Below, one piece after another: positions 1 to 64,000 of a DNA stretch of 64,000 nt. The position numbers were made by a program, and so were the translations under genes. Position 1 is the first letter of the stretch, and every line of letters begins with the position of its first letter. The notes beneath the pieces were generated by a model. The model did not search any database and was not told where the DNA came from. It saw nothing but the letters and a program-made list of their open reading frames with translations. The stretch lies in the NCBI GenBank assembly GCA_018402485.1, contig JAGYIY010000001.1:1-64000 (forward strand), in the 5' to 3' direction. Origin of the DNA: Roseivirga sp. (GTDB lineage Bacteria; Bacteroidota; Bacteroidia; Cytophagales; Cyclobacteriaceae).

Positions 1-103
1 ATGAAACAAGGGGTTGATTCTCCAACTCCTTAACATACTCCTTACCGATTTTCTCTTCATAGATTCTTCGGAGTTCCTTTTTTCTTTCTTTACTTAATTT
101 CAT
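1..103 (-). CDS. Partial hypothetical protein, cut by window edge
   Basis: The first 34 codons of a minus-strand gene are visible, beginning with an ATG at 103-101 and remaining open to the window edge. The visible product is short-range charged and rich in Lys, Glu and Arg (it starts MKLSKERKKELRRIYEEK), with no signal peptide. Its ATG overlaps the TGA of the upstream serine recombinase gene by four bases (ATGA), so the two genes are probably translationally coupled within the island. I do not recognise the family and too little is visible to guess a function. Confidence 0.5.
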   Translation of the reverse strand, partial: MKLSKERKKELRRIYEEKIGKEYVKELENQPLVS

Positions 104-723
104 AATACTCTTTGTTGAAGTTGAAGATTCTTTTTAACCTTAGTGATTGTGTTAAGAGAAACATCACACAATTTAGAAACCTCAACACCTTTCATCCCCT
201 TTTCTAAGTATTCAACCACCTTAGAGTGTTTAGTTAAAAATTTAAGAGTTGATTCCTTAGTGTTTTGTTTTCTACCACTATATTTTTCTGGATTAGTTTT
301 TTGAGTAATTCTAATCCCCTCCATTTGTCGAGATTTAATCATTGATTTTTCAAATGAACTCATAGTAGAAAGGATGTTCAATAATAATTCAGAAAAGTAA
401 TCTTTTTCACCTTCATCATTTAAGTTTTGGAAGTTGGGGTTTCTACAAACAACCCTAACACCCTTCTCAGTTAATTCCTTCCATACTGATAATACCGATA
501 GAGTATCTCTTCCCAATCTATCGATTGAGTGAACCTCAATATGTTTGATAGTTCCATTATCAACTAACTTCTTTATTTTGTTCTTAACTATGTTTGGACG
601 ATTCCACAAATCAACCAATCCACTACATTTATCGATAATCACCTTATCGAATCCCTCTACATTCTGAATTTGTCTTAATTCACTCTGTTCCTCAGTTGAA
701 ACTCTTGATAAAAATACTTTCAT
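100..723 (-). CDS. Serine recombinase (resolvase/invertase family)
   Basis: A 207-aa site-specific serine recombinase. The N-terminal catalytic domain has the nucleophile motif SRVSTEEQ (Ser9 expected to attack DNA) and the conserved IDRLGRD motif near residues 67-73, followed by the long helix ending in SSFEKSMIKSRQMEGI. The C-terminal 40 residues look like a resolvase helix-turn-helix (GVEVSKLCDVSLNTITKVKK). Size fits small resolvases/invertases rather than the large phage integrases. It lies in the island bounded by the tyrosine integrase at 4833-6317 and is coupled to a downstream ORF at the window edge. An AT-rich dyad just upstream (754-799) may be its operator or recombination site. 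Family assignment is firm; whether it resolves, inverts or transposes is not visible. Confidence 0.9.
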   Translation of the reverse strand: MKVFLSRVSTEEQSELRQIQNVEGFDKVIIDKCSGLVDLWNRPNIVKNKIKKLVDNGTIKHIEVHSIDRLGRDTLSVLSVWKELTEKGVRVVCRNPNFQNLNDEGEKDYFSELLLNILSTMSSFEKSMIKSRQMEGIRITQKTNPEKYSGRKQNTKESTLKFLTKHSKVVEYLEKGMKGVEVSKLCDVSLNTITKVKKNLQLQQRVL

Positions 724-753
724 AATTCGTAATATTAGGGTTATCAGTTTTAT

Positions 754-799
754 ACCCTATATATACGAAAATATATCCATATATACAACAATATAGGGT
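754..799. promoter_or_regulatory. AT-rich inverted repeat upstream of the recombinase gene
   Basis: The arms ACCCTATAT (754-762) and ATATAGGGT (791-799) are perfectly inverted and flank 28 bp of almost pure A/T. A related ATATTAGGGT string occurs at 733-742. The element begins about 30 bp upstream of the serine recombinase start codon, where resolvases commonly have their operator/recombination site. Operator or crossover-site function is inferred from position only. Confidence 0.4.
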
Positions 800-976
800 G
801 TAAATTCACATAATGAGAATAGTAAAATGAAGTGTACCCTAAAATTGAGAATGAGGTTTCTTGTAATTGAAAAAAGAACTTTTCCTTAAACCACTATCGG
901 AGTGGTTTTCATATCGAGGTCAATTTTTTTTCTCTATAGAAATTTCTATTTTTAAGAATCTGAAAACGAAAAGATT

Positions 977-1405
977 TTGAAAAGAATACTCCTCCTTATA
1001 TCTCTGATTCTCATCAGTTTCTCAGGATTCTCTCAAAGTAGGTACATCTCCTCTACTACCAAAAAGATTGTCTTCACTCGTGATGGTGGTAAATGTCAAT
1101 GTTGTGGTAGAAGGGATAAATTAGAGTATGATCATATCATTCCCTTTTCGTGTGGAGGAAAGAATGACCCATCGAACATTCAACTTCTCTGTCAACGATG
1201 TAATCGGAGTAAATCCAACAGTTGTGTGTGTAAAATCCATCAGAAGAAAGTAGGAACGAACTGTTGTCAAGGAGAAACATCTAATTCATCGATGATTATA
1301 ACCTCCACTCAGTGTACTGGGATTACTTTAAAAGGATTAAGGTGTAAGAACAGAACAAGAAATAAAAATGGAAGATGTCATCACCATCAATCACCTGACC
1401 TATGA
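977..1405 (+). CDS. Exported HNH endonuclease with C-terminal DUF5763-like Cys/His motif
   Basis: A 142-aa protein starting at a TTG. Residues 1-20 form a clear signal peptide (hydrophobic LLLISLILISF, then GFSQ), so it is predicted to leave the cytoplasm. Residues about 30-80 are an HNH nuclease fold: a CxxC pair at C40/C43, YDH with His53, Asn67 in the PSNIQLLC segment, and a second CxxC at C72/C75 followed by NRSKS. The C-terminus carries a spaced Cys/His cluster (QCTGITLKGLRCKN...GRCHHHQ) like the DUF5763 zinc-binding motif. Its stop overlaps the next gene's ATG (ATGA). Known HNH families include exported nucleases; an antagonistic or DNA-scavenging role is inference. The non-ATG start is chosen because it alone gives the signal peptide. 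Confidence 0.8.
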   Translation: MKRILLLISLILISFSGFSQSRYISSTTKKIVFTRDGGKCQCCGRRDKLEYDHIIPFSCGGKNDPSNIQLLCQRCNRSKSNSCVCKIHQKKVGTNCCQGETSNSSMIITSTQCTGITLKGLRCKNRTRNKNGRCHHHQSPDL

Positions 1406-1647
1406 GTAATTTTCTATTTTCCATAGATTTTGAAACCGAAGAGGTAATCGTCTCTGAATCCCCCAAAGGAAGTACTCAAATCACCTTTATTGAAGGGATT
1501 CCACGGAAGGATAACGAGGTACTCTTTAACTCGGTGGTTACACTGACCAGTATCACACAAAGTTCACCACTTGATACAAGTATCTTCAAATCAATGGATA
1601 AGGTCTGTCAGATGGTTTATACCAAACACCTGGAAAAATTAAACTAA
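1402..1647 (+). CDS. Hypothetical 81-aa island protein
   Basis: A small acidic protein with no signal peptide or membrane segment, starting at an ATG that overlaps the stop of the exported HNH nuclease by four bases, so the two are likely co-translated. I recognise no domain. If the upstream nuclease is toxic this is the position expected for a partner or immunity protein, but the only support is gene order. A diverged copy of its 3' end recurs at 2830-2900, which shows that this gene type has been duplicated or rearranged in the island. Confidence 0.55.
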   Translation: MSNFLFSIDFETEEVIVSESPKGSTQITFIEGIPRKDNEVLFNSVVTLTSITQSSPLDTSIFKSMDKVCQMVYTKHLEKLN

Positions 1648-1653
1648 TTAATT

Positions 1654-2439
1654 ATGAGAATCATATTATTATTTATTACCCTATATACTTGTCTATCATG
1701 TGAACCTAATTCAAACTCAAACTACAACATTGAAAAACAAACTAAACCTTCCCATATCAATAAAGAATTAGAATATTTAGAAGGGTCAAAGACAAATAAT
1801 GAAGGTGATGTCATAAAGTCTACAAGTGACTTAGAAGTTCAATTAAAGAGTTACCTTAAGTATAAAGATGTGACATCAAAAAAAAGTGATTTAGATTTCT
1901 ACAATCTAGTGAAAGTAGATTTTCAGGATAATGGTTTAAAGGGTAGTATTCATTTACCTATTTCTTTTAAAAAATATCAATCAAAAAATGAGAACACAAT
2001 TTTATACTACTCAGATTTTTTTGGTGGTGATTCCGGTTATGAAGTGGATATTTCCAGGTTAAAATCAAGAAATACTATAAAATTTAACGATAGAGGATAT
2101 ATGGAGTTTATGTTCAATAATTTAGAAAAAGAAGAGGATAAAAACTTTGAATTCCTAAAACAAATTTTACCTCCAACTATGAAGGAGGTTAAGGTAGTTG
2201 ACTTAGACTTTTTCCGAGTGATAAATGATAATCATTTCATGAGAAGAGTTTTGTATTACAAGGATTCTAGACTCTCGGGTACTTCCTTGGAAGATGTAAC
2301 GGTTCTTAATTTTCACTTTGTTACCGTCCAAAATGGTACGAAATACCAATTTAACATAAATTACTACGGTAATAATAAATCATATTCAGATTTAGTTAAT
2401 TTGTTTTCTGTAATCGGAGGTTCAATAAAAATGGAATAG
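1654..2439 (+). CDS. Hypothetical lipoprotein (261 aa)
   Basis: The N-terminus has a lipoprotein signal: basic start, hydrophobic LLFITLYTCLS and a lipobox cysteine at about residue 16 followed by EPNSNSN. The mature part is hydrophilic, with several short beta-like stretches and no motif I recognise. It begins six bases after the preceding 81-aa gene, so it probably belongs to the same transcript as the HNH nuclease gene. The predicted location is the outer membrane or periplasm. Function is unknown. Confidence 0.65.
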   Translation: MRIILLFITLYTCLSCEPNSNSNYNIEKQTKPSHINKELEYLEGSKTNNEGDVIKSTSDLEVQLKSYLKYKDVTSKKSDLDFYNLVKVDFQDNGLKGSIHLPISFKKYQSKNENTILYYSDFFGGDSGYEVDISRLKSRNTIKFNDRGYMEFMFNNLEKEEDKNFEFLKQILPPTMKEVKVVDLDFFRVINDNHFMRRVLYYKDSRLSGTSLEDVTVLNFHFVTVQNGTKYQFNINYYGNNKSYSDLVNLFSVIGGSIKME

Positions 2440-2463
2440 GGTAAAATTTAATATGTAATCTAT

Positions 2464-2682
2464 ATGAAAAAACTAATAAAGTACGTTTCAATACTTCTTA
2501 TTTTTATAGTAATAGAATTTATTGTTTATATGTATATGATATTTCAAGAAAAATTAGAAACAGGAACGAACAATCCTGGGACTTTGTTAATCTCCCTCAT
2601 GGTATCCGTCACATTAACGAAATTAATTAGTTTACTAATCTGGAAGAAAAAGAAAAAAGTAGATCAGACTTCTGATAATTGA
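2464..2682 (+). CDS. Small two-TM membrane protein (72 aa)
   Basis: Two hydrophobic segments (about residues 7-27 and 41-61) separated by a short polar loop, with a strongly basic C-terminal tail (KKKKKVDQ). No domain is recognised. It follows the lipoprotein gene by 24 bp and is probably co-transcribed. Small membrane proteins in such islands can be immunity or holin-like proteins; nothing here decides that. Confidence 0.5.
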   Translation: MKKLIKYVSILLIFIVIEFIVYMYMIFQEKLETGTNNPGTLLISLMVSVTLTKLISLLIWKKKKKVDQTSDN

Positions 2683-2739
2683 GATATAATTCATTAAAGA
2701 TCGATTTTATCAAATTATCTAATCAATATTATTAGGGAG

Positions 2740-2918
2740 TCGAAAGGAATAAGAGATATCTATAAGGTGAAGAACCTCAATCCGAAGTTTGATGAAGTGA
2801 AGAATCTTCAAAAAGAATTAGTGAAGAGAACAAAGTTCACCACTTGACACAAATATCTTCAAATCAATGGATAAGGTCTGTCCGATGATATACACGAAAC
2901 ACAAAGAATCCCATTCTG
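2740..2918 (+). pseudogene. Gene remnant plus duplicated 3' end of the 81-aa gene
   Basis: This gap holds an open stretch without a start codon (reading KGIRDIYKVKNL...KELVKRTKFTT, then stop at about 2846) that looks like a coding remnant. It is joined to about 70 bp (2830-2900) nearly identical to 1555-1630, the 3' part of the 81-aa gene, shifted out of frame with the remnant. It indicates past duplication and deletion between 1.4 and 2.9 kb. Confidence 0.45.
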
Positions 2919-3377
2919 ATGGGTAAGAAATACAAATCTCCTCGTAATACAGGACAACCCTCTAAACGAAAATTCAAAGGGTTTGGATACTATCTGATGT
3001 CTAATGATAAACTATCCAAAAAGAACCGTGAAGAGTTCTTATCTAAATCCTCCTCTATTCTACAACTAGTCATTAGTTCTCTTCCCTACGATACTGAAAC
3101 TCTGATGGGAATGGGTGTTTATTCCGAAATGGATTCTAATTTGAGTGATATTGAACTAATTGACCAATGGAATCATATGTATGATACTTATGGATACCTA
3201 ATGGGTGAATTCAGTGATAAATGGGAGAAGGAACAACTCAAAGGTGAACCAACATTCAAACCCAATTCAAAGTTTGAATCTCAATCAGAGATTGAAGAAT
3301 TGAAAAAAAGAATTGGACAGTTAGAAATGGAAGTCAAGTTGTTAAAGATGAAGGGGAGTAAGAGGGTTGATTTTTAA
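2919..3377 (+). CDS. Hypothetical cytoplasmic protein with C-terminal coiled coil (152 aa)
   Basis: A basic N-terminus (MGKKYKSPRNTGQPSKRKFKG) is followed by a helical middle and a C-terminal heptad-like segment (about residues 125-145, IEELKKRIGQLEMEVKLLK) predicted to form a coiled coil. There is no signal peptide. No family is recognised. It is the last plus-strand gene of the island before the convergent PD-(D/E)XK gene. Confidence 0.6.
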   Translation: MGKKYKSPRNTGQPSKRKFKGFGYYLMSNDKLSKKNREEFLSKSSSILQLVISSLPYDTETLMGMGVYSEMDSNLSDIELIDQWNHMYDTYGYLMGEFSDKWEKEQLKGEPTFKPNSKFESQSEIEELKKRIGQLEMEVKLLKMKGSKRVDF

Positions 3378-3401
3378 GTGTAACCATTTTCAGGGTTCCA
3401 T

Positions 3402-4361
3402 TTAACCCCTCAAATCATTATACTTCTGTTTGAGTAGGAAAAAAAGGTATTCAATGTCAGATGATTCCTCCACATTAACCCAGTATGAAATCTGAATTCT
3501 ACCTGTATTCAATTCTCGACTCTTCTCATTAACAACTCCTTTAGGGTCATCTATGGTGAAATAATTTTTTGATTCCGATTTATCCAAGTTCAAACTTCCT
3601 CTTAGAAATTCAAAATGAATATGGTTCTTTCTAAACTTAGAATAAGAAATTGTCTTACCATCTACAATAATTCCCAAGTAATGTCTTTTAGGAGTCAACT
3701 CAACACCCTCTAACTCTAATAACTCTTCCATTATTATCTCCCACTTTTCCTTCATCTTTTTAGAAAGGTTAGAAGTGTGTTGTTCAATCGTATAAACCCT
3801 AACCTCCCTACTAACTTGAGAAATAGTTGAATCAGTTGTATTCGGATTCAATGTTTCAATACTCTCTTTAGAGTTTGAACGATGTTGATTTAGAACTACA
3901 GTATCATTTGAGTATCGTTTGATTTCCCATAATTCAAATGGAAGGTCTTTGAAGTTGACACTATCCTTTTGGTAGGAATTAAATGATGGAGAAACAAAGA
4001 TGATTCGTGATTGAGACCAATCCACATCTTCCATTTTCAGAACCTTATTAAAATGTTGGGATAGTACTAAAAGGAAATCTGATTTATTATTTAGAAGAAG
4101 TTGTAAGTAGGTATATCCTTGGTCTATTACCGAATAACTACTTCCCTTTTTGTATTCAACAATTACAAATGAGTTGTTCTCCTCATCAAAACATAATGTA
4201 TCTATCCGATACTTGTCTACTGATAATTCAGATTGTATGAACTTCAGATTAAATACAGATTCTGTATTAACCTCCACAAGGTTTTGTATATCCCTCTCTA
4301 ACTTGAATGGTATTTGTTCTACCTCGTTGAGGTTTGTTTTGTTTAATCTGAATAGTTTCAT
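3402..4361 (-). CDS. PD-(D/E)XK nuclease-like protein with C-terminal DUF5655 domain
   Basis: 319 aa. Residues about 30-110 carry a restriction-nuclease-like core: RIDTLCFDEE then FVIVEYKKG, matching the D...(D/E)xK pattern, within a region like the C-terminal half of NucS/RecB-type nucleases. After a Ser/Thr-rich linker (about 165-185) the C-terminal 120 residues (WEIIMEELLELEG...RHYLGIIVDGKTISY...IQISYWV) resemble DUF5655, often annotated as a predicted transport protein although it is mostly found with nuclease domains. It is a lone gene, without a methyltransferase neighbour, so not a standard restriction system. A role in nucleic acid cleavage or island defence is inferred. Confidence 0.7.
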   Translation of the reverse strand: MKLFRLNKTNLNEVEQIPFKLERDIQNLVEVNTESVFNLKFIQSELSVDKYRIDTLCFDEENNSFVIVEYKKGSSYSVIDQGYTYLQLLLNNKSDFLLVLSQHFNKVLKMEDVDWSQSRIIFVSPSFNSYQKDSVNFKDLPFELWEIKRYSNDTVVLNQHRSNSKESIETLNPNTTDSTISQVSREVRVYTIEQHTSNLSKKMKEKWEIIMEELLELEGVELTPKRHYLGIIVDGKTISYSKFRKNHIHFEFLRGSLNLDKSESKNYFTIDDPKGVVNEKSRELNTGRIQISYWVNVEESSDIEYLFFLLKQKYNDLRG

Positions 4362-4424
4362 CTCCCTTTTTGTTTAATTCACTCTTGATACGTGATATCA
4401 ATCAACCTCTTTTCCCAAAATCCA

Positions 4425-4616
4425 TTATTTCCTTATACTCCTTACAACTTCATTGAACATATAATCTAATATCATTGGATAGATATTCTTATTCATCATA
4501 TTCTTATAAAAGTTATGACTCTCACCGTGAGATTCAATTACTTTGTCATCATACAGGTTCTTAAAATACTCTTTGATTACATCCTCCGAATTATTCCCTT
4601 TGACTACCTTAATCAA
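4425..4616 (-). CDS. Small hypothetical protein (63 aa)
   Basis: An ATG-initiated reading frame coding for a small charged protein with aromatic residues and no signal peptide. It lies between the PD-(D/E)XK gene and the integrase, on the same strand. No family is recognised and it could be a chance frame in AT-rich DNA; the 4617-4832 stretch beside it shows nothing else. Confidence 0.35.
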   Translation of the reverse strand: MIKVVKGNNSEDVIKEYFKNLYDDKVIESHGESHNFYKNMMNKNIYPMILDYMFNEVVRSIRK

Positions 4617-4832
4617 GTCTTCTCAGAACTACAAAGGGAAGAATTACCTCACCATATTGATATTGGTGGAATAATCCCCTTAATTCATCGTCACATACTC
4701 TCCAAATGAAGGATGATATTTCTTGGTGTGTAGACATACTTGTTGAATCAATTAATCTAAACCCCAATTTAGTCAAATTATCTTATTGAGTTTAAAGGGT
4801 AAGAATAAGAATGGATGGAAGTTGAAAAATAT

Positions 4833-6317
4833 TCACCCTCGGTTCAGACCTCTAACCATACCCCACATTAACTTCTTATTCTCATCACTTAGTTTTTTGA
4901 ATTCCTTGATGAGTTCATCGTACATATCTACTTCCTCCTCGGTTGTTGTTTGATATAATCCTCTGACCTTCATGGTATCTATTGTAGTGACGGAGATGTA
5001 TTTAGAGAACTCCGAAAAGGTCTTATGTCCACTTAACTTCATAATGGTTTGATAATCCATTTCCCCCATATCAATAGAGTTTTTCACAAACCCTCTTCTT
5101 CCAGAGTGAGAGGATATCAATTCCCATAATGGTTTTTCCTCCACATCTACCAACTCAGAACCCACTCTTCGTGGTCTTGAAATCATCCGATTGAATTTCA
5201 AATCCTTTAAAAGGTTTTTCAGTTGTTTATTGAACTTTTGTTGTGAGATTTTTGGGAATAAGGGTTGGGTTAAGGATTTACCTGAACTGAATTTTTTGAA
5301 AATAAACCCACCTATATCATTAAGTGGAACAGAAACCCTTTTATCTGTCTTCTGTTGAATCCAACTGATGAGTTGAGTCTCTTTATCAAAGTTCATATCA
5401 TTGACTTTGAAATGAGGAATATCACCGATTCTACACCCAATTGAGTTCTGAAACAGAAAGATATACTTCACTAATTCCCAGTTCGTCACTTTTAGAACTC
5501 CACCAAACTCATCCTTCCTATTACCTTCTAATTTTTGTTCAATGATACTAATATGAGGGTTCTTTTGTAGTTCATCTAACCTGTTTTCATCGTAATCCCA
5601 TTTCTTGGAATTGAAAAGTTTAATAATCTCATCAGTCCTTAAATAAACTTTCTCATCATTATCTACTACTGGTTCTGTTCTCAATTTTGGTTTTCGGTTG
5701 ATATACCCCATCTGATGTGAAAAGAAGAGGAATCCACTTAAATTATCGTAAAGTTTATTTAAGTAGGAATTTGAGATTTTTTTCTCCCTCCACATGTAAT
5801 CATTGAACTCACTTTGAAAAACGATTGTCTTGAGAACGATATATTCAAAAGACAACCTCCTTTGAATGTGTGTTTCAAAATCTTTCAGATGGTTCTTTAA
5901 AGTAGTAATGGTTTTACGGTATCCGTAAGAGGTGTTCTTTTTCGTTTGTTCGTATTCACTGAAGGATTTCCAAAAAGATTGAATTTGAGGTGTTTTCAAT
6001 TCTTTGAACCCTACTATCTCCTCATACTGTTTCTTAATGAACTTAGGATTGGGTACAAACCCCTCCTCAACGGATTCACTGATGATTCTATTGATATCAT
6101 CCAGTATCTTACTTACAATTCGTTGTTTATGGGTGTAGTTAGGTGTACGAGGAGATATACCACCTTTAAAGAAGTGTTTATTAGATAGGTATATACCCGT
6201 ATTAATGGAAGATTCAGAATATCCACCATTCAAAGATTTACCTCTTAACCGAATATAAAGAGGGGATTCACCGTTTTGATTGACATTGTTTTTATCAAGT
6301 TTTAAGGAAGTATTCAT
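4833..6317 (-). CDS. Tyrosine site-specific recombinase / integrase
   Basis: About 494 aa from the ATG at 6317; a longer frame reaches 6404 but the sequence MNTSLKLDKNNVNQNGESPLYIRLRG is the usual N-terminal arm-binding start of Bacteroidota integrases. The catalytic set is visible: Arg296 (GCRIGD), Lys326 (QQKTDKRVSVP), His404 and Arg407 (SHSGRRGF), His431 (LSGHKT) and Tyr440 (EFSKYI). It sits about 100 bp from the 3' end of tRNA-Pro, the typical arrangement of an integrase that brought the island to the left into that tRNA gene. All catalytic residues are present, so it may be active. Confidence 0.93.
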   Translation of the reverse strand: MNTSLKLDKNNVNQNGESPLYIRLRGKSLNGGYSESSINTGIYLSNKHFFKGGISPRTPNYTHKQRIVSKILDDINRIISESVEEGFVPNPKFIKKQYEEIVGFKELKTPQIQSFWKSFSEYEQTKKNTSYGYRKTITTLKNHLKDFETHIQRRLSFEYIVLKTIVFQSEFNDYMWREKKISNSYLNKLYDNLSGFLFFSHQMGYINRKPKLRTEPVVDNDEKVYLRTDEIIKLFNSKKWDYDENRLDELQKNPHISIIEQKLEGNRKDEFGGVLKVTNWELVKYIFLFQNSIGCRIGDIPHFKVNDMNFDKETQLISWIQQKTDKRVSVPLNDIGGFIFKKFSSGKSLTQPLFPKISQQKFNKQLKNLLKDLKFNRMISRPRRVGSELVDVEEKPLWELISSHSGRRGFVKNSIDMGEMDYQTIMKLSGHKTFSEFSKYISVTTIDTMKVRGLYQTTTEEEVDMYDELIKEFKKLSDENKKLMWGMVRGLNRG

Positions 6318-6369
6318 ACCTACCCAAAGATATAAAAAATATGGTATTTGGGGAGTAATATGGGGAGTA

Positions 6370-6419
6370 AAAACAAAATTGGTTCGTAACTTTCTCTTTT
6401 TCAATTAGTTACGAACCAA
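6370..6419 (-). terminator. Hairpin terminator after tRNA-Val/tRNA-Pro
   Basis: Perfect 13-bp arms TTGGTTCGTAACT (6379-6391) and AGTTACGAACCAA (6407-6419) enclose a 15-nt loop. Reading the minus strand, downstream of tRNA-Pro, the stem is followed by a T-rich tail (TTTTGTTTTT). It fits a Rho-independent terminator for the tRNA transcript; being at the island junction it could also be part of the attachment region. Confidence 0.6.
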
Positions 6420-6423
6420 AAAG

Positions 6424-6498
6424 TCGGGGTGAGAGGATTCGAACCTCCGCTCTCACGCCCCCCAGACGTGCGCTTTAACCGGACTAAGCTACACCCCG
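6424..6498 (-). tRNA. tRNA-Pro (anticodon GGG)
   Basis: A 75-nt cloverleaf: acceptor CGGGGTG pairs with CACCCCG, anticodon stem CACGT/GCGTG, loop CTGGGGG with anticodon GGG at 6461-6463, and T-loop TTCGAAT. The discriminator is A and the CCA end is not encoded. Its 3' end faces the integrase gene, marking it as the probable integration target. Confidence 0.95.
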
Positions 6499-6515
6499 AA
6501 TAAGTATTGAATAAG

Positions 6516-6590
6516 TGGGACATACTGGATTCGAACCAGTGACCTCTGCCCTGTCAAGGCAGCGCTCTAAACCAACTGAGCTAATATCCC
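6516..6590 (-). tRNA. tRNA-Val (anticodon GAC)
   Basis: A 75-nt cloverleaf: acceptor GGGATAT with ATGTCCC (one G-T pair), D-arm GCTC/GAGC, anticodon stem CTGCC/GGCAG with loop TTGACAG (anticodon GAC), T-arm ACTGG/CCAGT. It is 17 bp upstream of tRNA-Pro on the same strand and the two are probably one transcript. Confidence 0.95.
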
Positions 6591-6670
6591 TGTCCTGTAT
6601 GGGGATGCAATATTAATAAATCTTCAGCAGATGATTTGTCTTTTTTACACTTTATCCCAATTCACTCTCG

Positions 6671-8335
6671 CTAATGTGCGTAAAGTTTTTTGTAGTATTC
6701 ATCTGCCATTCTTGAGGCTCTAAAATACTTATCTACATCTTGCATGCTTTGGAAGTTTACTTCTGCCCACCGCTCCGGATCATCGTAATACATCGGAACA
6801 ATTTCTTCCTCCAAAATGCGCATCATATGATCGGCATCGTGCTGGTCTTGCTCACCTTCGGGCTTCGTTAAATCTGCCTCCGGAATTACAAAACTGTTTT
6901 CACCATGTTTGCCAAACTCTAAAATCCATCCATCATTGGTAGAAAAATTAAGCGATCCGTTCATGGCAGATGTCATGCCTGATGTGCCGGATGCTTCCAA
7001 AGGTATGCGCGGGTTATTCAACCATACGTCAGAACCTTTTTTCATCAATGCCGAAAGTGATAGCTCGTATCCGGTAAGGATGGTCGCATTGTGGTACTTT
7101 CTGGTAAAATGAACCAGCCAGTTAAAAGTACTGACAGCTGAATGATCCAGTGGGTATGGCTTTCCGGCCCAAATGATTTGTACCGGATAATTGGTGTTGT
7201 TCAGCAAACGCTCGAATCGTTCTACGTCACGCGCAATCAAATCGGCACGTTTGTAGCCTGCAAATCTTCGAGCCCACACAATGGTAAGGGCATTTTCATC
7301 AAATATTTTACCGGTCTGGTCAGCCACCAACTGAAACAGCTCTTTCTTCATCTCTTTCTTGCGTTTGATGAATTTCTTGGTGTTGCGTTTGACCTTGGCG
7401 GCTTCTATCTCCTTGTCTGTCCAATAGCTTTTGTTTTGGGCATTGGTGATGGGGATGATGTCGCAAATGTTTTCGTAAGCGCCCCACATGGCTGAAGAAA
7501 CACTTTGGTGCTTCTTAGAAACCGCATTGGCAATTTTAGACATGCGCAGGGCAGCTAGGGTATGGTTGAACATGCCTTGGTCTAGCCCCACCAATTCATC
7601 AACTTCTCGGATGGAAAAGCCATTGAAAAAGCCCAATTTATGCAAGAAATGAGGGTCATTGACCTCGTTTCCGGCCTTCACAGGGGTATGTGTTGTGAAA
7701 ACCAGCTTTTCTCTTACCTTTTCGGCATCACCATATTTTTCCAGCAAACGAAATGCCGCTGGCAAGGCATGCGCCTCATTGAAATGGTATAAATCTACTT
7801 CATGCCCAATGGCCTCTAACAGCTTAGCACCACCAACACCCAATAAAATATACTGAGCTATGCGTGTAGCTATGTTGTTGTCGTACAATTTATGGGTAAT
7901 GGTTTGTGCCAAATGATCATTGTCCGGGTGATCTGTAGAAAGTAAAAAAAGCGGAACAGTATTAAAAACATGAGGCGGCAGATAAAAAACCTTGGCTTTC
8001 ACCGGGTGTCCATCTACTTGAACTTCAATGACTAAATCTAGTTCTTCTAAAAAATTATAGTGGCGCTCTTGCCATAGTGCGTCTAGCTCATTGTTGTGCT
8101 TTCGTACTTGATCGTAATAGCCATATTTCCATAAAATACCGATGCCTACTAGATTTTGTTTTAAATCGTAGGCACTGCGCATGTGAGAACCTGCCAAAAA
8201 GCCTAGTCCACCTGAGTATATTTTTAAGGGTTGATCAATGGCAAATTCCATTGAAAAATAGGCTACGGGTTTCTCATAACCTTTGCCAAATGTATAGGGA
8301 TGTTTTAGCTTAAAACTCATGTTTTCTATTTTCAA
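6671..8335 (-). CDS. glgP: Alpha-glucan phosphorylase family protein (GT35), PLP-lysine replaced
   Basis: 554 aa, the short alpha-glucan phosphorylase type. The N-terminus has VAYFSMEFAIDQPLKIYSGGLGFLAG, and later segments VFTTHTPVKAGN, TIVWARRFAGYKRADLI and EASGTSGMTSAMNG are family hallmarks. The enzymes normally release glucose-1-phosphate from glycogen/maltodextrin using PLP bound to a lysine in GTSGMK; here that position is Thr455 (codon ACA at 6973-6971). Either PLP binding differs in this subfamily or activity is altered. It is a single gene next to the tRNAs with no glycogen operon visible. Confidence 0.85.
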   Translation of the reverse strand: MKIENMSFKLKHPYTFGKGYEKPVAYFSMEFAIDQPLKIYSGGLGFLAGSHMRSAYDLKQNLVGIGILWKYGYYDQVRKHNNELDALWQERHYNFLEELDLVIEVQVDGHPVKAKVFYLPPHVFNTVPLFLLSTDHPDNDHLAQTITHKLYDNNIATRIAQYILLGVGGAKLLEAIGHEVDLYHFNEAHALPAAFRLLEKYGDAEKVREKLVFTTHTPVKAGNEVNDPHFLHKLGFFNGFSIREVDELVGLDQGMFNHTLAALRMSKIANAVSKKHQSVSSAMWGAYENICDIIPITNAQNKSYWTDKEIEAAKVKRNTKKFIKRKKEMKKELFQLVADQTGKIFDENALTIVWARRFAGYKRADLIARDVERFERLLNNTNYPVQIIWAGKPYPLDHSAVSTFNWLVHFTRKYHNATILTGYELSLSALMKKGSDVWLNNPRIPLEASGTSGMTSAMNGSLNFSTNDGWILEFGKHGENSFVIPEADLTKPEGEQDQHDADHMMRILEEEIVPMYYDDPERWAEVNFQSMQDVDKYFRASRMADEYYKKLYAH

Positions 8336-8782
8336 AAGTTACCAAAAGTAAGTGAATCTCACCCTAGAGTTGCCTTTCTTGTGGAAAACATGCGTGCAAA
8401 CGATTGTAGTCTTCTTATTTAAAAACAAAGGTTAAAAGTGGAAAACTGACTCCAAGATCTCCACTGTACTTTCGTTTAGCTTACAGCGAATGGAAACGTC
8501 ACCCAATCAAGCATGTTTAGATAATTGAGACGCTAAACTATGGATGGCACAAGCTTCACTGAAAAATTTTATGCTATTCACATCAAAATGATCATCATCT
8601 GAAGAAAGTGCTTCTGAGCAACCTTTACCCTCTGTACTGTCACATGGTGGGAATATCGGAACACCATGTGATTCCTATATTGAACCAACAGAAAAAAAAA
8701 TATTTTTTTCAACATATGATTTTAGTCAATTTTATTTCCATGTGCGACTCCCATCTTTGCAGCAAGTAAACCCCAAATCATA
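8336..8782. other. Divergent intergenic region, no gene seen
   Basis: 447 bp between the divergent phosphorylase and CoA-transferase genes. I see no plausible coding frame. A CATCTTTG string (8752-8759), close to the Bacteroidota -7 element TAnnTTTG, lies 24 bp before the CoA-transferase start, and TACTTTTG (minus strand, 8350-8343) lies just before the phosphorylase start. Confidence 0.4.
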
Positions 8783-10063
8783 ATGAAAGTCAACAGTGCA
8801 CTAGCAGCCGTTTCTGATATCAAACCCGGACAAAATATTTATATCCATACCGCAGTTGCCACACCCCTTGGTCTCGTCAATGCCTTGACGCAACGGGCCG
8901 ATGAATTGTATAACATAAATATTTATCATCTGCACACCGAAGGACCAGCCCCCTATGCTGATGCGGAGTACGATGATACTTTTACTGTCAATTCATTGTT
9001 TATTGGCGGAAATGTTAGGAAAGCGCACCAAGAGGGAAGGGCCAACTTTATCCCATCATTCTTAAGCGAAGTACCTATCATGATTCGTTCAGGGATTATC
9101 CCTGTGGATGTAGCCTTAATTCAAGTTTCTACACCAGACAAACATGGCTACTGTTCATTGGGGGTTTCTATCGATTCCACCAAGGCTGCGGTAGACAAGG
9201 CCGATTACGTGATTGCACAAATCAATCCACGCATGCCCAGAACCCATGGTGATGGATTGATACACATCAGCAAATTTCATAAGTACTATGAAGAAGCTTC
9301 AGAATTACCGGAAATTCCTATGCATGCTTTGACCCCTGAAGAGGAAAAAATAGGCATGCACATTGCAGGAATGATTGAAGACCGCGCCACTTTGCAGATG
9401 GGCATTGGGGCCATACCCGATGCAGTTTTGTCGGGTCTAGGCGGTCATAAAGACTTGGGCATACATACTGAAATGTTTTCTGATGGCATCATTCCTCTGG
9501 TAGAAAAAGGAGTAATTACCAACAAATTTAAAACCAAGCACAAAGATGTGATCGTATCGGGTTTTATGATCGGAACGCGTAAGTTATACGATTTCGTAGA
9601 TGACAACCCCATGATCCGCATGCTGGACATTCAATATGTGAACGATACGGCAGTGATTCGCAGAATGCCTAAAATGACGAGCATTAACTCGGCCATAGAG
9701 GTAGATTTAACCGGGCAAGTTTGTGCTGATTCCATTGGTAGAACCATGTATTCCGGAGTAGGTGGGCAAATGGATTTTATCCGAGGTGCCTCGCTTTCAG
9801 AAGGCGGCAAACCCATCATTGCCCTGACATCTGTAACCAAAAAAGGCATGAGTAAAATTGTGCCTACCTTACAAATCGGTGCTGGCGTGGTCACCACCCG
9901 GGCGCACGTACACTATGTGGTCACTGAATATGGCATTGCCGATTTATACGGAAAGAGCTTGAAGCAAAGGGCACAGTCTTTGATCAACATTGCACATCCC
10001 GATCATCGAGAGGAACTCAGTAGAGCTGCCAATGAACGCTTCAGTGGCCATTATTTTAAATAG
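8783..10063 (+). CDS. Acetyl-CoA hydrolase/CoA-transferase family protein
   Basis: 426 aa, the full length of the 4-hydroxybutyrate CoA-transferase/acetyl-CoA hydrolase family. The two-domain structure is visible: N-terminal PGQNIYIHTAVATPLGLVNAL, and C-terminal GIGAIPDAVLSGLGGHKDLGIHTEMFSDG containing the expected catalytic Glu230, which forms a glutamyl-CoA intermediate in the family; later RGASLSEGGKPIIAL and VTEYGIADLYGKSLKQRA. It moves or removes CoA from short acyl-CoA such as acetate, butyrate or 4-hydroxybutyrate; the exact substrate cannot be read. Its 3' end overlaps the convergent transporter gene by 13 bp. Confidence 0.88.
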   Translation: MKVNSALAAVSDIKPGQNIYIHTAVATPLGLVNALTQRADELYNINIYHLHTEGPAPYADAEYDDTFTVNSLFIGGNVRKAHQEGRANFIPSFLSEVPIMIRSGIIPVDVALIQVSTPDKHGYCSLGVSIDSTKAAVDKADYVIAQINPRMPRTHGDGLIHISKFHKYYEEASELPEIPMHALTPEEEKIGMHIAGMIEDRATLQMGIGAIPDAVLSGLGGHKDLGIHTEMFSDGIIPLVEKGVITNKFKTKHKDVIVSGFMIGTRKLYDFVDDNPMIRMLDIQYVNDTAVIRRMPKMTSINSAIEVDLTGQVCADSIGRTMYSGVGGQMDFIRGASLSEGGKPIIALTSVTKKGMSKIVPTLQIGAGVVTTRAHVHYVVTEYGIADLYGKSLKQRAQSLINIAHPDHREELSRAANERFSGHYFK

Positions 10064-11547
10064 TTTTGCCAAAAAGCAATGATGGTTGGCCCTAAGAGGC
10101 TGATGGCCACGACCGCCAAAAAACTAACAAAGCCACCTACTTTTACAAAATCTTTGGTTTGCAAAACCCCTTTGGCATAAGCAATGGCATTAGGAGGTGT
10201 ACTGATGGGTAAGGCCATGGCTGCACTGGAGGCCAAGGCAATGGACAAACCAAAGTAAACCACTTCGCTGCTTGCACTGCCAAAGCTGATGGTTGCCAAA
10301 GAAATACCTAGTGGAATCAATAAGTTAGCCGCTGCTGTGTTTGACATGAATATGCTTAAAATCACCGTGGCAACAATCAATAAGGCAAAAACAAAAGTGT
10401 TTTCGGTAGGGATCATGTCCACCATTACAGCATCAAGACCTGTTAGTTTCATCCCTAAACCCAAGACAATACCGCCTGCTATCAAAGCCAAAATGTGCCA
10501 CTCTAAGTGGTTATAATCTTTCCGATCAATGATGCCTGTGGCGGTAAATACAATGACAGGTAAAAGCGCAGATACAGCTGAAGGAAGCCCATGAAATGCG
10601 TCTGTCATCCAAAGTAAAATGGTTAATGAAAAAACTGAAATGACAAAAACCCCTCTATTGTCAATTTTTACGGCTTTCGTATGAAGCCTTATTTCCGGAT
10701 CGGATGATGCATACATTTTTTTGATCAACAACCAGGCAGCCAACAAAAGAAGAATCACCAAAGGAAGTGCAATGACCATCCAGTTTAAAAACCCAATTTC
10801 TATCCCTTCACTTCTTAAAAAACCTATGGCCACAGCATTGGGTGGCGAACCAATCGGTGTGCCCATTCCGCCAATGTTAGCGGCAGCCGGCACACAAATG
10901 ATCAATCCTTTGCGCAAGGGGTCGTCTTCTTTCAAGTTGATGAATAAGGGTGCCACTAAGGTAATCATCATTGCAGTTGTGGCTGTATTGCTCATGAACA
11001 TGGAAAAACCAGCCGTTACCAACATCATGCCCAGCATGACCATAGACGGACGGTCACCAAATATTTTTAGAATGGTGCTGGCCAAGGCTTTATCTACTCC
11101 TTCTTTCACTGCTGCTGCGGCTAGAATAAATCCACCTAAAAATAAAATCAGCACCGGGTCGGCAAAGGGATAAAGGATTTCTTGAAAGGGAGGATTATCG
11201 CCCGAAGTGAAGCCAATCCCTGACCATTCCCCCGGATTGGCCAATAGAATAATTTCTAAACCGATGACGAGCAGTGCAGTAGCGAACAAGGGAAGCGCTT
11301 CTGTGACCCAAAGCAAGGCTGCTAAAACAAAGATGCCACCCATAAAAGCAATTTCTTGATTTTGTTCCTCCATCAACATCAGGGTGGTGATAGCAGCCAA
11401 CACACAGCTTGCCGTAAACATCAAAAAATGCCTGTTCAATAGTGGCCTACGCACGTAAGATATGGCGTAAAGAAATGAGGCCCTGTCTATTTCGTAGCGC
11501 AGATGAATCCGTTCAAATAGTTTTAAACACAGGCGGAACTTCTTCAT
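10051..11547 (-). CDS. SLC13/DASS family anion:sodium symporter
   Basis: 498 aa with about 11-12 hydrophobic segments after a polar 35-residue N-terminus. Both signature SNT motifs of the divalent anion/sodium symporter fold are present (FSMFMSNTATTAMM and SIFMSNTAAANLL), as is the second-half PISTPPNAIAY repeat of the first-half PIGSPPNAVAI. The family carries dicarboxylates, citrate, phosphate or sulfate into the cytoplasm with Na+. Dicarboxylate transport would suit the nearby succinate dehydrogenase genes, but the substrate is inferred. Confidence 0.88.
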   Translation of the reverse strand: MKKFRLCLKLFERIHLRYEIDRASFLYAISYVRRPLLNRHFLMFTASCVLAAITTLMLMEEQNQEIAFMGGIFVLAALLWVTEALPLFATALLVIGLEIILLANPGEWSGIGFTSGDNPPFQEILYPFADPVLILFLGGFILAAAAVKEGVDKALASTILKIFGDRPSMVMLGMMLVTAGFSMFMSNTATTAMMITLVAPLFINLKEDDPLRKGLIICVPAAANIGGMGTPIGSPPNAVAIGFLRSEGIEIGFLNWMVIALPLVILLLLAAWLLIKKMYASSDPEIRLHTKAVKIDNRGVFVISVFSLTILLWMTDAFHGLPSAVSALLPVIVFTATGIIDRKDYNHLEWHILALIAGGIVLGLGMKLTGLDAVMVDMIPTENTFVFALLIVATVILSIFMSNTAAANLLIPLGISLATISFGSASSEVVYFGLSIALASSAAMALPISTPPNAIAYAKGVLQTKDFVKVGGFVSFLAVVAISLLGPTIIAFWQNYLK

Positions 11548-12187
11548 GTATCACGTATTTGAATCAATGTTAAAACAATTCTTCATGGCCTCAAAATGGG
11601 AAGGTAAGTATCGCGACAAACGATTACAGGGTTTTTGGGGAGTTGGGTTTTGGGTTGTTGGGTAAGAGGTTGGTTATTGGTGGTTAGTTAGTTATTAGTG
11701 GTTAGTTATTAGTGGTTAGTTATTAGTGGTTAGATTTGATAGTCAAGTGTTTAGGGTTGAGAGTGGAGAGGCTAGAGTCATGGGATAATTTGAGTAAATA
11801 GATGAATTGTAATTCAGGCTAGCTAAAAGCCAATGGCTGCCCGGGTTGGGTTAGTGGACAATTGGTTTTGGTGGTAAAATATGTTCGATGTGCAAAATCT
11901 CCATTCGTAATTCGTAATTCGTCATTTCTAATTGATTAAGGGTTGTTGGGTTGTTGGGTTTTTTGGTTATTGGGGGGGGGGGTGTTCAATTAAGTGTGTC
12001 CTTATTAACTTAGACACATGAAAGTCACTCGCTTCAAGTTTAGGGAGATGGTCACGGGATGATCCTCCTTACAGTCGGCTTACCCTCACCATGACGGCTT
12101 CGATTTGGCTCTTTCTAGCTTCTAACATCTAGCTCCACAACCCTTCCATTGCTCATTGGCAATTCCTAATTGACAATTGATAACTAA
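11548..12187. repeat. Repeat-rich intergenic region with 3x14-bp tandem repeat and G11 tract
   Basis: 640 bp with no convincing gene. Three perfect tandem copies of GTTATTAGTGGTTA lie at 11691-11732, preceded by a degenerate copy. GGGTTGTT-type repeats occur at 11640-11665 and 11938-11960, and a run of 11 G lies at 11972-11982. The region is upstream of the SLC13 gene and downstream of sdhB. Confidence 0.75.
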
Positions 12188-12961
12188 CTACGCATCCTCC
12201 GTCTTTAAGCTGGCACTCAAATACTCTCGGTTCATGCGGGCAATGTTTTCAATAGATATACCCTTAGGACATTCTACTTCGCAGGCACCCGTGTTGGAAC
12301 AGTTACCAAAACCTTCCTCATCCATTACCTTCACCATGTTTTTTACGCGCTCTTTGGCCTCCACTTGACCTTGTGGCAATAAAGCCAACTGAGATACTTT
12401 GGCAGATACAAACAGCATGGCCGATGCATTTTTACAAGAGGCCACACAAGCACCGCAACCAATGCACGATGCTGCATCAAAAGCTTGATCGGCATGGCTT
12501 TTTTCAATAGGAATGGCATTGGCATCTTGGGTATTTCCTGAAGTATTTACACTCACAAAACCACCAGCAGCCATGATTTTGTCGAAAGCTGTTCTATCCA
12601 CAACCAAATCTTTAATAACAGGAAAAGCCTTTGCTCTCCATGGTTCAATAAAAATGGTATCGCCATCTTTGAACTCACGCATGTGCAATTGACAAGTTGT
12701 GATACTACGACCCGGACCGTGGGCTTCACCATTGATGTACATGGAGCAAGAACCACAAATACCTTCTCGACAATCATGGTCGAATGCCACAGGCTCAGTA
12801 CCTTCTTCAATCAATTGCTCATTCAAAATATCCATCATTTCCAAAAAGGAGCTATCCGGAGAAATATCAGAAACCTGATACGTATCCATTTTACCTTTAT
12901 CTTCTTGGTTTTTTTGTCTCCAAACTTTTAGTGTAAGGTTTAATGCTTTTGAAGCTGACAT
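12188..12961 (-). CDS. sdhB: Succinate dehydrogenase/fumarate reductase iron-sulfur subunit
   Basis: 257 aa. The ferredoxin-type [2Fe-2S] motif [11 protein letters not shown] with a later Cys (TTCQLH) lies at about 64-90, then the [4Fe-4S] motif [11 protein letters not shown] near 165-175 and the third cluster set [14 protein letters not shown] near 222-235. This subunit passes electrons between the flavoprotein and cytochrome b. It is the last gene of the sdhCAB operon (gap to sdhA 34 bp). All cluster ligands are intact. Confidence 0.96.
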
Positions 12962-12995
12962 ATTTTTTGATATCTAAAATTCGTTGTTCTAATTC

Positions 12996-15005
12996 TTATT
13001 TATACGATCGGGTCTTCAACTCGATGTTTTCATACACCAGGTCTTCCTTGTGCAGCACCGCATCGGAGGGTTCACCTTTGTATTCCCAAGCCGAAACGAA
13101 AGTGAACCCTTTATCGTCTCTTACTGCCTCTCCTTCTTCCGTTTGGTACTCTTCACGGAAATGACCTCCACAAGACTCATTTCTTTCTAAAGCGTCTCTT
13201 GCAAAAAGTTCGCCCAGTTCCAGAAAATCAGCTACTCTACCTGCTTTTTCTAGTTCTTGGTTCATCGAATAAGCATCGCCCGTAACACGTACATCTTTCC
13301 AGAAACCTTCACGCAAAGCTTTGATTTCCGCAATGGCTTCTTTCAATCCTTTTTCATTTCTAGCCATACCTACTTTGTTCCACATAATCTTGCCTAAACG
13401 TTTGTGGTAATAATCTACAGAATGTTGACCCTTGTTGTTTAAGAAGAAATCAATTCGATCTTTTACATCTTTCTCTGCTTGATCAAACTCAGGGCTGTCG
13501 GTAGGAATTGCACCTGTTCGAATATCATCAGACAAATAATCCCCTATGGTATAAGGCAATACAAAGTAACCATCGGCTAAACCTTGCATAAGCGCTGAAG
13601 CTCCGAGGCGATTAGCTCCATGCTCTGAGAAGTTGGCCTCACCTATGGCATAGCATCCAGGAATGGTTGTCATTAAGTTATAATCTACCCATACCCCCCC
13701 CATAGTGTAGTGAACAGCTGGGTAGATTTTCATCGGTGTTTTGTACGGATTGTCTGCCGTAATTTTTTCATACATCTGAAAAAGGTTACCGTATTTCTTC
13801 TCGATTACCTTTTCTCCTAAGATTCTGATTTGTGTATCACTGGCATCGTGATACCCTTTTACATTGGCTTCTTCTTGTCCATAGCGCATAATGGCTGCAT
13901 CAAAATCCAAGAATACTGCCTCACCACTTTCATTAGTACCTACCCCATAACCTTCATCACATCTTTCTTTAGCAGCTCGGGAAGCCACATCGCGCGGTAC
14001 CAAGTTACCAAAAGAAGGGTAACGTCTTTCCAAATAGTAATCTCTATCCTCCTCGGCTATTTTCGTGGGGTGCAACTTGCCTTCTCGAACGGCTTGTGCG
14101 TCTTCTTTCTTTTTGGGTACCCAAATGCGACCGTCATTTCTTAAGGACTCCGACATTAAGGTGAGCTTAGATTGCTGCTCTCCATGCTGTGGAATACAGG
14201 TTGGGTGAATTTGAGTAAAACACGGATTAGCAAAGAAGGCTCCTTTTTTATGTACTTTCCATGCTGCTGAGGTGTTGGAACCCATGGCGTTGGTGGAAAG
14301 GAAAAATACATTGCCATAGCCACCAGAAGCAATAACTACTGCGTGTGCCGAATGTCTTTCAATTTCACCAGTAATTAGGTTTCGCGCAATGATTCCTCTG
14401 GCCTTACCCTCTACAACAACCAAATCCATCATTTCATGGCGGTTGTACATTTTAATTTTCCCCTTACCAATTTGTCGGGACATGGCAGAGTAGCAGCCCA
14501 ATAACAATTGTTGGCCCGTTTGGCCTTTGGCGTAGAAGGTTCGTGATACTTGCACCCCTCCGAAGGACCGATTATCCAATAAGCCTCCGTAATCTCGGGC
14601 AAAGGGAACACCTTGTGCCACACATTGGTCGATGATGTTGGTAGAAACCTCTGCCAAACGATACACGTTGGCCTCACGAGAACGATAATCACCACCTTTC
14701 ACTGTATCGTAAAACAAACGGTAAACAGAATCCCCATCACCTTGATAATTCTTGGCAGCGTTGATACCTCCTTGAGCTGCAATCGAATGCGCCCTACGCG
14801 GGGAATCTTGGTAACAAAAGGCTTTTACATTGTAGCCTAACTCAGCCAAAGTGGCTGAAGCCGAACCACCCGCTAAACCGGTGCCCACAACGATTACATC
14901 TATGGAGCGCTTATTGGCAGGGTTAACCAATCGAATTTCGTTTTTATGTTTGGTCCACTTATCAGCAATAGGACCTTGCGGTATTTTTGAATCTAATTTT
15001 GTCAT
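12996..15005 (-). CDS. sdhA: Succinate dehydrogenase/fumarate reductase flavoprotein subunit
   Basis: 669 aa. The N-terminal FAD-binding motif [15 protein letters not shown] (about 35-50) and the [15 protein letters not shown] segment carrying the histidine that covalently binds FAD are clear; the [10 protein letters not shown] and [17 protein letters not shown] segments belong to the substrate and FAD domains. It oxidises succinate to fumarate in the TCA cycle at the inner face of the membrane. Middle gene of sdhCAB, 10 bp after sdhC. Confidence 0.97.
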
Positions 15006-15015
15006 TCTTACTTAC

Positions 15016-15690
15016 TTAATGTGAAGTGAAATGATGGTACAAAGCGATAAACACAAACCCTGCAGGAATGGCTATCGCATAAATATTTCCTAACTTCTTA
15101 ATGATAGGAGTGTATTTCGAATTCCTTGCTCCAACGGATTGAAAAGCCGACTGAAATCCATGCAACAAATGCATGGACAACAGTACAAAGGAAACTGAGT
15201 AAAACCCTACGCGCAATGGATCTTCAAACTTATGAACTAGCTCTTCGTAGTAGCGATTGGGGTCTTCCGGCTTAAATTCCACATACTTATAAACCATTTC
15301 AGGGACCCAAAAATCATAAAAATGTAGGCCTAAGAAGGCTAAAATCACTAGGCCCGACCAGATCATATTTCTGGAAAACCAACTGGAATTAGCTCCCCCT
15401 TTGTTCATGGCATACTTCACATCTCGCGCACTTCGGTTTTGTGCCTCTAAAACAAAGCCCATCACGAAATGATAAATCACTCCAAAAATAAGTATCGGCT
15501 GAAGCGCAAATTGAACAATAGGATTAGTTCCCATGAAGTGAGACCAATTATTGAACACTTCTTCACTCATTACAGAAGAGATGTTGATGGTAAAATGCTG
15601 TAACAAAAAAATCATCAGAAAGAGCGCTGAAAGCGCCATGGCAAACTTTCGCCCGACTGAACTACTTAAGGTATTTTTTACCCAACTCAT
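15016..15690 (-). CDS. sdhC: Succinate dehydrogenase cytochrome b subunit
   Basis: 224 aa with five hydrophobic helices and His residues in the membrane segments (LLQHFTINI, GVIYHFVMG, LGLHFYDF, SMHLLHGF, YHHF) as expected for the single-chain dihaem cytochrome b of Bacteroidota-type succinate:menaquinone oxidoreductase. It anchors SdhAB and reacts with menaquinone. First gene of the operon, with a well-formed promoter directly upstream. Confidence 0.95.
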   Translation of the reverse strand: MSWVKNTLSSSVGRKFAMALSALFLMIFLLQHFTINISSVMSEEVFNNWSHFMGTNPIVQFALQPILIFGVIYHFVMGFVLEAQNRSARDVKYAMNKGGANSSWFSRNMIWSGLVILAFLGLHFYDFWVPEMVYKYVEFKPEDPNRYYEELVHKFEDPLRVGFYSVSFVLLSMHLLHGFQSAFQSVGARNSKYTPIIKKLGNIYAIAIPAGFVFIALYHHFTSH

Positions 15691-15716
15691 TTATTTAACA
15701 GTTATTTATGTGGCAA

Positions 15717-15749
15717 CAAAAATAGGTTGCAAAACCCAGCAATCAAAAG
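15717..15749 (-). promoter_or_regulatory. Bacteroidota-type promoter for sdhCAB
   Basis: On the minus strand CTTTTG (15749-15744), a 19-bp spacer and TATTTTTG (15724-15717) match the Bacteroidota primary sigma factor consensus TTTG-N19-TAnnTTTG exactly. The -7 box ends 26 bp before the sdhC start codon. Confidence 0.7.
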
Positions 15750-15994
15750 CTTATTCAAATGGAACGTTTCTAAATAAATTATTTATGGCGATAACGGACT
15801 GTTCGGTCTTTTGTTCTTTGCTGCAGCCTATTTTGTTAAATCAAGGTGAGAACTTGGCGAAACAGTTCGTTCCGCTTTAAAAAAATATACCATGGTAAGG
15901 AAATGACCAAATCAACAACCGAAACTGATTTTTTTCAGTTATAAAATATAACTTGTAACTCGAATTACGTTTTCTACTAGAGAGCCTATCGCAT

Positions 15995-18868
15995 ATGATA
16001 AAAAGAATACTTATTGCTTTGTTGTTTTCGCTGGCTTTTGGTGTAGAAGCCTACGCCACCCACATCCGAGCCGGGGAAATTACTGCTGTCAGAATTTCCC
16101 AATCCAGTCTCAGGTACCGTTTTACATTGATTATTTTCCGAGATACGGAATCTGGGGTTGAGGTAGGTGATGGTGGGCTTTTAAATTTTGGGCAAGGTAG
16201 AATTTTAGAAGGTAGAGAAGCGCTAGAGGGCGCATCTGTAGAGGGTAGATTTAATGAACAATTTATTGGCAACCAAACCAGTGTGGTTACCATACAATGG
16301 GAACATACTTTTGATGGGCCCGGAGTTTTTGTGGTAAGCTACACCGAGCAGAACCGTAATGCCAACATCATCAACTTAGGCGGAGCAGATTCTGAATCCC
16401 TTCCGTTTCACATTGAAACTGTTATTCGTATCGATCCGGGATTTGATGTAAATGGTACACCGCAGCTTACCATACCTCCGATAGACAGGGCTTGTGTAGG
16501 TCAGCGATTCATTCATAATGCAGGTGCATTTGATCCCGATGGTGATAGCTTGGCCTACAAGCTAGTGGTACCCATGCAAGGCCGTGGTGCTGAAGTTACT
16601 ACATACATTCCATTAGACGATACATCGATTACAACCATATCTCAAGATGGTTCGGGAGTTACTGAGTTTTCAATCGACCCCCTGACAGGAGATGTTGTTT
16701 GGGATGCTCCACAGTTTGAAGGTGAATACAACCTGGCGTTTATCATTGAAGAATGGCGTTTTTCTGAATTTACCGGTCGTTTCGAGCTACTGGGCTATGT
16801 GACAAGAGATATGCAAGTGATCGTAGAAGACTGCGATAATGAACGTCCGGAGTTGGAAGTACCACCTGACACTTGCGTGGTGGCAGGAACCCTGCTTCAA
16901 GAAGAGATCATTGGCAAAGACCCCGATGGCAACCGCGTATTGGTTGAAGCTTTTGGAGGTACTTTTGAGCAGAACATCTCCCCTTCCCGCTTTTTGAATT
17001 TACCGGACTCTTCCGAAACAGCCGTACTGCGTCCGCAACCGGCTTCATACCTGTTCGAATGGCAAACAAATATTGCACATGTGCAAAGACTTCCTCACCA
17101 AGTACGGTTTAAAATTCGCGATGAGCCTTTCGACCCGAATGAGCCTTCATTGAACGATTTTAAAACCTGGAATGTAACCGTTGTAGCTCCTGCTCCTGAC
17201 GGTCTTACGGCCTCTGTAGCCACAGGTCGTTCTATTCAATTGAACTGGGACGATTACATCGGTGCAAACTTTAATCCTACCATGCAAGTGTACCGCAGGA
17301 TAGAAAGTTTCGATTTTGACCCTACCGGCTGTAATATTGGTATCCCTGCCAATTCTGGTTATGAACTGATCAAAGAATTACCGATTGACCAAACGGATTT
17401 GTTGGATGACCAAGACCTGAGACCAGGGGTGGAATATTGCTATCGGTTGGTGGCTGAATTCCCAAATCCAAAAGGAGGTACCAGTTATGCATCTACTGAG
17501 GTATGTGTAACCATACCCTTGGATGTGCCTGCCATCACCCATGTATCGATAAAGGAAACAGACGACACAAATGGTGAGGTATTTGTTCGTTGGACCTCCC
17601 CATTGGAGATTGATGAAAATTTATTTCCACCCCCTTATACCTACGAGCTGGTGCGTTACAATAGCTTTAATAGCACAGCAGGAAGAACAGAACTCATCAC
17701 TACGCAAGACACTATTTTTACAGATACCGGATTAAATACAGCAAACGAAGTATTCAACTATCAAGTGCGCTTTTTCGATTCGGCTAACAATCTCATTGAC
17801 AGTTCAGCAACCGCTTCTTCGCTAAGATTGGAAGCACAAGGAGGTGTAAAATCGGTTAATTTGAGTTGGTCAGCCGATGTACCTTGGTCGAATCAAGTGC
17901 AGTCGAGCCCTTATCACCTCATTTACCGCGACCGCACCGATGCCAATGCCGATGATGTAGGCAATTTGGTATTGATAGATAGTGTGAAAGTGACAGAAGA
18001 TGGATTGACCTATTTGGATGATGGGCGATTCAACAATGTAGCACTCTTGGAAGACCGTGAGTATTGCTATTTTGTAACGGCTAGGGGTAGTTATGGCAAT
18101 GATAAAATCCCTTCCCCACTCGTCAACGATTCTCAAATCATTTGCCTAAGACCCAACGATGATACCCCACCAGAACAACCCGAGATTGAAATCCCGGAGG
18201 GTGATACTACAACCGTCATTGGCCCGGATGGGGAAACCTTATTGGTACTGGAAAATGAAATATGCAGTCGACTTGAATTTGAACCTTGTAACTTCTCCGA
18301 TTTCAGCAATACCATCAATTGGTCGAGAAGCACGGTAGATAATGACGTAGATGGTTTTAATGTTTATTTTTCAGAAACGGGTGCCTCTACAGATTATGAA
18401 TTCATTGCTTTTACGCGTAGAACTACCTTTACCCACGAAAATCTAAACAGTCTGAAAGGTTGCTACAAAATCTCAGCAGTAGATCGTTCGGGCAATGAAG
18501 GAGAGCAGAGCCAAGCCATTTGCTTTGATAATTGCCCCAATTATGAATTACCGAATACCTTTACTCCCAATGGCGATGGATTCAACGACACTTTCAGGGC
18601 TTTTGACCAACCGAATGACCAATGTCCGCGTTTTGTTGAGTCGGTTACTTTCAAAGTGTTCGATCGCTGGGGGGGGAATGAGCTGTTTACTTTTGAAACA
18701 CAAGGCACTCCGGAACCTAATTTCTTTATTGATTGGGATGGCAGAGACAAAAACGGTGTAGACTTGGCTAGTGGAACTTATTACTACACAGCCACCGTTA
18801 CATTCGATGTATTGAATCCTGCATTAAGAACGAAAGAATTTAGGAATTGGGTAAAGATCATTCGATAG
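15995..18868 (+). CDS. Large secreted protein with gliding-motility/T9SS type B C-terminal domain
   Basis: 957 aa with an N-terminal signal peptide (MIKRILIALLFSLAFGVEAYA). The body has a cadherin/fibronectin-like look: repeated beta-rich segments and an FnIII-like stretch around residues 400-700 (LTASVATGRSIQLNWDDY, VEYCYRLVAEF). From about residue 850 it ends with the conserved C-terminal sorting domain: NTFTPNGDGFNDTF, then VFDRWGG, WDGRDKNG and LASGTYYYTATV. That domain directs export by the type IX system and surface attachment or release. It is probably an adhesin-like surface protein; ligand unknown. Monocistronic or co-transcribed with the overlapping DCC gene. Confidence 0.9.
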   Translation: MIKRILIALLFSLAFGVEAYATHIRAGEITAVRISQSSLRYRFTLIIFRDTESGVEVGDGGLLNFGQGRILEGREALEGASVEGRFNEQFIGNQTSVVTIQWEHTFDGPGVFVVSYTEQNRNANIINLGGADSESLPFHIETVIRIDPGFDVNGTPQLTIPPIDRACVGQRFIHNAGAFDPDGDSLAYKLVVPMQGRGAEVTTYIPLDDTSITTISQDGSGVTEFSIDPLTGDVVWDAPQFEGEYNLAFIIEEWRFSEFTGRFELLGYVTRDMQVIVEDCDNERPELEVPPDTCVVAGTLLQEEIIGKDPDGNRVLVEAFGGTFEQNISPSRFLNLPDSSETAVLRPQPASYLFEWQTNIAHVQRLPHQVRFKIRDEPFDPNEPSLNDFKTWNVTVVAPAPDGLTASVATGRSIQLNWDDYIGANFNPTMQVYRRIESFDFDPTGCNIGIPANSGYELIKELPIDQTDLLDDQDLRPGVEYCYRLVAEFPNPKGGTSYASTEVCVTIPLDVPAITHVSIKETDDTNGEVFVRWTSPLEIDENLFPPPYTYELVRYNSFNSTAGRTELITTQDTIFTDTGLNTANEVFNYQVRFFDSANNLIDSSATASSLRLEAQGGVKSVNLSWSADVPWSNQVQSSPYHLIYRDRTDANADDVGNLVLIDSVKVTEDGLTYLDDGRFNNVALLEDREYCYFVTARGSYGNDKIPSPLVNDSQIICLRPNDDTPPEQPEIEIPEGDTTTVIGPDGETLLVLENEICSRLEFEPCNFSDFSNTINWSRSTVDNDVDGFNVYFSETGASTDYEFIAFTRRTTFTHENLNSLKGCYKISAVDRSGNEGEQSQAICFDNCPNYELPNTFTPNGDGFNDTFRAFDQPNDQCPRFVESVTFKVFDRWGGNELFTFETQGTPEPNFFIDWDGRDKNGVDLASGTYYYTATVTFDVLNPALRTKEFRNWVKIIR

Positions 18869-19269
18869 CAAAAAACAACATTTTATTGTTCGATGGGGTG
18901 TGTAACCTCTGCAACGGATCGGTCAATTTTATCATTGACAACGACCCGAAAGGACATTTTCAGTTTGCCGCTTTGCAGTCCGACTTCGGGCAGCAAAAGC
19001 TTGCAGCATTAGGTTTCGACCAAGCAGCATTTGACAGTTTGGTGTTGTTGCAAGGGGACGAAGTTTTTACCAAAAGCAGTGCCGCCCTACGCATTGCCAA
19101 ACAACTGAAATTCCCTTACCCTTTGCTGTATGTTTTCATCATTCTGCCTCCTTTTTTACGCGATGCCGTATACAATCTCATCGCCCGAAACCGATACAAA
19201 TGGTGGGGCAAAAGAGACAGTTGCCGCATGCCTACCCCCGAGCTTCAGTCGAGATTCGTTGAAGCCTAA
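18847..19269 (+). CDS. DCC family thiol-disulfide oxidoreductase (DUF393)
   Basis: 140 aa. The family motif NILLFDGVCNLCNGSVNFII (about residues 11-30) contains the DGVCNLC signature with a CxxC pair; AALQSDFGQQ and a C-terminal hydrophobic stretch also match. The start appears to be a TTG at 18847 inside the last codons of the preceding gene (22-bp overlap); no ATG is available before the motif. These small proteins are presumed thiol-disulfide oxidoreductases with unknown partners. Confidence 0.85.
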   Translation: MGKDHSIAKNNILLFDGVCNLCNGSVNFIIDNDPKGHFQFAALQSDFGQQKLAALGFDQAAFDSLVLLQGDEVFTKSSAALRIAKQLKFPYPLLYVFIILPPFLRDAVYNLIARNRYKWWGKRDSCRMPTPELQSRFVEA

Positions 19270-19288
19270 AGAATAATCCTTATTTTTG
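19258..19288 (+). promoter_or_regulatory. Probable fabD promoter
   Basis: TATTTTTG at 19281-19288 matches TAnnTTTG, with a TTG 20 bp upstream (19258-19260). It ends 22 bp before the fabD start codon. Confidence 0.5.
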
Positions 19289-19310
19289 TGCCCGAACGAA
19301 AAACAGATCA

Positions 19311-20183
19311 ATGAAGGCATACGTATTTTCAGGCCAAGGTGCACAGTTTCCTGGCATGGCCAAGGCCCTTTATGCAAACACACAAGCAGCTAGAGACCTT
19401 TTTGAACAAGCCAATGAAATCCTTGGCTTTCGCATTACAGACATTATGTTTGAGGGTACGGCAGAGGCTTTGCAGCAAACCAAAGTAACCCAGCCGGCCA
19501 TTTTTTTACATTCTGTTGTGCTTGCCAAAACTGCCGATGACTTTGCCCCCGACATGGTGGCAGGCCATTCCTTGGGTGAATTTTCTGCCTTGGTAGCCAA
19601 TCGTGTGCTGTCGTTTAAAGATGGTTTGCGCTTGGTGGCTCAGAGAGCAGATGCCATGCAGAAAGCCTGCGAAATTAACCCCTCTACCATGGCCGCGATC
19701 ATAGGCCTGGCAGATGAAGTGGTGGAAGAAATTTGCGATGCCATTGATGATGTGGTTGTGGCTGCAAATTACAATTGCCCGGGACAGTTGGTCATTTCCG
19801 GTTCAAAATCCGGCATTGCATTGGCCTGCGAAAAAGCCACGGAGGCCGGAGCACGCAGGGCCTTACCATTGCCTGTGGGGGGTGCTTTTCATTCCCCATT
19901 GATGGAACCCGCTCGTGTACAACTGGAAGCAGCCATTGATGCTACTACTTTCCACCAAGGCATTTGCCCGATTTACCAAAATGTAACAGCTCAGGCCGTT
20001 ACGGATAATGAGGCCATCAAGTCGAATTTAAAAATTCAGTTGACAGCGCCTGTCAAGTGGTCACAATCTGTGCAGCAAATGATTGCCGATGGCGCCACAC
20101 AATTTATTGAATGCGGACCCGGCAAGGTACTACAAGGTTTGGTCAAAAAGATAGACCGAAATATGGAAGTGGTGGGGGTGTAA
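19311..20183 (+). CDS. fabD: Malonyl-CoA:ACP transacylase
   Basis: 290 aa, the usual length. It opens with YVFSGQGAQFPGM, carries the nucleophile motif GHSLGE (Ser87) and the catalytic histidine in GGAFHSPLM (His194), and ends with FIECGPGKVLQGL. It loads malonyl groups onto acyl carrier protein for fatty acid synthesis. It is transcribed alone here. A diverged copy of its last 96 bp recurs at 22968-23063, showing that the accessory block was inserted or rearranged at this gene's 3' end. Confidence 0.97.
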   Translation: MKAYVFSGQGAQFPGMAKALYANTQAARDLFEQANEILGFRITDIMFEGTAEALQQTKVTQPAIFLHSVVLAKTADDFAPDMVAGHSLGEFSALVANRVLSFKDGLRLVAQRADAMQKACEINPSTMAAIIGLADEVVEEICDAIDDVVVAANYNCPGQLVISGSKSGIALACEKATEAGARRALPLPVGGAFHSPLMEPARVQLEAAIDATTFHQGICPIYQNVTAQAVTDNEAIKSNLKIQLTAPVKWSQSVQQMIADGATQFIECGPGKVLQGLVKKIDRNMEVVGV

Positions 20184-20338
20184 ATTCCACAAGCTATGTT
20201 AAGGAAGAACGATTCGCGCTTCAACAAATCTAAAAGCTGTTTGAGTTGATCATGCCTTCGCGCTCCTTCTTTATTTTTTGACCTGATAGACATCAAAGGT
20301 CAGGTAATCTTCATTTTTTGCATATGCTTCAAGATTGA

Positions 20339-20962
20339 CTAAATGCAGCCCTGTAGACCTCCGCTAAATACTGCTTTCATAAAATCATGTGACAACTTAG
20401 GCAACTCTCTATTGGGAACAAAGAATCGTGGGTTGCCCGATGAATCTTCATGATAATAAAAAGGGAATTTATACATGTTTGTAAAAAAACTATTGTAGTC
20501 ACTTTCTGCCAGCTGAATCACATTCAGATTACGGACAAAGTTTCTCCTAAAGAATTGAAAGTCTTTCTCGCTATTTGAGTGTCTTAAGATAGTAAATTCT
20601 GCTTCACTTACTTTTGCCAAACTATCTAAAAAAAATAGTTCATTTTCTACACATATACCACAATCACTATGACTGCTAACAAAATAAAATTGTTTTTTAT
20701 TCTCTGCCTTATTCCGTTCCAAACTCTTATTTAAATATAACTTAAAATTACAATTATTAATTCTCGTTATATTTACAATTGTTTTAGTTAATGATCTATT
20801 AATCCATTTGTTTTCAATTTCTATTTGATTAATTTTCTCAATACTTTTACCGATAATATAATTTTTTTCATTTAGTTTTTTCTGACTTATTAGCAAAAGA
20901 ATGATACTAACTGTGATTATTAGCAAAAGACATGCAATTAAAATCTCCCTTCTCTTAATCAT
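20339..20962 (-). CDS. Membrane-anchored thioredoxin-like protein with CGIC motif
   Basis: 207 aa. One N-terminal transmembrane segment (about residues 8-26), a lysine-rich linker, then a possible thioredoxin-like domain: KQFYFVSSHSDCGICVENELFFLDSL, where CGIC sits after a beta strand as in thioredoxin folds. No cis-Pro motif is obvious. The start ATG overlaps the stop of the propeller gene upstream by one base (TAATG), so it is coupled to it. Last gene of module 1. The CxxC lipoprotein at 57370-57819 holds the same place in module 5. A redox role in the envelope is inferred. Confidence 0.6.
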   Translation of the reverse strand: MIKRREILIACLLLIITVSIILLLISQKKLNEKNYIIGKSIEKINQIEIENKWINRSLTKTIVNITRINNCNFKLYLNKSLERNKAENKKQFYFVSSHSDCGICVENELFFLDSLAKVSEAEFTILRHSNSEKDFQFFRRNFVRNLNVIQLAESDYNSFFTNMYKFPFYYHEDSSGNPRFFVPNRELPKLSHDFMKAVFSGGLQGCI

Positions 20963-22173
20963 TAAAAACTCTTGTATTTGGTGAAAATTAATGTTGGGTT
21001 AGCTTCGTCTTTTATTAGAAGGGCACGATCATATAACTCTTTTGCAAGTGCTTTTTTAATTTTATCTTTATTTTCGTGAGTTTGTAGAGCTATCTGAATT
21101 GCAATAAGAATTTCACCTGAAATGGAGGTTATAAATTGATTGTTGTGCACTCCGATACTTATCCCACCTACTGCATTCCCTTGCGATTTTAAACTTTTAG
21201 CTGTAATATTTTTTCCTGTGTATTTTGAGTAAATGGTCGTAAAAAGATCTGTTCCCCTTGCGAAGTTCAAGACTATAGTACTATCGGTTTCAGAAAAAAA
21301 CTGCATACCCGCTACGATTTTTTTTTCTTCAGATAAAGATACCCATCTGCTCAGTTCTTTAGATTTTTTAGGTAGTGTTGATCTATCCTTCAAAGCCATA
21401 GCACCAAAATTCATATAGTACTTCCCGTACAACCTACCTTCACTTGTGATACCATAAATTGTATCGTTAAAAAGATGTGTTAAGCTTTTGGTTATTAAAT
21501 CGCCAGAAAACGGATTTTCGTACTCAATAAAAAGATTTCTTTCTCTTTTACTTACTGGTAAATATTGGGCAAAAACCTCTCCCAACTTATCAAAAATGTA
21601 GTAATTGCTACAATCATTTTTCCTGCCACACTGATTGTTAGCATAACCAATAAGAGTTGTGGAATCTAAATAACTAACTCTTTCAATCAACTGATTTTCA
21701 AATTTAGTGGTTGCGCCTGTGAATTGACCATTATTAATAGCATACCATAAAATTTCTGATCTTGTCAGAAGACCTATTTCCTCTGCTTTTTGATCTATTA
21801 AGATATCTACCAACTCTCTATACTCACCGGGGCCGCTTCCCAATGATCCTACTTTAAATAAATACTTTCCGTTCGTTCCAAAGCAAAAGACACTCTTGGC
21901 TTGAGACCTATCTAAGACAAATAAATAATTATTAAATATTAAAACCTTATCAATCTCACCTATTAAATTGTCTTCTGTCAATTCCAGATGAACATAATCA
22001 ACATGACTGATAATTTCTCTTGGATCATATTCTTTATATATTTCTTCGGACTTAATATCGATTGATTTAATACTATCATTATTGACATTATATATATATT
22101 TATTATTCACTTCTTGACTCGTGCAGGAAGTGAATAAAATCATTATAAAATAGCTAATGAATAAAGTCTCCAT
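20962..22173 (-). CDS. 6-bladed beta-propeller lipoprotein (module 1)
   Basis: About 403 aa from the ATG at 22173, chosen because it gives a proper lipoprotein signal (METLFISYFIMILFTSC, lipobox Cys at residue 17). The mature protein has the repeated strand patterns and the GSLGSGPGEYREL loop typical of the Bacteroidota 6-bladed beta-propeller family (DUF5128/NHL-like). Blades such as NNYLFVLDRSQAKSVFCFGTNGKYLFKV are visible. It sits between a small secreted peptide gene and a CxxC protein gene, like the propellers at 24.7, 28.9 and 56.2 kb. A ligand-binding or peptide-recognition role at the cell surface is inferred. Confidence 0.8.
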   Translation of the reverse strand: METLFISYFIMILFTSCTSQEVNNKYIYNVNNDSIKSIDIKSEEIYKEYDPREIISHVDYVHLELTEDNLIGEIDKVLIFNNYLFVLDRSQAKSVFCFGTNGKYLFKVGSLGSGPGEYRELVDILIDQKAEEIGLLTRSEILWYAINNGQFTGATTKFENQLIERVSYLDSTTLIGYANNQCGRKNDCSNYYIFDKLGEVFAQYLPVSKRERNLFIEYENPFSGDLITKSLTHLFNDTIYGITSEGRLYGKYYMNFGAMALKDRSTLPKKSKELSRWVSLSEEKKIVAGMQFFSETDSTIVLNFARGTDLFTTIYSKYTGKNITAKSLKSQGNAVGGISIGVHNNQFITSISGEILIAIQIALQTHENKDKIKKALAKELYDRALLIKDEANPTLIFTKYKSF

Positions 22174-22190
22174 TTTACACTCAAGCTTCC

Positions 22191-22436
22191 TTATTTTGGT
22201 TCGAAACGTTGCTGAGCGGTATCGCATTTGGAAAATAATGCAAACCCACATTTATACTGAATCCCTTGAAATCCGCTACTTGCCCCTATTTCCACTCCAG
22301 CTACTTTAACCGAAATACTTTTATCATACACCAGTTTTGACTTCATAGATGACCAATTTTTTTCTTCAGCTTCAACATTTAAAGTTATTAAACTAAGTAA
22401 TAAACAAACACTTAAAAGTTTTATTAATCTTTCCAT
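22191..22436 (-). CDS. Small secreted NVEALA-like peptide (module 1)
   Basis: 81 aa. A signal peptide (MERLIKLLSVCLLLSLITL) ends in NVEAEE, which matches the NVEALA leader motif of small Bacteroides peptides that neighbour propeller lipoproteins. The mature part is about 55 residues with two cysteines (YKCGFALFSKCD). It is the first gene downstream of leader repeat A, 17 bp ahead of the propeller gene. Function unknown. Confidence 0.7.
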   Translation of the reverse strand: MERLIKLLSVCLLLSLITLNVEAEEKNWSSMKSKLVYDKSISVKVAGVEIGASSGFQGIQYKCGFALFSKCDTAQQRFEPK

Positions 22437-22560
22437 TTTTCTTTTGTTTTAGTTAAAATTTAAACTCAAAGCCAATGCTTATCTAGGACCTTGTATTAGC
22501 TTCTTACTTGCAAGTATAATATTTACCAGTGCTGTAAATATGTCACCGAGTAATATTTTT
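22437..22560 (-). repeat. Leader repeat copy A
   Basis: The 82 bp next to the peptide gene (22437-22518) are nearly identical to copies B, C and D. Beyond that the sequence diverges but keeps a dyad, ATATTTAC (22519-22526) and GTAAATAT (22534-22541). The conserved minus-strand string TTGGCTTTGAGTTTAA lies just before the gene. It is the presumed promoter/leader of module 1. Confidence 0.8.
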
Positions 22561-22601
22561 TTTTATTTTTTCGGAAATGCCACTGCAATCATACATATCA
22601 T

Positions 22602-22787
22602 TCATGCTATAAGTATAAAGCCAAAAGAAAACTACACGTTTTCAGTATAGATATAGGAACCTATGGTAGGATCGTAATCAATTGGACCTCCATGGCTCTT
22701 CATATCATTTATTAAATGGTGTAAGTGCCGTATACAAATACCAAACCTTTTGGCACATTCTGCGGGGCTTTGTCAATTTCCCGTGCC
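22602..22787 (-). pseudogene. Decayed HTH regulator gene (module 1)
   Basis: One minus-strand frame reads GTGN-stop-QSPAECAKRFGICIRHL, continues to GPIDYDPTIGSYIYTENV, then a stop and FSFGF. This aligns along its length with the intact HTH proteins at 30480-30716 and 55145-55372 (TGSPKDCALRL...APIEYD...YTYEVEFVFGF). The start region is gone and two in-frame stops interrupt it. It lies directly upstream of leader repeat A, where intact modules have the HTH gene. Confidence 0.75.
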
Positions 22788-22937
22788 CTACCCCCACATA
22801 CCGGTAGGATTTACTTTTTATTCCACACGAGCAGCATAGAGTTATTCTTGTTTGGTAGGCATACTTTTCCAAACCCGTTTGGCATAAGTCTGGGCATCTC
22901 TGAGAGAAATTCTGGCCACTGGAAGTACAGCATAACA
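22788..22937 (-). pseudogene. Fragment resembling a formylglycine-generating-enzyme (SUMF1) domain
   Basis: In the same frame as the HTH remnant, LPVARISLRDAQTYAKRV continues to KSMPTKQE-stop-LYAARVE-stop. It recalls the FGE-sulfatase/SUMF1 consensus (P-V-x-V-S-x-x-D-A-x-x-Y-x-x-W ... R-L-P-T-E-A-E-W-E-Y-A-A-R). Three in-frame stops show it is dead. It lies between the HTH remnant and the fabD fragment, part of a patch of broken genes. Confidence 0.45.
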
Positions 22938-22967
22938 ATTTGTTGTTATTTTATTACTCCTATGATC

Positions 22968-23063
22968 ATGGCGCCGCACAATTTATTGAATGCGGACCCG
23001 GCAAGGTGCTACAAGGTTTGGTGAAAAAGATCGACCGAAATATGGAAGTGGCGGGGTTGTAAA
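22968..23063 (+). pseudogene. Duplicated 3' end of fabD
   Basis: These 96 bp match 20089-20184, the end of fabD including the stop codon, with six differences. Three differences are synonymous, and the translation still reads FIECGPGKVLQGLVKKID then NMEVAGL. Nothing of the upstream part of fabD is present. The pattern of differences looks like a coding allele from a relative, not a fresh copy. Confidence 0.9.
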
Positions 23064-23115
23064 ATCATCGTAAACTTTTATTTGAAGTTGGTTTAATAGT
23101 TAGTCTAATTAATAG

Positions 23116-23580
23116 CTAGTCCTCCTTTAACCTTATTCTAGCTAAGAGGTATTTACTTTTATGATCAATCTTTACAGTGGCATATGTTGACTTTAAAATT
23201 TTTAATTGTGCAAAAGCAACTTCTAAACTTAAGTAAGTAGTATCATTAGGAGATATTAAGTCATCTTCTAAAACAAATCCAGTGCAACTACAATGGGGAT
23301 TTACTTTGATTATGTTAACAGTCTTTGATGTTGAGTTAACTAATCCAAATTTAACATTTATCATCCCATCTTCGTCTGAGTGCTCCTCTGTCACCGTAAT
23401 CACTTTGTTATAAATATGGACTTCAGATTTTCCATTAGTTTGAAGTCCCCCCCCATCGTATCCCTTGTGCATGGAGGTAATCATAAAACTGAAGCCAATA
23501 ATAGCGGCTAGACTTGCCTGCTTCCGTTGAAGTCGGATCCGATGGTATAGATTTAAGCTTTTGAACATTGATGTTTTCAT
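23116..23580 (-). CDS. DUF1573 family protein (module 2)
   Basis: Up to 154 aa. The DUF1573 signature is present: VKFGLVNSTSKTVNIIKVNPHCSCTGFVLE, with the C-S-C-T pair at about residues 98-101, and a final Ig-like strand set. The longest frame begins inside the previous gene (146-bp overlap); an internal start with a hydrophobic leader (LAAIIGFSFMITSMHKG) is possible. The family consists of exported Ig-like proteins of unknown function. Last gene of module 2; a relative ends module 4. Confidence 0.75.
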   Translation of the reverse strand: MKTSMFKSLNLYHRIRLQRKQASLAAIIGFSFMITSMHKGYDGGGLQTNGKSEVHIYNKVITVTEEHSDEDGMINVKFGLVNSTSKTVNIIKVNPHCSCTGFVLEDDLISPNDTTYLSLEVAFAQLKILKSTYATVKIDHKSKYLLARIRLKED

Positions 23581-24700
23581 TTGAGTATTGATTTAACATT
23601 GAAAGCAAACCCATTTGCTTCCACTTTTCTGACTTATAATTCGGGATGTAGGAGCTTCGGGTGTAATCGAAAAAACTGGAGGTCTTCCCTTTGTTCCAGT
23701 TAATATCCCAAGCAGCATTCTTTTCCAAGAAAAACAATTCTGCCTTGAGCTTATGATTCGGCATGTCATCTTCCCAGCGTACCTGAGACATAAAATAATC
23801 GCTTTCGTCCCAAGCGAATTCCACTTCCATGTGCTTCTGGGAAGACCAAAATATGTTGGGCTGTCTAGGCCTAGGCAATTTCTTGGCTTCAATATGAGCT
23901 ATGCGCTGTTCAAGGGCATGTATTTGAATTATAAGGTCAACATCGCCTGTTAGATAAGCATAGCATTCATACGGACCGGTCGAGCATGCTTCCACAACAA
24001 CTAAATCTTTCAATTTTAAGTCGCTTACCATGAAAAGGAGGTCATTCAAATACCCATAATTTTCCATACCAATGATGGCACCAAATCCATAAGATTGACT
24101 GAAGTTATCGAATTTACTCGGAGCCTCCAGACTTTCGGCATGCCATTGCCGGTTGTGCTCTCCTACAAACCCATTTAGGCCATTCTGAAACCACTCAAAT
24201 TGCTTTTTGCTTCTGTCCACCAGCTCTTTGTACAAATACACGCCAAAATAATCCGCACTATAGATTTCGCTACCACTTTCCTTTTGAAAGCCCAGTGCCT
24301 TATAGTAGGCCTTTGTAACAGAAGGTGTTTTCATCGTTTCCTTCAAAACATCAAAGGCATTGGTAACCATCACTTTTTCGTCCATCGGGTTGACCTCAAA
24401 ATCACCCAAATCGTAGATCTTTGCTTTTAAAGTAACTTTATGTGATTCTCCAGCTTGATAGCTCAGGACAAAAGTTTCGTAGCCTATATGCGATATGGCT
24501 ACCTTACCCGAAGCCATATTGCCGGGTAAATGAAATACCCCATGCTGATCGGCTACAAATAACAGTCCCTCCTCTTTTAATACACGTAAATGACTAAAGC
24601 CTAAGGGATCGCCATTTTCATTTTGAACCCTAATCTCCTGTCCTTGAAGGGCAAAAAGACTGCCAAGAAAAATAGTAATTCCATACAATATCCCTTTCAT
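23435..24700 (-). CDS. Carboxypeptidase-regulatory-like domain protein (module 2)
   Basis: 421 aa with a signal peptide (MKGILYGITIFLGSLFALQGQ). Residues about 21-95 are a CarboxypepD_reg-like beta-sandwich (IRVQNENGDPLGFSHLRVLKEEGLLFVADQHGVFHLP ... HIGYET), a domain common in Bacteroidota TonB-linked outer membrane proteins. The remaining 320 residues are not recognised. Its ATG overlaps the propeller gene's stop (ATGA), and its last 146 bp overlap the DUF1573 frame, so the natural C-terminus may be earlier. Probably periplasmic or outer membrane-associated. Confidence 0.7.
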   Translation of the reverse strand: MKGILYGITIFLGSLFALQGQEIRVQNENGDPLGFSHLRVLKEEGLLFVADQHGVFHLPGNMASGKVAISHIGYETFVLSYQAGESHKVTLKAKIYDLGDFEVNPMDEKVMVTNAFDVLKETMKTPSVTKAYYKALGFQKESGSEIYSADYFGVYLYKELVDRSKKQFEWFQNGLNGFVGEHNRQWHAESLEAPSKFDNFSQSYGFGAIIGMENYGYLNDLLFMVSDLKLKDLVVVEACSTGPYECYAYLTGDVDLIIQIHALEQRIAHIEAKKLPRPRQPNIFWSSQKHMEVEFAWDESDYFMSQVRWEDDMPNHKLKAELFFLEKNAAWDINWNKGKTSSFFDYTRSSYIPNYKSEKWKQMGLLSMLNQYSNENINVQKLKSIPSDPTSTEAGKSSRYYWLQFYDYLHAQGIRWGGTSN

Positions 24701-25836
24701 AGATCATCCCATTTAAACCGATATACCCATAACTCTTCGCTTCCCTCATTCACGGCACCATCTGCGTAAACATATGCCCCCAGTTTACCGATTACGCGGA
24801 ATCTTTTCGGTACCTGAACATCGTGTGTTAACACCTTGTCCTCATAGATTTGCATGCGTGTAGGTCCGTCCGTCCCTTGCGGATGATACACCCTAAACAC
24901 ATGGTCTTGATGCGCATAAACACTTGCATAGAAACTTTGATCGGCTACATCTGTTCGCCAGTTCTCAATCGCTTCCTCTATGCCACGTGTGGTGCGATAA
25001 TTGACATCAAAGCCTTGACCGCCTACCCCAAAGCGTTCCATCAATTGCAAATTTTGATCATACACATACATAAGCGAATCAATATGAAATGAAACAAGCA
25101 AATGCTCATTGTAAGCAGCTACATCTATTCCTGCGAGGTTGGGGATAAATGAAAAGTCTTGATAGGCCTCTGACCATTTCCCTCCTATTTGAACCAGTTT
25201 ACCATCTGCAATGCGGAACTTACCTAGCACATAGGTTTCCTCATAAAAACGCTCATGTTGAAAAGCATTCATTCTAGGGTGTTCTGTAATGATGGGTACA
25301 AAAAGATAGTCATTCAAATGAGCAGTGAAATTGGTTTGAATATTCGGGCTCCAGTCAATGGTGTAAATTCCTTTTTGTTCGCCATCAGGATTATTCATCA
25401 GTTCTTCTGTAGGTGTGAAATTGTCCCAATCATATAACTTAAAATAGGTTTTGATAGAATCGTTTTGAAATTGATGATAACCAAAGTTATCAATCACCAA
25501 ATAATTGGAACCTTCCAAATCCACCGTATAGTGCACATTATCAACCTCGTGAGGACCCGAACCACGACCCAAATGGACACCTTTAACCATTAAATCTGTA
25601 TCCAAATAATTTATGGTTTGAAAAATCTGATCCGAAAATACTAAACCACCATTTAATAAGGCAAATCGACCTACACCTGAATAAGAATTTAAATTAATTG
25701 ATACACTATCTAACAAAAGTTGATTAGTAACATTATCTAATTTAGCACTAGTAGTAGGGAAATTTCTTATGTCATATCTATGATCATTACAGCTAATTAA
25801 AATTATGATATATAAAATGATATATATATATTTCAT
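24697..25836 (-). CDS. 6-bladed beta-propeller lipoprotein (module 2)
   Basis: 379 aa. The signal MKYIYIILYIIILISC has a lipobox Cys at residue 16. The mature part shows propeller-type repeats (INYLDTDLMVKGVHLGRGSGPHEVDNVHY, LVIDNFGYHQFQNDS) with the GRGSGPHEV loop equivalent to GRGPGEY of the family. It lies 51 bp after the Cys-rich peptide gene and is coupled by ATGA to the next gene. It is the module 2 counterpart of 20962-22173 and 28885-30027. Confidence 0.82.
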   Translation of the reverse strand: MKYIYIILYIIILISCNDHRYDIRNFPTTSAKLDNVTNQLLLDSVSINLNSYSGVGRFALLNGGLVFSDQIFQTINYLDTDLMVKGVHLGRGSGPHEVDNVHYTVDLEGSNYLVIDNFGYHQFQNDSIKTYFKLYDWDNFTPTEELMNNPDGEQKGIYTIDWSPNIQTNFTAHLNDYLFVPIITEHPRMNAFQHERFYEETYVLGKFRIADGKLVQIGGKWSEAYQDFSFIPNLAGIDVAAYNEHLLVSFHIDSLMYVYDQNLQLMERFGVGGQGFDVNYRTTRGIEEAIENWRTDVADQSFYASVYAHQDHVFRVYHPQGTDGPTRMQIYEDKVLTHDVQVPKRFRVIGKLGAYVYADGAVNEGSEELWVYRFKWDDL

Positions 25837-25887
25837 TGAATTAATAAATTAAATATTGAGGAGAAATATTATCCTCCTCAATATAAA

Positions 25888-26127
25888 TTACAAATCACCA
25901 TTATGGCAATTTGATACAAACTCAGAGCAAAGCGTTACCGTACCATCTGGTTCAACACCCGATTGACCACACCTGGCTCTAAAGGAAATAGCATTACCTC
26001 CAAAACAACCTCCATATTTACATCGACAAATGGTTTCTGTCGGATGAGGGGGAGGGTCTATTGTTTGGGATTGAATTGTAAGACTACCAAAAATAGTCAG
26101 AACTAGAATCAAGACATTCTTTTTCAT
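25888..26127 (-). CDS. Small secreted six-cysteine peptide (module 2)
   Basis: 79 aa. A signal peptide (MKKNVLILVLTIFGSLTIQSQ) is followed by a proline-rich stretch (TIDPPPHPTET) and a mature domain with six cysteines (ICRCKYGGC ... RC ... LC ... NC). The CxC-x-x-x-x-GC start resembles that of the module 4 peptide (TCYCDTEIAGC). It is the first gene after leader repeat B. Even number of cysteines and signal peptide suggest disulfide-bonded export. Function unknown. Confidence 0.75.
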   Translation of the reverse strand: MKKNVLILVLTIFGSLTIQSQTIDPPPHPTETICRCKYGGCFGGNAISFRARCGQSGVEPDGTVTLCSEFVSNCHNGDL

Positions 26128-26137
26128 ATTAATTTTA

Positions 26138-26434
26138 TTTTAGTTAAAATTTAAACTCAAAGCCAATGCTTATCTAGGACCTTGTATTAGCTTCTTACAT
26201 GCAAGTATAAGGTGAGGTTGTGTCATAAAATGTCACTGGCACATTTTTTTTTAAAATAAAATTTAAATCTTAGCTTTAGATATCTCAAATTTTCACTATT
26301 TATAACACTCCCCTTCCCAATTGAAATGACAACTGAGCTTATTTCATATTTCATTGAAAGCTTGGCAAGTCTATGCTGATTTTTGAATGCTTAAACGGCT
26401 ACTTTAGCCTTAAAGGCCGGAGAAAATTTACGTC
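26138..26434 (-). repeat. Leader repeat copy B (about 295 bp)
   Basis: Nearly identical to copy C at 28165-28465 over about 290 bp (a 7-bp indel and a few substitutions) and to copies A and D over their shorter lengths. It contains a near-perfect dyad GTGTCAT-AAA-ATGTCAC (26220-26236; one mismatched central pair per arm), the string TATACTTG on the minus strand (close to TAnnTTTG), TTGGCTTTGAGTT near the gene, and a small hairpin GGCTA-CTT-TAGCC (26397-26409). Confidence 0.9.
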
Positions 26435-26543
26435 TTGTTCGCTTCTTCATAAGGTTAAATTTAAATGGTTTTTTTTAACTTAACCTTTGGTCTCAATTTA
26501 GGGGAGTATTATATTGCGAATTTGACAGTTCCTTGTAACTCAT

Positions 26544-27002
26544 TTATAAAACCGTCAGCTTGTAGGAAATAAATAAAACTAAATAAAGAATCAAGTTATA
26601 CAGCGCGTGCAAACCTGAAGTAAACCAAAATGCCTTGGACAATGATTTGGCACAATAAGTATTGATGAAAAGCATAACCAAAACAAACCCCTTCAGAGCG
26701 CTAAAGATTACTTGGTGTAGGCTATCCATATGTGTTAAACCAAAAATTAAACCGGATAAAAATATAAGTAACAATAGATGCCACTGATTAGGCTTTTTAA
26801 TCAAAAAGAAAAAAATCCTCACCGGAATAAATTGAAAAACAAATGTTTCTAATAATGGCGCCAATAAAATAGCATCAATAAAGAGTTCCCACCAATTTAT
26901 AACCTCCGGTTCACTAGGATGGCCATCAAAGAAGAGGGAGCATACCGTTATACCCAAAAGCAACAAAAAGGATTTCCAAAAATTAAAAAACGATAGATTC
27001 AT
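26544..27002 (-). CDS. CPBP (CAAX-type) family intramembrane protease
   Basis: 152 aa with about four to five membrane segments. The three CPBP motifs can be placed: APLLETFVFQ (usual EExxxR, here E-T and Q), FGLTHMDS (the F-x-x-x-H motif) and SGLHALYN (HxxxN). The family includes prenyl-protein proteases and proteins used for bacteriocin maturation or self-immunity. The catalytic Glu and both His are kept, the second Glu and Arg are replaced. It is the third gene of module 3, after a lipoprotein with a bacteriocin-like tail and a small membrane protein; maturation or immunity is inferred. Confidence 0.75.
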   Translation of the reverse strand: MNLSFFNFWKSFLLLLGITVCSLFFDGHPSEPEVINWWELFIDAILLAPLLETFVFQFIPVRIFFFLIKKPNQWHLLLLIFLSGLIFGLTHMDSLHQVIFSALKGFVLVMLFINTYCAKSLSKAFWFTSGLHALYNLILYLVLFISYKLTVL

Positions 27003-27214
27003 TTTATGGAAAAGCTCTACTCAAATTAAAACTAATCTAAATTCAACCAATTGATCATCCCGCGATGATCCGAAATTTGAGCTTGTGAACTGCAGTGAAA
27101 ATCACGACAATACTCAGACCACCTAACCTCTTCTGCCGGTTCAACCTTAATTCATCTCATGATTTGAATCGTTACTAAAATCAAAAGGGTCAAATTCATA
27201 AGAATATTACCAAA

Positions 27215-27466
27215 TTAATTTAATAAATATTTATTTTTGTATATATTTTTAATTTTATACCTAAGATATATGCATTTTATTGACATTATAAATATTATAG
27301 TGTTTATGCCTAAAGGTATATAGAGAACTACATAGTAATCAAACCAGATAAGCTGATTTCTCATTAAAGCAAAGAGAATAAAACTAATCAGAATCAAAAA
27401 ATTAGTCATGTTTAAACATTGATTCAATTTTTGATTGAAGGTTCTTGAACTTTTCATTTCTCTCAT
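27215..27466 (-). CDS. Small two-TM membrane protein (83 aa, module 3)
   Basis: Two hydrophobic segments (about 20-38 and 44-66) flanked by basic ends (RTFNQKLNQ, and YLRYKIKNIYKNKY at the C-terminus). It starts 1 bp after the stop of the lipoprotein gene, so the two are tightly linked. No domain is recognised. Size and position would fit an immunity protein for the upstream product, but this is inference only. Confidence 0.55.
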   Translation of the reverse strand: MREMKSSRTFNQKLNQCLNMTNFLILISFILFALMRNQLIWFDYYVVLYIPLGINTIIFIMSIKCIYLRYKIKNIYKNKYLLN

Positions 27467-27467
27467 C

Positions 27468-28166
27468 CTAGTAAATGCAATTTACAAATTCATAAATCAT
27501 AATATCAACCCCGATCCATCCTAGATACCTTTTCCCAATATGCTTCAGAGCCCCTATCATGGTTTCTATACTCGCAGCTGCGAGATTGTTTTGAATGATC
27601 GCCTGTATTGAGCTTATCCCAACAGCAGCCGATGCACATGAAATCATTCTATCCCAGTCTATTTCTTGAATTTGATTTGAGTAATAGCCAGTATTCAAAG
27701 GTTCTAAATTTTTATTTTGGTTTGAATAATAAGATATGCTGAATAGAAAAGAAAGTTCCACGAGTTGTGTACCGCTTAGCTGATAAATTTCATCATATAA
27801 CTCCTCTTTTTCATTCTCAGGCAAGCCTTCAAAAAGTTGAGAATTAAAAATTGAGGATTTCATTTCGTTGAAAATTATTTGACCATTTTCCACCAATGGA
27901 GTTAAAATTTCTAAAATTTCTTTCTCATTAATTTCAACACCTGATTGAATAGAGTTCAAATCTTTCACATCATAATAGTTTCGCAAGTTGTCAAGTACTG
28001 AGATCAGAACTTGTTTATCTAATACATATTTGCTTAGATCAATATCCGTTTTAAATGGTCCCTCTGGTATAGCAGTTTCCTGACAGGATGCAACAACAAG
28101 GAGTAATCCAATAAATGATACTTTTATCGCATAATTAATAATAGTTCCATTTAATGCCCTTTTGAT
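27468..28166 (-). CDS. Lipoprotein with hydrophobic bacteriocin-like C-terminus; start codon appears mutated to ATC
   Basis: The frame is open to an ATC codon at 28166-28164, exactly where the sibling leaders (30321, 22436) have ATG after the same AAAACAAAAGAAAA string. From ATC it encodes a lipoprotein signal (IKVSFIGLLLVVASC, lipobox Cys28) and about 232 aa in all. The last 60 residues are small, hydrophobic and end ALKHIGKRYLGWIGVDIMIYEFVNC, a pattern seen at the C-terminus of several small exported Bacteroidota proteins and reminiscent of membrane-active peptides. An internal TTG (27986) would lose the signal. The gene is either dead or uses a non-canonical start. Confidence 0.6.
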   Translation of the reverse strand: MKRALNGTIINYAIKVSFIGLLLVVASCQETAIPEGPFKTDIDLSKYVLDKQVLISVLDNLRNYYDVKDLNSIQSGVEINEKEILEILTPLVENGQIIFNEMKSSIFNSQLFEGLPENEKEELYDEIYQLSGTQLVELSFLFSISYYSNQNKNLEPLNTGYYSNQIQEIDWDRMISCASAAVGISSIQAIIQNNLAAASIETMIGALKHIGKRYLGWIGVDIMIYEFVNCIY

Positions 28167-28465
28167 TTTTCTTTTGTTTTAATTAAAATTTAAACTCATA
28201 GCCAATGCTTATCTAGGACCTTGTATTCGCTTCTTACATGCAAGTATAAGGTGAGGTTGTGTCATAAAATGTCACTGGCACATTTTTTTTTAAAATAAAA
28301 TTTAAACCTTAGCTTTAGATATCTCAAATTTTCACTATTTATAACACTCCCCTTCCCAATTGAAATGACAACTGATCTTATTTCATTGAAAGCTTGGCAA
28401 GTCTATGCTGATTTTTGATTGCTTAAACGGCTACTTTAGCCTTTTAGAACAGAGAAGATTTACGT
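28165..28465 (-). repeat. Leader repeat copy C (about 290 bp)
   Basis: Same element as copy B over its full length, including the dyad GTGTCAT-AAA-ATGTCAC at 28259-28275 and the GGCTA-CTT-TAGCC hairpin. It directly precedes the lipoprotein gene of module 3. The few differences from B suggest recent duplication. Confidence 0.9.
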
Positions 28466-28542
28466 TTTATTTAATTATTTATATAATTATTTTAAATATT
28501 ATTTTTTTTTTATTTTATACAATTCAAGTTTACAATTAAAAA

Positions 28543-28884
28543 TTAATTTACTTTGATTGATACCTTAGCTAACTTAAAATCAGCATTAGTTTTAAGAACA
28601 GCATAAACTTCTTTGACATTACGTAATTGTTCATTGGTAGTTTCAAGTGTAATGAGACCTGTATCTAATGGAGAAATTAACTGATCATATGTCACAGAAG
28701 TACACGAACATGAGGATTTAACAGATTCAATAACTAACTCAGAAGATCCCATATTTACAATCTTAAAGTCATGCCTAATCTTACTCGGTAAGTTCATAAG
28801 TTCATCTAATGGAACAACATGCCTGGGATCAATGATTTTGAATTTAACATTACTGTATAATAGTATAAATATTATTAATATATA
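28543..28884 (-). CDS. DUF1573 family protein without canonical start (module 4)
   Basis: The first ATG (28797) gives only 84 aa, beginning mid-domain. The frame is open a further 29 codons to the TGA of the propeller gene and would add a membrane segment (YILIIFILLYSNVKFKIID), which suits an exported protein. An ATG overlapping that TGA (ATGA) is in another frame that stops after 12 codons, so one small frameshift would restore a coupled full-length gene. The DUF1573 signature SSCSCTSVTYDQLISPLD is clear. Probably frameshifted or using a rare start codon. Confidence 0.6.
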   Translation of the reverse strand, partial: YILIIFILLYSNVKFKIIDPRHVVPLDELMNLPSKIRHDFKIVNMGSSELVIESVKSSCSCTSVTYDQLISPLDTGLITLETTNEQLRNVKEVYAVLKTNADFKLAKVSIKVN

Positions 28885-30027
28885 TCATTTTATATTCAAT
28901 TTAAATTTGTAAAAACCTAATTGATCTTCTTCCTCATTAAGTATCCCATCAGCATAATAAAAGCCGTTATGGTAACCAATTACATTGAATTTATGAACTG
29001 TATTGAACTGAGCTACTAAATCCTTATTTCGATAAATCTGAACACCTCCTTTATTCGATTCACGGTCTGTTATAAATGACCTAAACATTAAATTATTCAT
29101 GCTATCATAGTAGAGATGTGAATAGAACCCATTTTTAAAACTATCGTAAGGTGTCTCTTCAAACGAAATGAAATTCTTTATCTCTGAATTGATAGTTGCT
29201 TCTTTCTGGCCAAATTCATAAATAAGATCATTTTCAGGAAATGGGCTATAAACCTGTATTTTAAACGATCCTTTATAACCCACGAAAATGCTATCAGCTT
29301 TTAGTGTTATAAATCGGTCATCGTAGTGCTCCCAGCGATGATCTCTATATTCCGATGGAAAATTACCAAATACGGTTTCTAGTTTTCCGGAATTAATGTT
29401 GATCCTACCAATGGATGCTGCATCGTTATAATAACCATCAGTAGCGAGATTATAACTTGGATTAACCCGTGGCAATATCCTAACCGGTACATAAATATTT
29501 TGATTTCTGTCAATCGAAAGGTTTTTGGAAGTCAACACATTGAAAACTATATCCATGTCATAGGTACCCACTTCCACTTCTTTTTTTCCGTCATACCTTT
29601 CTTTTGTCCTGGGTACAACGTACATAAAGTCTTCCTCTCTTTCAAATTCATCTGTAAATACATGAATATCGCTTGCCCGACCCATGAAAATATGCTTGCT
29701 CCCAAGGCGTCCGTGCCAAACAAACTCTTGTCTTATCTCGCTGGGGCTATCACCCAAACCTAAATAAGTTTTTAAAACCTCTCCATTCTGACTGATTTTA
29801 TTAGCACTGGAAAAAATAGGATCAAAGTAGTAAACCCATTCATTCTCGATTCTAAAAAAGCCATTCTCAGAAAACGACGGCAGTTGAACATAAACCGTAT
29901 CCATTTCAGCAAGTTGGTACTCCATGCTAATACTACCGAAGTCTAGTTCTTGCTCTTTACGATTCTGACAGGCATTTATGAAGACCGTGAGAATTAAAAG
30001 TAAATGAAATAAGTTACTCTTTTTCAT
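28885..30027 (-). CDS. 6-bladed beta-propeller lipoprotein (module 4)
   Basis: 380 aa. The signal MKKSNLFHLLLILTVFINAC has a lipobox Cys at residue 20. The mature part carries propeller blades (FRIENEWVYYFDPIFSSANKISQNGEVLKTYLGLGDSPSEIRQEF; SIFVGYKGSFKIQVYSPFPENDLIYEFG), and GLGDSPSEI takes the place of the family's GxGPGEY loop. It lies 66 bp after the Cys-rich peptide gene and runs straight into the DUF1573 gene. Outer membrane or periplasmic location is expected; ligand unknown. Confidence 0.82.
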   Translation of the reverse strand: MKKSNLFHLLLILTVFINACQNRKEQELDFGSISMEYQLAEMDTVYVQLPSFSENGFFRIENEWVYYFDPIFSSANKISQNGEVLKTYLGLGDSPSEIRQEFVWHGRLGSKHIFMGRASDIHVFTDEFEREEDFMYVVPRTKERYDGKKEVEVGTYDMDIVFNVLTSKNLSIDRNQNIYVPVRILPRVNPSYNLATDGYYNDAASIGRININSGKLETVFGNFPSEYRDHRWEHYDDRFITLKADSIFVGYKGSFKIQVYSPFPENDLIYEFGQKEATINSEIKNFISFEETPYDSFKNGFYSHLYYDSMNNLMFRSFITDRESNKGGVQIYRNKDLVAQFNTVHKFNVIGYHNGFYYADGILNEEEDQLGFYKFKLNIK

Positions 30028-30093
30028 AAGTATTATTTTATGTCAGAAAAGAATCATGCCGTACAATATAAACTTGCACGGCATGAAATTTGA

Positions 30094-30321
30094 TCATTGA
30101 ATATTCATAATGGTTTTCGGTAAGCATTTCCCGCCTTTACAGTTTTTCCTTTTACTGCAATCCATTCCACCTCGACCATTATGCCAACAACCAGCAATTT
30201 CAGTGTCGCAATAACAGGTTGGACCAAAATATTCTTCTGTCTCAGCATTTACACTAGAACCGCCAAAACTTACGGACGCTATAAATAAGAGCATCACACA
30301 CAGGTTTCTTAAACTTTTCAT
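30094..30321 (-). CDS. Small secreted six-cysteine NVEALA-like peptide (module 4)
   Basis: 75 aa. The signal peptide ends in SSVNAETEE, close to the NVEALA-type leader end. The mature ~46 residues contain six cysteines (TCYCDTEIAGC ... MDC ... NC ... GKC) with glycine-rich spacing (WHNGRGGMD) and a basic character. It follows leader repeat D and precedes the propeller gene. It resembles the module 2 peptide in its first three cysteines. Function unknown. Confidence 0.75.
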   Translation of the reverse strand: MKSLRNLCVMLLFIASVSFGGSSVNAETEEYFGPTCYCDTEIAGCWHNGRGGMDCSKRKNCKGGKCLPKTIMNIQ

Positions 30322-30487
30322 TTTTCTTTTGTTTTAGTCAAAATTTAAACTCAAAGCCAATGCTTATCTAGGACCTTGTATTCGCTTCTTAAGGGCAAGT
30401 ATAAGGTGAGGTTGTGTCATAAAATGTCACTGCCACATTTTTTTAAAAAAATAAAATTTAAACCTTAGCCTTAGATATCTCAAATTT
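30322..30487 (-). repeat. Leader repeat copy D
   Basis: About 160 bp matching copies A-C, with the dyad GTGTCAT-AAA-ATGTCAC at 30414-30430. It fills the whole gap between an intact HTH regulator gene and the peptide gene and overlaps the last codons of the HTH gene, which suggests the repeat is the natural HTH-to-peptide spacer. Confidence 0.9.
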
Positions 30488-30716
30488 TGTTGATTGGCCT
30501 AAATCCAAAGAAACATTCTATTTCATAAGCATAAACAAATGATCTTCTGACTTGATCATAAATAATGGGCGCACCTAAATTTCTCATCTCATCAAATATG
30601 CGGTATAACTGCCTCTTACTTACCCCAACCTTTCTGGAACACTCTTCCGCATTTCCTGTACCCTTTCTTCTGATCATGGCATCTAGCCTTTCCATACGTT
30701 GGATTTTTTCTCTCAT
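30480..30716 (-). CDS. Small HTH DNA-binding protein (module 4 regulator)
   Basis: 78 aa, all-cytoplasmic. The sequence IQRMERLDAMIRRKGTGNAEECSRKVGVSKRQLYRIFDEMRNLG is a winged-HTH-like unit of the HTH_11 type, followed by APIIYDQ...SFVYAYEIECFFGF, probably the wing. The plus-strand protein at 55145-55372 is a clear paralogue at the same relative position, and a decayed third copy lies at 22602-22787. It probably binds the dyad in the leader repeat immediately downstream and controls the peptide/propeller genes (inference). Confidence 0.8.
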   Translation of the reverse strand: MREKIQRMERLDAMIRRKGTGNAEECSRKVGVSKRQLYRIFDEMRNLGAPIIYDQVRRSFVYAYEIECFFGFRPINKI

Positions 30717-31074
30717 GGTACTTCATTTAAGTGTTACATATACAGTATGTCATTGATGTTTAGGCAAAGGATTTTCGACTGTTATGAGGTTGTAAACATC
30801 AGGCGCATACTCATTCTTAAGGTGCATCTACCGCTAGAAGCTACCTATATTCTAAAATACTAAAGCACAATATATGCTCATTCACATACGTAATATACAT
30901 ATTATTTATTCTTTTAAACAAATTTTATTGAGCCACTTTTGATAATAACCATTATCAAAAATTCTTTTAGGTCTTTTCAAAAAATATGAAAATAGAGGAA
31001 ATCCGTGCCCTGAAGAAGGTTTTCCAGACATACTGTCCCAAAACATCTTCATGAACAAAAAATGTTAATGATAA
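30717..31074. other. Intergenic region, no gene seen
   Basis: 358 bp of AT-rich DNA marking the right edge of the accessory block. I see no coding frame, repeat or clear promoter. It must contain the promoter of the HTH gene. Confidence 0.4.
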
Positions 31075-31701
31075 CTAAACCTCGAAGCCGGCAAAAACGA
31101 AAGAAAATAAACGAATGCTAAAAAGAATCAGCGCAAGACCTACCACTCGGTTCATGATTTTCATAAATCTCACCGTCACCAAATCGCGTAACTTGCCTGC
31201 ATAATGCGATTTTAAAACATCGCAAATGAATACGGTAGCCATCAAAACACTGAAAAACAGGATCAGATCATTGTCCTGATAGCCATAGCTGAGGTTGACC
31301 TTGCTGATAATACCTAACCAAAACAAAAAAACAAAAGGATTGATGGCATTCAACAAAAATCCCTTGAGCACTTGGCGAATCCCTTTGGTTTGATGCGCTG
31401 CCAATTGCACTACCTTCTGCCTTGGGACAGGTTTCAGTAAGTAATAGGCACCAAAGGCCAACATGATCAGACCGCCTACTCCCCCCATCCATTTCTGAAA
31501 ATTTTCATCTTTCAAAAAGGAAGATACGCCTAAAGATATGACTAGAATATAGATGATATCGCTCAGGGAAATGCCAATGGCCATGAAAAAACCTGCCCAA
31601 AACCCTTTCTCAATGGCATTATGCAGTAAAGCAAAAAAAACAGGCCCGATGAGAATGCACAGCAAAAGCCCAAATAAAAAGCCATTCCAAATTACTTCCA
31701 T
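31075..31701 (-). CDS. LysE/RhtB family amino-acid exporter
   Basis: 208 aa with six hydrophobic segments. The family start WNGFLFGLLLCILIGPVFFALLHNAIEKGFWAGFFMAIGISLSDIIYIL matches LysE translocators, with GPVFF and a charged loop between helices, and FLLNAINPFVFLFWLGI in the middle. It exports amino acids or related metabolites across the inner membrane; substrate unknown. It follows the GH3-type gene by only 3 bp, so they are likely one transcript. Confidence 0.85.
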   Translation of the reverse strand: MEVIWNGFLFGLLLCILIGPVFFALLHNAIEKGFWAGFFMAIGISLSDIIYILVISLGVSSFLKDENFQKWMGGVGGLIMLAFGAYYLLKPVPRQKVVQLAAHQTKGIRQVLKGFLLNAINPFVFLFWLGIISKVNLSYGYQDNDLILFFSVLMATVFICDVLKSHYAGKLRDLVTVRFMKIMNRVVGLALILFSIRLFSFVFAGFEV

Positions 31702-31704
31702 GTG

Positions 31705-33249
31705 CTATGTATTGCTTTTCACAAAAGCTTGCCAGCTTTCCAATTTATCACCATTCAATACCCGAGGAAACTTCGTTTGTCCTCCTTCTTTGCCTTGTTC
31801 TTTTAGCCAACCATAAAAAAAAGCATTGGGCAAAACATCCAAATGGAGCTTTTTCAAAGCATGCTGCCGTTCCACTGCATAATCATCATTGAGTTTTTTG
31901 ATGTTTTCATCAATACGGGCTTTCAAGGCCTCTGCATCTGCCTGATCCTCGGTACCCACATACCAATGATGGGCGAAAAGATTGTCTTCGGGCACCCCGG
32001 CTACTGTAAACTCTTTGATACCTATACCCAACTGTTCTCCTGCCATCTTCACGGCTTGGTTCATGTTATCTACCGAAAGATGCTCTCCGCAAAGACTCAA
32101 AAAATGTTTTGTTCTGCCTGTTATCACAATCTCAGAGGCCTCTTTATCTACAAACTTAATGGTATCGCCAATCAAATATCGCCATGCACCCGAAACAGTA
32201 GAAAGGAGAATGGCATATTCCTGATCTTCTTCAATCTGATCGACCATTAAGCTTTCACAGTTGGGCCTGATTTGTCCATCGCTGTCAAAATTCTTTTCAT
32301 TGAAAGGCACAAACTCATGGAATATACCACCATTCAATACCAAGCGCATGGAGCGGGTATTGGGGTAATTCTGAAATGCAATAAACCCCTCAGAAGCCAA
32401 ATAGGTATCGATAAAGTGAATGGGCTTACCCAACAACTGATCAAAACTATGTCGGTAAGGTTCAAAAGCCACACCACCATGCACATAGGCCTGCAGGTTA
32501 GGCCATATCTCATGGATATTGGCCACTCCGTATCTTTCAATGATGCGCTCCATCAAAATGGTAATCCATGCCGGAACACCCGCCATCAGACCAATGTTCC
32601 ACTTAGGGGCATGCTCAACAATTTCTTCCAGCTTTGTGCTCCAGTCTTTTTCTTTTTTGATCTTAGGTGTGGGTCGCGAAAAGCCTTGGATCCATAAGGG
32701 CAACTGTCCTGTAGTGATCCCACTTAAATCACCGTAATGGAAATTTCCTGAAAAATTAAGTGAAGTACTCCCTCCTAACATCAGCATTCCCGATTGGAAA
32801 AACTTATCGGGGAGGTCGTATTTTGAGAGGGTATAAATGTGCCTTGTGCCTGTCTTTCGGATTTGGCGGATCATATCCTTGGTTACGGGAATGTATTTAG
32901 AAGAAGCCCCCGAGGTACCCGAGCTTAAGGCGAAAAATTTCGTTTTCCCTGGCCAACAAACGTCCGATTCACCTTTTTGCACCTCCGACCACCATCGTTC
33001 ATTGATGCTGTCATAATCATGCACGGGTACCATGGCTTTGTACTTTTCGAAAAAAGCATGTTTTTCTGTACTTCGAAAGTCCTCCAAAATTGATAGAAAA
33101 TCATAGGTGCGACCAAAAGCCGTATTGCGCGCACTGATCAATAATTTAGAGAGCTCTTTCTTTTGTAAATCGTAGGGAGAATTATAATCTTGTTCCAGCG
33201 TTTCTCTGAGCTTTATTCCTTTTTTAAGTATGGAGCCAATGATGGGCAT
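31705..33249 (-). CDS. GH3 family acyl-adenylate/amide-forming enzyme
   Basis: About 514 aa from the ATG at 33249 (MPIIGSILKKGIKLRETLEQ); a longer frame reaches 33342 but adds residues atypical for the family. It shows GH3 hallmarks: FFALSSGTSGASSKYIPVT near 120-140 (ATP motif), LMAGVPAWITILMERII, and YLIGDTIKFVD. Plant GH3 enzymes join amino acids to jasmonate or auxin via acyl adenylates; bacterial members occur widely in Bacteroidota with unknown substrates. Genomic neighbour: LysE-type exporter, which may export the amide product (inference). Confidence 0.85.
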   Translation of the reverse strand: MPIIGSILKKGIKLRETLEQDYNSPYDLQKKELSKLLISARNTAFGRTYDFLSILEDFRSTEKHAFFEKYKAMVPVHDYDSINERWWSEVQKGESDVCWPGKTKFFALSSGTSGASSKYIPVTKDMIRQIRKTGTRHIYTLSKYDLPDKFFQSGMLMLGGSTSLNFSGNFHYGDLSGITTGQLPLWIQGFSRPTPKIKKEKDWSTKLEEIVEHAPKWNIGLMAGVPAWITILMERIIERYGVANIHEIWPNLQAYVHGGVAFEPYRHSFDQLLGKPIHFIDTYLASEGFIAFQNYPNTRSMRLVLNGGIFHEFVPFNEKNFDSDGQIRPNCESLMVDQIEEDQEYAILLSTVSGAWRYLIGDTIKFVDKEASEIVITGRTKHFLSLCGEHLSVDNMNQAVKMAGEQLGIGIKEFTVAGVPEDNLFAHHWYVGTEDQADAEALKARIDENIKKLNDDYAVERQHALKKLHLDVLPNAFFYGWLKEQGKEGGQTKFPRVLNGDKLESWQAFVKSNT

Positions 33250-33363
33250 ATAATAGACGCTACTTTGTTGAACAGTTCTTAAGCTAAGGCTGTTTGATAT
33301 CAAAATGAGCCTTGACAGTTTCAAAGATAATAGAAATCTCAACTAGACCACCAAATTTCACCT

Positions 33364-34032
33364 ATGAGCATAACAGAACTTCTTCAATCTTTTCAGCAAA
33401 AATTAAACAACAAAGGTTGCACCCTAGTGGCCGTAAGCAAAACCAAACCTGTTCAGAATTTGGAAGAAGCTTACCAAGCGGGTCAGCGGCACTTTGGCGA
33501 AAACAAAGTGCAAGAATTAGTGGGCAAGTACGAAGAGATGTCCAAAGATATCCACTGGCATATGATTGGCCACCTCCAAAGAAACAAAGTAAAGTACCTG
33601 GCTCCTTTTGTGTACTTGATTCACGGAGTGGATAGTTTGAGGCTTTTGAAGGAAATTGATAAACAAGGCCGGAAAAATGAGCGTGTGATTGATTGCTTAT
33701 TGCAAGTGCATATTGCCAAAGAAGAAAGCAAGTTTGGTTTTGATGAAGAAGAGCTCACAGCTCTTTTAGCTGATCAAAATTTTACTGAATTGGAATTTGT
33801 GCGCATCAAAGGCCTAATGGGCATGGCTACTTTTACAGAAAATGAAACCATCATCCGAAGTGAATTTGCAGGACTAAAGGTACTTTTTGATCAAATAAAG
33901 AAGCACTTTACCGGTAAAAATATACAAATGGAGGTGCTATCCATGGGCATGACCAACGATTATGAAATTGCCATTGAAGAAGGCAGCACAATGGTACGTA
34001 TTGGAAGTGCTATATTTGGGGCAAGAAACTAA
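33364..34032 (+). CDS. yggS: YggS/PLPBP family PLP homeostasis protein
   Basis: 222 aa. It contains LVAVSKTKP (PLP lysine near residue 26), the HFGENKVQELVGKY segment, IHWHMIGHLQRNK, the LLQVHIAKEESKFGF strand and the C-terminal LSMGMTNDYEIAIEEGSTMVRIGSAIFG. The protein is cytoplasmic and holds PLP without a known catalytic reaction, balancing vitamin B6 and amino acid pools. It is divergent from the GH3 gene and 5 bp ahead of the DUF423 gene. Confidence 0.93.
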   Translation: MSITELLQSFQQKLNNKGCTLVAVSKTKPVQNLEEAYQAGQRHFGENKVQELVGKYEEMSKDIHWHMIGHLQRNKVKYLAPFVYLIHGVDSLRLLKEIDKQGRKNERVIDCLLQVHIAKEESKFGFDEEELTALLADQNFTELEFVRIKGLMGMATFTENETIIRSEFAGLKVLFDQIKKHFTGKNIQMEVLSMGMTNDYEIAIEEGSTMVRIGSAIFGARN

Positions 34033-34037
34033 GTACG

Positions 34038-34415
34038 ATGACTGCAAAAACAATTCTACTCATAGCGGCTGTTTTGGGTGTACTATCTGTGGCCATAGGT
34101 GCCTTTGGTGCCCATGGATTAGAAAGTACTCTGCAAGCCAACAAACGACTAGATACGTTTGAAACCGCCGTTAAGTACCAATTTTATCACACCTTGGCCT
34201 TGTTATTAATTGGTGTATTCATGTTGAATCATGAAGATGCTTATTTTAGTTACGCCAGTTGGAGCATGCTTGCCGGTATTGCCATATTCAGTGGGTCACT
34301 CTATGTTTTAAGCCTAACGAACCTCACTTGGTTGGGAGCGATTACCCCAATTGGCGGACTGGCCTTTATGGTAGGATGGGTATTTGTGTTTTTAGGTGTA
34401 TGGCGTTCGCTTTGA
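34038..34415 (+). CDS. DUF423 family membrane protein
   Basis: 125 aa with four transmembrane segments. The N-terminal LIAAVLGVLSVAIGAFGAHGLE is the family signature (GAFGAHxL), followed by FETAVKYQFYHTLALLLIG. Inner membrane protein of unknown function, related to YwdK/YgdD. It follows yggS by 5 bp and converges on the helicase gene. Confidence 0.88.
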   Translation: MTAKTILLIAAVLGVLSVAIGAFGAHGLESTLQANKRLDTFETAVKYQFYHTLALLLIGVFMLNHEDAYFSYASWSMLAGIAIFSGSLYVLSLTNLTWLGAITPIGGLAFMVGWVFVFLGVWRSL

Positions 34416-34424
34416 AGGCTAAAA

Positions 34425-35831
34425 TCACCCAATAAAAAAGTTTTTGTGAAAATTAACCATATACAATTCGCGGGTAGCACGGGTCACACCAGTGTATAAC
34501 CAACGAATGTATTCCTTATCTATGCGTTCTTCTGTCAGGTAACCCTGATCTACAAAAACGGCATCCCACTGTCCACCCTGCGATTTATGACAGGTAAGGG
34601 CGTAAGCAAACTTAATTTGTAAAGCATTTAAAAAAGGGTCTTTCTTAATGGCTTTCATACGTTCTGTTTTAGACGCCATATCAGCATACTCAGCACTTAC
34701 CTCTTCGTAGAGTTTTTTGTAAGCGTCAGCATTCAGAGAGGCCTCATCTGTATGTAGGGTGTCTAAAATCACCTTGGCCTCAAATGGTTCTTGCTCCGGA
34801 TAATCTACCAAACGCAGGCGCAAATCTGCAAAACGCAAACCATAATATTCTTCAAAGCGCACAATTTTCATGACTTCGATAAAGTCTCCATTGGCCAAAA
34901 ATCCGGCAGGCGTATCTTCTGGTAAAAAATGATAGTTATTACGAACAATCATCAATAAATCTCCAGCTTCGAGTTCCTCTTCTTTGTATTGAATGGCCCT
35001 GCGAATGTAGGCGTTATACTGCACTGCATTCTTGTTGCTTCTACAGATCACAACCGTACCTGACGTACCGTATTTTTCGTAAGCATAGCGAAGTCCATCT
35101 TCTAGCCGCTCTCCCGTCATTTTAAAAATGTCGTTGAAACGTTGGGTGGTTAACTCGATTTTCACACCTTCATTGGACAATTGGTTTCTTAATGCAGTAG
35201 CATTGAACAAAATGCCTGAGTCTTCTGCTTGACGCATCACATCGGTCAATTCAGTGTACAGCACATCGGCTTTAAATTGAGCAGTCAAGTATTCGTTCTG
35301 CAGGGCCGGACTTGCAGAGCTACCTACGGGAGGCAGCTGCGCTTGGTCTCCTATCAACAACAAGCGGTTCCCTTCTTGAGAAAAAACATATTCAAAGAGA
35401 TCGGCTAGCAACCCATTTTTCCCATAGTCTGCAGCATCATTGATCATTGAAGCTTCGTCGACAATAAAAACCGTGTTTTTATGATAGTTATTTTGCCTTT
35501 TAAAAGCCAGCCCTCCACCCGGAGCAGCCGTCTGGTGAAAAATTTTTTTGTGAATGGTGAAGGCTACCCGCTTGCTATAACCCGACATTACCTTGGCTGC
35601 CCGGCCTGTTGGTGCCATCAGTACGTACCTCAACTGAAAAAAGGGCAGGGTTTTCACAATGGCACTCACCACCGTAGTTTTCCCTGTACCGGCATACCCT
35701 CTCATGACCAAAACGGGCTTATGCATTTGCTTATCGAGCAAAAAAGCATCGAAATGATCGAAAAGCACACGTTGACTCGCGGTGGGTTCGAAAGGGAATT
35801 TTTGAAGAAGGATTTCTGAGGGTTTGGCCAA
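34425..35831 (-). CDS. RecD-like superfamily 1 DNA helicase
   Basis: 468 aa. Walker A MRGYAGTGKTTVV (about 43-55), Walker B VFIVDEASMI, motif III GDQAQLPPVG, and the C-terminal UvrD_C_2/motif VI segments LTCHKSQGGQWDAVFVD and RWLYTGVTRATRELYMV. This matches the short AAA/RecD-like 5'-3' helicases common in Bacteroidota, without RecB or RecC partners. A role in DNA repair is likely. It is 6 bp ahead of the thioesterase stop on the same strand, so probably co-transcribed. Confidence 0.9.
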   Translation of the reverse strand: MAKPSEILLQKFPFEPTASQRVLFDHFDAFLLDKQMHKPVLVMRGYAGTGKTTVVSAIVKTLPFFQLRYVLMAPTGRAAKVMSGYSKRVAFTIHKKIFHQTAAPGGGLAFKRQNNYHKNTVFIVDEASMINDAADYGKNGLLADLFEYVFSQEGNRLLLIGDQAQLPPVGSSASPALQNEYLTAQFKADVLYTELTDVMRQAEDSGILFNATALRNQLSNEGVKIELTTQRFNDIFKMTGERLEDGLRYAYEKYGTSGTVVICRSNKNAVQYNAYIRRAIQYKEEELEAGDLLMIVRNNYHFLPEDTPAGFLANGDFIEVMKIVRFEEYYGLRFADLRLRLVDYPEQEPFEAKVILDTLHTDEASLNADAYKKLYEEVSAEYADMASKTERMKAIKKDPFLNALQIKFAYALTCHKSQGGQWDAVFVDQGYLTEERIDKEYIRWLYTGVTRATRELYMVNFHKNFFIG

Positions 35832-35837
35832 AATGAG

Positions 35838-36290
35838 TTACTTTTTTTGCTGTGTATCTTCAGGGAAAAGGGTCATCATGGTGGTGCTAGCCTTGGCTAT
35901 CAGTGTTTTTTGCTTCCCTGAAAAGCACCATACTTCCGCTTCACAAAAATTCACCTTTCTCCCTTGTTTGACCACGTAGCCTTTGGCATACAGCTTATCC
36001 CCTCTACCGGGCGTGAAGTAGGAAATTTTAATTTCCCCGGTTACCACATGCTGTTCAGGTCTTACAAGGGTGTAAGCTGAAAGACCGGCAACAATATCTG
36101 CCACCGTGGCCGTTACCCCACCATGTACCAATCCGGTTTGCTGTAAATGCTGCTCTGCCAAATTCAAGACTCCTTCGACACTTCCTTCCTTAATTTGGGT
36201 AATTTCGAAGCCTACCAATTTCATGAATCGCTGACGATCGAGGAAAAGCTCAATTCTTTCTTGAAAATCGGGATTAAATGATTTGTGCAT
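35838..36290 (-). CDS. PaaI-type hotdog thioesterase
   Basis: About 150 aa from the ATG at 36290; an upstream TTG is less likely. The hotdog core is visible: FEITQIKEGSVEGVLNLAEQHLQQTGLVHGGVTATVADIVAGLSAY, with HGGVTATVAD as the catalytic loop, and ISYFTPGRGDKLYAKGYVVKQGRKV. It hydrolyses acyl-CoA thioesters; the acyl group is not known. Located upstream of the helicase gene and divergent from the Nudix gene. Confidence 0.88.
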   Translation of the reverse strand: MHKSFNPDFQERIELFLDRQRFMKLVGFEITQIKEGSVEGVLNLAEQHLQQTGLVHGGVTATVADIVAGLSAYTLVRPEQHVVTGEIKISYFTPGRGDKLYAKGYVVKQGRKVNFCEAEVWCFSGKQKTLIAKASTTMMTLFPEDTQQKK

Positions 36291-36295
36291 TTCGC

Positions 36296-36313
36296 TAGTT
36301 TTGTGCAAATATA
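36296..36313. promoter_or_regulatory. Overlapping divergent -7 elements
   Basis: TAGTTTTG (plus strand, 36296-36303) faces the Nudix gene, and TATATTTG (minus strand, 36313-36306) faces the thioesterase gene. Both match TAnnTTTG; the -33 boxes are not clear. Confidence 0.4.
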
Positions 36314-36340
36314 TTCACAAGAACGTAGCGAGCGGCAGAG

Positions 36341-36832
36341 ATGACAGGAATTCAAGAAGAAATCAACCAAAAGTACGGCAAAAAACTCCGTGTGCGGGTA
36401 TGTGGCGTTTTAATAGAAGATGAAAAGGTGTTGTTGGTTCACCACAGGTCTTTAGGTGCTGAAAATTCACTTTGGGCACCTCCAGGTGGTGGTATGGAAT
36501 ATGGGGAATCTGCCGAGGCTGCTTTGAAGAGAGAGTTTAAAGAAGAGGTCAATCTGGAAATTGACATCCAACAATTCCTGTTTGTCCACGAGTACCTCGA
36601 CCCGCCGCTGCATGGCATAGAATTGTTTTTTTTGGTAAACCGAACCGCTGGTCAATTATCTTTGGGCACAGACCCTGAAATGACAAAAAAAAATCAATTG
36701 TTAACACATACTGGGTTTTATAGCTTAGAACGCTTTAAACCCAATAAATTGAGTGAGTTACACTACGTATTGCAGCATGTAAACAACTTAGAGGAATTGA
36801 TTAATCTAAAAGGTTATTTCAAATTTCATTAA
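36341..36832 (+). CDS. Nudix hydrolase
   Basis: 163 aa. The Nudix box is present around residues 46-68: GGGMEYGESAEAALKREFKEEVNLEI (G-x5-E-x7-R-E-x-x-E-E). N-terminal LRVRVCGVLIEDEKVLLVHH is the usual first strand set. It hydrolyses a nucleoside diphosphate linked to another moiety; the substrate is not predictable. Transcribed alone. Confidence 0.88.
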   Translation: MTGIQEEINQKYGKKLRVRVCGVLIEDEKVLLVHHRSLGAENSLWAPPGGGMEYGESAEAALKREFKEEVNLEIDIQQFLFVHEYLDPPLHGIELFFLVNRTAGQLSLGTDPEMTKKNQLLTHTGFYSLERFKPNKLSELHYVLQHVNNLEELINLKGYFKFH

Positions 36833-36910
36833 TTATCTATAAACTAGCAGATCGAAATATTGCATGTTACCTAACTAATTAGTTACCTTTAAGTAAATTT
36901 AATATTCAAA

Positions 36911-37486
36911 ATGAACCTAACGAAAATTTTAACCATCGTATTTTTTATCGCTGCCTTAGGCATTGGCTATGCCCTTTACAGTGGCATTCAGCAAACCATA
37001 GAAAAGGAAAAAGAAATTGCGCGTGTAGAAAGCCGTGTAAAAGCGAAACTAGAATTGATCAGAAGCGCCCAAGAAGCCTACCAGGCTACATTCGGTGATT
37101 ATGCTAACACATGGGAAAAACTCATAGCTTATGTAGATACTGGAAAAATATATGTTATTCAAAGAACTGAGAAAATTACCATGCTAGATTATGGCGCAGA
37201 GAGGTCTGAATTTTTCTATGATACCTTGAAGACCGTTGCTGTAAAGGATTCCTTGTTTGCCCCTTCTTTCAATCCTAAAACCTTACCCGAACTACCGCAT
37301 GAGGAAGGAAAGTTTTTTTCTTTGTACGCCAAAGACTCTATTAGAAACAACATAAATGTTGATTATTTAGAAGTGGTGGACACTTACCCCTTTGATAAAA
37401 CGAGAACTGAAGATGCAGAAAGCGAAAGAAGAAGACCGCTTCGCATTGGTTCAAGAACAGACATTACAACCGCGGGTAACTGGTAA
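36911..37486 (+). CDS. Conserved hypothetical membrane-anchored protein (191 aa)
   Basis: One N-terminal transmembrane segment (about residues 5-25), a coiled-coil-prone helix (IEKEKEIARVESRVKAKLELIRSAQEAYQATFGDYANTWEKL) and a soluble periplasmic domain. The helix plus AYQATFGDYANTW resembles pilin/pseudopilin-like proteins, but no type IV leader peptide is seen. Its 3' end overlaps the DUF3822 gene by 74 bp. Function unknown. Confidence 0.65.
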   Translation: MNLTKILTIVFFIAALGIGYALYSGIQQTIEKEKEIARVESRVKAKLELIRSAQEAYQATFGDYANTWEKLIAYVDTGKIYVIQRTEKITMLDYGAERSEFFYDTLKTVAVKDSLFAPSFNPKTLPELPHEEGKFFSLYAKDSIRNNINVDYLEVVDTYPFDKTRTEDAESERRRPLRIGSRTDITTAGNW

Positions 37487-38354
37487 AATAGTGGGCGAAT
37501 CCGCAACTCTGCAAAAAATAACAATTAAAGATGAAAGGCTTGATATTGACCGAATAGGTCAGTATCGTCTTTCATTTTTTCTTTCAACCACCGACTGTCA
37601 AATCACTATTTTTGATGTCCAGAAAAGGCAAATATTGCTTTTTGAACAGCGGGAATTACTATCCAAGCTCTCCATTGAAGACAACCTCGATCGCATTTAC
37701 CATGATCACATTTTGATTGCTGCCGGGTATTGGAAAGAAATTCAAGTATTCATTAGAAATAGAAAATTTGCATTGGTTCCCTCTCCTGTTTTCGATCGCT
37801 CGCTGGCACCCCATTATGTCATGCTCAACGAAAGCACCGACCCAGAGGAAGACATTTATCATTTCAAACACCTCGACACATTAGGAACTACTGTTGCCTT
37901 TGGTTACCCAAAAAAAATCAGGAAATGGTTTGAAGAAAGGTATCCCAAGGTATCACTCTTTTTCAATCATCAGTCGATTGGCTATCTGAAAGCGGTGCAA
38001 CAAAGTGTTTTAAACAAGCTCCCTTGTAGCTTCTACCTTAGCCTTAATGCGGATTCTGTATTGTTAGCGGGCTTCAATTACCAAAGGTTAGCCATTTACA
38101 ACCAACTGCAGTTATCAAAAATTGATCAGCTCATTGAAACATTTTTTTTGAGCATCAAGCAATTCAGTGAAGAAGGCCAAAAAACACCAATTATGGTTTA
38201 TGGTGTAAAAGAAAAGATAGATTTGAATATGCCAGTACTCAAAAAATACTTCCCCAACATACAATTAGGAGAACGGCCCAAAGGCATTATCATGCATCCC
38301 ATCTTCAACGAATTAGAAGACCATGAATACGTTGAAGTTTTGGCTAATCTATAG
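37413..38354 (+). CDS. DUF3822 family protein
   Basis: 313 aa from the ATG at 37413 (a TTG at 37392 is also in frame). The sequence shows an actin/FtsA-like two-lobed pattern: LDIDRIGQYRLSFFLSTTDCQITIFDVQKRQILLFEQ, and later CSFYLSLNADSVLLAGFNYQRLAIYNQLQ. The family sits next to coaD in many Bacteroidota and is uncharacterised. Overlaps the previous gene by 74 bp and precedes coaD by 15 bp. Confidence 0.78.
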   Translation: MQKAKEEDRFALVQEQTLQPRVTGKIVGESATLQKITIKDERLDIDRIGQYRLSFFLSTTDCQITIFDVQKRQILLFEQRELLSKLSIEDNLDRIYHDHILIAAGYWKEIQVFIRNRKFALVPSPVFDRSLAPHYVMLNESTDPEEDIYHFKHLDTLGTTVAFGYPKKIRKWFEERYPKVSLFFNHQSIGYLKAVQQSVLNKLPCSFYLSLNADSVLLAGFNYQRLAIYNQLQLSKIDQLIETFFLSIKQFSEEGQKTPIMVYGVKEKIDLNMPVLKKYFPNIQLGERPKGIIMHPIFNELEDHEYVEVLANL

Positions 38355-38369
38355 TTTAAATCATCTGAC

Positions 38370-38825
38370 ATGAAGAAAATAGCGCTTTTCCCCGGTTCTT
38401 TCGACCCTTTCACCAAAGGACATGAAGACATCGTTTTGCGAAGCTTGAAAATCGTAGATGAACTTGTGATCGCCATTGGTTATAACAGCCAGAAAAACGT
38501 GCGTTATTTTCAGGTGGAAAACATGAAAGAAAAGATTGCAAAGACTTTCGCTGCTTACCCTTCCATTCGTGTAGTCATCTACAATGAACTTACCGCTACG
38601 TTAGCCAAAAAATACAAGGCCTCAGTGATCGTCCGTGGCCTAAGGAACACCACAGATTTTGAATACGAAAATTCTATTTCTCAGGTTAATCGTGATTTAA
38701 ACGCTGATTTAGAGACACTTTTTTTAATTACTTCCCCGCAATACGCTGCCATTAGCTCCTCTATTGTAAGAGAGGTTCATCGCTATGGCGGTGATGTAAG
38801 CAATTACCTTCCCTTTGAGCTTTAG
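38370..38825 (+). CDS. coaD: Phosphopantetheine adenylyltransferase
   Basis: 151 aa. The nucleotidyltransferase motif FPGSFDPFTKGH has His18 of the T/HxGH signature, and ISSSIVREV near residue 130 is the second motif. It makes dephospho-CoA from 4'-phosphopantetheine and ATP. Its 3' end overlaps the convergent Nudix gene by four bases. Confidence 0.95.
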   Translation: MKKIALFPGSFDPFTKGHEDIVLRSLKIVDELVIAIGYNSQKNVRYFQVENMKEKIAKTFAAYPSIRVVIYNELTATLAKKYKASVIVRGLRNTTDFEYENSISQVNRDLNADLETLFLITSPQYAAISSSIVREVHRYGGDVSNYLPFEL

Positions 38826-39502
38826 GCTTTTACAACTACTTTCTTTTTGAATTTTGCAAGTACATGTGTAATGGATTTGTAACTGTTGTAAAGAGCAACA
38901 TTGGTCTCATTTTCATTCATCCACCGTACTTCGTCTATGCCCTCGTCTATTTGAGGTTTTTTATGACTATCATCTAAACAGTTCATGTGATACCAAACTG
39001 TCTTTTTAAGAATACTCTTTTCACCCTTTGTATACGTATGCCAAGTAGTACATACTTTATCTACAATTTCTACCCTTACATTGCATTCCTCCTCTACCTC
39101 TCGTAACGCGCCGTCTTTAAATGCTTCTCCTTTTTCAATTTTGCCTTTAGGTAAATCCCACATGCCCATACGATGAATGAATAATATTTTGCCATCTCTA
39201 AACACGATACCTCCACCTGCCTTAATGATTTTGAACTTACTTTTTATGTAAGTTACTGATGATTCATAATTTTGGGGTACAATGGTTACACTATCTAGGT
39301 TCTTCAGCTTCTTGTTGTGTAAGATGAAGAGGATGGACTTGATGGTAGAAGAAGACGCGCTAAGAATCAGAAGATTTTTCTTCAATTTCCGCTCATTGAT
39401 TAAAAAATCTTCCTCCTCTAAAACATAGTCGTATTTTTTAAACCGTGAGACCTCCTCGTTCTTCTTAATACGCAGAGGAATGTCTTTGATATATATTCTC
39501 AT
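38822..39502 (-). CDS. Nudix domain protein with N-terminal extension
   Basis: 226 aa. The C-terminal half holds a Nudix box (GKIEKGEAFKDGALREVEEECNV), with GMWDLPKGKI ahead. The first ~75 residues form a separate domain of unknown function common to Bacteroidota relatives (IKDIPLRIKKNEEVSRFKKYDYVL). It converges on coaD and diverges from pyrE. Confidence 0.85.
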   Translation of the reverse strand: MRIYIKDIPLRIKKNEEVSRFKKYDYVLEEEDFLINERKLKKNLLILSASSSTIKSILFILHNKKLKNLDSVTIVPQNYESSVTYIKSKFKIIKAGGGIVFRDGKILFIHRMGMWDLPKGKIEKGEAFKDGALREVEEECNVRVEIVDKVCTTWHTYTKGEKSILKKTVWYHMNCLDDSHKKPQIDEGIDEVRWMNENETNVALYNSYKSITHVLAKFKKKVVVKA

Positions 39503-39600
39503 TCAAAGTCAGATTCGAATTCCAATATCATAAAAATTATTGAACAAGATGAAAAGTGACGGATACAATTTGAGAAAAAAATTTCTTTTAAATTCGCCTT

Positions 39601-40248
39601 ATGGAAAAATCAGTAAATGACAAGGCCGTTTCACTCAAAGTAGCTTCTGAATTATTACGCATCAAAGCCATTAAACTCAATACACAAACTCCTTTCCATT
39701 GGAGTTCAGGTTGGAAATCGCCCATCTATTGCGACAATCGCATTTCACTGTCTTACCCTGATACCCGAAGCCTCATTAAAACAGCACTAGCAGAGGCTGC
39801 CAAGCGTTTTTTTCCGGGAGTAGAAGCCATAGCAGGAGTAGCAACCGCCGGCATTCCTCAGGGTGCATTGGTGGCAGATGTTTTGAATGTACCCTTTGTG
39901 TATGTTCGTTCTAAACCCAAAGGACATGGCATGGAAAACCTCATTGAAGGGCAAATAGCGGAAGGAACTAAGGTGGTTTTAGTCGAAGATTTGATCTCTA
40001 CAGGCGGTAGTTCCTTAAAAGCGGCAGAAGCGCTACAACAAGTAAATGCTGATGTTATTGGCATGTTGGCCATTTTCACCTATGGTTTCCGCATTGCAGA
40101 TGAAAATTTCGAAAAGGCCCAAATCCCTTTGCATTGTTTAAGCAATTATTCTGTCATGTTGAAAGAAGCCTTGAGCCAAGGTTATATCCAATCGGGCCAG
40201 CTCAATACCTTAGAGCAATGGAGAAAAGCCCCCGAATCTTGGGGTTAA
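39601..40248 (+). CDS. pyrE: Orotate phosphoribosyltransferase
   Basis: 215 aa. IKLNTQTPFHWSSGWKSPIYCDNRISLSYP and AGVATAGIPQGALVAD are typical, and the PRPP loop VVLVEDLISTGGSSLKAAEAL lies near residues 123-143. It attaches ribose-5-phosphate to orotate in pyrimidine synthesis. Monocistronic here, overlapping the convergent TIGR02757 gene by four bases. Confidence 0.95.
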   Translation: MEKSVNDKAVSLKVASELLRIKAIKLNTQTPFHWSSGWKSPIYCDNRISLSYPDTRSLIKTALAEAAKRFFPGVEAIAGVATAGIPQGALVADVLNVPFVYVRSKPKGHGMENLIEGQIAEGTKVVLVEDLISTGGSSLKAAEALQQVNADVIGMLAIFTYGFRIADENFEKAQIPLHCLSNYSVMLKEALSQGYIQSGQLNTLEQWRKAPESWG

Positions 40249-41024
40249 TAGGGTTTACCGTGTCTTTTTTCGATACCTAATCCAAACAAAGCAAAATCAT
40301 ACTTTACAGGATCTTGAGGATCGAACCCTCTCAGTTGTTCTGTTAATTCTAAAGCCAAGCGCCAATCAGTGGGTTTGCGTGTAATCAAATTCAACTGTCG
40401 TGCCACTCTCACCACATGTAAATCGCAAGGGCAGATCAATTGCTTTGGCTGAATGCTTTTCCAAAGGCCAAAATCCACTCCGGCATGGTCTTGGCGTACC
40501 ATCCATCGCAAAAACATATTGATCCTTTTGCAGGCCGATTTTCTGGCAGGCGAAGCAATGTGTTTACGGGTGCGTTGCGGTGCATCTTCTAAGCTGAAGA
40601 AATATGCATAAAACCCATTGAGGCTATTTTCAATGGTACTGTCCTTGGATGAAAAACCTTTCAAAAAGGCCGTCTCCAGCGAATCGTATTGTTGATAATG
40701 GGCTTTAAAAAAGGAGATGAAATATAAGGTGTCAATATCATTGAAAGTACGGTGCTTGAACTTCATCAATGCCTTTAAATCTTGTTCGGAATGGTTTAAA
40801 ACAAAATCATGAGGTGTCCCCCCCATCAAGGCAAACAATTCTTGGCATTTATTGATGATGGTCGTTCTGTTTCCCCATGCCAAAATGGAGGCCCAAAAGC
40901 CTGTAATTTCTATGTCCTGTGGCTTTTGAAACGCATGAGGTATGCTGATCGGGTCTGCGGGAATGAACTCCGGCCGATTGTACCGAAGTACAAGCTCATC
41001 TAAGTAGCCCTTTAGGTTTTGCAT
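40245..41024 (-). CDS. TIGR02757 (DUF2400) family protein
   Basis: 259 aa. Family features: RYNRPEFIPADPISIPHAFQKPQDIEITGFWASILAWGNRTTIINKC at the start and KQLICPCDLHVVRVARQLNL near the C-terminus, with several conserved Arg/His. The fold resembles HhH-GPD DNA glycosylases. No function is established. Three bases separate it from the upstream LysM gene on the same strand. Confidence 0.87.
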   Translation of the reverse strand: MQNLKGYLDELVLRYNRPEFIPADPISIPHAFQKPQDIEITGFWASILAWGNRTTIINKCQELFALMGGTPHDFVLNHSEQDLKALMKFKHRTFNDIDTLYFISFFKAHYQQYDSLETAFLKGFSSKDSTIENSLNGFYAYFFSLEDAPQRTRKHIASPARKSACKRINMFLRWMVRQDHAGVDFGLWKSIQPKQLICPCDLHVVRVARQLNLITRKPTDWRLALELTEQLRGFDPQDPVKYDFALFGLGIEKRHGKPY

Positions 41025-41027
41025 GGG

Positions 41028-41897
41028 CTACTGAAAGAAACTCAAAGACACTCTAAATCTCTTGTCGACTGCTTTGAGGTGATTATAGGCCCTTTGATTT
41101 AACTTGATGATAATGTCATCGTTATTAGAAGTTGCTGGAATGGTACCGATTACACGCACGTAAACGGTGAGGTTATTCATAAGGTTTTTCACTTTAATCA
41201 CCGTACCGACCTTGGCTGTGCGGTGCAAGGCAAAAAACTTATTGGTGGGCTCCGATTCATCAATCACCTCGGCCAAGCCTTCGGTAGCAACCTCTTCAAA
41301 AGGTTTGTCTTCATACATGGGAGTGTCTTCTTCAGCTTCTCCCATCACCTCCTCTTGCATGGCACTATCCTGAGCATAAGGTTCTTGTGCAACAGGTGGT
41401 GTGTAATTGTCAGGTAAACTTTTGGTGTTGCTGAGGGCACTATCACTTTTCACTGCCTTTTGAATTTCAATGGCTAAACTTTGACCGAGGACCAAATTAT
41501 TAGAGCTCAACATGTTCCACTTTTTAATATCACTCACTTGTACATTGTACTTTCGACTGATGGCAAACAGTGTTTCACCTGCCTGTACTTTATGGCTTAG
41601 GGATTCGGTAACAAATGCTTGATTGGCCTGATCTGTGGAAGCCATTTCACCGCCAAAGGGTATTTTTAAAGTCTGGCCGATCTGCATCCCATTATCCAAT
41701 ACCGGATTTTCTTTTTTGATATCACTGATAGAAGTCTGATAACGTTGCGCCAATGAGAACAAAGTTTGTTTGGGCAGGACTTTGTGTAACACAAAAATTT
41801 GGTTTCCTACCTTTTCTACGCCCAGCGAATCTTGCTGCGCCTGAAGTCCTGTTGTGGCCAAACCAACAAATAAAACCAGATACACGAATCTTTTCAT
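41028..41897 (-). CDS. Exported LysM-domain protein with C-terminal RlpA-like domain
   Basis: 289 aa with a signal peptide (MKRFVYLVLFVGLATTGLQAQ). Two LysM domains lie at about 37-80 (VLPKQTLFSLAQRYQTSISDIKKENP) and 102-148 (VQAGETLFAISRKYNVQVSDIKKWN), then an acidic linker (about 165-215) and a C-terminal beta domain (FALHRTAKVGTVIKVKNLMNNLTVYVRVIG) like the double-psi barrel of RlpA, lacking its catalytic Asp context. It binds peptidoglycan in the periplasm. The start overlaps the upstream DUF4905 gene (ATGA). Confidence 0.85.
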   Translation of the reverse strand: MKRFVYLVLFVGLATTGLQAQQDSLGVEKVGNQIFVLHKVLPKQTLFSLAQRYQTSISDIKKENPVLDNGMQIGQTLKIPFGGEMASTDQANQAFVTESLSHKVQAGETLFAISRKYNVQVSDIKKWNMLSSNNLVLGQSLAIEIQKAVKSDSALSNTKSLPDNYTPPVAQEPYAQDSAMQEEVMGEAEEDTPMYEDKPFEEVATEGLAEVIDESEPTNKFFALHRTAKVGTVIKVKNLMNNLTVYVRVIGTIPATSNNDDIIIKLNQRAYNHLKAVDKRFRVSLSFFQ

Positions 41898-42694
41898 ATG
41901 TTCAATGGGTGTAGTTGTAATTCCCTCTTCCCTTTTACAAATATAAGTTCCTCTTCAGCGATTAAAAAAGTTCCTGCTGCTAAGCCTTTCAATTCTTTGT
42001 CTAATTCCTCTCGCAGCAACAATTTACCAGAGCTATCGAAGGCAAAAAACGCTAGTTTAATGTTTTTCTCCTGTATCGTATGGGCTGCAAGAAAAATATA
42101 ATCCTTGTATTCTAAGTAATCGCAGCTGCCTTTTATGCTTACTTGTGCAAAGGAAGACAAAAACGTTGCCAACGTATCGAAATGTTGGCTGCCCTCTTCA
42201 TAATGAATAGGGTAAAATACTTCTTTTAACTCCCTACTTTCTGTTTTTTCTTCTACCCATTCGCCGGCCTCAATGTCAAAAATCACAGGGGCATCCTTAT
42301 GGGAAGCACCCTCAATAATCAAATAATCTCCCTCGGCTGAAAGGATTTTACAGTCTTCTAACGACCAAGTGGTCTTTTGATTGTGCCAATCGAAGCCAAA
42401 AAACGAACGAGCGCCAATGTCTTGCGTATCTTCGAAAACCTGGAACACGACCACAGCACCATTCACATGAAAAATACTGAGCCACCAATCCTCTGAAAAA
42501 CTTAGATCGCGCCACAGAAATTTGCGCTCATCTTGCTTGAATAGGCTAAAACTTGTTTTTAAGTCTGTTTTATTACGAGAAGTGATCAATAAATGTCCAT
42601 TAAAAGCCTTCAGCTCCCAAATGTCGGAACTGAATTCAAATAAAAAATCGGGTGTGAGTAGCGCAGACAAATGCTTTCTTTGTATTTTAAACAA
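41894..42694 (-). CDS. DUF4905 family protein
   Basis: 266 aa without signal peptide or membrane segment. It has propeller-like repeated beta strands (WELKAFNGHLLITSRNKTDLKTSFSLF, KILSAEGDYLIIEGAS) typical of this Bacteroidota family. Uncharacterised, probably cytoplasmic. Coupled to the LysM gene by a four-base overlap. Confidence 0.72.
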   Translation of the reverse strand: MFKIQRKHLSALLTPDFLFEFSSDIWELKAFNGHLLITSRNKTDLKTSFSLFKQDERKFLWRDLSFSEDWWLSIFHVNGAVVVFQVFEDTQDIGARSFFGFDWHNQKTTWSLEDCKILSAEGDYLIIEGASHKDAPVIFDIEAGEWVEEKTESRELKEVFYPIHYEEGSQHFDTLATFLSSFAQVSIKGSCDYLEYKDYIFLAAHTIQEKNIKLAFFAFDSSGKLLLREELDKELKGLAAGTFLIAEEELIFVKGKRELQLHPLNI

Positions 42695-42724
42695 AATTAA
42701 AGGAAATAAGTAGGTATCAAAGCT

Positions 42725-44089
42725 ATGAGAGGAATTGTAAGAATTTTAATGGCACTGAGCTTTCTGCTCTTGTTGTTTACCGCCTGGGCTACACATCAAG
42801 CCGATACTGGAAAGACAAAAGTTTTTGTTTTAGAGATCCGCAACAACATCGATCCAAGGATGAGCCGATACGTAGATTTAGCACTCACCCAAGCCACCGA
42901 ACTCAATGCCGATATCATCATCTTAGATATGGATACCTATGGAGGTGCTGTCAACGATGCGAATGACATCCGCACCCAAATTTTGGCTTATGAAAAACCT
43001 GTTTGGGTATACATCAATAACGATGCTGCTTCGGCCGGCGCACTCATTTCCATTGCCTGCGACAGTATTTACATGGTTCCCGGTGCTAATATTGGGGCTG
43101 CCACAGTGGTAAATGGGGCTGATGGTTCACAAGCGCCAGATAAATATCAATCTTATTTTCGGTCCATCATGCGCTCTACTGCAGAAGAAACTGGAAGAGA
43201 CCCTGACATTGCAGAGGGCATGGTTGATGATAGGGTCGAAATTGAAGGAGTAACCGAAGCAGGCAAAGTCATTACTTTTACGACTTCAGAAGCCATTGCC
43301 AATGGTTTTTGCGAAAGAGAAGTAGCTAGCATTAGAGATGTACTAGAAAAAAACGAAGTCACCAATTACGAACTCATCAACTATGAGCTTTCATTTACAG
43401 AACAAATCATTGCCTTTTTTCTCAACCCTGTGATAAGCGGACTTCTTATTTTGGTCATTACCGGAGGAATATTCTTTGAATTGCAGACGCCCGGAGTGGG
43501 CTTCCCACTCGCGGCCGCAGGCTTGGCACTGATTTTATATACCACACCTTTTTACCTCAACGGCCTTGCCGAAAACTGGGAGATTGCCATGTTTTTTGTA
43601 GGCTTAGCCCTGATTGCCCTAGAGGTATTTGTTATCCCTGGCTTTGGTGTAGCCGGCATAGCTGGGATTGCCTGCACCTTCGGGGCACTTATTTTTTTCA
43701 TGGTAGCTAACGACAATTTTAACTTTGATAATGTACCGACCGGTAACCTTACCCGAGCCATTACCGTGGTGGCTGTTGGTGTTTTTGGTGCCATTATTTT
43801 ATTATTTGTACTGGGGTATCGATTGATGTCGTCTAACTTATTTTCAAAAGTGGCACTCATTGACACGCAGCGCAAAGAGGAAGGTTATACCTCCACGAAT
43901 TATACATCGGATATGGTTAAAAAAGAAGGCGTTGCCATTACCATTTTGAGACCGAGCGGACGTGTAGAAATAGAGGATGAAATTTATGATGCCTACACGA
44001 GGGGCGAATACATAGAAATAGGAGAAAAAATAGTTGTCACCTCCAATGAGGGCACATCTCTTCAAGTCAAAAAGAAAAAAAATGAATAA
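42725..44089 (+). CDS. NfeD family membrane serine protease
   Basis: 454 aa. After a signal/TM segment (residues 5-22) comes a ClpP-like protease domain: DMDTYGGAVNDANDIRTQIL, VWVYINNDAASAGALISIA (Ser in the SAG motif), and DKYQSYFRSIM with the catalytic Lys. Then four TM segments (about 225-375) and a C-terminal OB-fold NfeD domain (GVAITILRPSGRVEIEDEIYDAYTRGEYIEIGEKIVVT). Long NfeD forms act with stomatin partners in membrane quality control. The stop overlaps the next gene by 8 bp. Confidence 0.9.
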   Translation: MRGIVRILMALSFLLLLFTAWATHQADTGKTKVFVLEIRNNIDPRMSRYVDLALTQATELNADIIILDMDTYGGAVNDANDIRTQILAYEKPVWVYINNDAASAGALISIACDSIYMVPGANIGAATVVNGADGSQAPDKYQSYFRSIMRSTAEETGRDPDIAEGMVDDRVEIEGVTEAGKVITFTTSEAIANGFCEREVASIRDVLEKNEVTNYELINYELSFTEQIIAFFLNPVISGLLILVITGGIFFELQTPGVGFPLAAAGLALILYTTPFYLNGLAENWEIAMFFVGLALIALEVFVIPGFGVAGIAGIACTFGALIFFMVANDNFNFDNVPTGNLTRAITVVAVGVFGAIILLFVLGYRLMSSNLFSKVALIDTQRKEEGYTSTNYTSDMVKKEGVAITILRPSGRVEIEDEIYDAYTRGEYIEIGEKIVVTSNEGTSLQVKKKKNE

Positions 44090-45332
44090 TACAGAAGATA
44101 TATCCCCCGAAAGCTTCGCCATTTCCGGTGGACATCGGCCCTCTGATGCCCTAAACAGTATCAAACCGCCTATTTACCAAACCTCCACTTTTCAATTCAA
44201 CACAGCTGAGGAAGGAAAAGCCTTTTTTGAGCAAGCAGCAGGCCAAGGTAGCTTGGAAGAAAGAAACAACAGCCTGATTTATACCCGATTGAACCATCCC
44301 AACGCCATTACGGCTGAAAAGCGTTTGGCACGCTTAGATGGGGCGGAAGATGCCGCTTTTTTCAGCAGTGGTATGGCTGCCATTTCTAATACCATTCTCA
44401 CCTTTTGCCATGCCGGTGACTTGTTATTGTTATCTTCTCCTTTATATGGAGGAACCGATGCCTTTATTAAAAAGCACTTGGTAGATTATGATGTGCAATG
44501 GCTTGAGTTTGAACCGGGTGCAAACGCCGAAGAAATCAATCTCCTTGTGGCCAACCACCCACGAAAGGATCAATTAAAAATGATTTATTTGGAGACGCCT
44601 GCTAACCCCACGTTGTCGTTGACGGACATTTCTATGTTAGACCAGCTCCGAAAAGAATGGCAGCGTAAAGGTGAAGAAATCATCATTGCCGTAGACAATA
44701 CCTACATGGGGCCTATTTTCCAAAAACCTTTGTCCCATGGCGCAGACATTAACCTATATTCTGCTACCAAGTACTTGGGAGGTCATAGTGATTTAATTGC
44801 CGGGGCAGCCTCCGGAAGAGAACAACATATCAAGCTCATCAAATCAAAAAGAACTCTTTTAGGCAGTTTAATTTCCCCTTTTACAGCTTGGCTGCTATCA
44901 CGGAGTATGGAAACAGTGAATTTAAGAATGGAAAAGCAAGCTGAAACGGCTTCTATATTGGCTAAACATTTTAAAAAACATCCCAAAATAAGTTGCTTTT
45001 ACCACTTAGATTTACTCCCGGAGCAACACAAGGATCAGGCCCTTTTTAAAAAACAATATACCTCAGGGGGTGCCATGATGGCCTTTGAAGTAAAGGGTGG
45101 AGAAGCTGAGGCTTTCCGCTTTTTAAACGCTTTAAGAATAGCACACTTGGCCATTTCTTTAGGTAGTACAGAAACACTAGCCTCCCATCCTTACACCATG
45201 AGTAGTTCGAATATGGCTGAAGAAGATCGGTTGAAAAATAGCATTACACCTGCCTTGATTCGTGTTTCTGTAGGTTTAGAAAATGTAAAGGACCTGATCA
45301 AGGATTTTGAACAAGCCCTAGCCCAAGTTTGA
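44082..45332 (+). CDS. Cys/Met metabolism PLP enzyme, methionine gamma-lyase-like
   Basis: 416 aa from the ATG at 44082, which overlaps the NfeD stop by 8 bp; a longer frame within NfeD is not credible. Motifs: TSTFQFNTAEEG, YTRLNHPNAITAEKRLARLDGAE, AAFFSSGMAAIS, IYLETPANPTL and the PLP lysine in LYSATKYLGGHSD. The family cleaves or transfers sulfur amino acid side chains; the C-terminus (SLGSTETLASHPYTMSSSNM) fits methionine gamma-lyase or cystathionine gamma-lyase, exact reaction unsure. The stop overlaps the globin start by one base. Confidence 0.85.
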   Translation: MNNTEDISPESFAISGGHRPSDALNSIKPPIYQTSTFQFNTAEEGKAFFEQAAGQGSLEERNNSLIYTRLNHPNAITAEKRLARLDGAEDAAFFSSGMAAISNTILTFCHAGDLLLLSSPLYGGTDAFIKKHLVDYDVQWLEFEPGANAEEINLLVANHPRKDQLKMIYLETPANPTLSLTDISMLDQLRKEWQRKGEEIIIAVDNTYMGPIFQKPLSHGADINLYSATKYLGGHSDLIAGAASGREQHIKLIKSKRTLLGSLISPFTAWLLSRSMETVNLRMEKQAETASILAKHFKKHPKISCFYHLDLLPEQHKDQALFKKQYTSGGAMMAFEVKGGEAEAFRFLNALRIAHLAISLGSTETLASHPYTMSSSNMAEEDRLKNSITPALIRVSVGLENVKDLIKDFEQALAQV

Positions 45333-45709
45333 TGTCAGAAAGGGTATCTTCTTTATACGAACGCATAGGTGAAACAGCCATTTTACAGTTGGTAGATCAT
45401 TTTTATAGAGGTATTGCCGAAGATGAACTATTGAGAAAAATGTACCCCGAGGATTTAGAACCTGCCAAAAATCGACTGAAGTTATTTCTTATTCAAGTAT
45501 TAGGAGGACCGCGCACCTACACGGATAAACGTGGGCACCCTATGCTACGCAGAAGGCACTTTCAATGGAAGATTGGCGAAAAGGAAGCTACCCATTGGTT
45601 ACGGCACATGCACAAGGCTTTGCAGCAATCGGAAATGGCAGACAAAGAAAAAGATGATTTTTGGCAATACATTTATCCATCTGCTTTACATATGATTAAC
45701 AAGACTTAA
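45332..45709 (+). CDS. Group II truncated hemoglobin
   Basis: 125 aa. It has the truncated globin pattern SLYERIGETAILQLVDHFYRGIAEDELLRKMYPE, GGPRTYTDKRGHPMLRRRHFQW with proximal His at about residue 76, and KEATHWLRHMHKAL. Such proteins bind O2 or NO with haem and may protect against nitrosative stress. Translation is coupled to the upstream gene by a one-base overlap. Confidence 0.92.
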   Translation: MSERVSSLYERIGETAILQLVDHFYRGIAEDELLRKMYPEDLEPAKNRLKLFLIQVLGGPRTYTDKRGHPMLRRRHFQWKIGEKEATHWLRHMHKALQQSEMADKEKDDFWQYIYPSALHMINKT

Positions 45710-45760
45710 TCCATAAACACCTCACATAATACATACTATTCTTCTATATTCGCTTTTAGC

Positions 45761-46498
45761 ATGAAAAACTTACTCATCCGCATTTATTCTATCTATGCCT
45801 ATGCCATTTTTCTAATGCTATTTTTGCTGCTGATGCCTTTTTTTCTTTTGGTTATTTTCGTAAAACCCTTAGAAAAATGTGCCGGCTTTTTCAATCATAT
45901 TTGGGCTAGACTCTTCTTTTTTCTCATGTTCTTGAACCGAACAAAAGTGAAATACCATTCAAAAATTGATCCCAAAGGCCGCTATATTTTTTGTGCTAAT
46001 CACACCTCCTATTTAGACATCCCTACCGTTGGACTCATCAGACATAATTATAAATTTATTGGTAAGTCTTCGTTAAAGAAAAAACCAATTTGGGGTTTTA
46101 TGTACAGCAGGCTTCATATTTTGGTTAACCGTGAAAATATGCGAAGCAGGTATCAGAGCTGGATAGAAGCGGCCGAGGCAATTTCTAAAGGCTTTAGCAT
46201 CGTATTTTTTCCCGAAGGAGGAATCTATACCAAAAACCCTCCACAAATGACGGCGTTTAAAGAGGGTAGTTTTCGAATAGCTGTGAATGAACAAATTCCA
46301 ATCGTTCCCATCGCAATTCCTTTCAATCATTTAATTATGCCTGATAACAGTCCATTGACCATGCATCCCGGCTTAATTAGAATGGATGTCTTGGAGCCCA
46401 TTTGGCCTAAAGGAACTGATGATGAATCCATCAAAAAATTAAAAGCAGAAACTAAATTAGCCATTGAAGAAGCCCTTGCACACTATGAAAATAGATAA
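45761..46498 (+). CDS. plsC: 1-acyl-sn-glycerol-3-phosphate acyltransferase
   Basis: 245 aa. A long N-terminal hydrophobic region (about 8-55), then the acyltransferase motif CANHTSYLDIP (HX4D), the FFPEGGIYT motif and VPIAIPF. It makes phosphatidic acid at the inner membrane. It overlaps gatC by 14 bp. Confidence 0.92.
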   Translation: MKNLLIRIYSIYAYAIFLMLFLLLMPFFLLVIFVKPLEKCAGFFNHIWARLFFFLMFLNRTKVKYHSKIDPKGRYIFCANHTSYLDIPTVGLIRHNYKFIGKSSLKKKPIWGFMYSRLHILVNRENMRSRYQSWIEAAEAISKGFSIVFFPEGGIYTKNPPQMTAFKEGSFRIAVNEQIPIVPIAIPFNHLIMPDNSPLTMHPGLIRMDVLEPIWPKGTDDESIKKLKAETKLAIEEALAHYENR

Positions 46499-46781
46499 AA
46501 ACAAACTGCAATCCTTGGCCCATTTGGCGCGGTTAAAAATCAAACCCGAGGAAGAGGAAAGCCTACTGCATGATATGTCAGAAATTCTACGCTGGGTCGA
46601 TCACCTTCAATCGGTAGATACAAATGGTGTAGAGCCTCTGCGACACATGACCTTAGAAAAAAACGTGATGCGAGAAGACAAAACCGAAGGGAATTCTACA
46701 CAAGTACAAACGCTTAAAAATGCTCCTGAAACCTACAAAAAGTATTTAAAGGTTCCAGAGGTATTGAAAACCAGCCCATGA
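46485..46781 (+). CDS. gatC: Asp/Glu-tRNA amidotransferase subunit C
   Basis: 98 aa from the ATG at 46485 (MKIDKNKLQSLAHLARLKI); the family size is about 95. HLARLKIKPEEEESLLHDMSEILRWVDHLQSVDTNGVEPLRHM and the C-terminal YLKVPEVLKTSP are diagnostic. Subunit C stabilises GatA in the enzyme that forms Gln-tRNA or Asn-tRNA. GatA and GatB are not in this window. Confidence 0.94.
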   Translation: MKIDKNKLQSLAHLARLKIKPEEEESLLHDMSEILRWVDHLQSVDTNGVEPLRHMTLEKNVMREDKTEGNSTQVQTLKNAPETYKKYLKVPEVLKTSP

Positions 46782-46797
46782 TTAAACCTGCTCTATT

Positions 46798-49362
46798 TTG
46801 AATCGGAGAATTTATCAGATCGTTTCAGCTTTTGTCTGGATAGCAGGCGCCTGTGCCTTACTTTTCTTCGCTGCCTCCTTGTATTATGGCACAGACCTTA
46901 CCTTACCTTGGCAGGTTTCCTATGCCTTCAAAACACGACCTTTATTACTCCATTACTTTGATATCAATGGGCAAACTTCTGGGTTGGTGGTTGACCAGTT
47001 ATTAAGCTGGCAACAGTTCACCACGGCTTCCTTTCAATTTTTAGCATGGCCGGAGTACGTATTAATGGCCACTGCCCTTTTTCTTTTGATTTGCTCCATG
47101 GTAGCCATTACGTATGTCGATCGTTTTGCCTACTATGTACTTACTGCCATTTTTATTTTTATTTTTATTCAACTTCGGCTGGAAGAACTGGGCGCAGCGG
47201 CACCCTACTTTACCTTCGGCGTGATTGGTGGATTCATGCTCATCACTTATGGTTTTCAAGCTTATGGCCAAAAGATTTCTTTATGGATACGAATGGCTTG
47301 TTCCATCGGCTTTTTTACTGCTTTTGGCCTATTGGTTAGGCTACTTCCCGACATGCACCTACCAGAAATGGTGAGCTTGGGATTTGGGATGATTGCCTTA
47401 GTGGCTTTAGGAAGTTTATTTATACTCTACATTGCAGGTGATACGATTTTTCTGCTTTTTAAAATCACTACACAAGGTACCGGAAAAGGCAAAGAAGCTC
47501 TACTTCATTTTACTTTGATCGGTCTTTGCTACGTCACTGCCATCGCACTTATTTTTCTGCAAAAGAATCAAGTCATCGATTTTCCGCTTTTCCTTTTCGA
47601 ACCTGAGACACTCTTTCTGTTGTCATGCTATGCCGGATATTTGGCCTTCGATCAAAAAATTTCAACAAGAATAGCAGGAGGTGAATGGTTGCTTTTTAAA
47701 AAATGGGTTTACATCCTTGTTTCAGCATTGCCTCTGGTCTTAATGGCCTACGCGCGCATAACAGCCAACGATTCGCTGTTGAGTGCAATGGAATGGGTTA
47801 TCATATTGGCACACTTAGCTTTTGCCTCGGCCTTCTTCGTTTACGCTTTGATTAATTTTATCCCAGCTCTTTTGTCTAATCTTGAGGTTTGGCCCATTTT
47901 TTATTCCGGGCCAAGAACTCCCATGTTAACCGTTCGACTGATGGCTTTTGCCCTTTTTCTAGGGGGAATATTTTATTTGGAATACAAGCCCTACTACCAG
48001 TTAAAAGCAGGTCAATTCGCACTTTTGGCGACCGTGGCAGAGCAAATTGGAAAACCGGTTTTAGCAGAACAATACCATCGACAGAGTATTTTTTACGATT
48101 TCTACACCTTCAAATCTAATTTTGCATTGGCTCTTTCTGCCAATAATGACCGTGAAATCCGTGAAGTCCCCACCCGTTTGAATGCCATTTTGAGTAAGAA
48201 AAACGCACCAAAAGCACGAATTGCTCTTGCCAATCACTACGACGAACGTGCTGAGATTTATCAAACCCTCAAAACCTTAATGGATAGCCGAGAGTCGGCC
48301 ACCGATGCCATGGTTCAAAACAATTTAGGTCTGGCGCATTACGCATATCAAAACTATGATTCAGCCCTACGTTACTTTCAACTGGCCTTAGGCGAAGGTA
48401 CTTTTGTGAGCGAAGGAAATAGGGCAGCACTGAACTATGATGTGGCGGCTCAATTGAACTTCGACACCACTTTCAACTATGAGCATGCACAAAACGCACA
48501 TGTAAAACTGAATACAACTGCTCTGAAAAATGGCAAGCAACAGGCCTTAACCTTCGACCTAAAGCTACAACCAGACACGCTACTGGACAGAAAAGAGTTA
48601 TTCTACATGTACAACAGTGCCCTTAGTCGCCAACTTTCTAATGGAGAAGTGCTATTGAACGCGATAGACTACTATTTGAGTCACCCTCAAAATGATCCCT
48701 ACCGGAATTTCTTACTGACTGCCAAAACTTTTGCTTTGTATCATCAGGGTGAAATCAACAGGGCATTTCTGAGCTTAGAGCGGGTAATTGCTAGCAACGA
48801 ACGAGCGGGTTTCCCCTATTACACAAAAGCCATCTGGTCATACCATCAGGGGCAAGCAGAAATGACTGTGGAAGCCATCAGCGAAGCCCGAAAAAGAAAT
48901 TACAATGAACCTCAGCTCCAAAATTTCATTGAGCTTTTGCGTGTAAGAGAGGAGCAGATTCCTCAACCTGACATTTCTTCAGAATGGCGAAATCTGCAAC
49001 AACAATCCTCAACATTATCAAATCAAGCTTTTCAGGAAGGAACGCTGCAACTGGCTCAGAAAAATGCATTTGACGTATCGACTACGCTGGATATTTGGGA
49101 AGCTTTACATAAAATGGACATTGCACCTGAAAAAATGTATGAGCTGTTCCTCAATACCACCAAGGTAAAGCCTCAAGAGCCTGCCTATTGGGAGGCTTAT
49201 ATTTTACAATGTGCTAAAATGCGTTTGACCCGTTTTGGCGAAACCGCTTTGAAAACATACCGAACCTTGGTCAGCTGGAAGGATTATAAGATGCTTGAAA
49301 GTTCATTTGAGCAAATACTTAAAGAAGAGCGAAATAAATTTTTACAACCCCTTAAACAATAG
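46798..49362 (+). CDS. Large membrane protein with C-terminal TPR-like repeats (854 aa)
   Basis: The N-terminal half has about 11-12 hydrophobic segments, the C-terminal ~450 residues are soluble and helical with TPR-like repeats (NNLGLAHYAYQNYDSALRYFQLALGEG; TKAIWSYHQGQAEMTVEAISEARKRN). No enzyme motif is seen. The start is a TTG at 46798: an in-frame stop lies 15 bp upstream and no ATG is available. Known relatives are uncharacterised Bacteroidota membrane proteins. It follows gatC by 16 bp. Confidence 0.78.
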   Translation: MNRRIYQIVSAFVWIAGACALLFFAASLYYGTDLTLPWQVSYAFKTRPLLLHYFDINGQTSGLVVDQLLSWQQFTTASFQFLAWPEYVLMATALFLLICSMVAITYVDRFAYYVLTAIFIFIFIQLRLEELGAAAPYFTFGVIGGFMLITYGFQAYGQKISLWIRMACSIGFFTAFGLLVRLLPDMHLPEMVSLGFGMIALVALGSLFILYIAGDTIFLLFKITTQGTGKGKEALLHFTLIGLCYVTAIALIFLQKNQVIDFPLFLFEPETLFLLSCYAGYLAFDQKISTRIAGGEWLLFKKWVYILVSALPLVLMAYARITANDSLLSAMEWVIILAHLAFASAFFVYALINFIPALLSNLEVWPIFYSGPRTPMLTVRLMAFALFLGGIFYLEYKPYYQLKAGQFALLATVAEQIGKPVLAEQYHRQSIFYDFYTFKSNFALALSANNDREIREVPTRLNAILSKKNAPKARIALANHYDERAEIYQTLKTLMDSRESATDAMVQNNLGLAHYAYQNYDSALRYFQLALGEGTFVSEGNRAALNYDVAAQLNFDTTFNYEHAQNAHVKLNTTALKNGKQQALTFDLKLQPDTLLDRKELFYMYNSALSRQLSNGEVLLNAIDYYLSHPQNDPYRNFLLTAKTFALYHQGEINRAFLSLERVIASNERAGFPYYTKAIWSYHQGQAEMTVEAISEARKRNYNEPQLQNFIELLRVREEQIPQPDISSEWRNLQQQSSTLSNQAFQEGTLQLAQKNAFDVSTTLDIWEALHKMDIAPEKMYELFLNTTKVKPQEPAYWEAYILQCAKMRLTRFGETALKTYRTLVSWKDYKMLESSFEQILKEERNKFLQPLKQ

Positions 49363-49518
49363 TAGCAGCAATACGGCTGAATAACCTATAATCCAATGGG
49401 ATTTCCGTTTACGTAAAGTTTTATAAATAGCATAACTGCTTTCGCTTTTTTTGTGTTGAAAGAATGAGACATCAAAATCTTGATTAAACTTTTTACCTAA
49501 TAATTACGTCCTACCATC

Positions 49519-50253
49519 ATGAGTAACACAGTTATTAAAACCAGCGATATTTCTAAAACTTATGTAATGGGCAGCGAGACCATTCAGGCCTTGAAGTCCA
49601 TTACCATCTCCATTGAGCAAGGTGAATATGTCTCTTTTATGGGACCTTCCGGTTCGGGGAAATCTACATTGATGAATATGATTGGTTGTTTAGATACACC
49701 CTCCGGAGGACAGTACATATTAAACGGTCATGATGTAAGTGATATGACGGAAAATGAACTAGCAGATATACGCAACAAAGAAATTGGATTTGTTTTCCAG
49801 ACTTTCAACCTATTGCCCCGTGCTAGTTCTATGGAAAATGTTGCTTTGCCCTTAATTTATGCGGGTTACAGTAAATCTGAAAGAGAAGAAAGAGCTTTAA
49901 AAGCTTTAGAAAATGTAGGTTTGAAGGATCGAGCTTATCACAAACCTAATGAACTTTCTGGTGGACAAAGGCAGCGCGTCGCAATCGCCAGAGCTTTGGT
50001 GAATGATCCGTCGATTATTTTAGCCGATGAACCTACAGGTAACTTAGATTCTAAAACTTCTTATGACATCATGGATCTTTTTGCTCAGCTGCATGATAAA
50101 GGCAATACCATCATTATGGTAACACACGAAGATGACATTGCGCAATATTCACACAGAATTCTACGATTAAGGGATGGCTTGGTTGAAAAAGACGAGGTGA
50201 ATCACAATCCTACCAAAGTCGATCGAAAGCAAATAGTTGTTACAGAGGATTAA
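49519..50253 (+). CDS. ABC transporter ATP-binding protein (LolD/MacB type)
   Basis: 244 aa. Walker [10 protein letters not shown] (42-50), Q-loop [10 protein letters not shown], signature [15 protein letters not shown] (145-159) and Walker [13 protein letters not shown] (about 165-176). The [21 protein letters not shown] segment is typical of MacB/LolD ATPases. No permease is adjacent, so partners lie elsewhere. The stop overlaps the PduO-type gene's start by one base. Confidence 0.93.
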
Positions 50254-50801
50254 TGCATAAAATTTATACCAAAACCGGAGATCAAGGGGAAACGTCACTT
50301 TTGGGGGGTGCGCGAGTGTCCAAAGCACATATCCGAATAGAAGCTTATGGAACGGTAGATGAATTGAACAGCCATATCGGCCTACTTCGAGATCAGCCTG
50401 TGAATGAGCTTCGTAAGGATTTCTTGAAAAATATTCAAGATGTACTGTTTACCCTTGGTGCTGAATTGGCCAGTGAGCCAGGGAAAGATAAAATCATGAA
50501 GCCTGATTTATCGATCGCGGACATTACGCATCTAGAAGAGGCCATGGACTCTATGGAAGATTTGCTTCCTGAACTTAAAAGTTTCATTCTTCCCGGTGGT
50601 CATCCATCCGTATCTGTCGCCCACATTGCTCGCTGTGTGTGCAGAAGAACAGAAAGAATTTGCATTCTACTTCATGAAAAAGAGCCCATACACGAACTCA
50701 TTATCCCCTTTCTTAATCGACTTTCTGATTACCTCTTTGTTTTAGGTAGAAAAATGGGGAGTGAACTCGAAGCTGAGGAAGTAAAATGGATGCCAAGGTA
50801 A
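50253..50801 (+). CDS. Cob(I)yrinic acid a,c-diamide adenosyltransferase (PduO type)
   Basis: 182 aa. KIYTKTGDQGETSLLGGARVSKAHIRIEAYGTVDELNSHIGLLRDQ is the ATP-binding N-terminus and ILPGGHPSVSVAHIARCVCRRTER the conserved C-terminal helix. It transfers adenosyl from ATP to cobalamin to make coenzyme B12. Overlaps the ABC gene by one base. Confidence 0.93.
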   Translation: MHKIYTKTGDQGETSLLGGARVSKAHIRIEAYGTVDELNSHIGLLRDQPVNELRKDFLKNIQDVLFTLGAELASEPGKDKIMKPDLSIADITHLEEAMDSMEDLLPELKSFILPGGHPSVSVAHIARCVCRRTERICILLHEKEPIHELIIPFLNRLSDYLFVLGRKMGSELEAEEVKWMPR

Positions 50802-50950
50802 AAATATTAAATTTTGCCTAACCCTCTATGTGCCATAATTAATTTTGTATCAATAAATTTATTAAACTAATATTCTGTTTAATAGGTTTTTATCTTTATA
50901 ATTAAAATATTATTCGGCATCTCCCCTTTTTAAGGACATTGTAAATTCCG

Positions 50951-50958
50951 TACCTTTG
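50951..50958 (+). promoter_or_regulatory. Possible -7 box of ilvE
   Basis: TACCTTTG matches TAnnTTTG, 28 bp before the ilvE start codon; a T-rich stretch about 20 bp upstream could serve as the -33 box. Confidence 0.4.
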
Positions 50959-50986
50959 CCCGATAAAACCCCAACTGAAGGATCTC

Positions 50987-52051
50987 ATGAAAAGGAACTT
51001 TGACATCATTACAAAAGCCATTACTCAGTCTAGAATTGACGCATTAGATGAATCAAACATCCCTTTTGGTAAACTCTATTCCGACCATATGTTCATGGCT
51101 GATTTCAAAAATGGAGAATGGCAAGATCTGTGCATCGTTCCTTACGAAAACATTTCAGTAAGTCCGGCCAACACCACACTGCACTATGCGATTACGGTCT
51201 TTGAAGGTTTAAAAGCTTATCGTAATGAAGAAGGTGGTGTCAATATTTTTCGACCAGATGCCAATGCCAAAAGACTCAACATCTCTGCTGAGCGCATGTG
51301 CATCCCCCCGGTTCCCGAAGAACTTTTCATGCAGGCGCTTACCAAATTAATTAAGCTAGATCAAGCGTGGGTACCATCTTTGCCCAATACAGCCCTTTAT
51401 ATCAGACCATTTATTTTTGCTACCGATGAGTTTATTGGCATTCGCCCTTCGGAAAATTTCAGGTTTATGATCATAACATGTCCTGTTGGAGCTTATTACA
51501 CCAAACCCGTTAACGTCAAAATAGAAACACAGTATTCACGTGCTGTGGAAGGGGGTACCGGCTATGCGAAAGCCGGGGGAAATTACGGAGCCAGCCTCTA
51601 CCCTGCTCGACAAGCCAAAGCGAAAGGCTTTGATCAGCTCATTTGGACCGATGCCAAAACGCACCAATACATAGAAGAATCGGGCACCATGAATGTAATG
51701 TTCGTGATTGACGGAAAATTACTTACAGCCCCCACTTCAGGTACCATTCTAAAAGGCATCACCAGAGATAGTGTATTAACTTTAGCCAAGTCTTGGGGAT
51801 TAGAAATTGTAGAGAAACCCGTTGCCGTGCAAGAAATCATCAATGCAGCCAAGGAAGGTCGATTACAAGAATCCTTCGGAGTGGGTACGGCTGCAACCAT
51901 TGCGCCCATTGCTACAATCGGTTTCGAAGAAGATATTTATGAATTACCACCGGTTGAAACAAGAGAGTTATCAATGAAAATATTAAAAGAACTCACCGAC
52001 ATCCGCTCAGGCAAAGTGTCGGACACTAACGGATGGATTTATAAAATTTAA
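50987..52051 (+). CDS. ilvE: Branched-chain amino acid aminotransferase
   Basis: 354 aa, the class II (eukaryote-like) length. TTLHYAITVFEGLKAYR, IRPFIFATDEFIGIRPSENFRFMI, the PLP lysine in GYAKAGGNYGASLYPARQAKAKGFDQLIW and EESGTMNVMFVI are diagnostic. It interconverts Leu, Ile and Val with their 2-oxo acids using glutamate. Monocistronic. Confidence 0.94.
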   Translation: MKRNFDIITKAITQSRIDALDESNIPFGKLYSDHMFMADFKNGEWQDLCIVPYENISVSPANTTLHYAITVFEGLKAYRNEEGGVNIFRPDANAKRLNISAERMCIPPVPEELFMQALTKLIKLDQAWVPSLPNTALYIRPFIFATDEFIGIRPSENFRFMIITCPVGAYYTKPVNVKIETQYSRAVEGGTGYAKAGGNYGASLYPARQAKAKGFDQLIWTDAKTHQYIEESGTMNVMFVIDGKLLTAPTSGTILKGITRDSVLTLAKSWGLEIVEKPVAVQEIINAAKEGRLQESFGVGTAATIAPIATIGFEEDIYELPPVETRELSMKILKELTDIRSGKVSDTNGWIYKI

Positions 52052-52087
52052 CCTTTATTTATCGTTTTTTTTCTTTACTTGCATGGT

Positions 52088-52591
52088 ATGAAGAAGGCTG
52101 TGTTTGTCGTTATATTGCTCTCATTTTTTTTCGCCGAGATAAGCATAGCACAAAACTATTTGATCGTTCGGAAAATCGGCAGCACACGAAAATTTGAATA
52201 TTTTGCCGGAGACTCTTTCACCTACCAACAAAAAGGAGAGCCTTTGTATTTTACAGACATCATCACTGAACTGAAAGACAGCCTGATCGTACTCGAAAAT
52301 AACATTATCAATATTTCCCAAATCAAAGCCATAGATGTTCGAGGTGCCGAGAGCAATCGTCCCCGAATTTATCGTGCGGCAGAGGTAACTCTTCCTACGA
52401 TGGGCATAGGCTTACTCGCCATTGATTTGATCAACAACAGCATTATTGAAGGCAATGAATTCTATCTTGATGGAGGCACTACCTCCACAGCAGCGGTCAT
52501 GGTAGGCACAGGTCTTTTGCTCAGGACCATTCGAAGGAAAAAGATCGATTTAGAGAATCCAAAATTCGAAGCTTACATCATCACCTATTAA
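52088..52591 (+). CDS. Hypothetical exported protein (167 aa)
   Basis: The ATG at 52088 gives a clean signal peptide (MKKAVFVVILLSFFFAEISIA); an in-frame TTG at 52079 does not improve it. The body (YLIVRKIGSTRKFEYFAGDSFTYQQKGEPLYFTDIITELKDSLIVLENNIINISQIKAIDV) resembles hypothetical Bacteroidota proteins next to prfB. No motif recognised. Confidence 0.7.
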   Translation: MKKAVFVVILLSFFFAEISIAQNYLIVRKIGSTRKFEYFAGDSFTYQQKGEPLYFTDIITELKDSLIVLENNIINISQIKAIDVRGAESNRPRIYRAAEVTLPTMGIGLLAIDLINNSIIEGNEFYLDGGTTSTAAVMVGTGLLLRTIRRKKIDLENPKFEAYIITY

Positions 52592-52676
52592 TGTAAAAAG
52601 TGCCTTACTGTTCGCCATTAATGCTTGAAAAAACCAGTACATTTCACCACATTTGCAGCTTCTAAAAACTACAATC

Positions 52677-53754
52677 ATGAATGCTGATCAATTGAAGGAT
52701 TTAAAGGCGCGCATTTCGGCCTTGAGGGGGTATCTTTGACTACGAACGTAAGAAAGCAGAAATAGAAGAGGAAGAATTGGTTACTGCCCAACCAGATTTT
52801 TGGAACGACCCAAAAGCTGCGGAACAAATCCTGAAAGAAATTCGACTTAAAAAAGTTTGGACGGATGGCTTTGAAGCCGTGCATGCAGCCACAGAAGACC
52901 TAGAAACCCTTTTTGAGTTTTTCGAAATGGGTGAAGGCACTGAAGAAGAGCTTGAAGCGGCCTACCGGAAAGCCATGCAGCTTCTGGAAGACCTAGAGTT
53001 TAAAAAGATGTTGAGTGGCAAAGAAGATCAGCTCAATGCCATGATCGAGATCAACCCCGGAGCAGGAGGTACAGAAAGCAATGACTGGGCAGATATGCTC
53101 ATGCGCATGTACATCATGTGGGGTGAAAAGCACAACATGAAGGTGAAACAGGTGAATTATCAGCCGGGAGATGTCGCTGGTATCAAGTCTTGCACCTTGT
53201 CTTTTGAAGGTGACTTCGCCTATGGGCAATTAAAATCTGAAAGTGGGGTGCACCGTTTGGTGCGCATTTCTCCCTTCGATTCAGGAGGTAGAAGACATAC
53301 TTCCTTTGCCTCTGTCTTCGCCTACCCGATTATTGACGACACCATTGAAGTAAACATCAACCCTGCTGATATTTCTTGGGACACTTTCCGTTCGGGAGGA
53401 GCCGGTGGGCAAAATGTAAACAAGGTGGAAACAGGAGTAAGAATAAAACATGCGCCAACAGGCATCACCATAGAAAACACCGAAACACGTTCTCAGCTTG
53501 AGAACAAGAACAAGGCTATGGAAATGCTAAAATCGCGTTTATACCAGATTGAAATGGACAAGCGTATGGCAGAGCGCGATAAGGTGGAAGGTGAAAAAAT
53601 GCGTGTTGACTTTGGTTCTCAAATCAGAAACTATGTGTTACATCCTTATAAATTGATAAAGGATAACCGCACCCAAGTGGAACGAACAGATGTTCAAAAC
53701 GTACTCGATGGTGATCTGGATGATTTCATCAAAGCCTTTTTGATGGAAAATTAA
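52677..53754 (+). CDS. prfB: Peptide chain release factor 2, +1 programmed frameshift
   Basis: The gene begins at 52677 and, after 20 codons, meets an in-frame TGA at 52737-52739 inside the classical site AGGGGG-TAT-CTT-TGA-C. A +1 slip on CTT gives [16 protein letters not shown] and continues to 53754. The SPF tripeptide that reads UGA/UAA stops ([13 protein letters not shown]) and the catalytic GGQ ([16 protein letters not shown]) are intact. The AGGGGG acts as the internal Shine-Dalgarno-like stimulator. RF2 levels are thus autoregulated. Confidence 0.95.
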
Positions 53755-53757
53755 GCC

Positions 53758-54942
53758 GTGGAAAGTCCTCAACGCATTTACTCGCTTCAGTTTGGCTTAC
53801 TTTGCTTGAGTTCATTTTTATTTTTCGCCAGCTTCAATATGATCGTACCCGACCTGTACGATTACCTCAGCTCATTGGGGGGAAGCGAATTCAAAGGCTA
53901 TGTCATTTCTTTGTTCACCGTTACTGCCGGTTTATCGCGCCCATTCAGTGGTAAACTGGCAGATCGCATAGGACGCATTCCGGTAATGATTTTTGGAGCT
54001 GTTGTCTGCTTTGTGGTAGGCTTTTTATACCCATTGCTTAGCACCGTATGGGCATTTTTGCTACTTCGTTTTTTGCATGGCTTTTCTACCGGCTTTAAAC
54101 CTACCGGAACAGCCGCCTTTATCGCAGACATTGTTCCTGCCCATCGCAGGGGTGAGGCAATGGGCTATTCAGGCCTTTTTAGCAGTTTGGGTATGGCCGC
54201 TGGCCCGGGTATCGGACCCAAAATCACTGCCATGTTCGGTATAGATATGATGTTTTATACCTCCTCTTTTTTGGCCTTACTGTCTGTTTTGATCTTAATC
54301 GGAATGAAAGAAACACTTACAGAAAAAGAGCCCTTTTCCTTTCAATTGCTCAAGATCAAAACCACTGATATTTTTGAACCTTTGGTCATTCATCCTTCCG
54401 TACTGATGCTTTTTACCACCTTTTCCTTTGGTGCTGCACTGACCTTAATGCCGGATTTGGCCATTTATGTAGGCTTTTCGCAAGGAAATAAAGGCATATT
54501 CTTTACTGTTTTTGTGTTTTCCTCCCTCCTCATTCGCATTTTGGCCGGAAAGGCCTCTGATCGCTATGGGCGTGTCATTGTGCTTAAATGGGCAGCTTTG
54601 GCCATTGTAATAGCCGACCTGATGGTGGCATTTACCATGACACAACCCATGCTGATCGCCAGTTCGGTTGTGTTTGGCATTGCCGTGGGCATGAATACCC
54701 CTACCATTTATGCCTGGACCATTGATTTAAGCAATCAAAAAGCACGCGGAAGAGGGCTAGCCACCATGTACATTGCCTTAGAAATTGGGATAGGACTAGG
54801 CGCCTTTATTTCGGGGTATATTTATGCCAATGACATCACACAACTCAAAACTGCCTTCGTGGTGGCAGCAGGTTTGGCCTTTGTGGGCTTCTTATTCCTA
54901 CAGTTTGGGTTGGTCAAGCGCAAAAAAGCAACGATTCTATAA
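53758..54942 (+). CDS. MFS transporter
   Basis: 394 aa with 12 hydrophobic segments and the MFS loop motif GKLADRIGRIPVMI between helices 2 and 3, mirrored by GKASDRYGRVIVL in the second half. The start is a GTG at 53758, 3 bp after prfB. Probably a drug or metabolite exporter of the multidrug type; substrate unknown. Confidence 0.9.
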   Translation: MESPQRIYSLQFGLLCLSSFLFFASFNMIVPDLYDYLSSLGGSEFKGYVISLFTVTAGLSRPFSGKLADRIGRIPVMIFGAVVCFVVGFLYPLLSTVWAFLLLRFLHGFSTGFKPTGTAAFIADIVPAHRRGEAMGYSGLFSSLGMAAGPGIGPKITAMFGIDMMFYTSSFLALLSVLILIGMKETLTEKEPFSFQLLKIKTTDIFEPLVIHPSVLMLFTTFSFGAALTLMPDLAIYVGFSQGNKGIFFTVFVFSSLLIRILAGKASDRYGRVIVLKWAALAIVIADLMVAFTMTQPMLIASSVVFGIAVGMNTPTIYAWTIDLSNQKARGRGLATMYIALEIGIGLGAFISGYIYANDITQLKTAFVVAAGLAFVGFLFLQFGLVKRKKATIL

Positions 54943-55144
54943 ATTTAATACCTCAATAATTTCGAGCCATTGGATAAGTAGCCTTGATTTCTTCTAGGTC
55001 ATTATCAAAACAGTCTATATTTATTAGCTATCTTTTGAATTACCAAAATTCATTTTATATATTTGATTTATATTAATTTATTTTACTCTTATAAACAGAT
55101 CATATTACTAGATCAATACATATTCGATAGGTAAACAATACGTA

Positions 55145-55372
55145 ATGCTTAAGCAAATTCAAAGAATAGAAAGACTGCATCAACTCATAAAGCTAAGAGC
55201 TACTGGCTCACCTAAAGATTGTGCTTTAAGATTAAATATAAGCGAAAGACAGTTCTATAATATTTTAGAACTAATGAAAGACTTAGACGCACCCATTGAA
55301 TATGATTCAACCTTCTGTTCTTATTTTTACACATATGAAGTGGAATTCGTTTTTGGTTTTTCTGTAAAATGA
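55145..55372 (+). CDS. Small HTH DNA-binding protein (module 5 regulator)
   Basis: 75 aa: IQRIERLHQLIKLRATGSPKDCALRLNISERQFYNILELMKDLDAPIEYD, then YFYTYEVEFVFGF. It is a paralogue of the 30480-30716 protein throughout. HTH_11-type fold, no extra effector domain. It begins module 5 and probably controls the peptide genes 170 bp downstream through the dyad at 55436-55456 (inference). Confidence 0.8.
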   Translation: MLKQIQRIERLHQLIKLRATGSPKDCALRLNISERQFYNILELMKDLDAPIEYDSTFCSYFYTYEVEFVFGFSVK

Positions 55373-55544
55373 ATCAATACTTAAATATACAATACCAGTC
55401 ATCTAAATAGGTTAATTAATTTTAGATTTTTTATCAACTGAAATTTTATTTCAGTTATTACGATGTAATTGCATATAGGAACTAACATAACATCTAAATT
55501 AAGTGTTGGTTTTGAGTTCAATATTAAAATAAACTAATGGAACA
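55373..55544 (+). promoter_or_regulatory. Leader of module 5 with perfect 9-3-9 dyad
   Basis: The 172-bp spacer between the HTH and first peptide genes holds a perfect inverted repeat AACTGAAAT-TTT-ATTTCAGTT (55436-55456) and a second ATTAC-GAT-GTAAT (55457-55469). Near its end TTGGTTTTGAGTT is shared with the minus-strand leaders A-D (TTGGCTTTGAGTT). It is a likely promoter/operator region. Confidence 0.6.
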
Positions 55545-55757
55545 ATGAAAAAGAATAAATTTAATTTTTTAATTACTCTCATAGCTATAACAGCCTTGAG
55601 TCATAAGGTTTATTCAGGAACCTGTTTAGTTGATACTAACCCAGCGAAGAACAAAGGTTATTGTGTTGAGGGCGTTGATGGTAAAGGTAAGTGCATCATT
55701 CTGGAGGTGGAAGATGCTGATGCGTGTAGTTCTAGTGAACCATTAATTATAAAATAA
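55545..55757 (+). CDS. Small secreted four-cysteine peptide 1 (module 5)
   Basis: 70 aa. The signal peptide MKKNKFNFLITLIAITALSHKVYS is followed by a mature ~46 residues beginning GTCLVDTNPAKNKGYC. Four cysteines follow the pattern C-x(n)-NKGxC-x(8-9)-GKC-x(n)-C shared by the next two genes. Acidic C-terminus (EVEDADAC). First of three tandem paralogues; function unknown. Confidence 0.75.
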   Translation: MKKNKFNFLITLIAITALSHKVYSGTCLVDTNPAKNKGYCVEGVDGKGKCIILEVEDADACSSSEPLIIK

Positions 55758-55759
55758 GA

Positions 55760-55978
55760 ATGGCCATGAGAATAATGAAAAGTATATTGACAGTCATGGT
55801 TTTAAGTGGGATATTATTAAACCATGTGGATGCAGGTTTTTGTCTACAAAAGCCTTCAGATAATACTGGATGGTGTGCAGAAGATATAGAGGGTAGAGGT
55901 GTGTGCATTATATTTAAACCATCTAATGACTCAACGAGGTGTTTTGCAGATCAACCTGATAATCAAACAATTGAATAA
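55760..55978 (+). CDS. Small secreted four-cysteine peptide 2 (module 5)
   Basis: Up to 72 aa; the ATG at 55760 is 2 bp after the previous stop, and an ATG at 55775 (MKSILTVMVLSG) would also give a signal peptide. The leader ends in NHVDAGF, recalling NVEALA. The mature pattern GFCLQKPSDNTGWCAEDIEGRGVCII matches peptide 1. Its last codons end 4 bp before peptide 3. Confidence 0.72.
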   Translation: MAMRIMKSILTVMVLSGILLNHVDAGFCLQKPSDNTGWCAEDIEGRGVCIIFKPSNDSTRCFADQPDNQTIE

Positions 55979-55982
55979 AATT

Positions 55983-56198
55983 ATGAAAAAGTTAAAATTA
56001 AAACTTCCTGTTATTATCATTGTTTTTGCTTTTAGTAGTCTTTGCTTTGCTGAGAAGGTATGTACGACCTCTACAAATCCAGATAACAATAAAGGTAAAT
56101 GTATTAAAATGTGGTATGGAATTAGCTGCAAAATAGATAGTTTTGTTCATGGGGAACCAGATCCTCCATCATGTTCAGCAGCTATATCGATAGAGTAA
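55983..56198 (+). CDS. Small secreted four-cysteine peptide 3 (module 5)
   Basis: 71 aa from the ATG at 55983; a longer frame from 55899 runs antiparallel to peptide 2 coding and is rejected. Signal peptide MKKLKLKLPVIIIVFAFSSLCFA, then KVCTTSTNPDNNKGKC and later YGISC and PPSC. The NPxxNKGxC core is shared with peptide 1. It ends 27 bp before the propeller gene. Confidence 0.72.
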   Translation: MKKLKLKLPVIIIVFAFSSLCFAEKVCTTSTNPDNNKGKCIKMWYGISCKIDSFVHGEPDPPSCSAAISIE

Positions 56199-56225
56199 TT
56201 TTCAATAAGCTTATTTTTCTTAACC

Positions 56226-57389
56226 ATGGGTAATAAATTCAAATTATATATAATAATTATAATTGCATTAATAAGTTGTGATGAGCCTAGCTACGTATAT
56301 CAATTCCCTGATACAACAAATGAAGAAGTTGCTCAATTATCTAAAGTAGGAGTTAAGCGTATTCTCCTTGACTCAACTTTAGGTATAGAAAATCAGTCAA
56401 TTGTGTATTACGATGATCCAACGCCAAGGGTTAGTATTCTTAATGGGGCTCTTAGAAGAATACATGTGTTTGATTATGAAAATGGTAGGCAACTGTATAC
56501 CATTCCATTAGAATATGAAGGAAAGAATGGTTTAGGTAACATATCAAATATGGGGCATTATATGATTAATGAAGACAGCATATTCCTCACAAATCATTGG
56601 GAAAATAGACTTTATATTATTAATAAAAAAGGTAAGGTCAAAACAAAATTTAATCTCAAACCAAACGTAGACTCTCCAAACTTTTATTTAATGAATAATT
56701 CAATATCCAAAATGCATTTATCTAAATCTCATATATACATATCTGTACAAAGTTCATTCCAGCCTAAATTAGAGAGTTGTTACTTGCTAAAATTAAATTT
56801 ACAGGATTCTACTGTTTCTTACCATATCAATGAGCCCAATTTTTTAACTAATCATTTTTGGGGCGTTTTAACCCCATTTCAATTCTCAACAACTTTTCTA
56901 GAGGACACAGTTGTTACAAGTTTTGCGAAAAACCCCGACTTAGAGGTTTATTCTCTTAATGATCTAAAAAAACCCTTAAGTCGGCATACTACCGGATCAA
57001 AATTCGTGAGTTCATTCAAATCATTTTCTAAGAAGAATACAAAGCCAACTCTTTATGGATACTCGTATAATCAAATAGCTCCTCTTACCAATAGACAAGC
57101 AATGTTTACTTCAATTGATTTTATTCCAAAGTCAAAAAACTATTTACGAACTATGCTTTTACCGAGAACTGTAGATCAATATGAGATGCGTCTAAATGGA
57201 ATGAGATTAACTTATATAATCCTAAATAATAAATTTGATAAGATTGGGGAAACAAAAATGCCAAGAGGTAGATATTCTTATAAAACCTACTTCATAAATA
57301 ATAAAGGCTTACATATTGCCAATATAGAAGAGTACGCAAAAGATGAAAATACCTTAACCTTTGATATATATGAGATTACATACAACTAA
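56226..57389 (+). CDS. Beta-propeller lipoprotein, DUF4221-like (module 5)
   Basis: 387 aa. The signal MGNKFKLYIIIIIALISC has a lipobox Cys at residue 18. LRRIHVFDYENGRQLYTIPLEYEGKNGLGNISNMGHYMI resembles the DUF4221 family of Bacteroidota propeller-like lipoproteins; repeated beta strands continue through SIFLTNHWENRLYIINKKGKVK. It takes the position of the 6-bladed propellers in modules 1, 2 and 4. Surface or periplasmic location is expected. Confidence 0.75.
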   Translation: MGNKFKLYIIIIIALISCDEPSYVYQFPDTTNEEVAQLSKVGVKRILLDSTLGIENQSIVYYDDPTPRVSILNGALRRIHVFDYENGRQLYTIPLEYEGKNGLGNISNMGHYMINEDSIFLTNHWENRLYIINKKGKVKTKFNLKPNVDSPNFYLMNNSISKMHLSKSHIYISVQSSFQPKLESCYLLKLNLQDSTVSYHINEPNFLTNHFWGVLTPFQFSTTFLEDTVVTSFAKNPDLEVYSLNDLKKPLSRHTTGSKFVSSFKSFSKKNTKPTLYGYSYNQIAPLTNRQAMFTSIDFIPKSKNYLRTMLLPRTVDQYEMRLNGMRLTYIILNNKFDKIGETKMPRGRYSYKTYFINNKGLHIANIEEYAKDENTLTFDIYEITYN

Positions 57390-57819
57390 TATTAATTTCA
57401 TTACACTGATAATATTAATTAGCTTATTGTTTTTACTCTATTCATGTAATTATAATTATCCTAAATATGAACATGAGGTTTTAAATATAATACATCACAA
57501 ACAAGATCTTACTGAAAAAGATTTTCTTATCGTTATTCCAGGTGAAGGTTGTGGAGGTTGCATTTCCTCTGCGACTACATTTCTCATTGAAAATCAATCA
57601 AATTTTGATAATTCCATAATTATATTCACTGGTGTTCTAGATAAAAAATTACTTCGAAATCAAGTTGGAAAAAAATTCTTAGATAAGGATAATGTTATAA
57701 TTGACGTTAATAATTTATTAATGTCATTGGAGTTGAAGTCTGTATATCCATATTATTTTAAGATAGTAAATTCAAAATTGATTAATAAATCAAATTTTAG
57801 TAAACTAATAACGTATTAA
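57370..57819 (+). CDS. CxxC lipoprotein, thioredoxin-like (module 5)
   Basis: 149 aa from the ATG at 57370 (a TTG at 57361 is in frame). Hydrophobic leader (NFITLIILISLLFLLYSC) with a lipobox Cys. The sequence KDFLIVIPGEGCGGCISSATTFLIENQ has a CGGC pair placed like the active site after the first beta strand of a thioredoxin fold. It overlaps the propeller end by 20 bp, so it is coupled, as is the CGIC protein of module 1. Redox function inferred. Confidence 0.65.
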   Translation: MRLHTTNINFITLIILISLLFLLYSCNYNYPKYEHEVLNIIHHKQDLTEKDFLIVIPGEGCGGCISSATTFLIENQSNFDNSIIIFTGVLDKKLLRNQVGKKFLDKDNVIIDVNNLLMSLELKSVYPYYFKIVNSKLINKSNFSKLITY

Positions 57820-58377
57820 TATTTTAAATTAAATACTTTTATAAAATATTTTTTAGATAATATGGTTAAGTGATATCTAATTATTTATTAAGTAGTTAAC
57901 ACCTATCATATTTGCACTGCAAGAATAAGCAGAACTAGCCATCTTCACCCATAAATACCCTAACCTTTAAGACAATAGATTTAGGCAAACCGCATTGAAC
58001 TAAACAATCTATATTCTTCTATTCACGATGGTCTCACCTGATAATATATCCTTACCACATAGTCCTCAGCGCAATGCACCCTTTACAATTAACTAGAACC
58101 TGTATGAAGGAGTTTCTTAGCTTTCCTTAGTGCCCTTCGCGGTTCAAAAAAAAATAGCACACTAATGATGATCAACGCTAATGTTTAGGTGCCCATTTTA
58201 GGGTTCACGCAGAGTATGCAAAGACCGTACACGCAAAGTACGCAAAGACAATCCACTCAAATATATCTTGGCGCTCTCTGCGGTGTTTCCTTAGTGCCCT
58301 TAGCGGTTAAAAAACAGTACATGGTTTTTAACCATACCCAATTCCCAGCAAAGCATTATGGGTTCAACCTAACTCCG
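57820..58377. repeat. Intergenic region with degenerate direct repeats
   Basis: 558 bp without a convincing gene. Two near-identical 23-mers (58122-58144 and 58286-58308) share the core TTCCTTAGTGCCCTT followed by CGCGGTT or AGCGGTT. Two 19-mers ACGCAGAGTATGCAAAGAC (58207-58225) and ACGCAAAGTACGCAAAGAC (58231-58249) lie between them. This looks like the interspersed repeats common in Bacteroidota intergenic DNA. Confidence 0.6.
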
Positions 58378-59871
58378 CTATTGCTTACCTTCGTACAAGG
58401 TCTTCCCTACTTCATAATATTTATCCCCTTCTGTCCAGAATGGTTTCTCAGGTGCGTTTCCAATCAATCTTGAGGCATAAACATAACTTTTGAAGAACTT
58501 TTCCAAATAATCATAATCCACCGTATTAGGATTATCACCGGGTTGGTGGTAATACTTCATAATTTCAGCATCGAAGGCTTGAAAGCCCAAGCTGTACGTA
58601 GGAGCCGGTATGCCCTTTTTGGCAAAACTTACATTATCAGAGCGATCAAACAAACCTTGTTCACCGGCAGGATCATCAATAGCGGTCAAGCCGAAGGCTA
58701 CATTGGCCTCTTTGATCATGGGGGAAGCTGTGGTACGCTCCAAACCAATGATGGTAGAAATGGTGGTGTCATTATAACCTCCATTGTCTGAATTCCAGGC
58801 AAATACAATGTCTTCATTCGGAATGATGGGATGGTCAGCCAAATACCTGCTGCCCAGTAAACCCTTTTCCTCTCCCGTAAACAACACAAAAAGTGCGGAA
58901 CGCTTTAAGGGATATTTAGCAATGTTCTGTGCAGCAGAAAGAACCGTTACCGTACCAATGGCATTGTCACGTGTTCCGTTGTAAATAGAATCACCTTCTT
59001 CATTGGGTCTTCCTACCCCCACATGATCGTAGTGAGCAGAAAACATGATGTATTCCTTTTTTAACTCCGGATCCGTTCCTTCCACCATGGCCAAAACATT
59101 TTTATCTTGGGTCAGCTCATTCACCATGCCTTCAATAGTGATTTCCGCTTGTTTGATGCTACGGGTCATCATGAATTTCTGATTGGCATTGTCTAAATCC
59201 TTCAACCACAAGTGAGGAATAATAGGCTTATCATTCTCAAAGCTATCTAATGAAAGACCTACACGGTTAAACATAAATCCCAATTGACCCCATGATGTAG
59301 CCGGGGAATTGTAAAACTCCACCAATCCGGCTGCGCCTGCATTTCTTGCCCATTGGTATTTCTCGCGGCTTAAAGAAAGAATAGCCCTGCGGTCTGAAAC
59401 CTCACCATTGCCAGCTTTGGCAAAAACAATTTTTCCCTCCACCGATTTTCCTTCATAATCTGATTCCAAACCATAATCTAAATACACAAGCTCTCCTGAA
59501 ACCTCTCCGCTTTGTCCTTCGAGTACTAAAAAGTCCGTATTTAAATCGAATGACTTTCCTGCATAACTAAGTCCGGCAGCAGTTGCGGGTGATTTTTTGC
59601 GCAACGGTACCGGCTGAAAATAGCCATCTGAACCCGGAACAGGCTCTGCTCCATAAGACTTTAGCTCATTTTCAATGTATGCTGCTGCCTCTAAAATTTC
59701 GGGAGAACCTGTATCTCTCCCTCTCAATTCATCAGAAGCCAAGTAATAGATGTGCTCCTTAATGGTTTCTTTATCTACCGTTGCCTGTGTTTTTTCGAGG
59801 TCTGTTTTTTGGGCACAGGCAGTGCTTAATATCAAGCAAAGGAAAATGGTTTTGGTTACAATGAGTTTCAT
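58378..59871 (-). CDS. M28 family aminopeptidase lipoprotein with PA domain
   Basis: 497 aa. The signal MKLIVTKTIFLCLILSTAC has a lipobox Cys. A PA-like insert lies near 110-230, and the M28 zinc site follows: FSAHYDHVGVG (His), IYNGTRDNAIGTVTVL (Asp), LFTGEEKGLLGSRYL (Glu-Glu) and later HQPGD near the C-terminus. It removes N-terminal residues from peptides in the periplasm or at the surface. It follows the M14 gene by 10 bp on the same strand. Confidence 0.9.
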   Translation of the reverse strand: MKLIVTKTIFLCLILSTACAQKTDLEKTQATVDKETIKEHIYYLASDELRGRDTGSPEILEAAAYIENELKSYGAEPVPGSDGYFQPVPLRKKSPATAAGLSYAGKSFDLNTDFLVLEGQSGEVSGELVYLDYGLESDYEGKSVEGKIVFAKAGNGEVSDRRAILSLSREKYQWARNAGAAGLVEFYNSPATSWGQLGFMFNRVGLSLDSFENDKPIIPHLWLKDLDNANQKFMMTRSIKQAEITIEGMVNELTQDKNVLAMVEGTDPELKKEYIMFSAHYDHVGVGRPNEEGDSIYNGTRDNAIGTVTVLSAAQNIAKYPLKRSALFVLFTGEEKGLLGSRYLADHPIIPNEDIVFAWNSDNGGYNDTTISTIIGLERTTASPMIKEANVAFGLTAIDDPAGEQGLFDRSDNVSFAKKGIPAPTYSLGFQAFDAEIMKYYHQPGDNPNTVDYDYLEKFFKSYVYASRLIGNAPEKPFWTEGDKYYEVGKTLYEGKQ

Positions 59872-59881
59872 GGTCGTTACT

Positions 59882-61504
59882 TTATTTTAGTTCAAAGTAT
59901 TTAAAAATAGGATATCGCACAGCAGCTTCATCAATGCCTTGTTCTTCAAACCAGGTATCGAAGAAGTTCCAATTGACTAACCCGTCATCGGATTGAGGTT
60001 CTAACATATAAAAAATTAAATTAGCCAAAGGCTGTGCCAAATCTACATAATAGTCTCCTTTTTGAAAGCGTTCTGAGTCAGGTTGAAAATCTCCTTCCAG
60101 TGTGGCCATCATATGTCCTTCGAAAGGCCTTCGTGCTTTGTTCAATGCCGTAGCAACAAATACCTCTCCGCTTGCGCGAATGCGCTTATCCATTGTTTTC
60201 ACCTCCACACCATGTCTTCGCAAGTGCTCTACAATCGCTTGCTGAGCCTGGGGTATTACATAACCTCTTGGCAAGGTAGCTTCTACCGTTGCTTCAAAAG
60301 CGCTTTTGTTTTCTACATTGTTCAGGGTAATGATCTCAGGCTTGCGCACGTACATGGGTCTGCCCTCCGCATTGGCGGATTTAATGTAATTATAAGCCCT
60401 GTATTCCTTAATGGGCTCATCTAAAGCAACCATTTTAAAACGCACTCCTTTTTTCAATCTGCCTGACTGCTCGAGGACGGTTTGAATGGCATCTGCCTCG
60501 GCCTGCTGATTGATACGTCTGATCTCTTGTGCATTGGCATTCGTAAAGGTCAATATTTCCCTGACGAAGGCCTGAGTCGAATTCATTCTTTGGTACAATC
60601 GTTCATGGGCAAAGGCCTCACTCAAAATGGCCATTCGGTTTCTTAAACCAAACTGATTGACCAAATAGCGCGGATGGTGGTTGTAGGTGGAAATGGACTG
60701 AATGGGCCAACCTTCTCTTTGCGGATAGAAATAGCCGTAGGGGCCCAGGTGTATATCGTCTTTGGCTAGCACCTCTTGTGTTACTTTGGGCAGAAGTTTA
60801 TCCCAAGTAAAGTCGTAAGGAGCTTTTTCGCCTGCCGTATGGTAACTCGGAGCCCAAGTCAGGGAATAGCCGTGCCACACCCCATTGGTGGTATGCAAAT
60901 CTACAAAAACGTCCGGATCCCAGGGAACAATAATGTTTTGAAGCAAAGCTCGGGTTTCTGCTGCTTCCGCCTTGATGCCATCCCTGTTCAAATCCCAACC
61001 TTGACTGTTGGGTCGGATGCCTGTTTCAATGGGACTATCCTCTTGAGAAGGTCTTCTCCCCTGCTCCAGTTTATCATTGCTATCTGCACTGTAAATGGGC
61101 GCGAATAGGAGGATTTGATGATCGAGTAAATATGTTTTATCACCATGAAGAATTTCACGCAGCAATATTTGTAAGATCTCTTTCCCCTCTACTTCACCGG
61201 AATGGATGTTTCCTTGCACATAAATGATAGGCTTTTGCGTAGCCTTGGCGGCTTCCGCTGTGGTGACTCTAGGGTTCGAAAGAATAACAACCGGTATATC
61301 TTTGCCATCGGCACTTTTGCCCATGGTGGTGAGGTGGGCATATGGACTTCCCTCAACTACTGCCTCTAAAACGGCCATGACCTCGGCATAAGTAGATGTT
61401 TCTCGGTAGGCAGTTCGTTCGGGTTTAGTCAACATATCCATGGGCCACTCTTGAGCGGCTAGGGGTAACCCGATGATCATCAACAGGCAGAAGATTCTTT
61501 TCAT
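59882..61504 (-). CDS. M14 family zinc carboxypeptidase
   Basis: 540 aa with a signal peptide (MKRIFCLLMIIGLPLAAQ). The zinc motif HxxE is in VQGNIHSGEVEGKEIL, and the later zinc His in VDLHTTNGVWHGYSL. The C-terminal ~150 residues form an extra domain. It trims C-terminal residues from peptides outside the cytoplasm. Divergent from the MBL-fold gene and upstream of the M28 gene, it suggests joint peptide scavenging. Confidence 0.88.
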   Translation of the reverse strand: MKRIFCLLMIIGLPLAAQEWPMDMLTKPERTAYRETSTYAEVMAVLEAVVEGSPYAHLTTMGKSADGKDIPVVILSNPRVTTAEAAKATQKPIIYVQGNIHSGEVEGKEILQILLREILHGDKTYLLDHQILLFAPIYSADSNDKLEQGRRPSQEDSPIETGIRPNSQGWDLNRDGIKAEAAETRALLQNIIVPWDPDVFVDLHTTNGVWHGYSLTWAPSYHTAGEKAPYDFTWDKLLPKVTQEVLAKDDIHLGPYGYFYPQREGWPIQSISTYNHHPRYLVNQFGLRNRMAILSEAFAHERLYQRMNSTQAFVREILTFTNANAQEIRRINQQAEADAIQTVLEQSGRLKKGVRFKMVALDEPIKEYRAYNYIKSANAEGRPMYVRKPEIITLNNVENKSAFEATVEATLPRGYVIPQAQQAIVEHLRRHGVEVKTMDKRIRASGEVFVATALNKARRPFEGHMMATLEGDFQPDSERFQKGDYYVDLAQPLANLIFYMLEPQSDDGLVNWNFFDTWFEEQGIDEAAVRYPIFKYFELK

Positions 61505-61640
61505 TCCTTTTCCTTTTAGCGCCTTAAATTACCAAAAAGAAGTCGCTCCTACGTCTTTTACCCCCTTCAATTATACAAATGGTATATACAAACCGCCATT
61601 GTTGCTTATATTAGACATTGTAAAACCAGTTCAAGTGAAT

Positions 61641-62543
61641 ATGTACAACAGAAGGTATTTTATCAAAACCACCGGTGCGGCAGGTATAAGCAGTATTTTA
61701 GCAGGCCAGCCGTTGCTTCGGGCGATGTTTCAAGATAAATATAAAATGAAACCTCTTCGCAACAATGTAGGCATATTTACAGAGCGTGGTGGAACCATCG
61801 CCTGGCTGATCAGTGAAACGGGTTTGGTGGTAGTCGATAGCCAGTTCCCAGACCAAGCCAATCACCTCCTGGATGAAATGAAAAAGCAGTCGGATCGGAA
61901 AATAGATCTATTGATCAACACGCATCACCATGGCGACCACAGCGGAGGCAACATTGCCTTTAAAGGCTTTGCCAAAAAGGTAGTCGCTCATGAAAATTCA
62001 TACGCGCATCAAAAACGGGTAGCAGAAGAACGTGGTGGTTTAGAAGGCCAGCTTTTACCCGATACCACTTACAAAACTGGTGTTTGGAGGGAAAAAGTGG
62101 GCGAAGAAGTGATGGCCTTGCATTATTTTGGACCTGCACACACTAATGGGGACAGTTTTGTGCATTTCGAAAATGCCAACATTGTGCACACGGGAGATTT
62201 ATTGTTTAACCGAAGAGCGCCATTTGTAGACAAAACAGCAGGAGCTAACATCAGCAACTGGCAAGAAGTAATGGAGAAGGGTTATGAAACCTTTGATGAC
62301 GATACTCTTTTTGTTTTTGGGCATTCTGGAAACGGTTATGAAATTACGGGAAAACGTGCCGATTTAAAAGCTTTCCAAAACTACTTGAGAAAGGTCATTG
62401 AGTTTGTGAAAAAAGGCAAAGCAAGAGGTAAAACCCTTGAGGATTTGGCCTCAGCCACTGAAATACCCGGAGCTCCGGAGTGGAAAGGTGGCCAATCCAG
62501 ACCAGTTAATGCAGCTTGGGTAGAGCTTTTTGGTGAAGGTTAA
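61641..62543 (+). CDS. MBL-fold metallo-hydrolase with Tat-like signal
   Basis: 300 aa from the ATG at 61641; the longer frame from 61473 overlaps the M14 start region and is less credible. The N-terminus MYNRRYFIKTTGAAGISSIL carries a twin-arginine motif, so it should be exported folded. The metal site THHHGDHSGGN is intact, and HTGDLLFNRRAPFVD and FGHSGNGYEI follow. Substrate unknown. The 3' end overlaps lysC by four bases. Confidence 0.87.
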   Translation: MYNRRYFIKTTGAAGISSILAGQPLLRAMFQDKYKMKPLRNNVGIFTERGGTIAWLISETGLVVVDSQFPDQANHLLDEMKKQSDRKIDLLINTHHHGDHSGGNIAFKGFAKKVVAHENSYAHQKRVAEERGGLEGQLLPDTTYKTGVWREKVGEEVMALHYFGPAHTNGDSFVHFENANIVHTGDLLFNRRAPFVDKTAGANISNWQEVMEKGYETFDDDTLFVFGHSGNGYEITGKRADLKAFQNYLRKVIEFVKKGKARGKTLEDLASATEIPGAPEWKGGQSRPVNAAWVELFGEG

Positions 62544-63862
62544 TCGGCTTTAAAAAGGTGTTCATTGAGCTTTTCTAGTGCTTTCACCTTGTTCTTGCTA
62601 TCAATCAGTAAGGATATATTGTGACGGCTGCCGCCGTAGGAAATCATGCGTACTGGAATTTCAAGAAGTGCATCGAATATTTTATTCACCACTCCTTTTT
62701 GTTCTGCCACAAAATTGCCCACCACACAAATGATGGTCTGATCTGCATCTACATCTACTTGACCATAGGGTTTCAGCTCTCGAAGGATTTGATCAATATG
62801 ACTATCATCATCAATGGTGACAGATACGGCTACCTCAGAGGTAGTAATCATATCAATGGGGGTACGGTACTTTTCAAAAATCTCGAAAATCTTTCTTAAA
62901 AAACCATAGGCCAATAGCATGCGAGAGGATTTTACCTTAATGGCTGTTATGCCCTCTTTTGCTGCCAAGGCCTTTACATCGGCATTGATGGAAGCCTGAC
63001 TGATAACCGTACCCGCTGACTCAGGCTGCATGGTATTTAAAAGCCTAACTGTAATGCCATATTTCTGTGCGGGCCAAATGGAAGCTGGGTGTAATATTTT
63101 AGCCCCAAAGTACGCCAACTCAGCCGCCTCATCAAAGGACAGCTCCGATATGGGAAAGGTTTTGTCCACCACACGCGGATCGTTATTGTGCATGCCATCA
63201 ATATCTGTCCAAATCTGAATGTCATCCGCCCGAACGGCAGCGCCAATCAGCGAGGCTGTGTAGTCGGATCCCCCTCTTTGCAGATTATCGATTTCGCCTT
63301 TGTAATTCTTGCAAATAAAGCCTTGGGTGACAAATAATTTATCACCTGCGTGTTGTGCGAGTAGCGCACTAATTTTATTTTCAATGAAAGCCAAATCAGG
63401 CTCATGATCTTCATTGGTACGCATAAATTCCAATGCCGGCAATAAACATACCTTAACGCCTTGTTCCTGCAAATTCAAGGTGAATAATTTGGTGGACATT
63501 AATTCCCCTTGTGCCAGGATATCCCGATACAAAGCCTCGTTGAAACTAATTCTTAGGGTGATGTTGAGAAACTCGAAATGTTCCTTGATCATGCTGCGGG
63601 CCTCATCCTTTTTGGCCTGAGTGCTCAACAGTTCTTCAATGAAGGCTTGATAGTGCTGATCAAGCCCATCAATCAGACTTTGGGCTTCCTGCTTTTTACC
63701 GGCAGAAAGTGCCTCACCCATTTGAACCAAGGTATTGGTTGTACCCGACAAGGCTGAGAGCACCACTATTTTGGGCTGATCATTTCGCGTGATTAATCGC
63801 GTAATGGCATGCATTCTTTCGGGTTGACCGACTGATGTTCCACCAAATTTGAGTACCTGCAT
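62540..63862 (-). CDS. lysC: Aspartate kinase
   Basis: 440 aa. N-terminal MQVLKFGGTSVGQPERM, then FVTQGFICKNYKGEIDNLQRGGSDYTASLIGAAVRADDIQIWTDIDG are hallmarks. Two ACT domains fill the last ~140 residues (GITAIKVKSSRMLLAYGFLRKIFEIFEKY). It phosphorylates aspartate for Lys, Met, Thr and diaminopimelate synthesis and is probably subject to feedback control through ACT. Converges on the MBL gene. Confidence 0.94.
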   Translation of the reverse strand: MQVLKFGGTSVGQPERMHAITRLITRNDQPKIVVLSALSGTTNTLVQMGEALSAGKKQEAQSLIDGLDQHYQAFIEELLSTQAKKDEARSMIKEHFEFLNITLRISFNEALYRDILAQGELMSTKLFTLNLQEQGVKVCLLPALEFMRTNEDHEPDLAFIENKISALLAQHAGDKLFVTQGFICKNYKGEIDNLQRGGSDYTASLIGAAVRADDIQIWTDIDGMHNNDPRVVDKTFPISELSFDEAAELAYFGAKILHPASIWPAQKYGITVRLLNTMQPESAGTVISQASINADVKALAAKEGITAIKVKSSRMLLAYGFLRKIFEIFEKYRTPIDMITTSEVAVSVTIDDDSHIDQILRELKPYGQVDVDADQTIICVVGNFVAEQKGVVNKIFDALLEIPVRMISYGGSRHNISLLIDSKNKVKALEKLNEHLFKAD

Positions 63863-63873
63863 GGCCTTGAGAT

Positions 63874-64000
63874 TTAGAAACTCAACATTTTAATGGCTGT
63901 CATGGCGGCTTCATCACCCTTGTTGCCATACTTTCCTCCAGCGCGATCGAGTGCCTGCTTCTGTGTGTTAGGCGTAAGCACGCCAAAAATCACCGGCTTG
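63874..64000 (-). CDS. ribH: 6,7-dimethyl-8-ribityllumazine synthase, C-terminal part (cut by window edge)
   Basis: The last 41 codons are visible: [37 protein letters not shown] then SF and the TAA at 63876-63874. This is the conserved C-terminus of lumazine synthase, whose last step precursors lead to riboflavin. The gene continues beyond 64000. Confidence 0.88.

Follow-up and report, generated by a model that had tools for sequence, protein, structure and literature searches.

Bacteroidetocins, bacteriocins of Bacteroidota comparable to the loci described here, are related to class IIa and use a C39-type exporter; their loci encode a small 4-Cys peptide together with its own thiol oxidoreductase and a further membrane protein (PMC6671954). 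Among other antagonism systems in Bacteroidales, BcpT, predicted to be a lipoprotein toxin at the cell surface, and Fab1, a secreted protoxin, each have an immunity gene (BcpI and RFab1, respectively) just downstream (PMC9308784 and PMC8406203). Cdz of Caulobacter comprises surface-associated glycine-zipper proteins, a small three-transmembrane (TM) immunity protein, and type I secretion (PMC5380434). To these we add a set of gene modules from a marine Roseivirga sp. (GenBank assembly GCA_018402485.1, contig JAGYIY010000001.1, positions 1 to 64,000 of the forward strand; this 64,000-nt stretch is referred to as the window). We propose, with a probability of roughly 0.55, that the modules are bacteriocin-type antagonism cassettes that export their payload by the Sec/lipoprotein route rather than by a C39-peptidase ABC exporter.

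An operon at locus L071 resembles the bacteroidetocins, having a 4-Cys double-glycine (GG) peptide, a thioredoxin-like protein, a putative membrane protein, and a C39 exporter, whereas the window modules have a Sec signal peptide, no exporter, and an added propeller lipoprotein. Payloads made of a lipoprotein and a small TM protein resemble BcpT/BcpI and Fab1/RFab1 in gene arrangement and differ from them in sharing a helix-turn-helix (HTH)-linked leader. The genome has a second cluster, one lipoprotein of which (L019:9872-10615) resembles Cdz in its small TM neighbor and its hydrophobic, glycine-rich C terminus but bears a lipoprotein signal in place of type I secretion. Class IIb two-peptide bacteriocins (lactococcin G/enterocin 1071) have a counterpart in R. 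seohaensis, where an HTH of this family also occupies the ispD-queA site; the window-genome cluster at that site, unlike class IIb, has no exporter and no double-glycine peptide was seen in it.

Module architecture

All five predicted modules are present, four on the minus strand (20339-30716) and one on the plus strand (55145-57819) (Table 1). M3 is the odd module, in which the leader is followed by a lipoprotein frame, a small TM gene, and a gene for an Rce1-like CPBP protein. The second cluster (cluster 2; G000:C1:1462762-1467430) carries the same leader type. As a correction to the module order first noted, full-length, stop-free HTH genes were found in M4, M5, and cluster 2 and nowhere else in this incomplete genome, and an HTH remnant with 3 stops lies near M1 (22614-22790). 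IS3-type OrfA remnants, decayed cassettes, and copies of host-gene ends were also seen. The copies in the window genome, at fabD and ispD, are 96 to 127 nt long with 91 to 94% identity; none was found at ispD in genomes G006 or G007, and no integrase was recognized among the listed ORFs when island integration at fabD or ispD was considered.

Table 1. Features of modules M1 to M5 in the window
Module	Feature	Position	Strand	Remark
M1	CxxC membrane protein	20339..20962	-	1-nt overlap with propeller gene
M1	DUF5128 propeller lipoprotein	20962..22173	-	ORF open to 22251
M1	Sec-signal peptide, 2 Cys	22191..22436	-	leader 22437-22555
	SUMF1-like :: type-B HTH remnant	22600..22970	-	aligns with equivalent cluster 2 junction
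M2	DUF1573 frame	23116..23580	-	start uncertain
M2	Carboxypeptidase-regulatory-like protein	23435..24700	-	weak match; ATGA overlap with propeller gene
M2	Lipoprotein, distant DUF4221 propeller relative	24697..25836	-	
M2	Sec-signal Cys-rich peptide, 6 Cys	25888..26127	-	leader directly upstream
M3	Rce1-like CPBP protein	26544..27002	-	homologous to CPBP of a C39 bacteriocin operon
M3	Small membrane (TM) protein	27215..27466	-	candidate immunity
M3	Lipoprotein payload, hydrophobic C-terminal domain	27468..28163	-	no ATG at leader position
M4	DUF1573 protein, short	28543..28797	-	7e-11; without signal peptide as called
M4	Lipoprotein, distant DUF4221 propeller relative	28885..30027	-	
M4	Sec-signal Cys-rich peptide, 6 Cys	30094..30321	-	
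M4	Leader	30337..30434	-	putative promoter
M4	Leader, conserved UTR element TTGGCTTTGAGTTTAAATTTTGAC	30337-30360	-	
M4	Leader box TATACTTG	30396-30403	-	
M4	Leader dyad GTGACATTTTATGACAC	30414-30430	-	
M4	HTH regulator, 78 aa	30480..30716	-	tailless member of C39-exporter-linked winged-helix family
M5	HTH regulator	55145..55372	+	
M5	Palindrome AACTGAAATTTTATTTCAGTT	55436..55456	+	counterpart sites follow HTH genes in relatives
M5	Three Sec-signal 4-Cys peptides	55545..56198 (55545-55757, 55760-55978, 55977-56198)	+	
M5	DUF4221 propeller lipoprotein	56226..57389	+	
M5	CxxC lipoprotein	57370..57819	+	thioredoxin-like pattern; overlaps end of propeller gene

Regulators, leaders, and palindrome

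The module regulators are kin to HTH proteins found beside bacteriocin exporters. Of 58 HTH loci fetched outside the window genome, 33 have a full-length C39-type exporter no more than 8 kb away (14/28 found with the window HTH alone and 19/30 found otherwise), although the HTH profile was built partly from exporter loci and so favors them; the sole ABC match in 62 control loci was one of 304 aa. Double-glycine cleavage-type tails end the HTH in 27 of the 58 loci, and the tailed HTHs in many C39-exporter loci consist of a winged helix, a double-glycine leader-type site, and a tail of 11 to 31 aa. The HTH of R. seohaensis, for example, has 109 aa, with INGG as the putative cleavage site. Counted against the proposal are the 20 of 58 loci that lack both an exporter and a GG tail, together with several distant relatives of the HTH that sit before long proteins rather than peptides. 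The winged-helix fold was found in a model of the L085 homologue (residues 11 to 70, block pLDDT 81 to 92), and its nearest Foldseek matches were NiaR, IclR, BirA, and TM1602, none with an E value of ≤1e-3. The R. seohaensis exporter passes TIGR01193 bacteriocin_ABC and Peptidase_C39, and a resemblance to lactococcin G-beta/enterocin 1071B was seen in one GG peptide (4.4e-6, short of the cut-off for that match).

No C39 exporter was found in the window or at the cluster 2 locus (L019), and the only ABC match in the window is a 244-aa ATP-binding protein (49519-50253). The window payloads bear Sec or lipoprotein signals instead of a double-glycine leader. Without that leader and an exporter, the modules fail the class II bacteriocin definition; they have the regulator family and the upstream leader in common with class II operons, which is not a formal criterion.

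The leaders of the other three minus-strand modules and three in cluster 2 are 86 to 95% identical to that of M1, and the M5 leader is a diverged relative. An ATG at the leader position is absent in M3 and present in the other 8 aligned leaders. Positions 20000-31200 gave no Rfam match at the gathering threshold. The L071 operon (GG-Cys peptide, thioredoxin, and exporter) matches the M4 leader with a score of 100, against a maximum of 36 in 200 shuffles, which favors the bacteriocin-type reading; the internal stop in its HTH counts against that reading. The UTR element does not mark HTH loci in general: among 10 downstream regions, it exceeded shuffles only in L071 and G014.

In six loci, which span three payload types, the HTH gene is followed by one and the same palindrome. 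Its sites, initially chosen by eye from a comparison of loci, ranked first in 6/6 leave-one-out scans, and an exact search of 19 genus genomes gave 3 matches, each immediately behind an HTH. On the other side, matches with at most 2 mismatches are near background (39 versus 30 for a reversed control), the M4-type (type A) dyad ranks only 5 to 7 in the window against the palindrome, and the type B dyad (M1/cluster 2) is unlike it (rank 25,867 of 127,956). A dyad search by inverted-repeat score alone was discarded, since 26/35 rows had a p value of >0.03 and 2 of the remaining nine were duplicates. The palindrome common to six loci and the shared leader are consistent with the predicted control by a local HTH protein.

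Gene order and protein families

Peptide, propeller, and CxxC genes recur in this order in other genomes. A survey of 65 propeller loci (35 DUF5128 and 30 DUF4221, the window genome included) yielded 63 that were countable. Of these propellers, 19/63 (7/33 DUF5128 and 12/30 DUF4221) have a secreted peptide with at least 2 Cys no more than 400 nt upstream, compared with 0/22 other ORFs of these loci and 10/387 ORFs in HTH loci, the 10 including supported propellers (L062 and two in L194), the propeller-like L084, and two further ORFs in L194. L062, from R. echinicomitans, combines an HTH, a peptide, and a DUF5128 propeller. Among the 19, L219 looks spurious, L099 is one of the 14 peptides behind the rule, and L023 and L229 belong to the window genome; M1 itself (L022) is not among them. 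A coupled CxxC protein follows 16/63 propellers, 4 of them in the window genome (M1 and cluster 2 included), compared with 1/65 other ORFs of these loci and 1/405 controls, that one being L084; this excess speaks for the proposal. Peptide and CxxC protein co-occur (10/17 versus 6/46; p=5e-4, L219 dropped as peptide-bearing). The occurrence of the three genes in this order, which the original prediction had exposed to a gene-order survey, is well above chance across the genus and its relatives. Counted against the proposal are the 44/63 propellers without a peptide by this rule and the tandem propeller arrays, also without peptides, which imply that propellers have uses outside the modules.

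The genus has many propeller lipoproteins of the DUF5128 and DUF4221 families, some in tandem arrays, and a literature search by domain name gave no published function for them. The M1 propeller passes the Pfam cut-off for DUF5128 (PF17170; 6.3e-36) and that of M5 the cut-off for DUF4221 (PF13970; 1.6e-13). Those of M2 and M4 have no Pfam propeller match and hit our own DUF4221 profile weakly (4.8e-7 for M4 and 3.3e-5 for M2; hhalign 97%); the M4 structure model was unusable (pLDDT 37.5). The L084 propeller assignment is weak (0.085) and was counted against the proposal.

NVEALA proteins (PF14055) are small, Sec-secreted, Cys-containing proteins of Bacteroidota. The window peptides are likewise small, Sec-secreted, and Cys containing, but they have no Pfam match, and the NVEALA likeness first suggested for them was dropped; PF14055 was over its cut-off in 0/198 genomes of the phylum. 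The three M5 peptides are related to each other, and peptides of different modules are hardly alignable. In Mantel tests of peptide-propeller codivergence, r was 0.42 both for 26 modules (p=2e-4) and for the 16 DUF4221-type modules (p=0.003); omitting L229, one of the close pair L228/L229, lowered the latter value to 0.08 (p=0.22). Coevolution is therefore not claimed, and the idea that the propeller recognizes or processes the peptide stays conjectural, as codivergence of the 16 DUF4221-type pairs is not significant once that one close pair is broken, a result counted against the proposal.

A CxxC motif with an invariant downstream Pro occurs in 8 CxxC-protein sequences, with DsbC as the best PDB match (0.024); among the proteins scanned, only that of the L071 exporter operon passed the thioredoxin family PF13098. 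The predicted handling of peptide disulfides by the thiol protein would fit the bacteroidetocin loci, where a thiol oxidoreductase accompanies the 4-Cys peptide (PMC6671954). A carboxypeptidase-regulatory-like protein common to M2 and exporter operons was also considered; the similarity is weak and is not used as evidence.

A small TM gene follows 5/7 lipoprotein payload genes, and the homologue of the M3 small TM gene in G001 adjoins a lipoprotein of the same family as that of M3. The M3 CPBP protein matches the CPBP of an exporter operon (2e-12). Both the 5/7 count and the CPBP match speak for the proposal. The lipoprotein C-terminal domain occurs in 3/195 genomes, the window genome included, all of the same genus; it was also sought as part of GG peptides, of which 0 matched.

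Payload exchange

Two Roseivirga chromosomal sites hold family HTHs with exchangeable payloads. At the ispD-queA site, G006 and G007 carry an exporter with GG peptides, and the window genome carries Sec/lipoprotein cassettes. A glycosyltransferase site has an exporter in G016 and G002, a lipoprotein in G001, and HTH, peptide, propeller, and CxxC genes in L084; the glycosyltransferase fragments of L084 and G016 share 89% identity.

Interpretation

Contact, signaling, and antagonism had all been left open; antagonism is favored here because the HTH family often goes with C39 bacteriocin exporters. The small winged-helix protein would bind a dyad that lies immediately before the conserved leader and so switch the cassette. 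In one payload type, secreted Cys-rich peptides would be oxidized by the co-encoded CxxC (or DUF1573) protein, and the propeller lipoprotein would be their cognate partner, most probably for immunity or as a receptor. In the other, the toxin may be a lipoprotein whose C-terminal domain is hydrophobic or glycine rich, with a small membrane or CPBP protein as putative immunity.

The main rival, peptide signaling, with the Cys peptide as pheromone, the propeller as surface receptor or processor, and the HTH as response regulator, is unlikely. It would account for HTH, peptide, and surface lipoprotein genes standing together and for three related peptides in M5; short peptides could be released from the HTH GG tails, and C39 loci would share the HTH because bacteriocins are quorum controlled. 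Yet no membrane signaling protein joining propeller to HTH was recognized in the modules, peptides of different modules align poorly, and the lipoprotein and small TM payloads, under the same leader, resemble toxin-immunity pairs. An envelope or nutrient role, in which Cys peptides bind metal or a ligand, the propeller is a general ligand-binding surface protein, and the HTH was merely recruited, fits the abundance of propellers, often without peptides and sometimes in tandem; the replacement of exporter operons by modules at the same sites and the leader in common with a GG-peptide operon make it quite improbable. Multiplication of leader repeats and cassettes through IS-mediated as well as homologous recombination, without any common function, would explain the OrfA remnants, the decay of cassettes, and the copies of host-gene ends, but other species also have the leader elements, the palindrome, and the gene order, which would not be retained in neutral repeats, and this reading is very improbable.

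Antagonism by Sec/lipoprotein-exported payloads can be extended to a bolder and rather doubtful view, in which one regulator family serves two export economies, the Cys-peptide, propeller, and CxxC cassettes form a new Bacteroidota antagonism class with propellers as immunity proteins, and the exporter clips its own regulator. Cleavage at the double-glycine site could couple payload expression to export capacity; alternatively, the exporter might release the regulator tail as a pheromone. The tail would have been lost where the payload moved to Sec/lipoprotein export, and tandem propeller arrays might be orphan immunity stores.

The kinship of the cassette regulators to exporter-linked HTHs suggests an unrecognized variety of bacterial warfare genes. 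The link of a propeller subset to a bacteriocin-type regulator gives propellers and secreted Cys peptides a testable function. The double-glycine regulator tail, if cleaved, would be an unusual coupling of an exporter to transcription, and if the proposal is true, the bacteriocins of Bacteroidota gain a Sec/lipoprotein branch.

The five modules of the original prediction were recovered at their expected positions (see table). The predicted order, from a leader through one or more Sec-signal cysteine peptides and a propeller-type lipoprotein to a CxxC or DUF1573 protein, held for three of the four clustered modules (M1, M2 and M4) and for M5, with an extra carboxypeptidase-regulatory-like gene inserted in M2. 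M3, a cassette that by its sequence may be decaying, differs in gene content: its lipoprotein ends in a hydrophobic C-terminus and is accompanied by a small membrane protein and an Rce1-like CPBP protein. The window genome (2.57 Mb, 84.6% complete) holds three further copies of the leader in cluster 2 (locus L019), a second module group between ispD and queA. Besides two lipoprotein payloads, cluster 2 encodes a peptide together with a propeller-like protein, as well as a DUF5128 propeller and one CxxC lipoprotein. Copies of host gene ends border parts of both clusters, as if pieces had been inserted at gene ends.

Coordinates of module features and neighboring elements
Feature	Locus	Coordinates	Details
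Modules M4, M3, M2, M1 (cluster 1)	Window	20339-30716	Minus strand
Module M5	Window	55145-57819	Plus strand
M3 payload frame	Window	27468-28163	No ATG, GTG or TTG where other leaders carry ATG
fabD 3′ end copies	Window	22968-23063; 20089-20187	94%, 96 nt; border part of cluster
IS3-type OrfA remnants	Window	26360-26440; 28400-28460	Just upstream of leaders or peptides; recognized by similarity
IS3-type OrfA remnant	L019	10919-11050	Just upstream of leader or peptide; HTH_Tnp_1, 5.5e-6
Lipoprotein + small TM payload 1	L019	9872-10854	
Lipoprotein + small TM payload 2	L019	14425-15269	
Four SUMF1 (FGE-sulfatase-like) genes or fragments	L019	13647-17768	One fused to HTH remnant; FGE-sulfatase match of 1e-36 (one of four scanned)
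ispD 5′ end copy	L019	19628-19754	91%, 127 nt; borders part of cluster
Regulator with double-glycine tail	L068 (R. seohaensis)	4841-5170	
SUMF1-like gene, similar to those in L019	L068 (R. seohaensis)	7782-8525	Ahead of propeller, same site as cluster 2
Three paralogous secreted peptides	L025 (G000:C10, own genome)	126-814	CCPTxSGA motif; downstream of DUF5128 propeller

Propeller loci were collected as 1.5-kb flanks of DUF5128 matches (own genome and genus) and of the best DUF4221 matches (relatives), giving 65 loci, 63 of them countable. Secreted peptides were called by a simple signal-peptide rule derived from 14 peptides of this analysis. One with at least two cysteines lay within 400 nt upstream of 7/33 DUF5128 and 12/30 DUF4221 genes; these loci include one likely spurious case, one training peptide and two from the own genome. 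As controls, the rule placed such a peptide upstream of 0/22 other ORFs in the propeller loci and of 10/387 ORFs of at least 250 aa in loci of the HTH (small winged-helix) regulator family, the ten including three supported propellers (one in R. echinicomitans locus L062, two in L194), the propeller-like gene of L084 and two further L194 ORFs. In this gene-order survey, the predicted association of peptides with propellers exceeded controls (19/63 versus 0/22 and 10/387). Downstream of 16/63 propellers (four from the own genome, M1 and cluster 2 among those) lay a coupled gene for a small CxxC protein, either membrane-bound or a lipoprotein; the same was seen for 1/65 other ORFs in propeller loci and for 1/405 controls, the single control hit belonging to the L084 module. 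Upstream peptide and downstream CxxC gene co-occurred (10/17 versus 6/46, p = 5e-4). Because of these frequencies and this co-occurrence, we consider the peptide-propeller-CxxC operon, as a gene arrangement, to be real but restricted to a subset of propellers: 44/63 had no peptide by the signal-peptide rule, and propellers are frequent outside modules. Peptide-propeller co-divergence among the 16 DUF4221-type pairs was not significant once one close pair was broken, and the module CxxC family has a weak sequence tie to thioredoxins. Tandem propeller-lipoprotein arrays, with no peptides spotted, lie between housekeeping genes in G014 (R. echinicomitans) and G002 (loci L123 and L126); such arrays could serve as reserves of orphan immunity proteins or receptors.

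A search with the window HTH detected relatives in 23/59 near genomes (the own genome counted), and an 11-row profile detected them in 41/395 genomes across the phylum. Larger flanks were retrieved for 58 HTH loci of other genomes, leaving out G037 and 13 weak profile matches, most in 200- to 400-aa ORFs. A full-length C39-peptidase ABC exporter (a match of at least 600 aa to our own profile) lay within 8 kb in 33/58 loci, for which the phylum-wide HTH profile was drawn in part from exporter loci; the window-HTH search alone gave 14/28 fetched loci. The 62 control loci, with shorter flanks (389 kb versus 958 kb), yielded one 304-aa ABC match and no full-length C39 exporter (0/62). The R. seohaensis exporter scored above the cut-offs for TIGR01193 (peptide cleavage/export) and Peptidase_C39, and one double-glycine (GG) peptide of this species resembles lactococcin G-beta/enterocin 1071B (4.4e-6, below the model cut-off). 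Further along, the exporter locus encodes an Rce1-like CPBP protein to which the M3 CPBP is homologous (2e-12, single comparison); the three non-own matches of the M3 CPBP among the fetched loci, a biased set, are all in exporter loci. At L202 and L206, HTH relatives adjoin 532- to 533-aa proteins that look C39/VKOR-like by eye, one with a Cys-rich GG peptide.

The same sites carry different payloads in different genomes. Between ispD and queA, R. seohaensis (G006) and G007 have HlyD, exporter, HTH and GG peptides, with SUMF1 and a DUF5128 propeller additionally in R. seohaensis; the window genome has lipoprotein and peptide cassettes. At a glycosyltransferase site, R. thermotolerans (G016) and G002 combine HTH and exporter with Cys-containing peptides whose leaders are of the GG or GS type, and G001 pairs its HTH with an M3-family lipoprotein. 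L084, a 3.2-kb MAG contig with a glycosyltransferase fragment 89% identical to that of G016, encodes HTH, a Cys peptide, a propeller-like lipoprotein (weakly assigned) and a CxxC protein, with an ATGA overlap. Further HTH-peptide-propeller loci were found in R. echinicomitans (L062) and G242 (L194); in L194, at least three peptide-propeller units lie close to one HTH, flanked by RND efflux-like genes. At lysE, the short flanks examined in 18 same-genus relatives showed no fabD and, by profile, no HTH or propeller (two flanks incomplete); cluster 1 therefore looks specific to the window genome.

Across nine aligned leaders (seven close copies, M5 and R. echinicomitans), 36 columns are invariant. 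At L071, a third chromosomal site in G007, an HTH with an internal stop accompanies an operon for a 4-Cys GG peptide, a carboxypeptidase-regulatory-like protein, a membrane protein, a thioredoxin-like protein (PF13098, 2.8e-6) and a C39 exporter. Its leader aligns with that of M4 across the dyad, the TATACTTG box, the UTR element and the start (score 100 versus a maximum of 36 in 200 shuffles). A palindrome close to CACTGCAATTTTATTTCAGTG lies 3′ of the HTH at six loci with exporter (G016, G002 and L071), lipoprotein (G001) or peptide-propeller-CxxC (M5 and L084) payloads. Its sites were initially chosen by eye, and each ranked top in its own locus when scored from the other five. The exact pattern, derived from those sites, occurs three times in 19 genus genomes, each directly after an HTH; with up to two mismatches there were 39 matches versus 30 for the reversed control. 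The type A dyad (M2, M3 and M4 leaders) ranked 5 to 7 by palindrome score in the window, and the type B dyad (M1 and cluster 2 leaders) is unlike the palindrome (rank 25,867 of 127,956).

In 27/58 loci, including one in R. seohaensis, the HTH protein extends beyond its wing into a GG-motif tail. Position -4 is I, V, L or A in 27/27 (background 0.35, ILVMFA) and -8 is D or E in 21/27 (background 0.12), both typical of double-glycine leaders. Such leaders have a hydrophobic residue at -7, where the tails have mixed residues. Beyond the GG lie 11 to 31 residues in 26/27 and none in one. An exporter is present beside 22/27 tailed HTHs, the remainder (L187, L188, L190, L193 and L090) including contig ends and broken exporters, and beside 11 of the 31 HTHs without GG, four of these 11 carrying an AG variant (Fisher p = 5e-4); the other 20 lack both GG and exporter. 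The GG-tailed HTH of L085 was modeled as a winged helix whose tail, starting at residue 74, has low confidence; the nearest Foldseek matches, all winged helices, were NiaR, IclR, BirA and TM1602, and no match had an E-value below 1e-3. Tailed regulators are possible exporter substrates; the window-genome HTHs are tailless.

No published description of the modules was found in open literature covered by titles and abstract openings (preprints absent, subscription papers few), nor one of a regulator with a double-glycine tail in the same kind of search without preprints. A mining study notes an HTH gene in a Bacteroidales RiPP cluster, without detail in the part available (PMC10352776). With neither GG leader nor exporter, the window modules fall outside the definition of class II bacteriocins. 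Possible parallels for the mechanism proposed below come from published systems. In bacteroidetocin loci a thiol oxidoreductase is encoded with a 4-Cys peptide, and the producers lack self-immunity (PMC6671954), so a thiol and Cys-peptide locus need not encode immunity. BcpT, predicted to be a toxic surface lipoprotein, and the secreted protoxin Fab1 each have an immunity gene downstream (PMC9308784, PMC8406203). In Cdz, a small TM immunity protein accompanies glycine-zipper proteins at the cell surface (PMC5380434).

Operon order, regulator kinship, a common leader and palindrome and payload exchange were demonstrated at the level of sequence. The main rival reading gives the modules a signalling role. 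Under the mechanism that we propose, the leader would be under HTH control, Sec would export the peptide, and the CxxC protein would oxidize it. The peptide, or a domain of the lipoprotein, would target competitors, and the producer would be protected by the propeller or by the small TM or CPBP protein.
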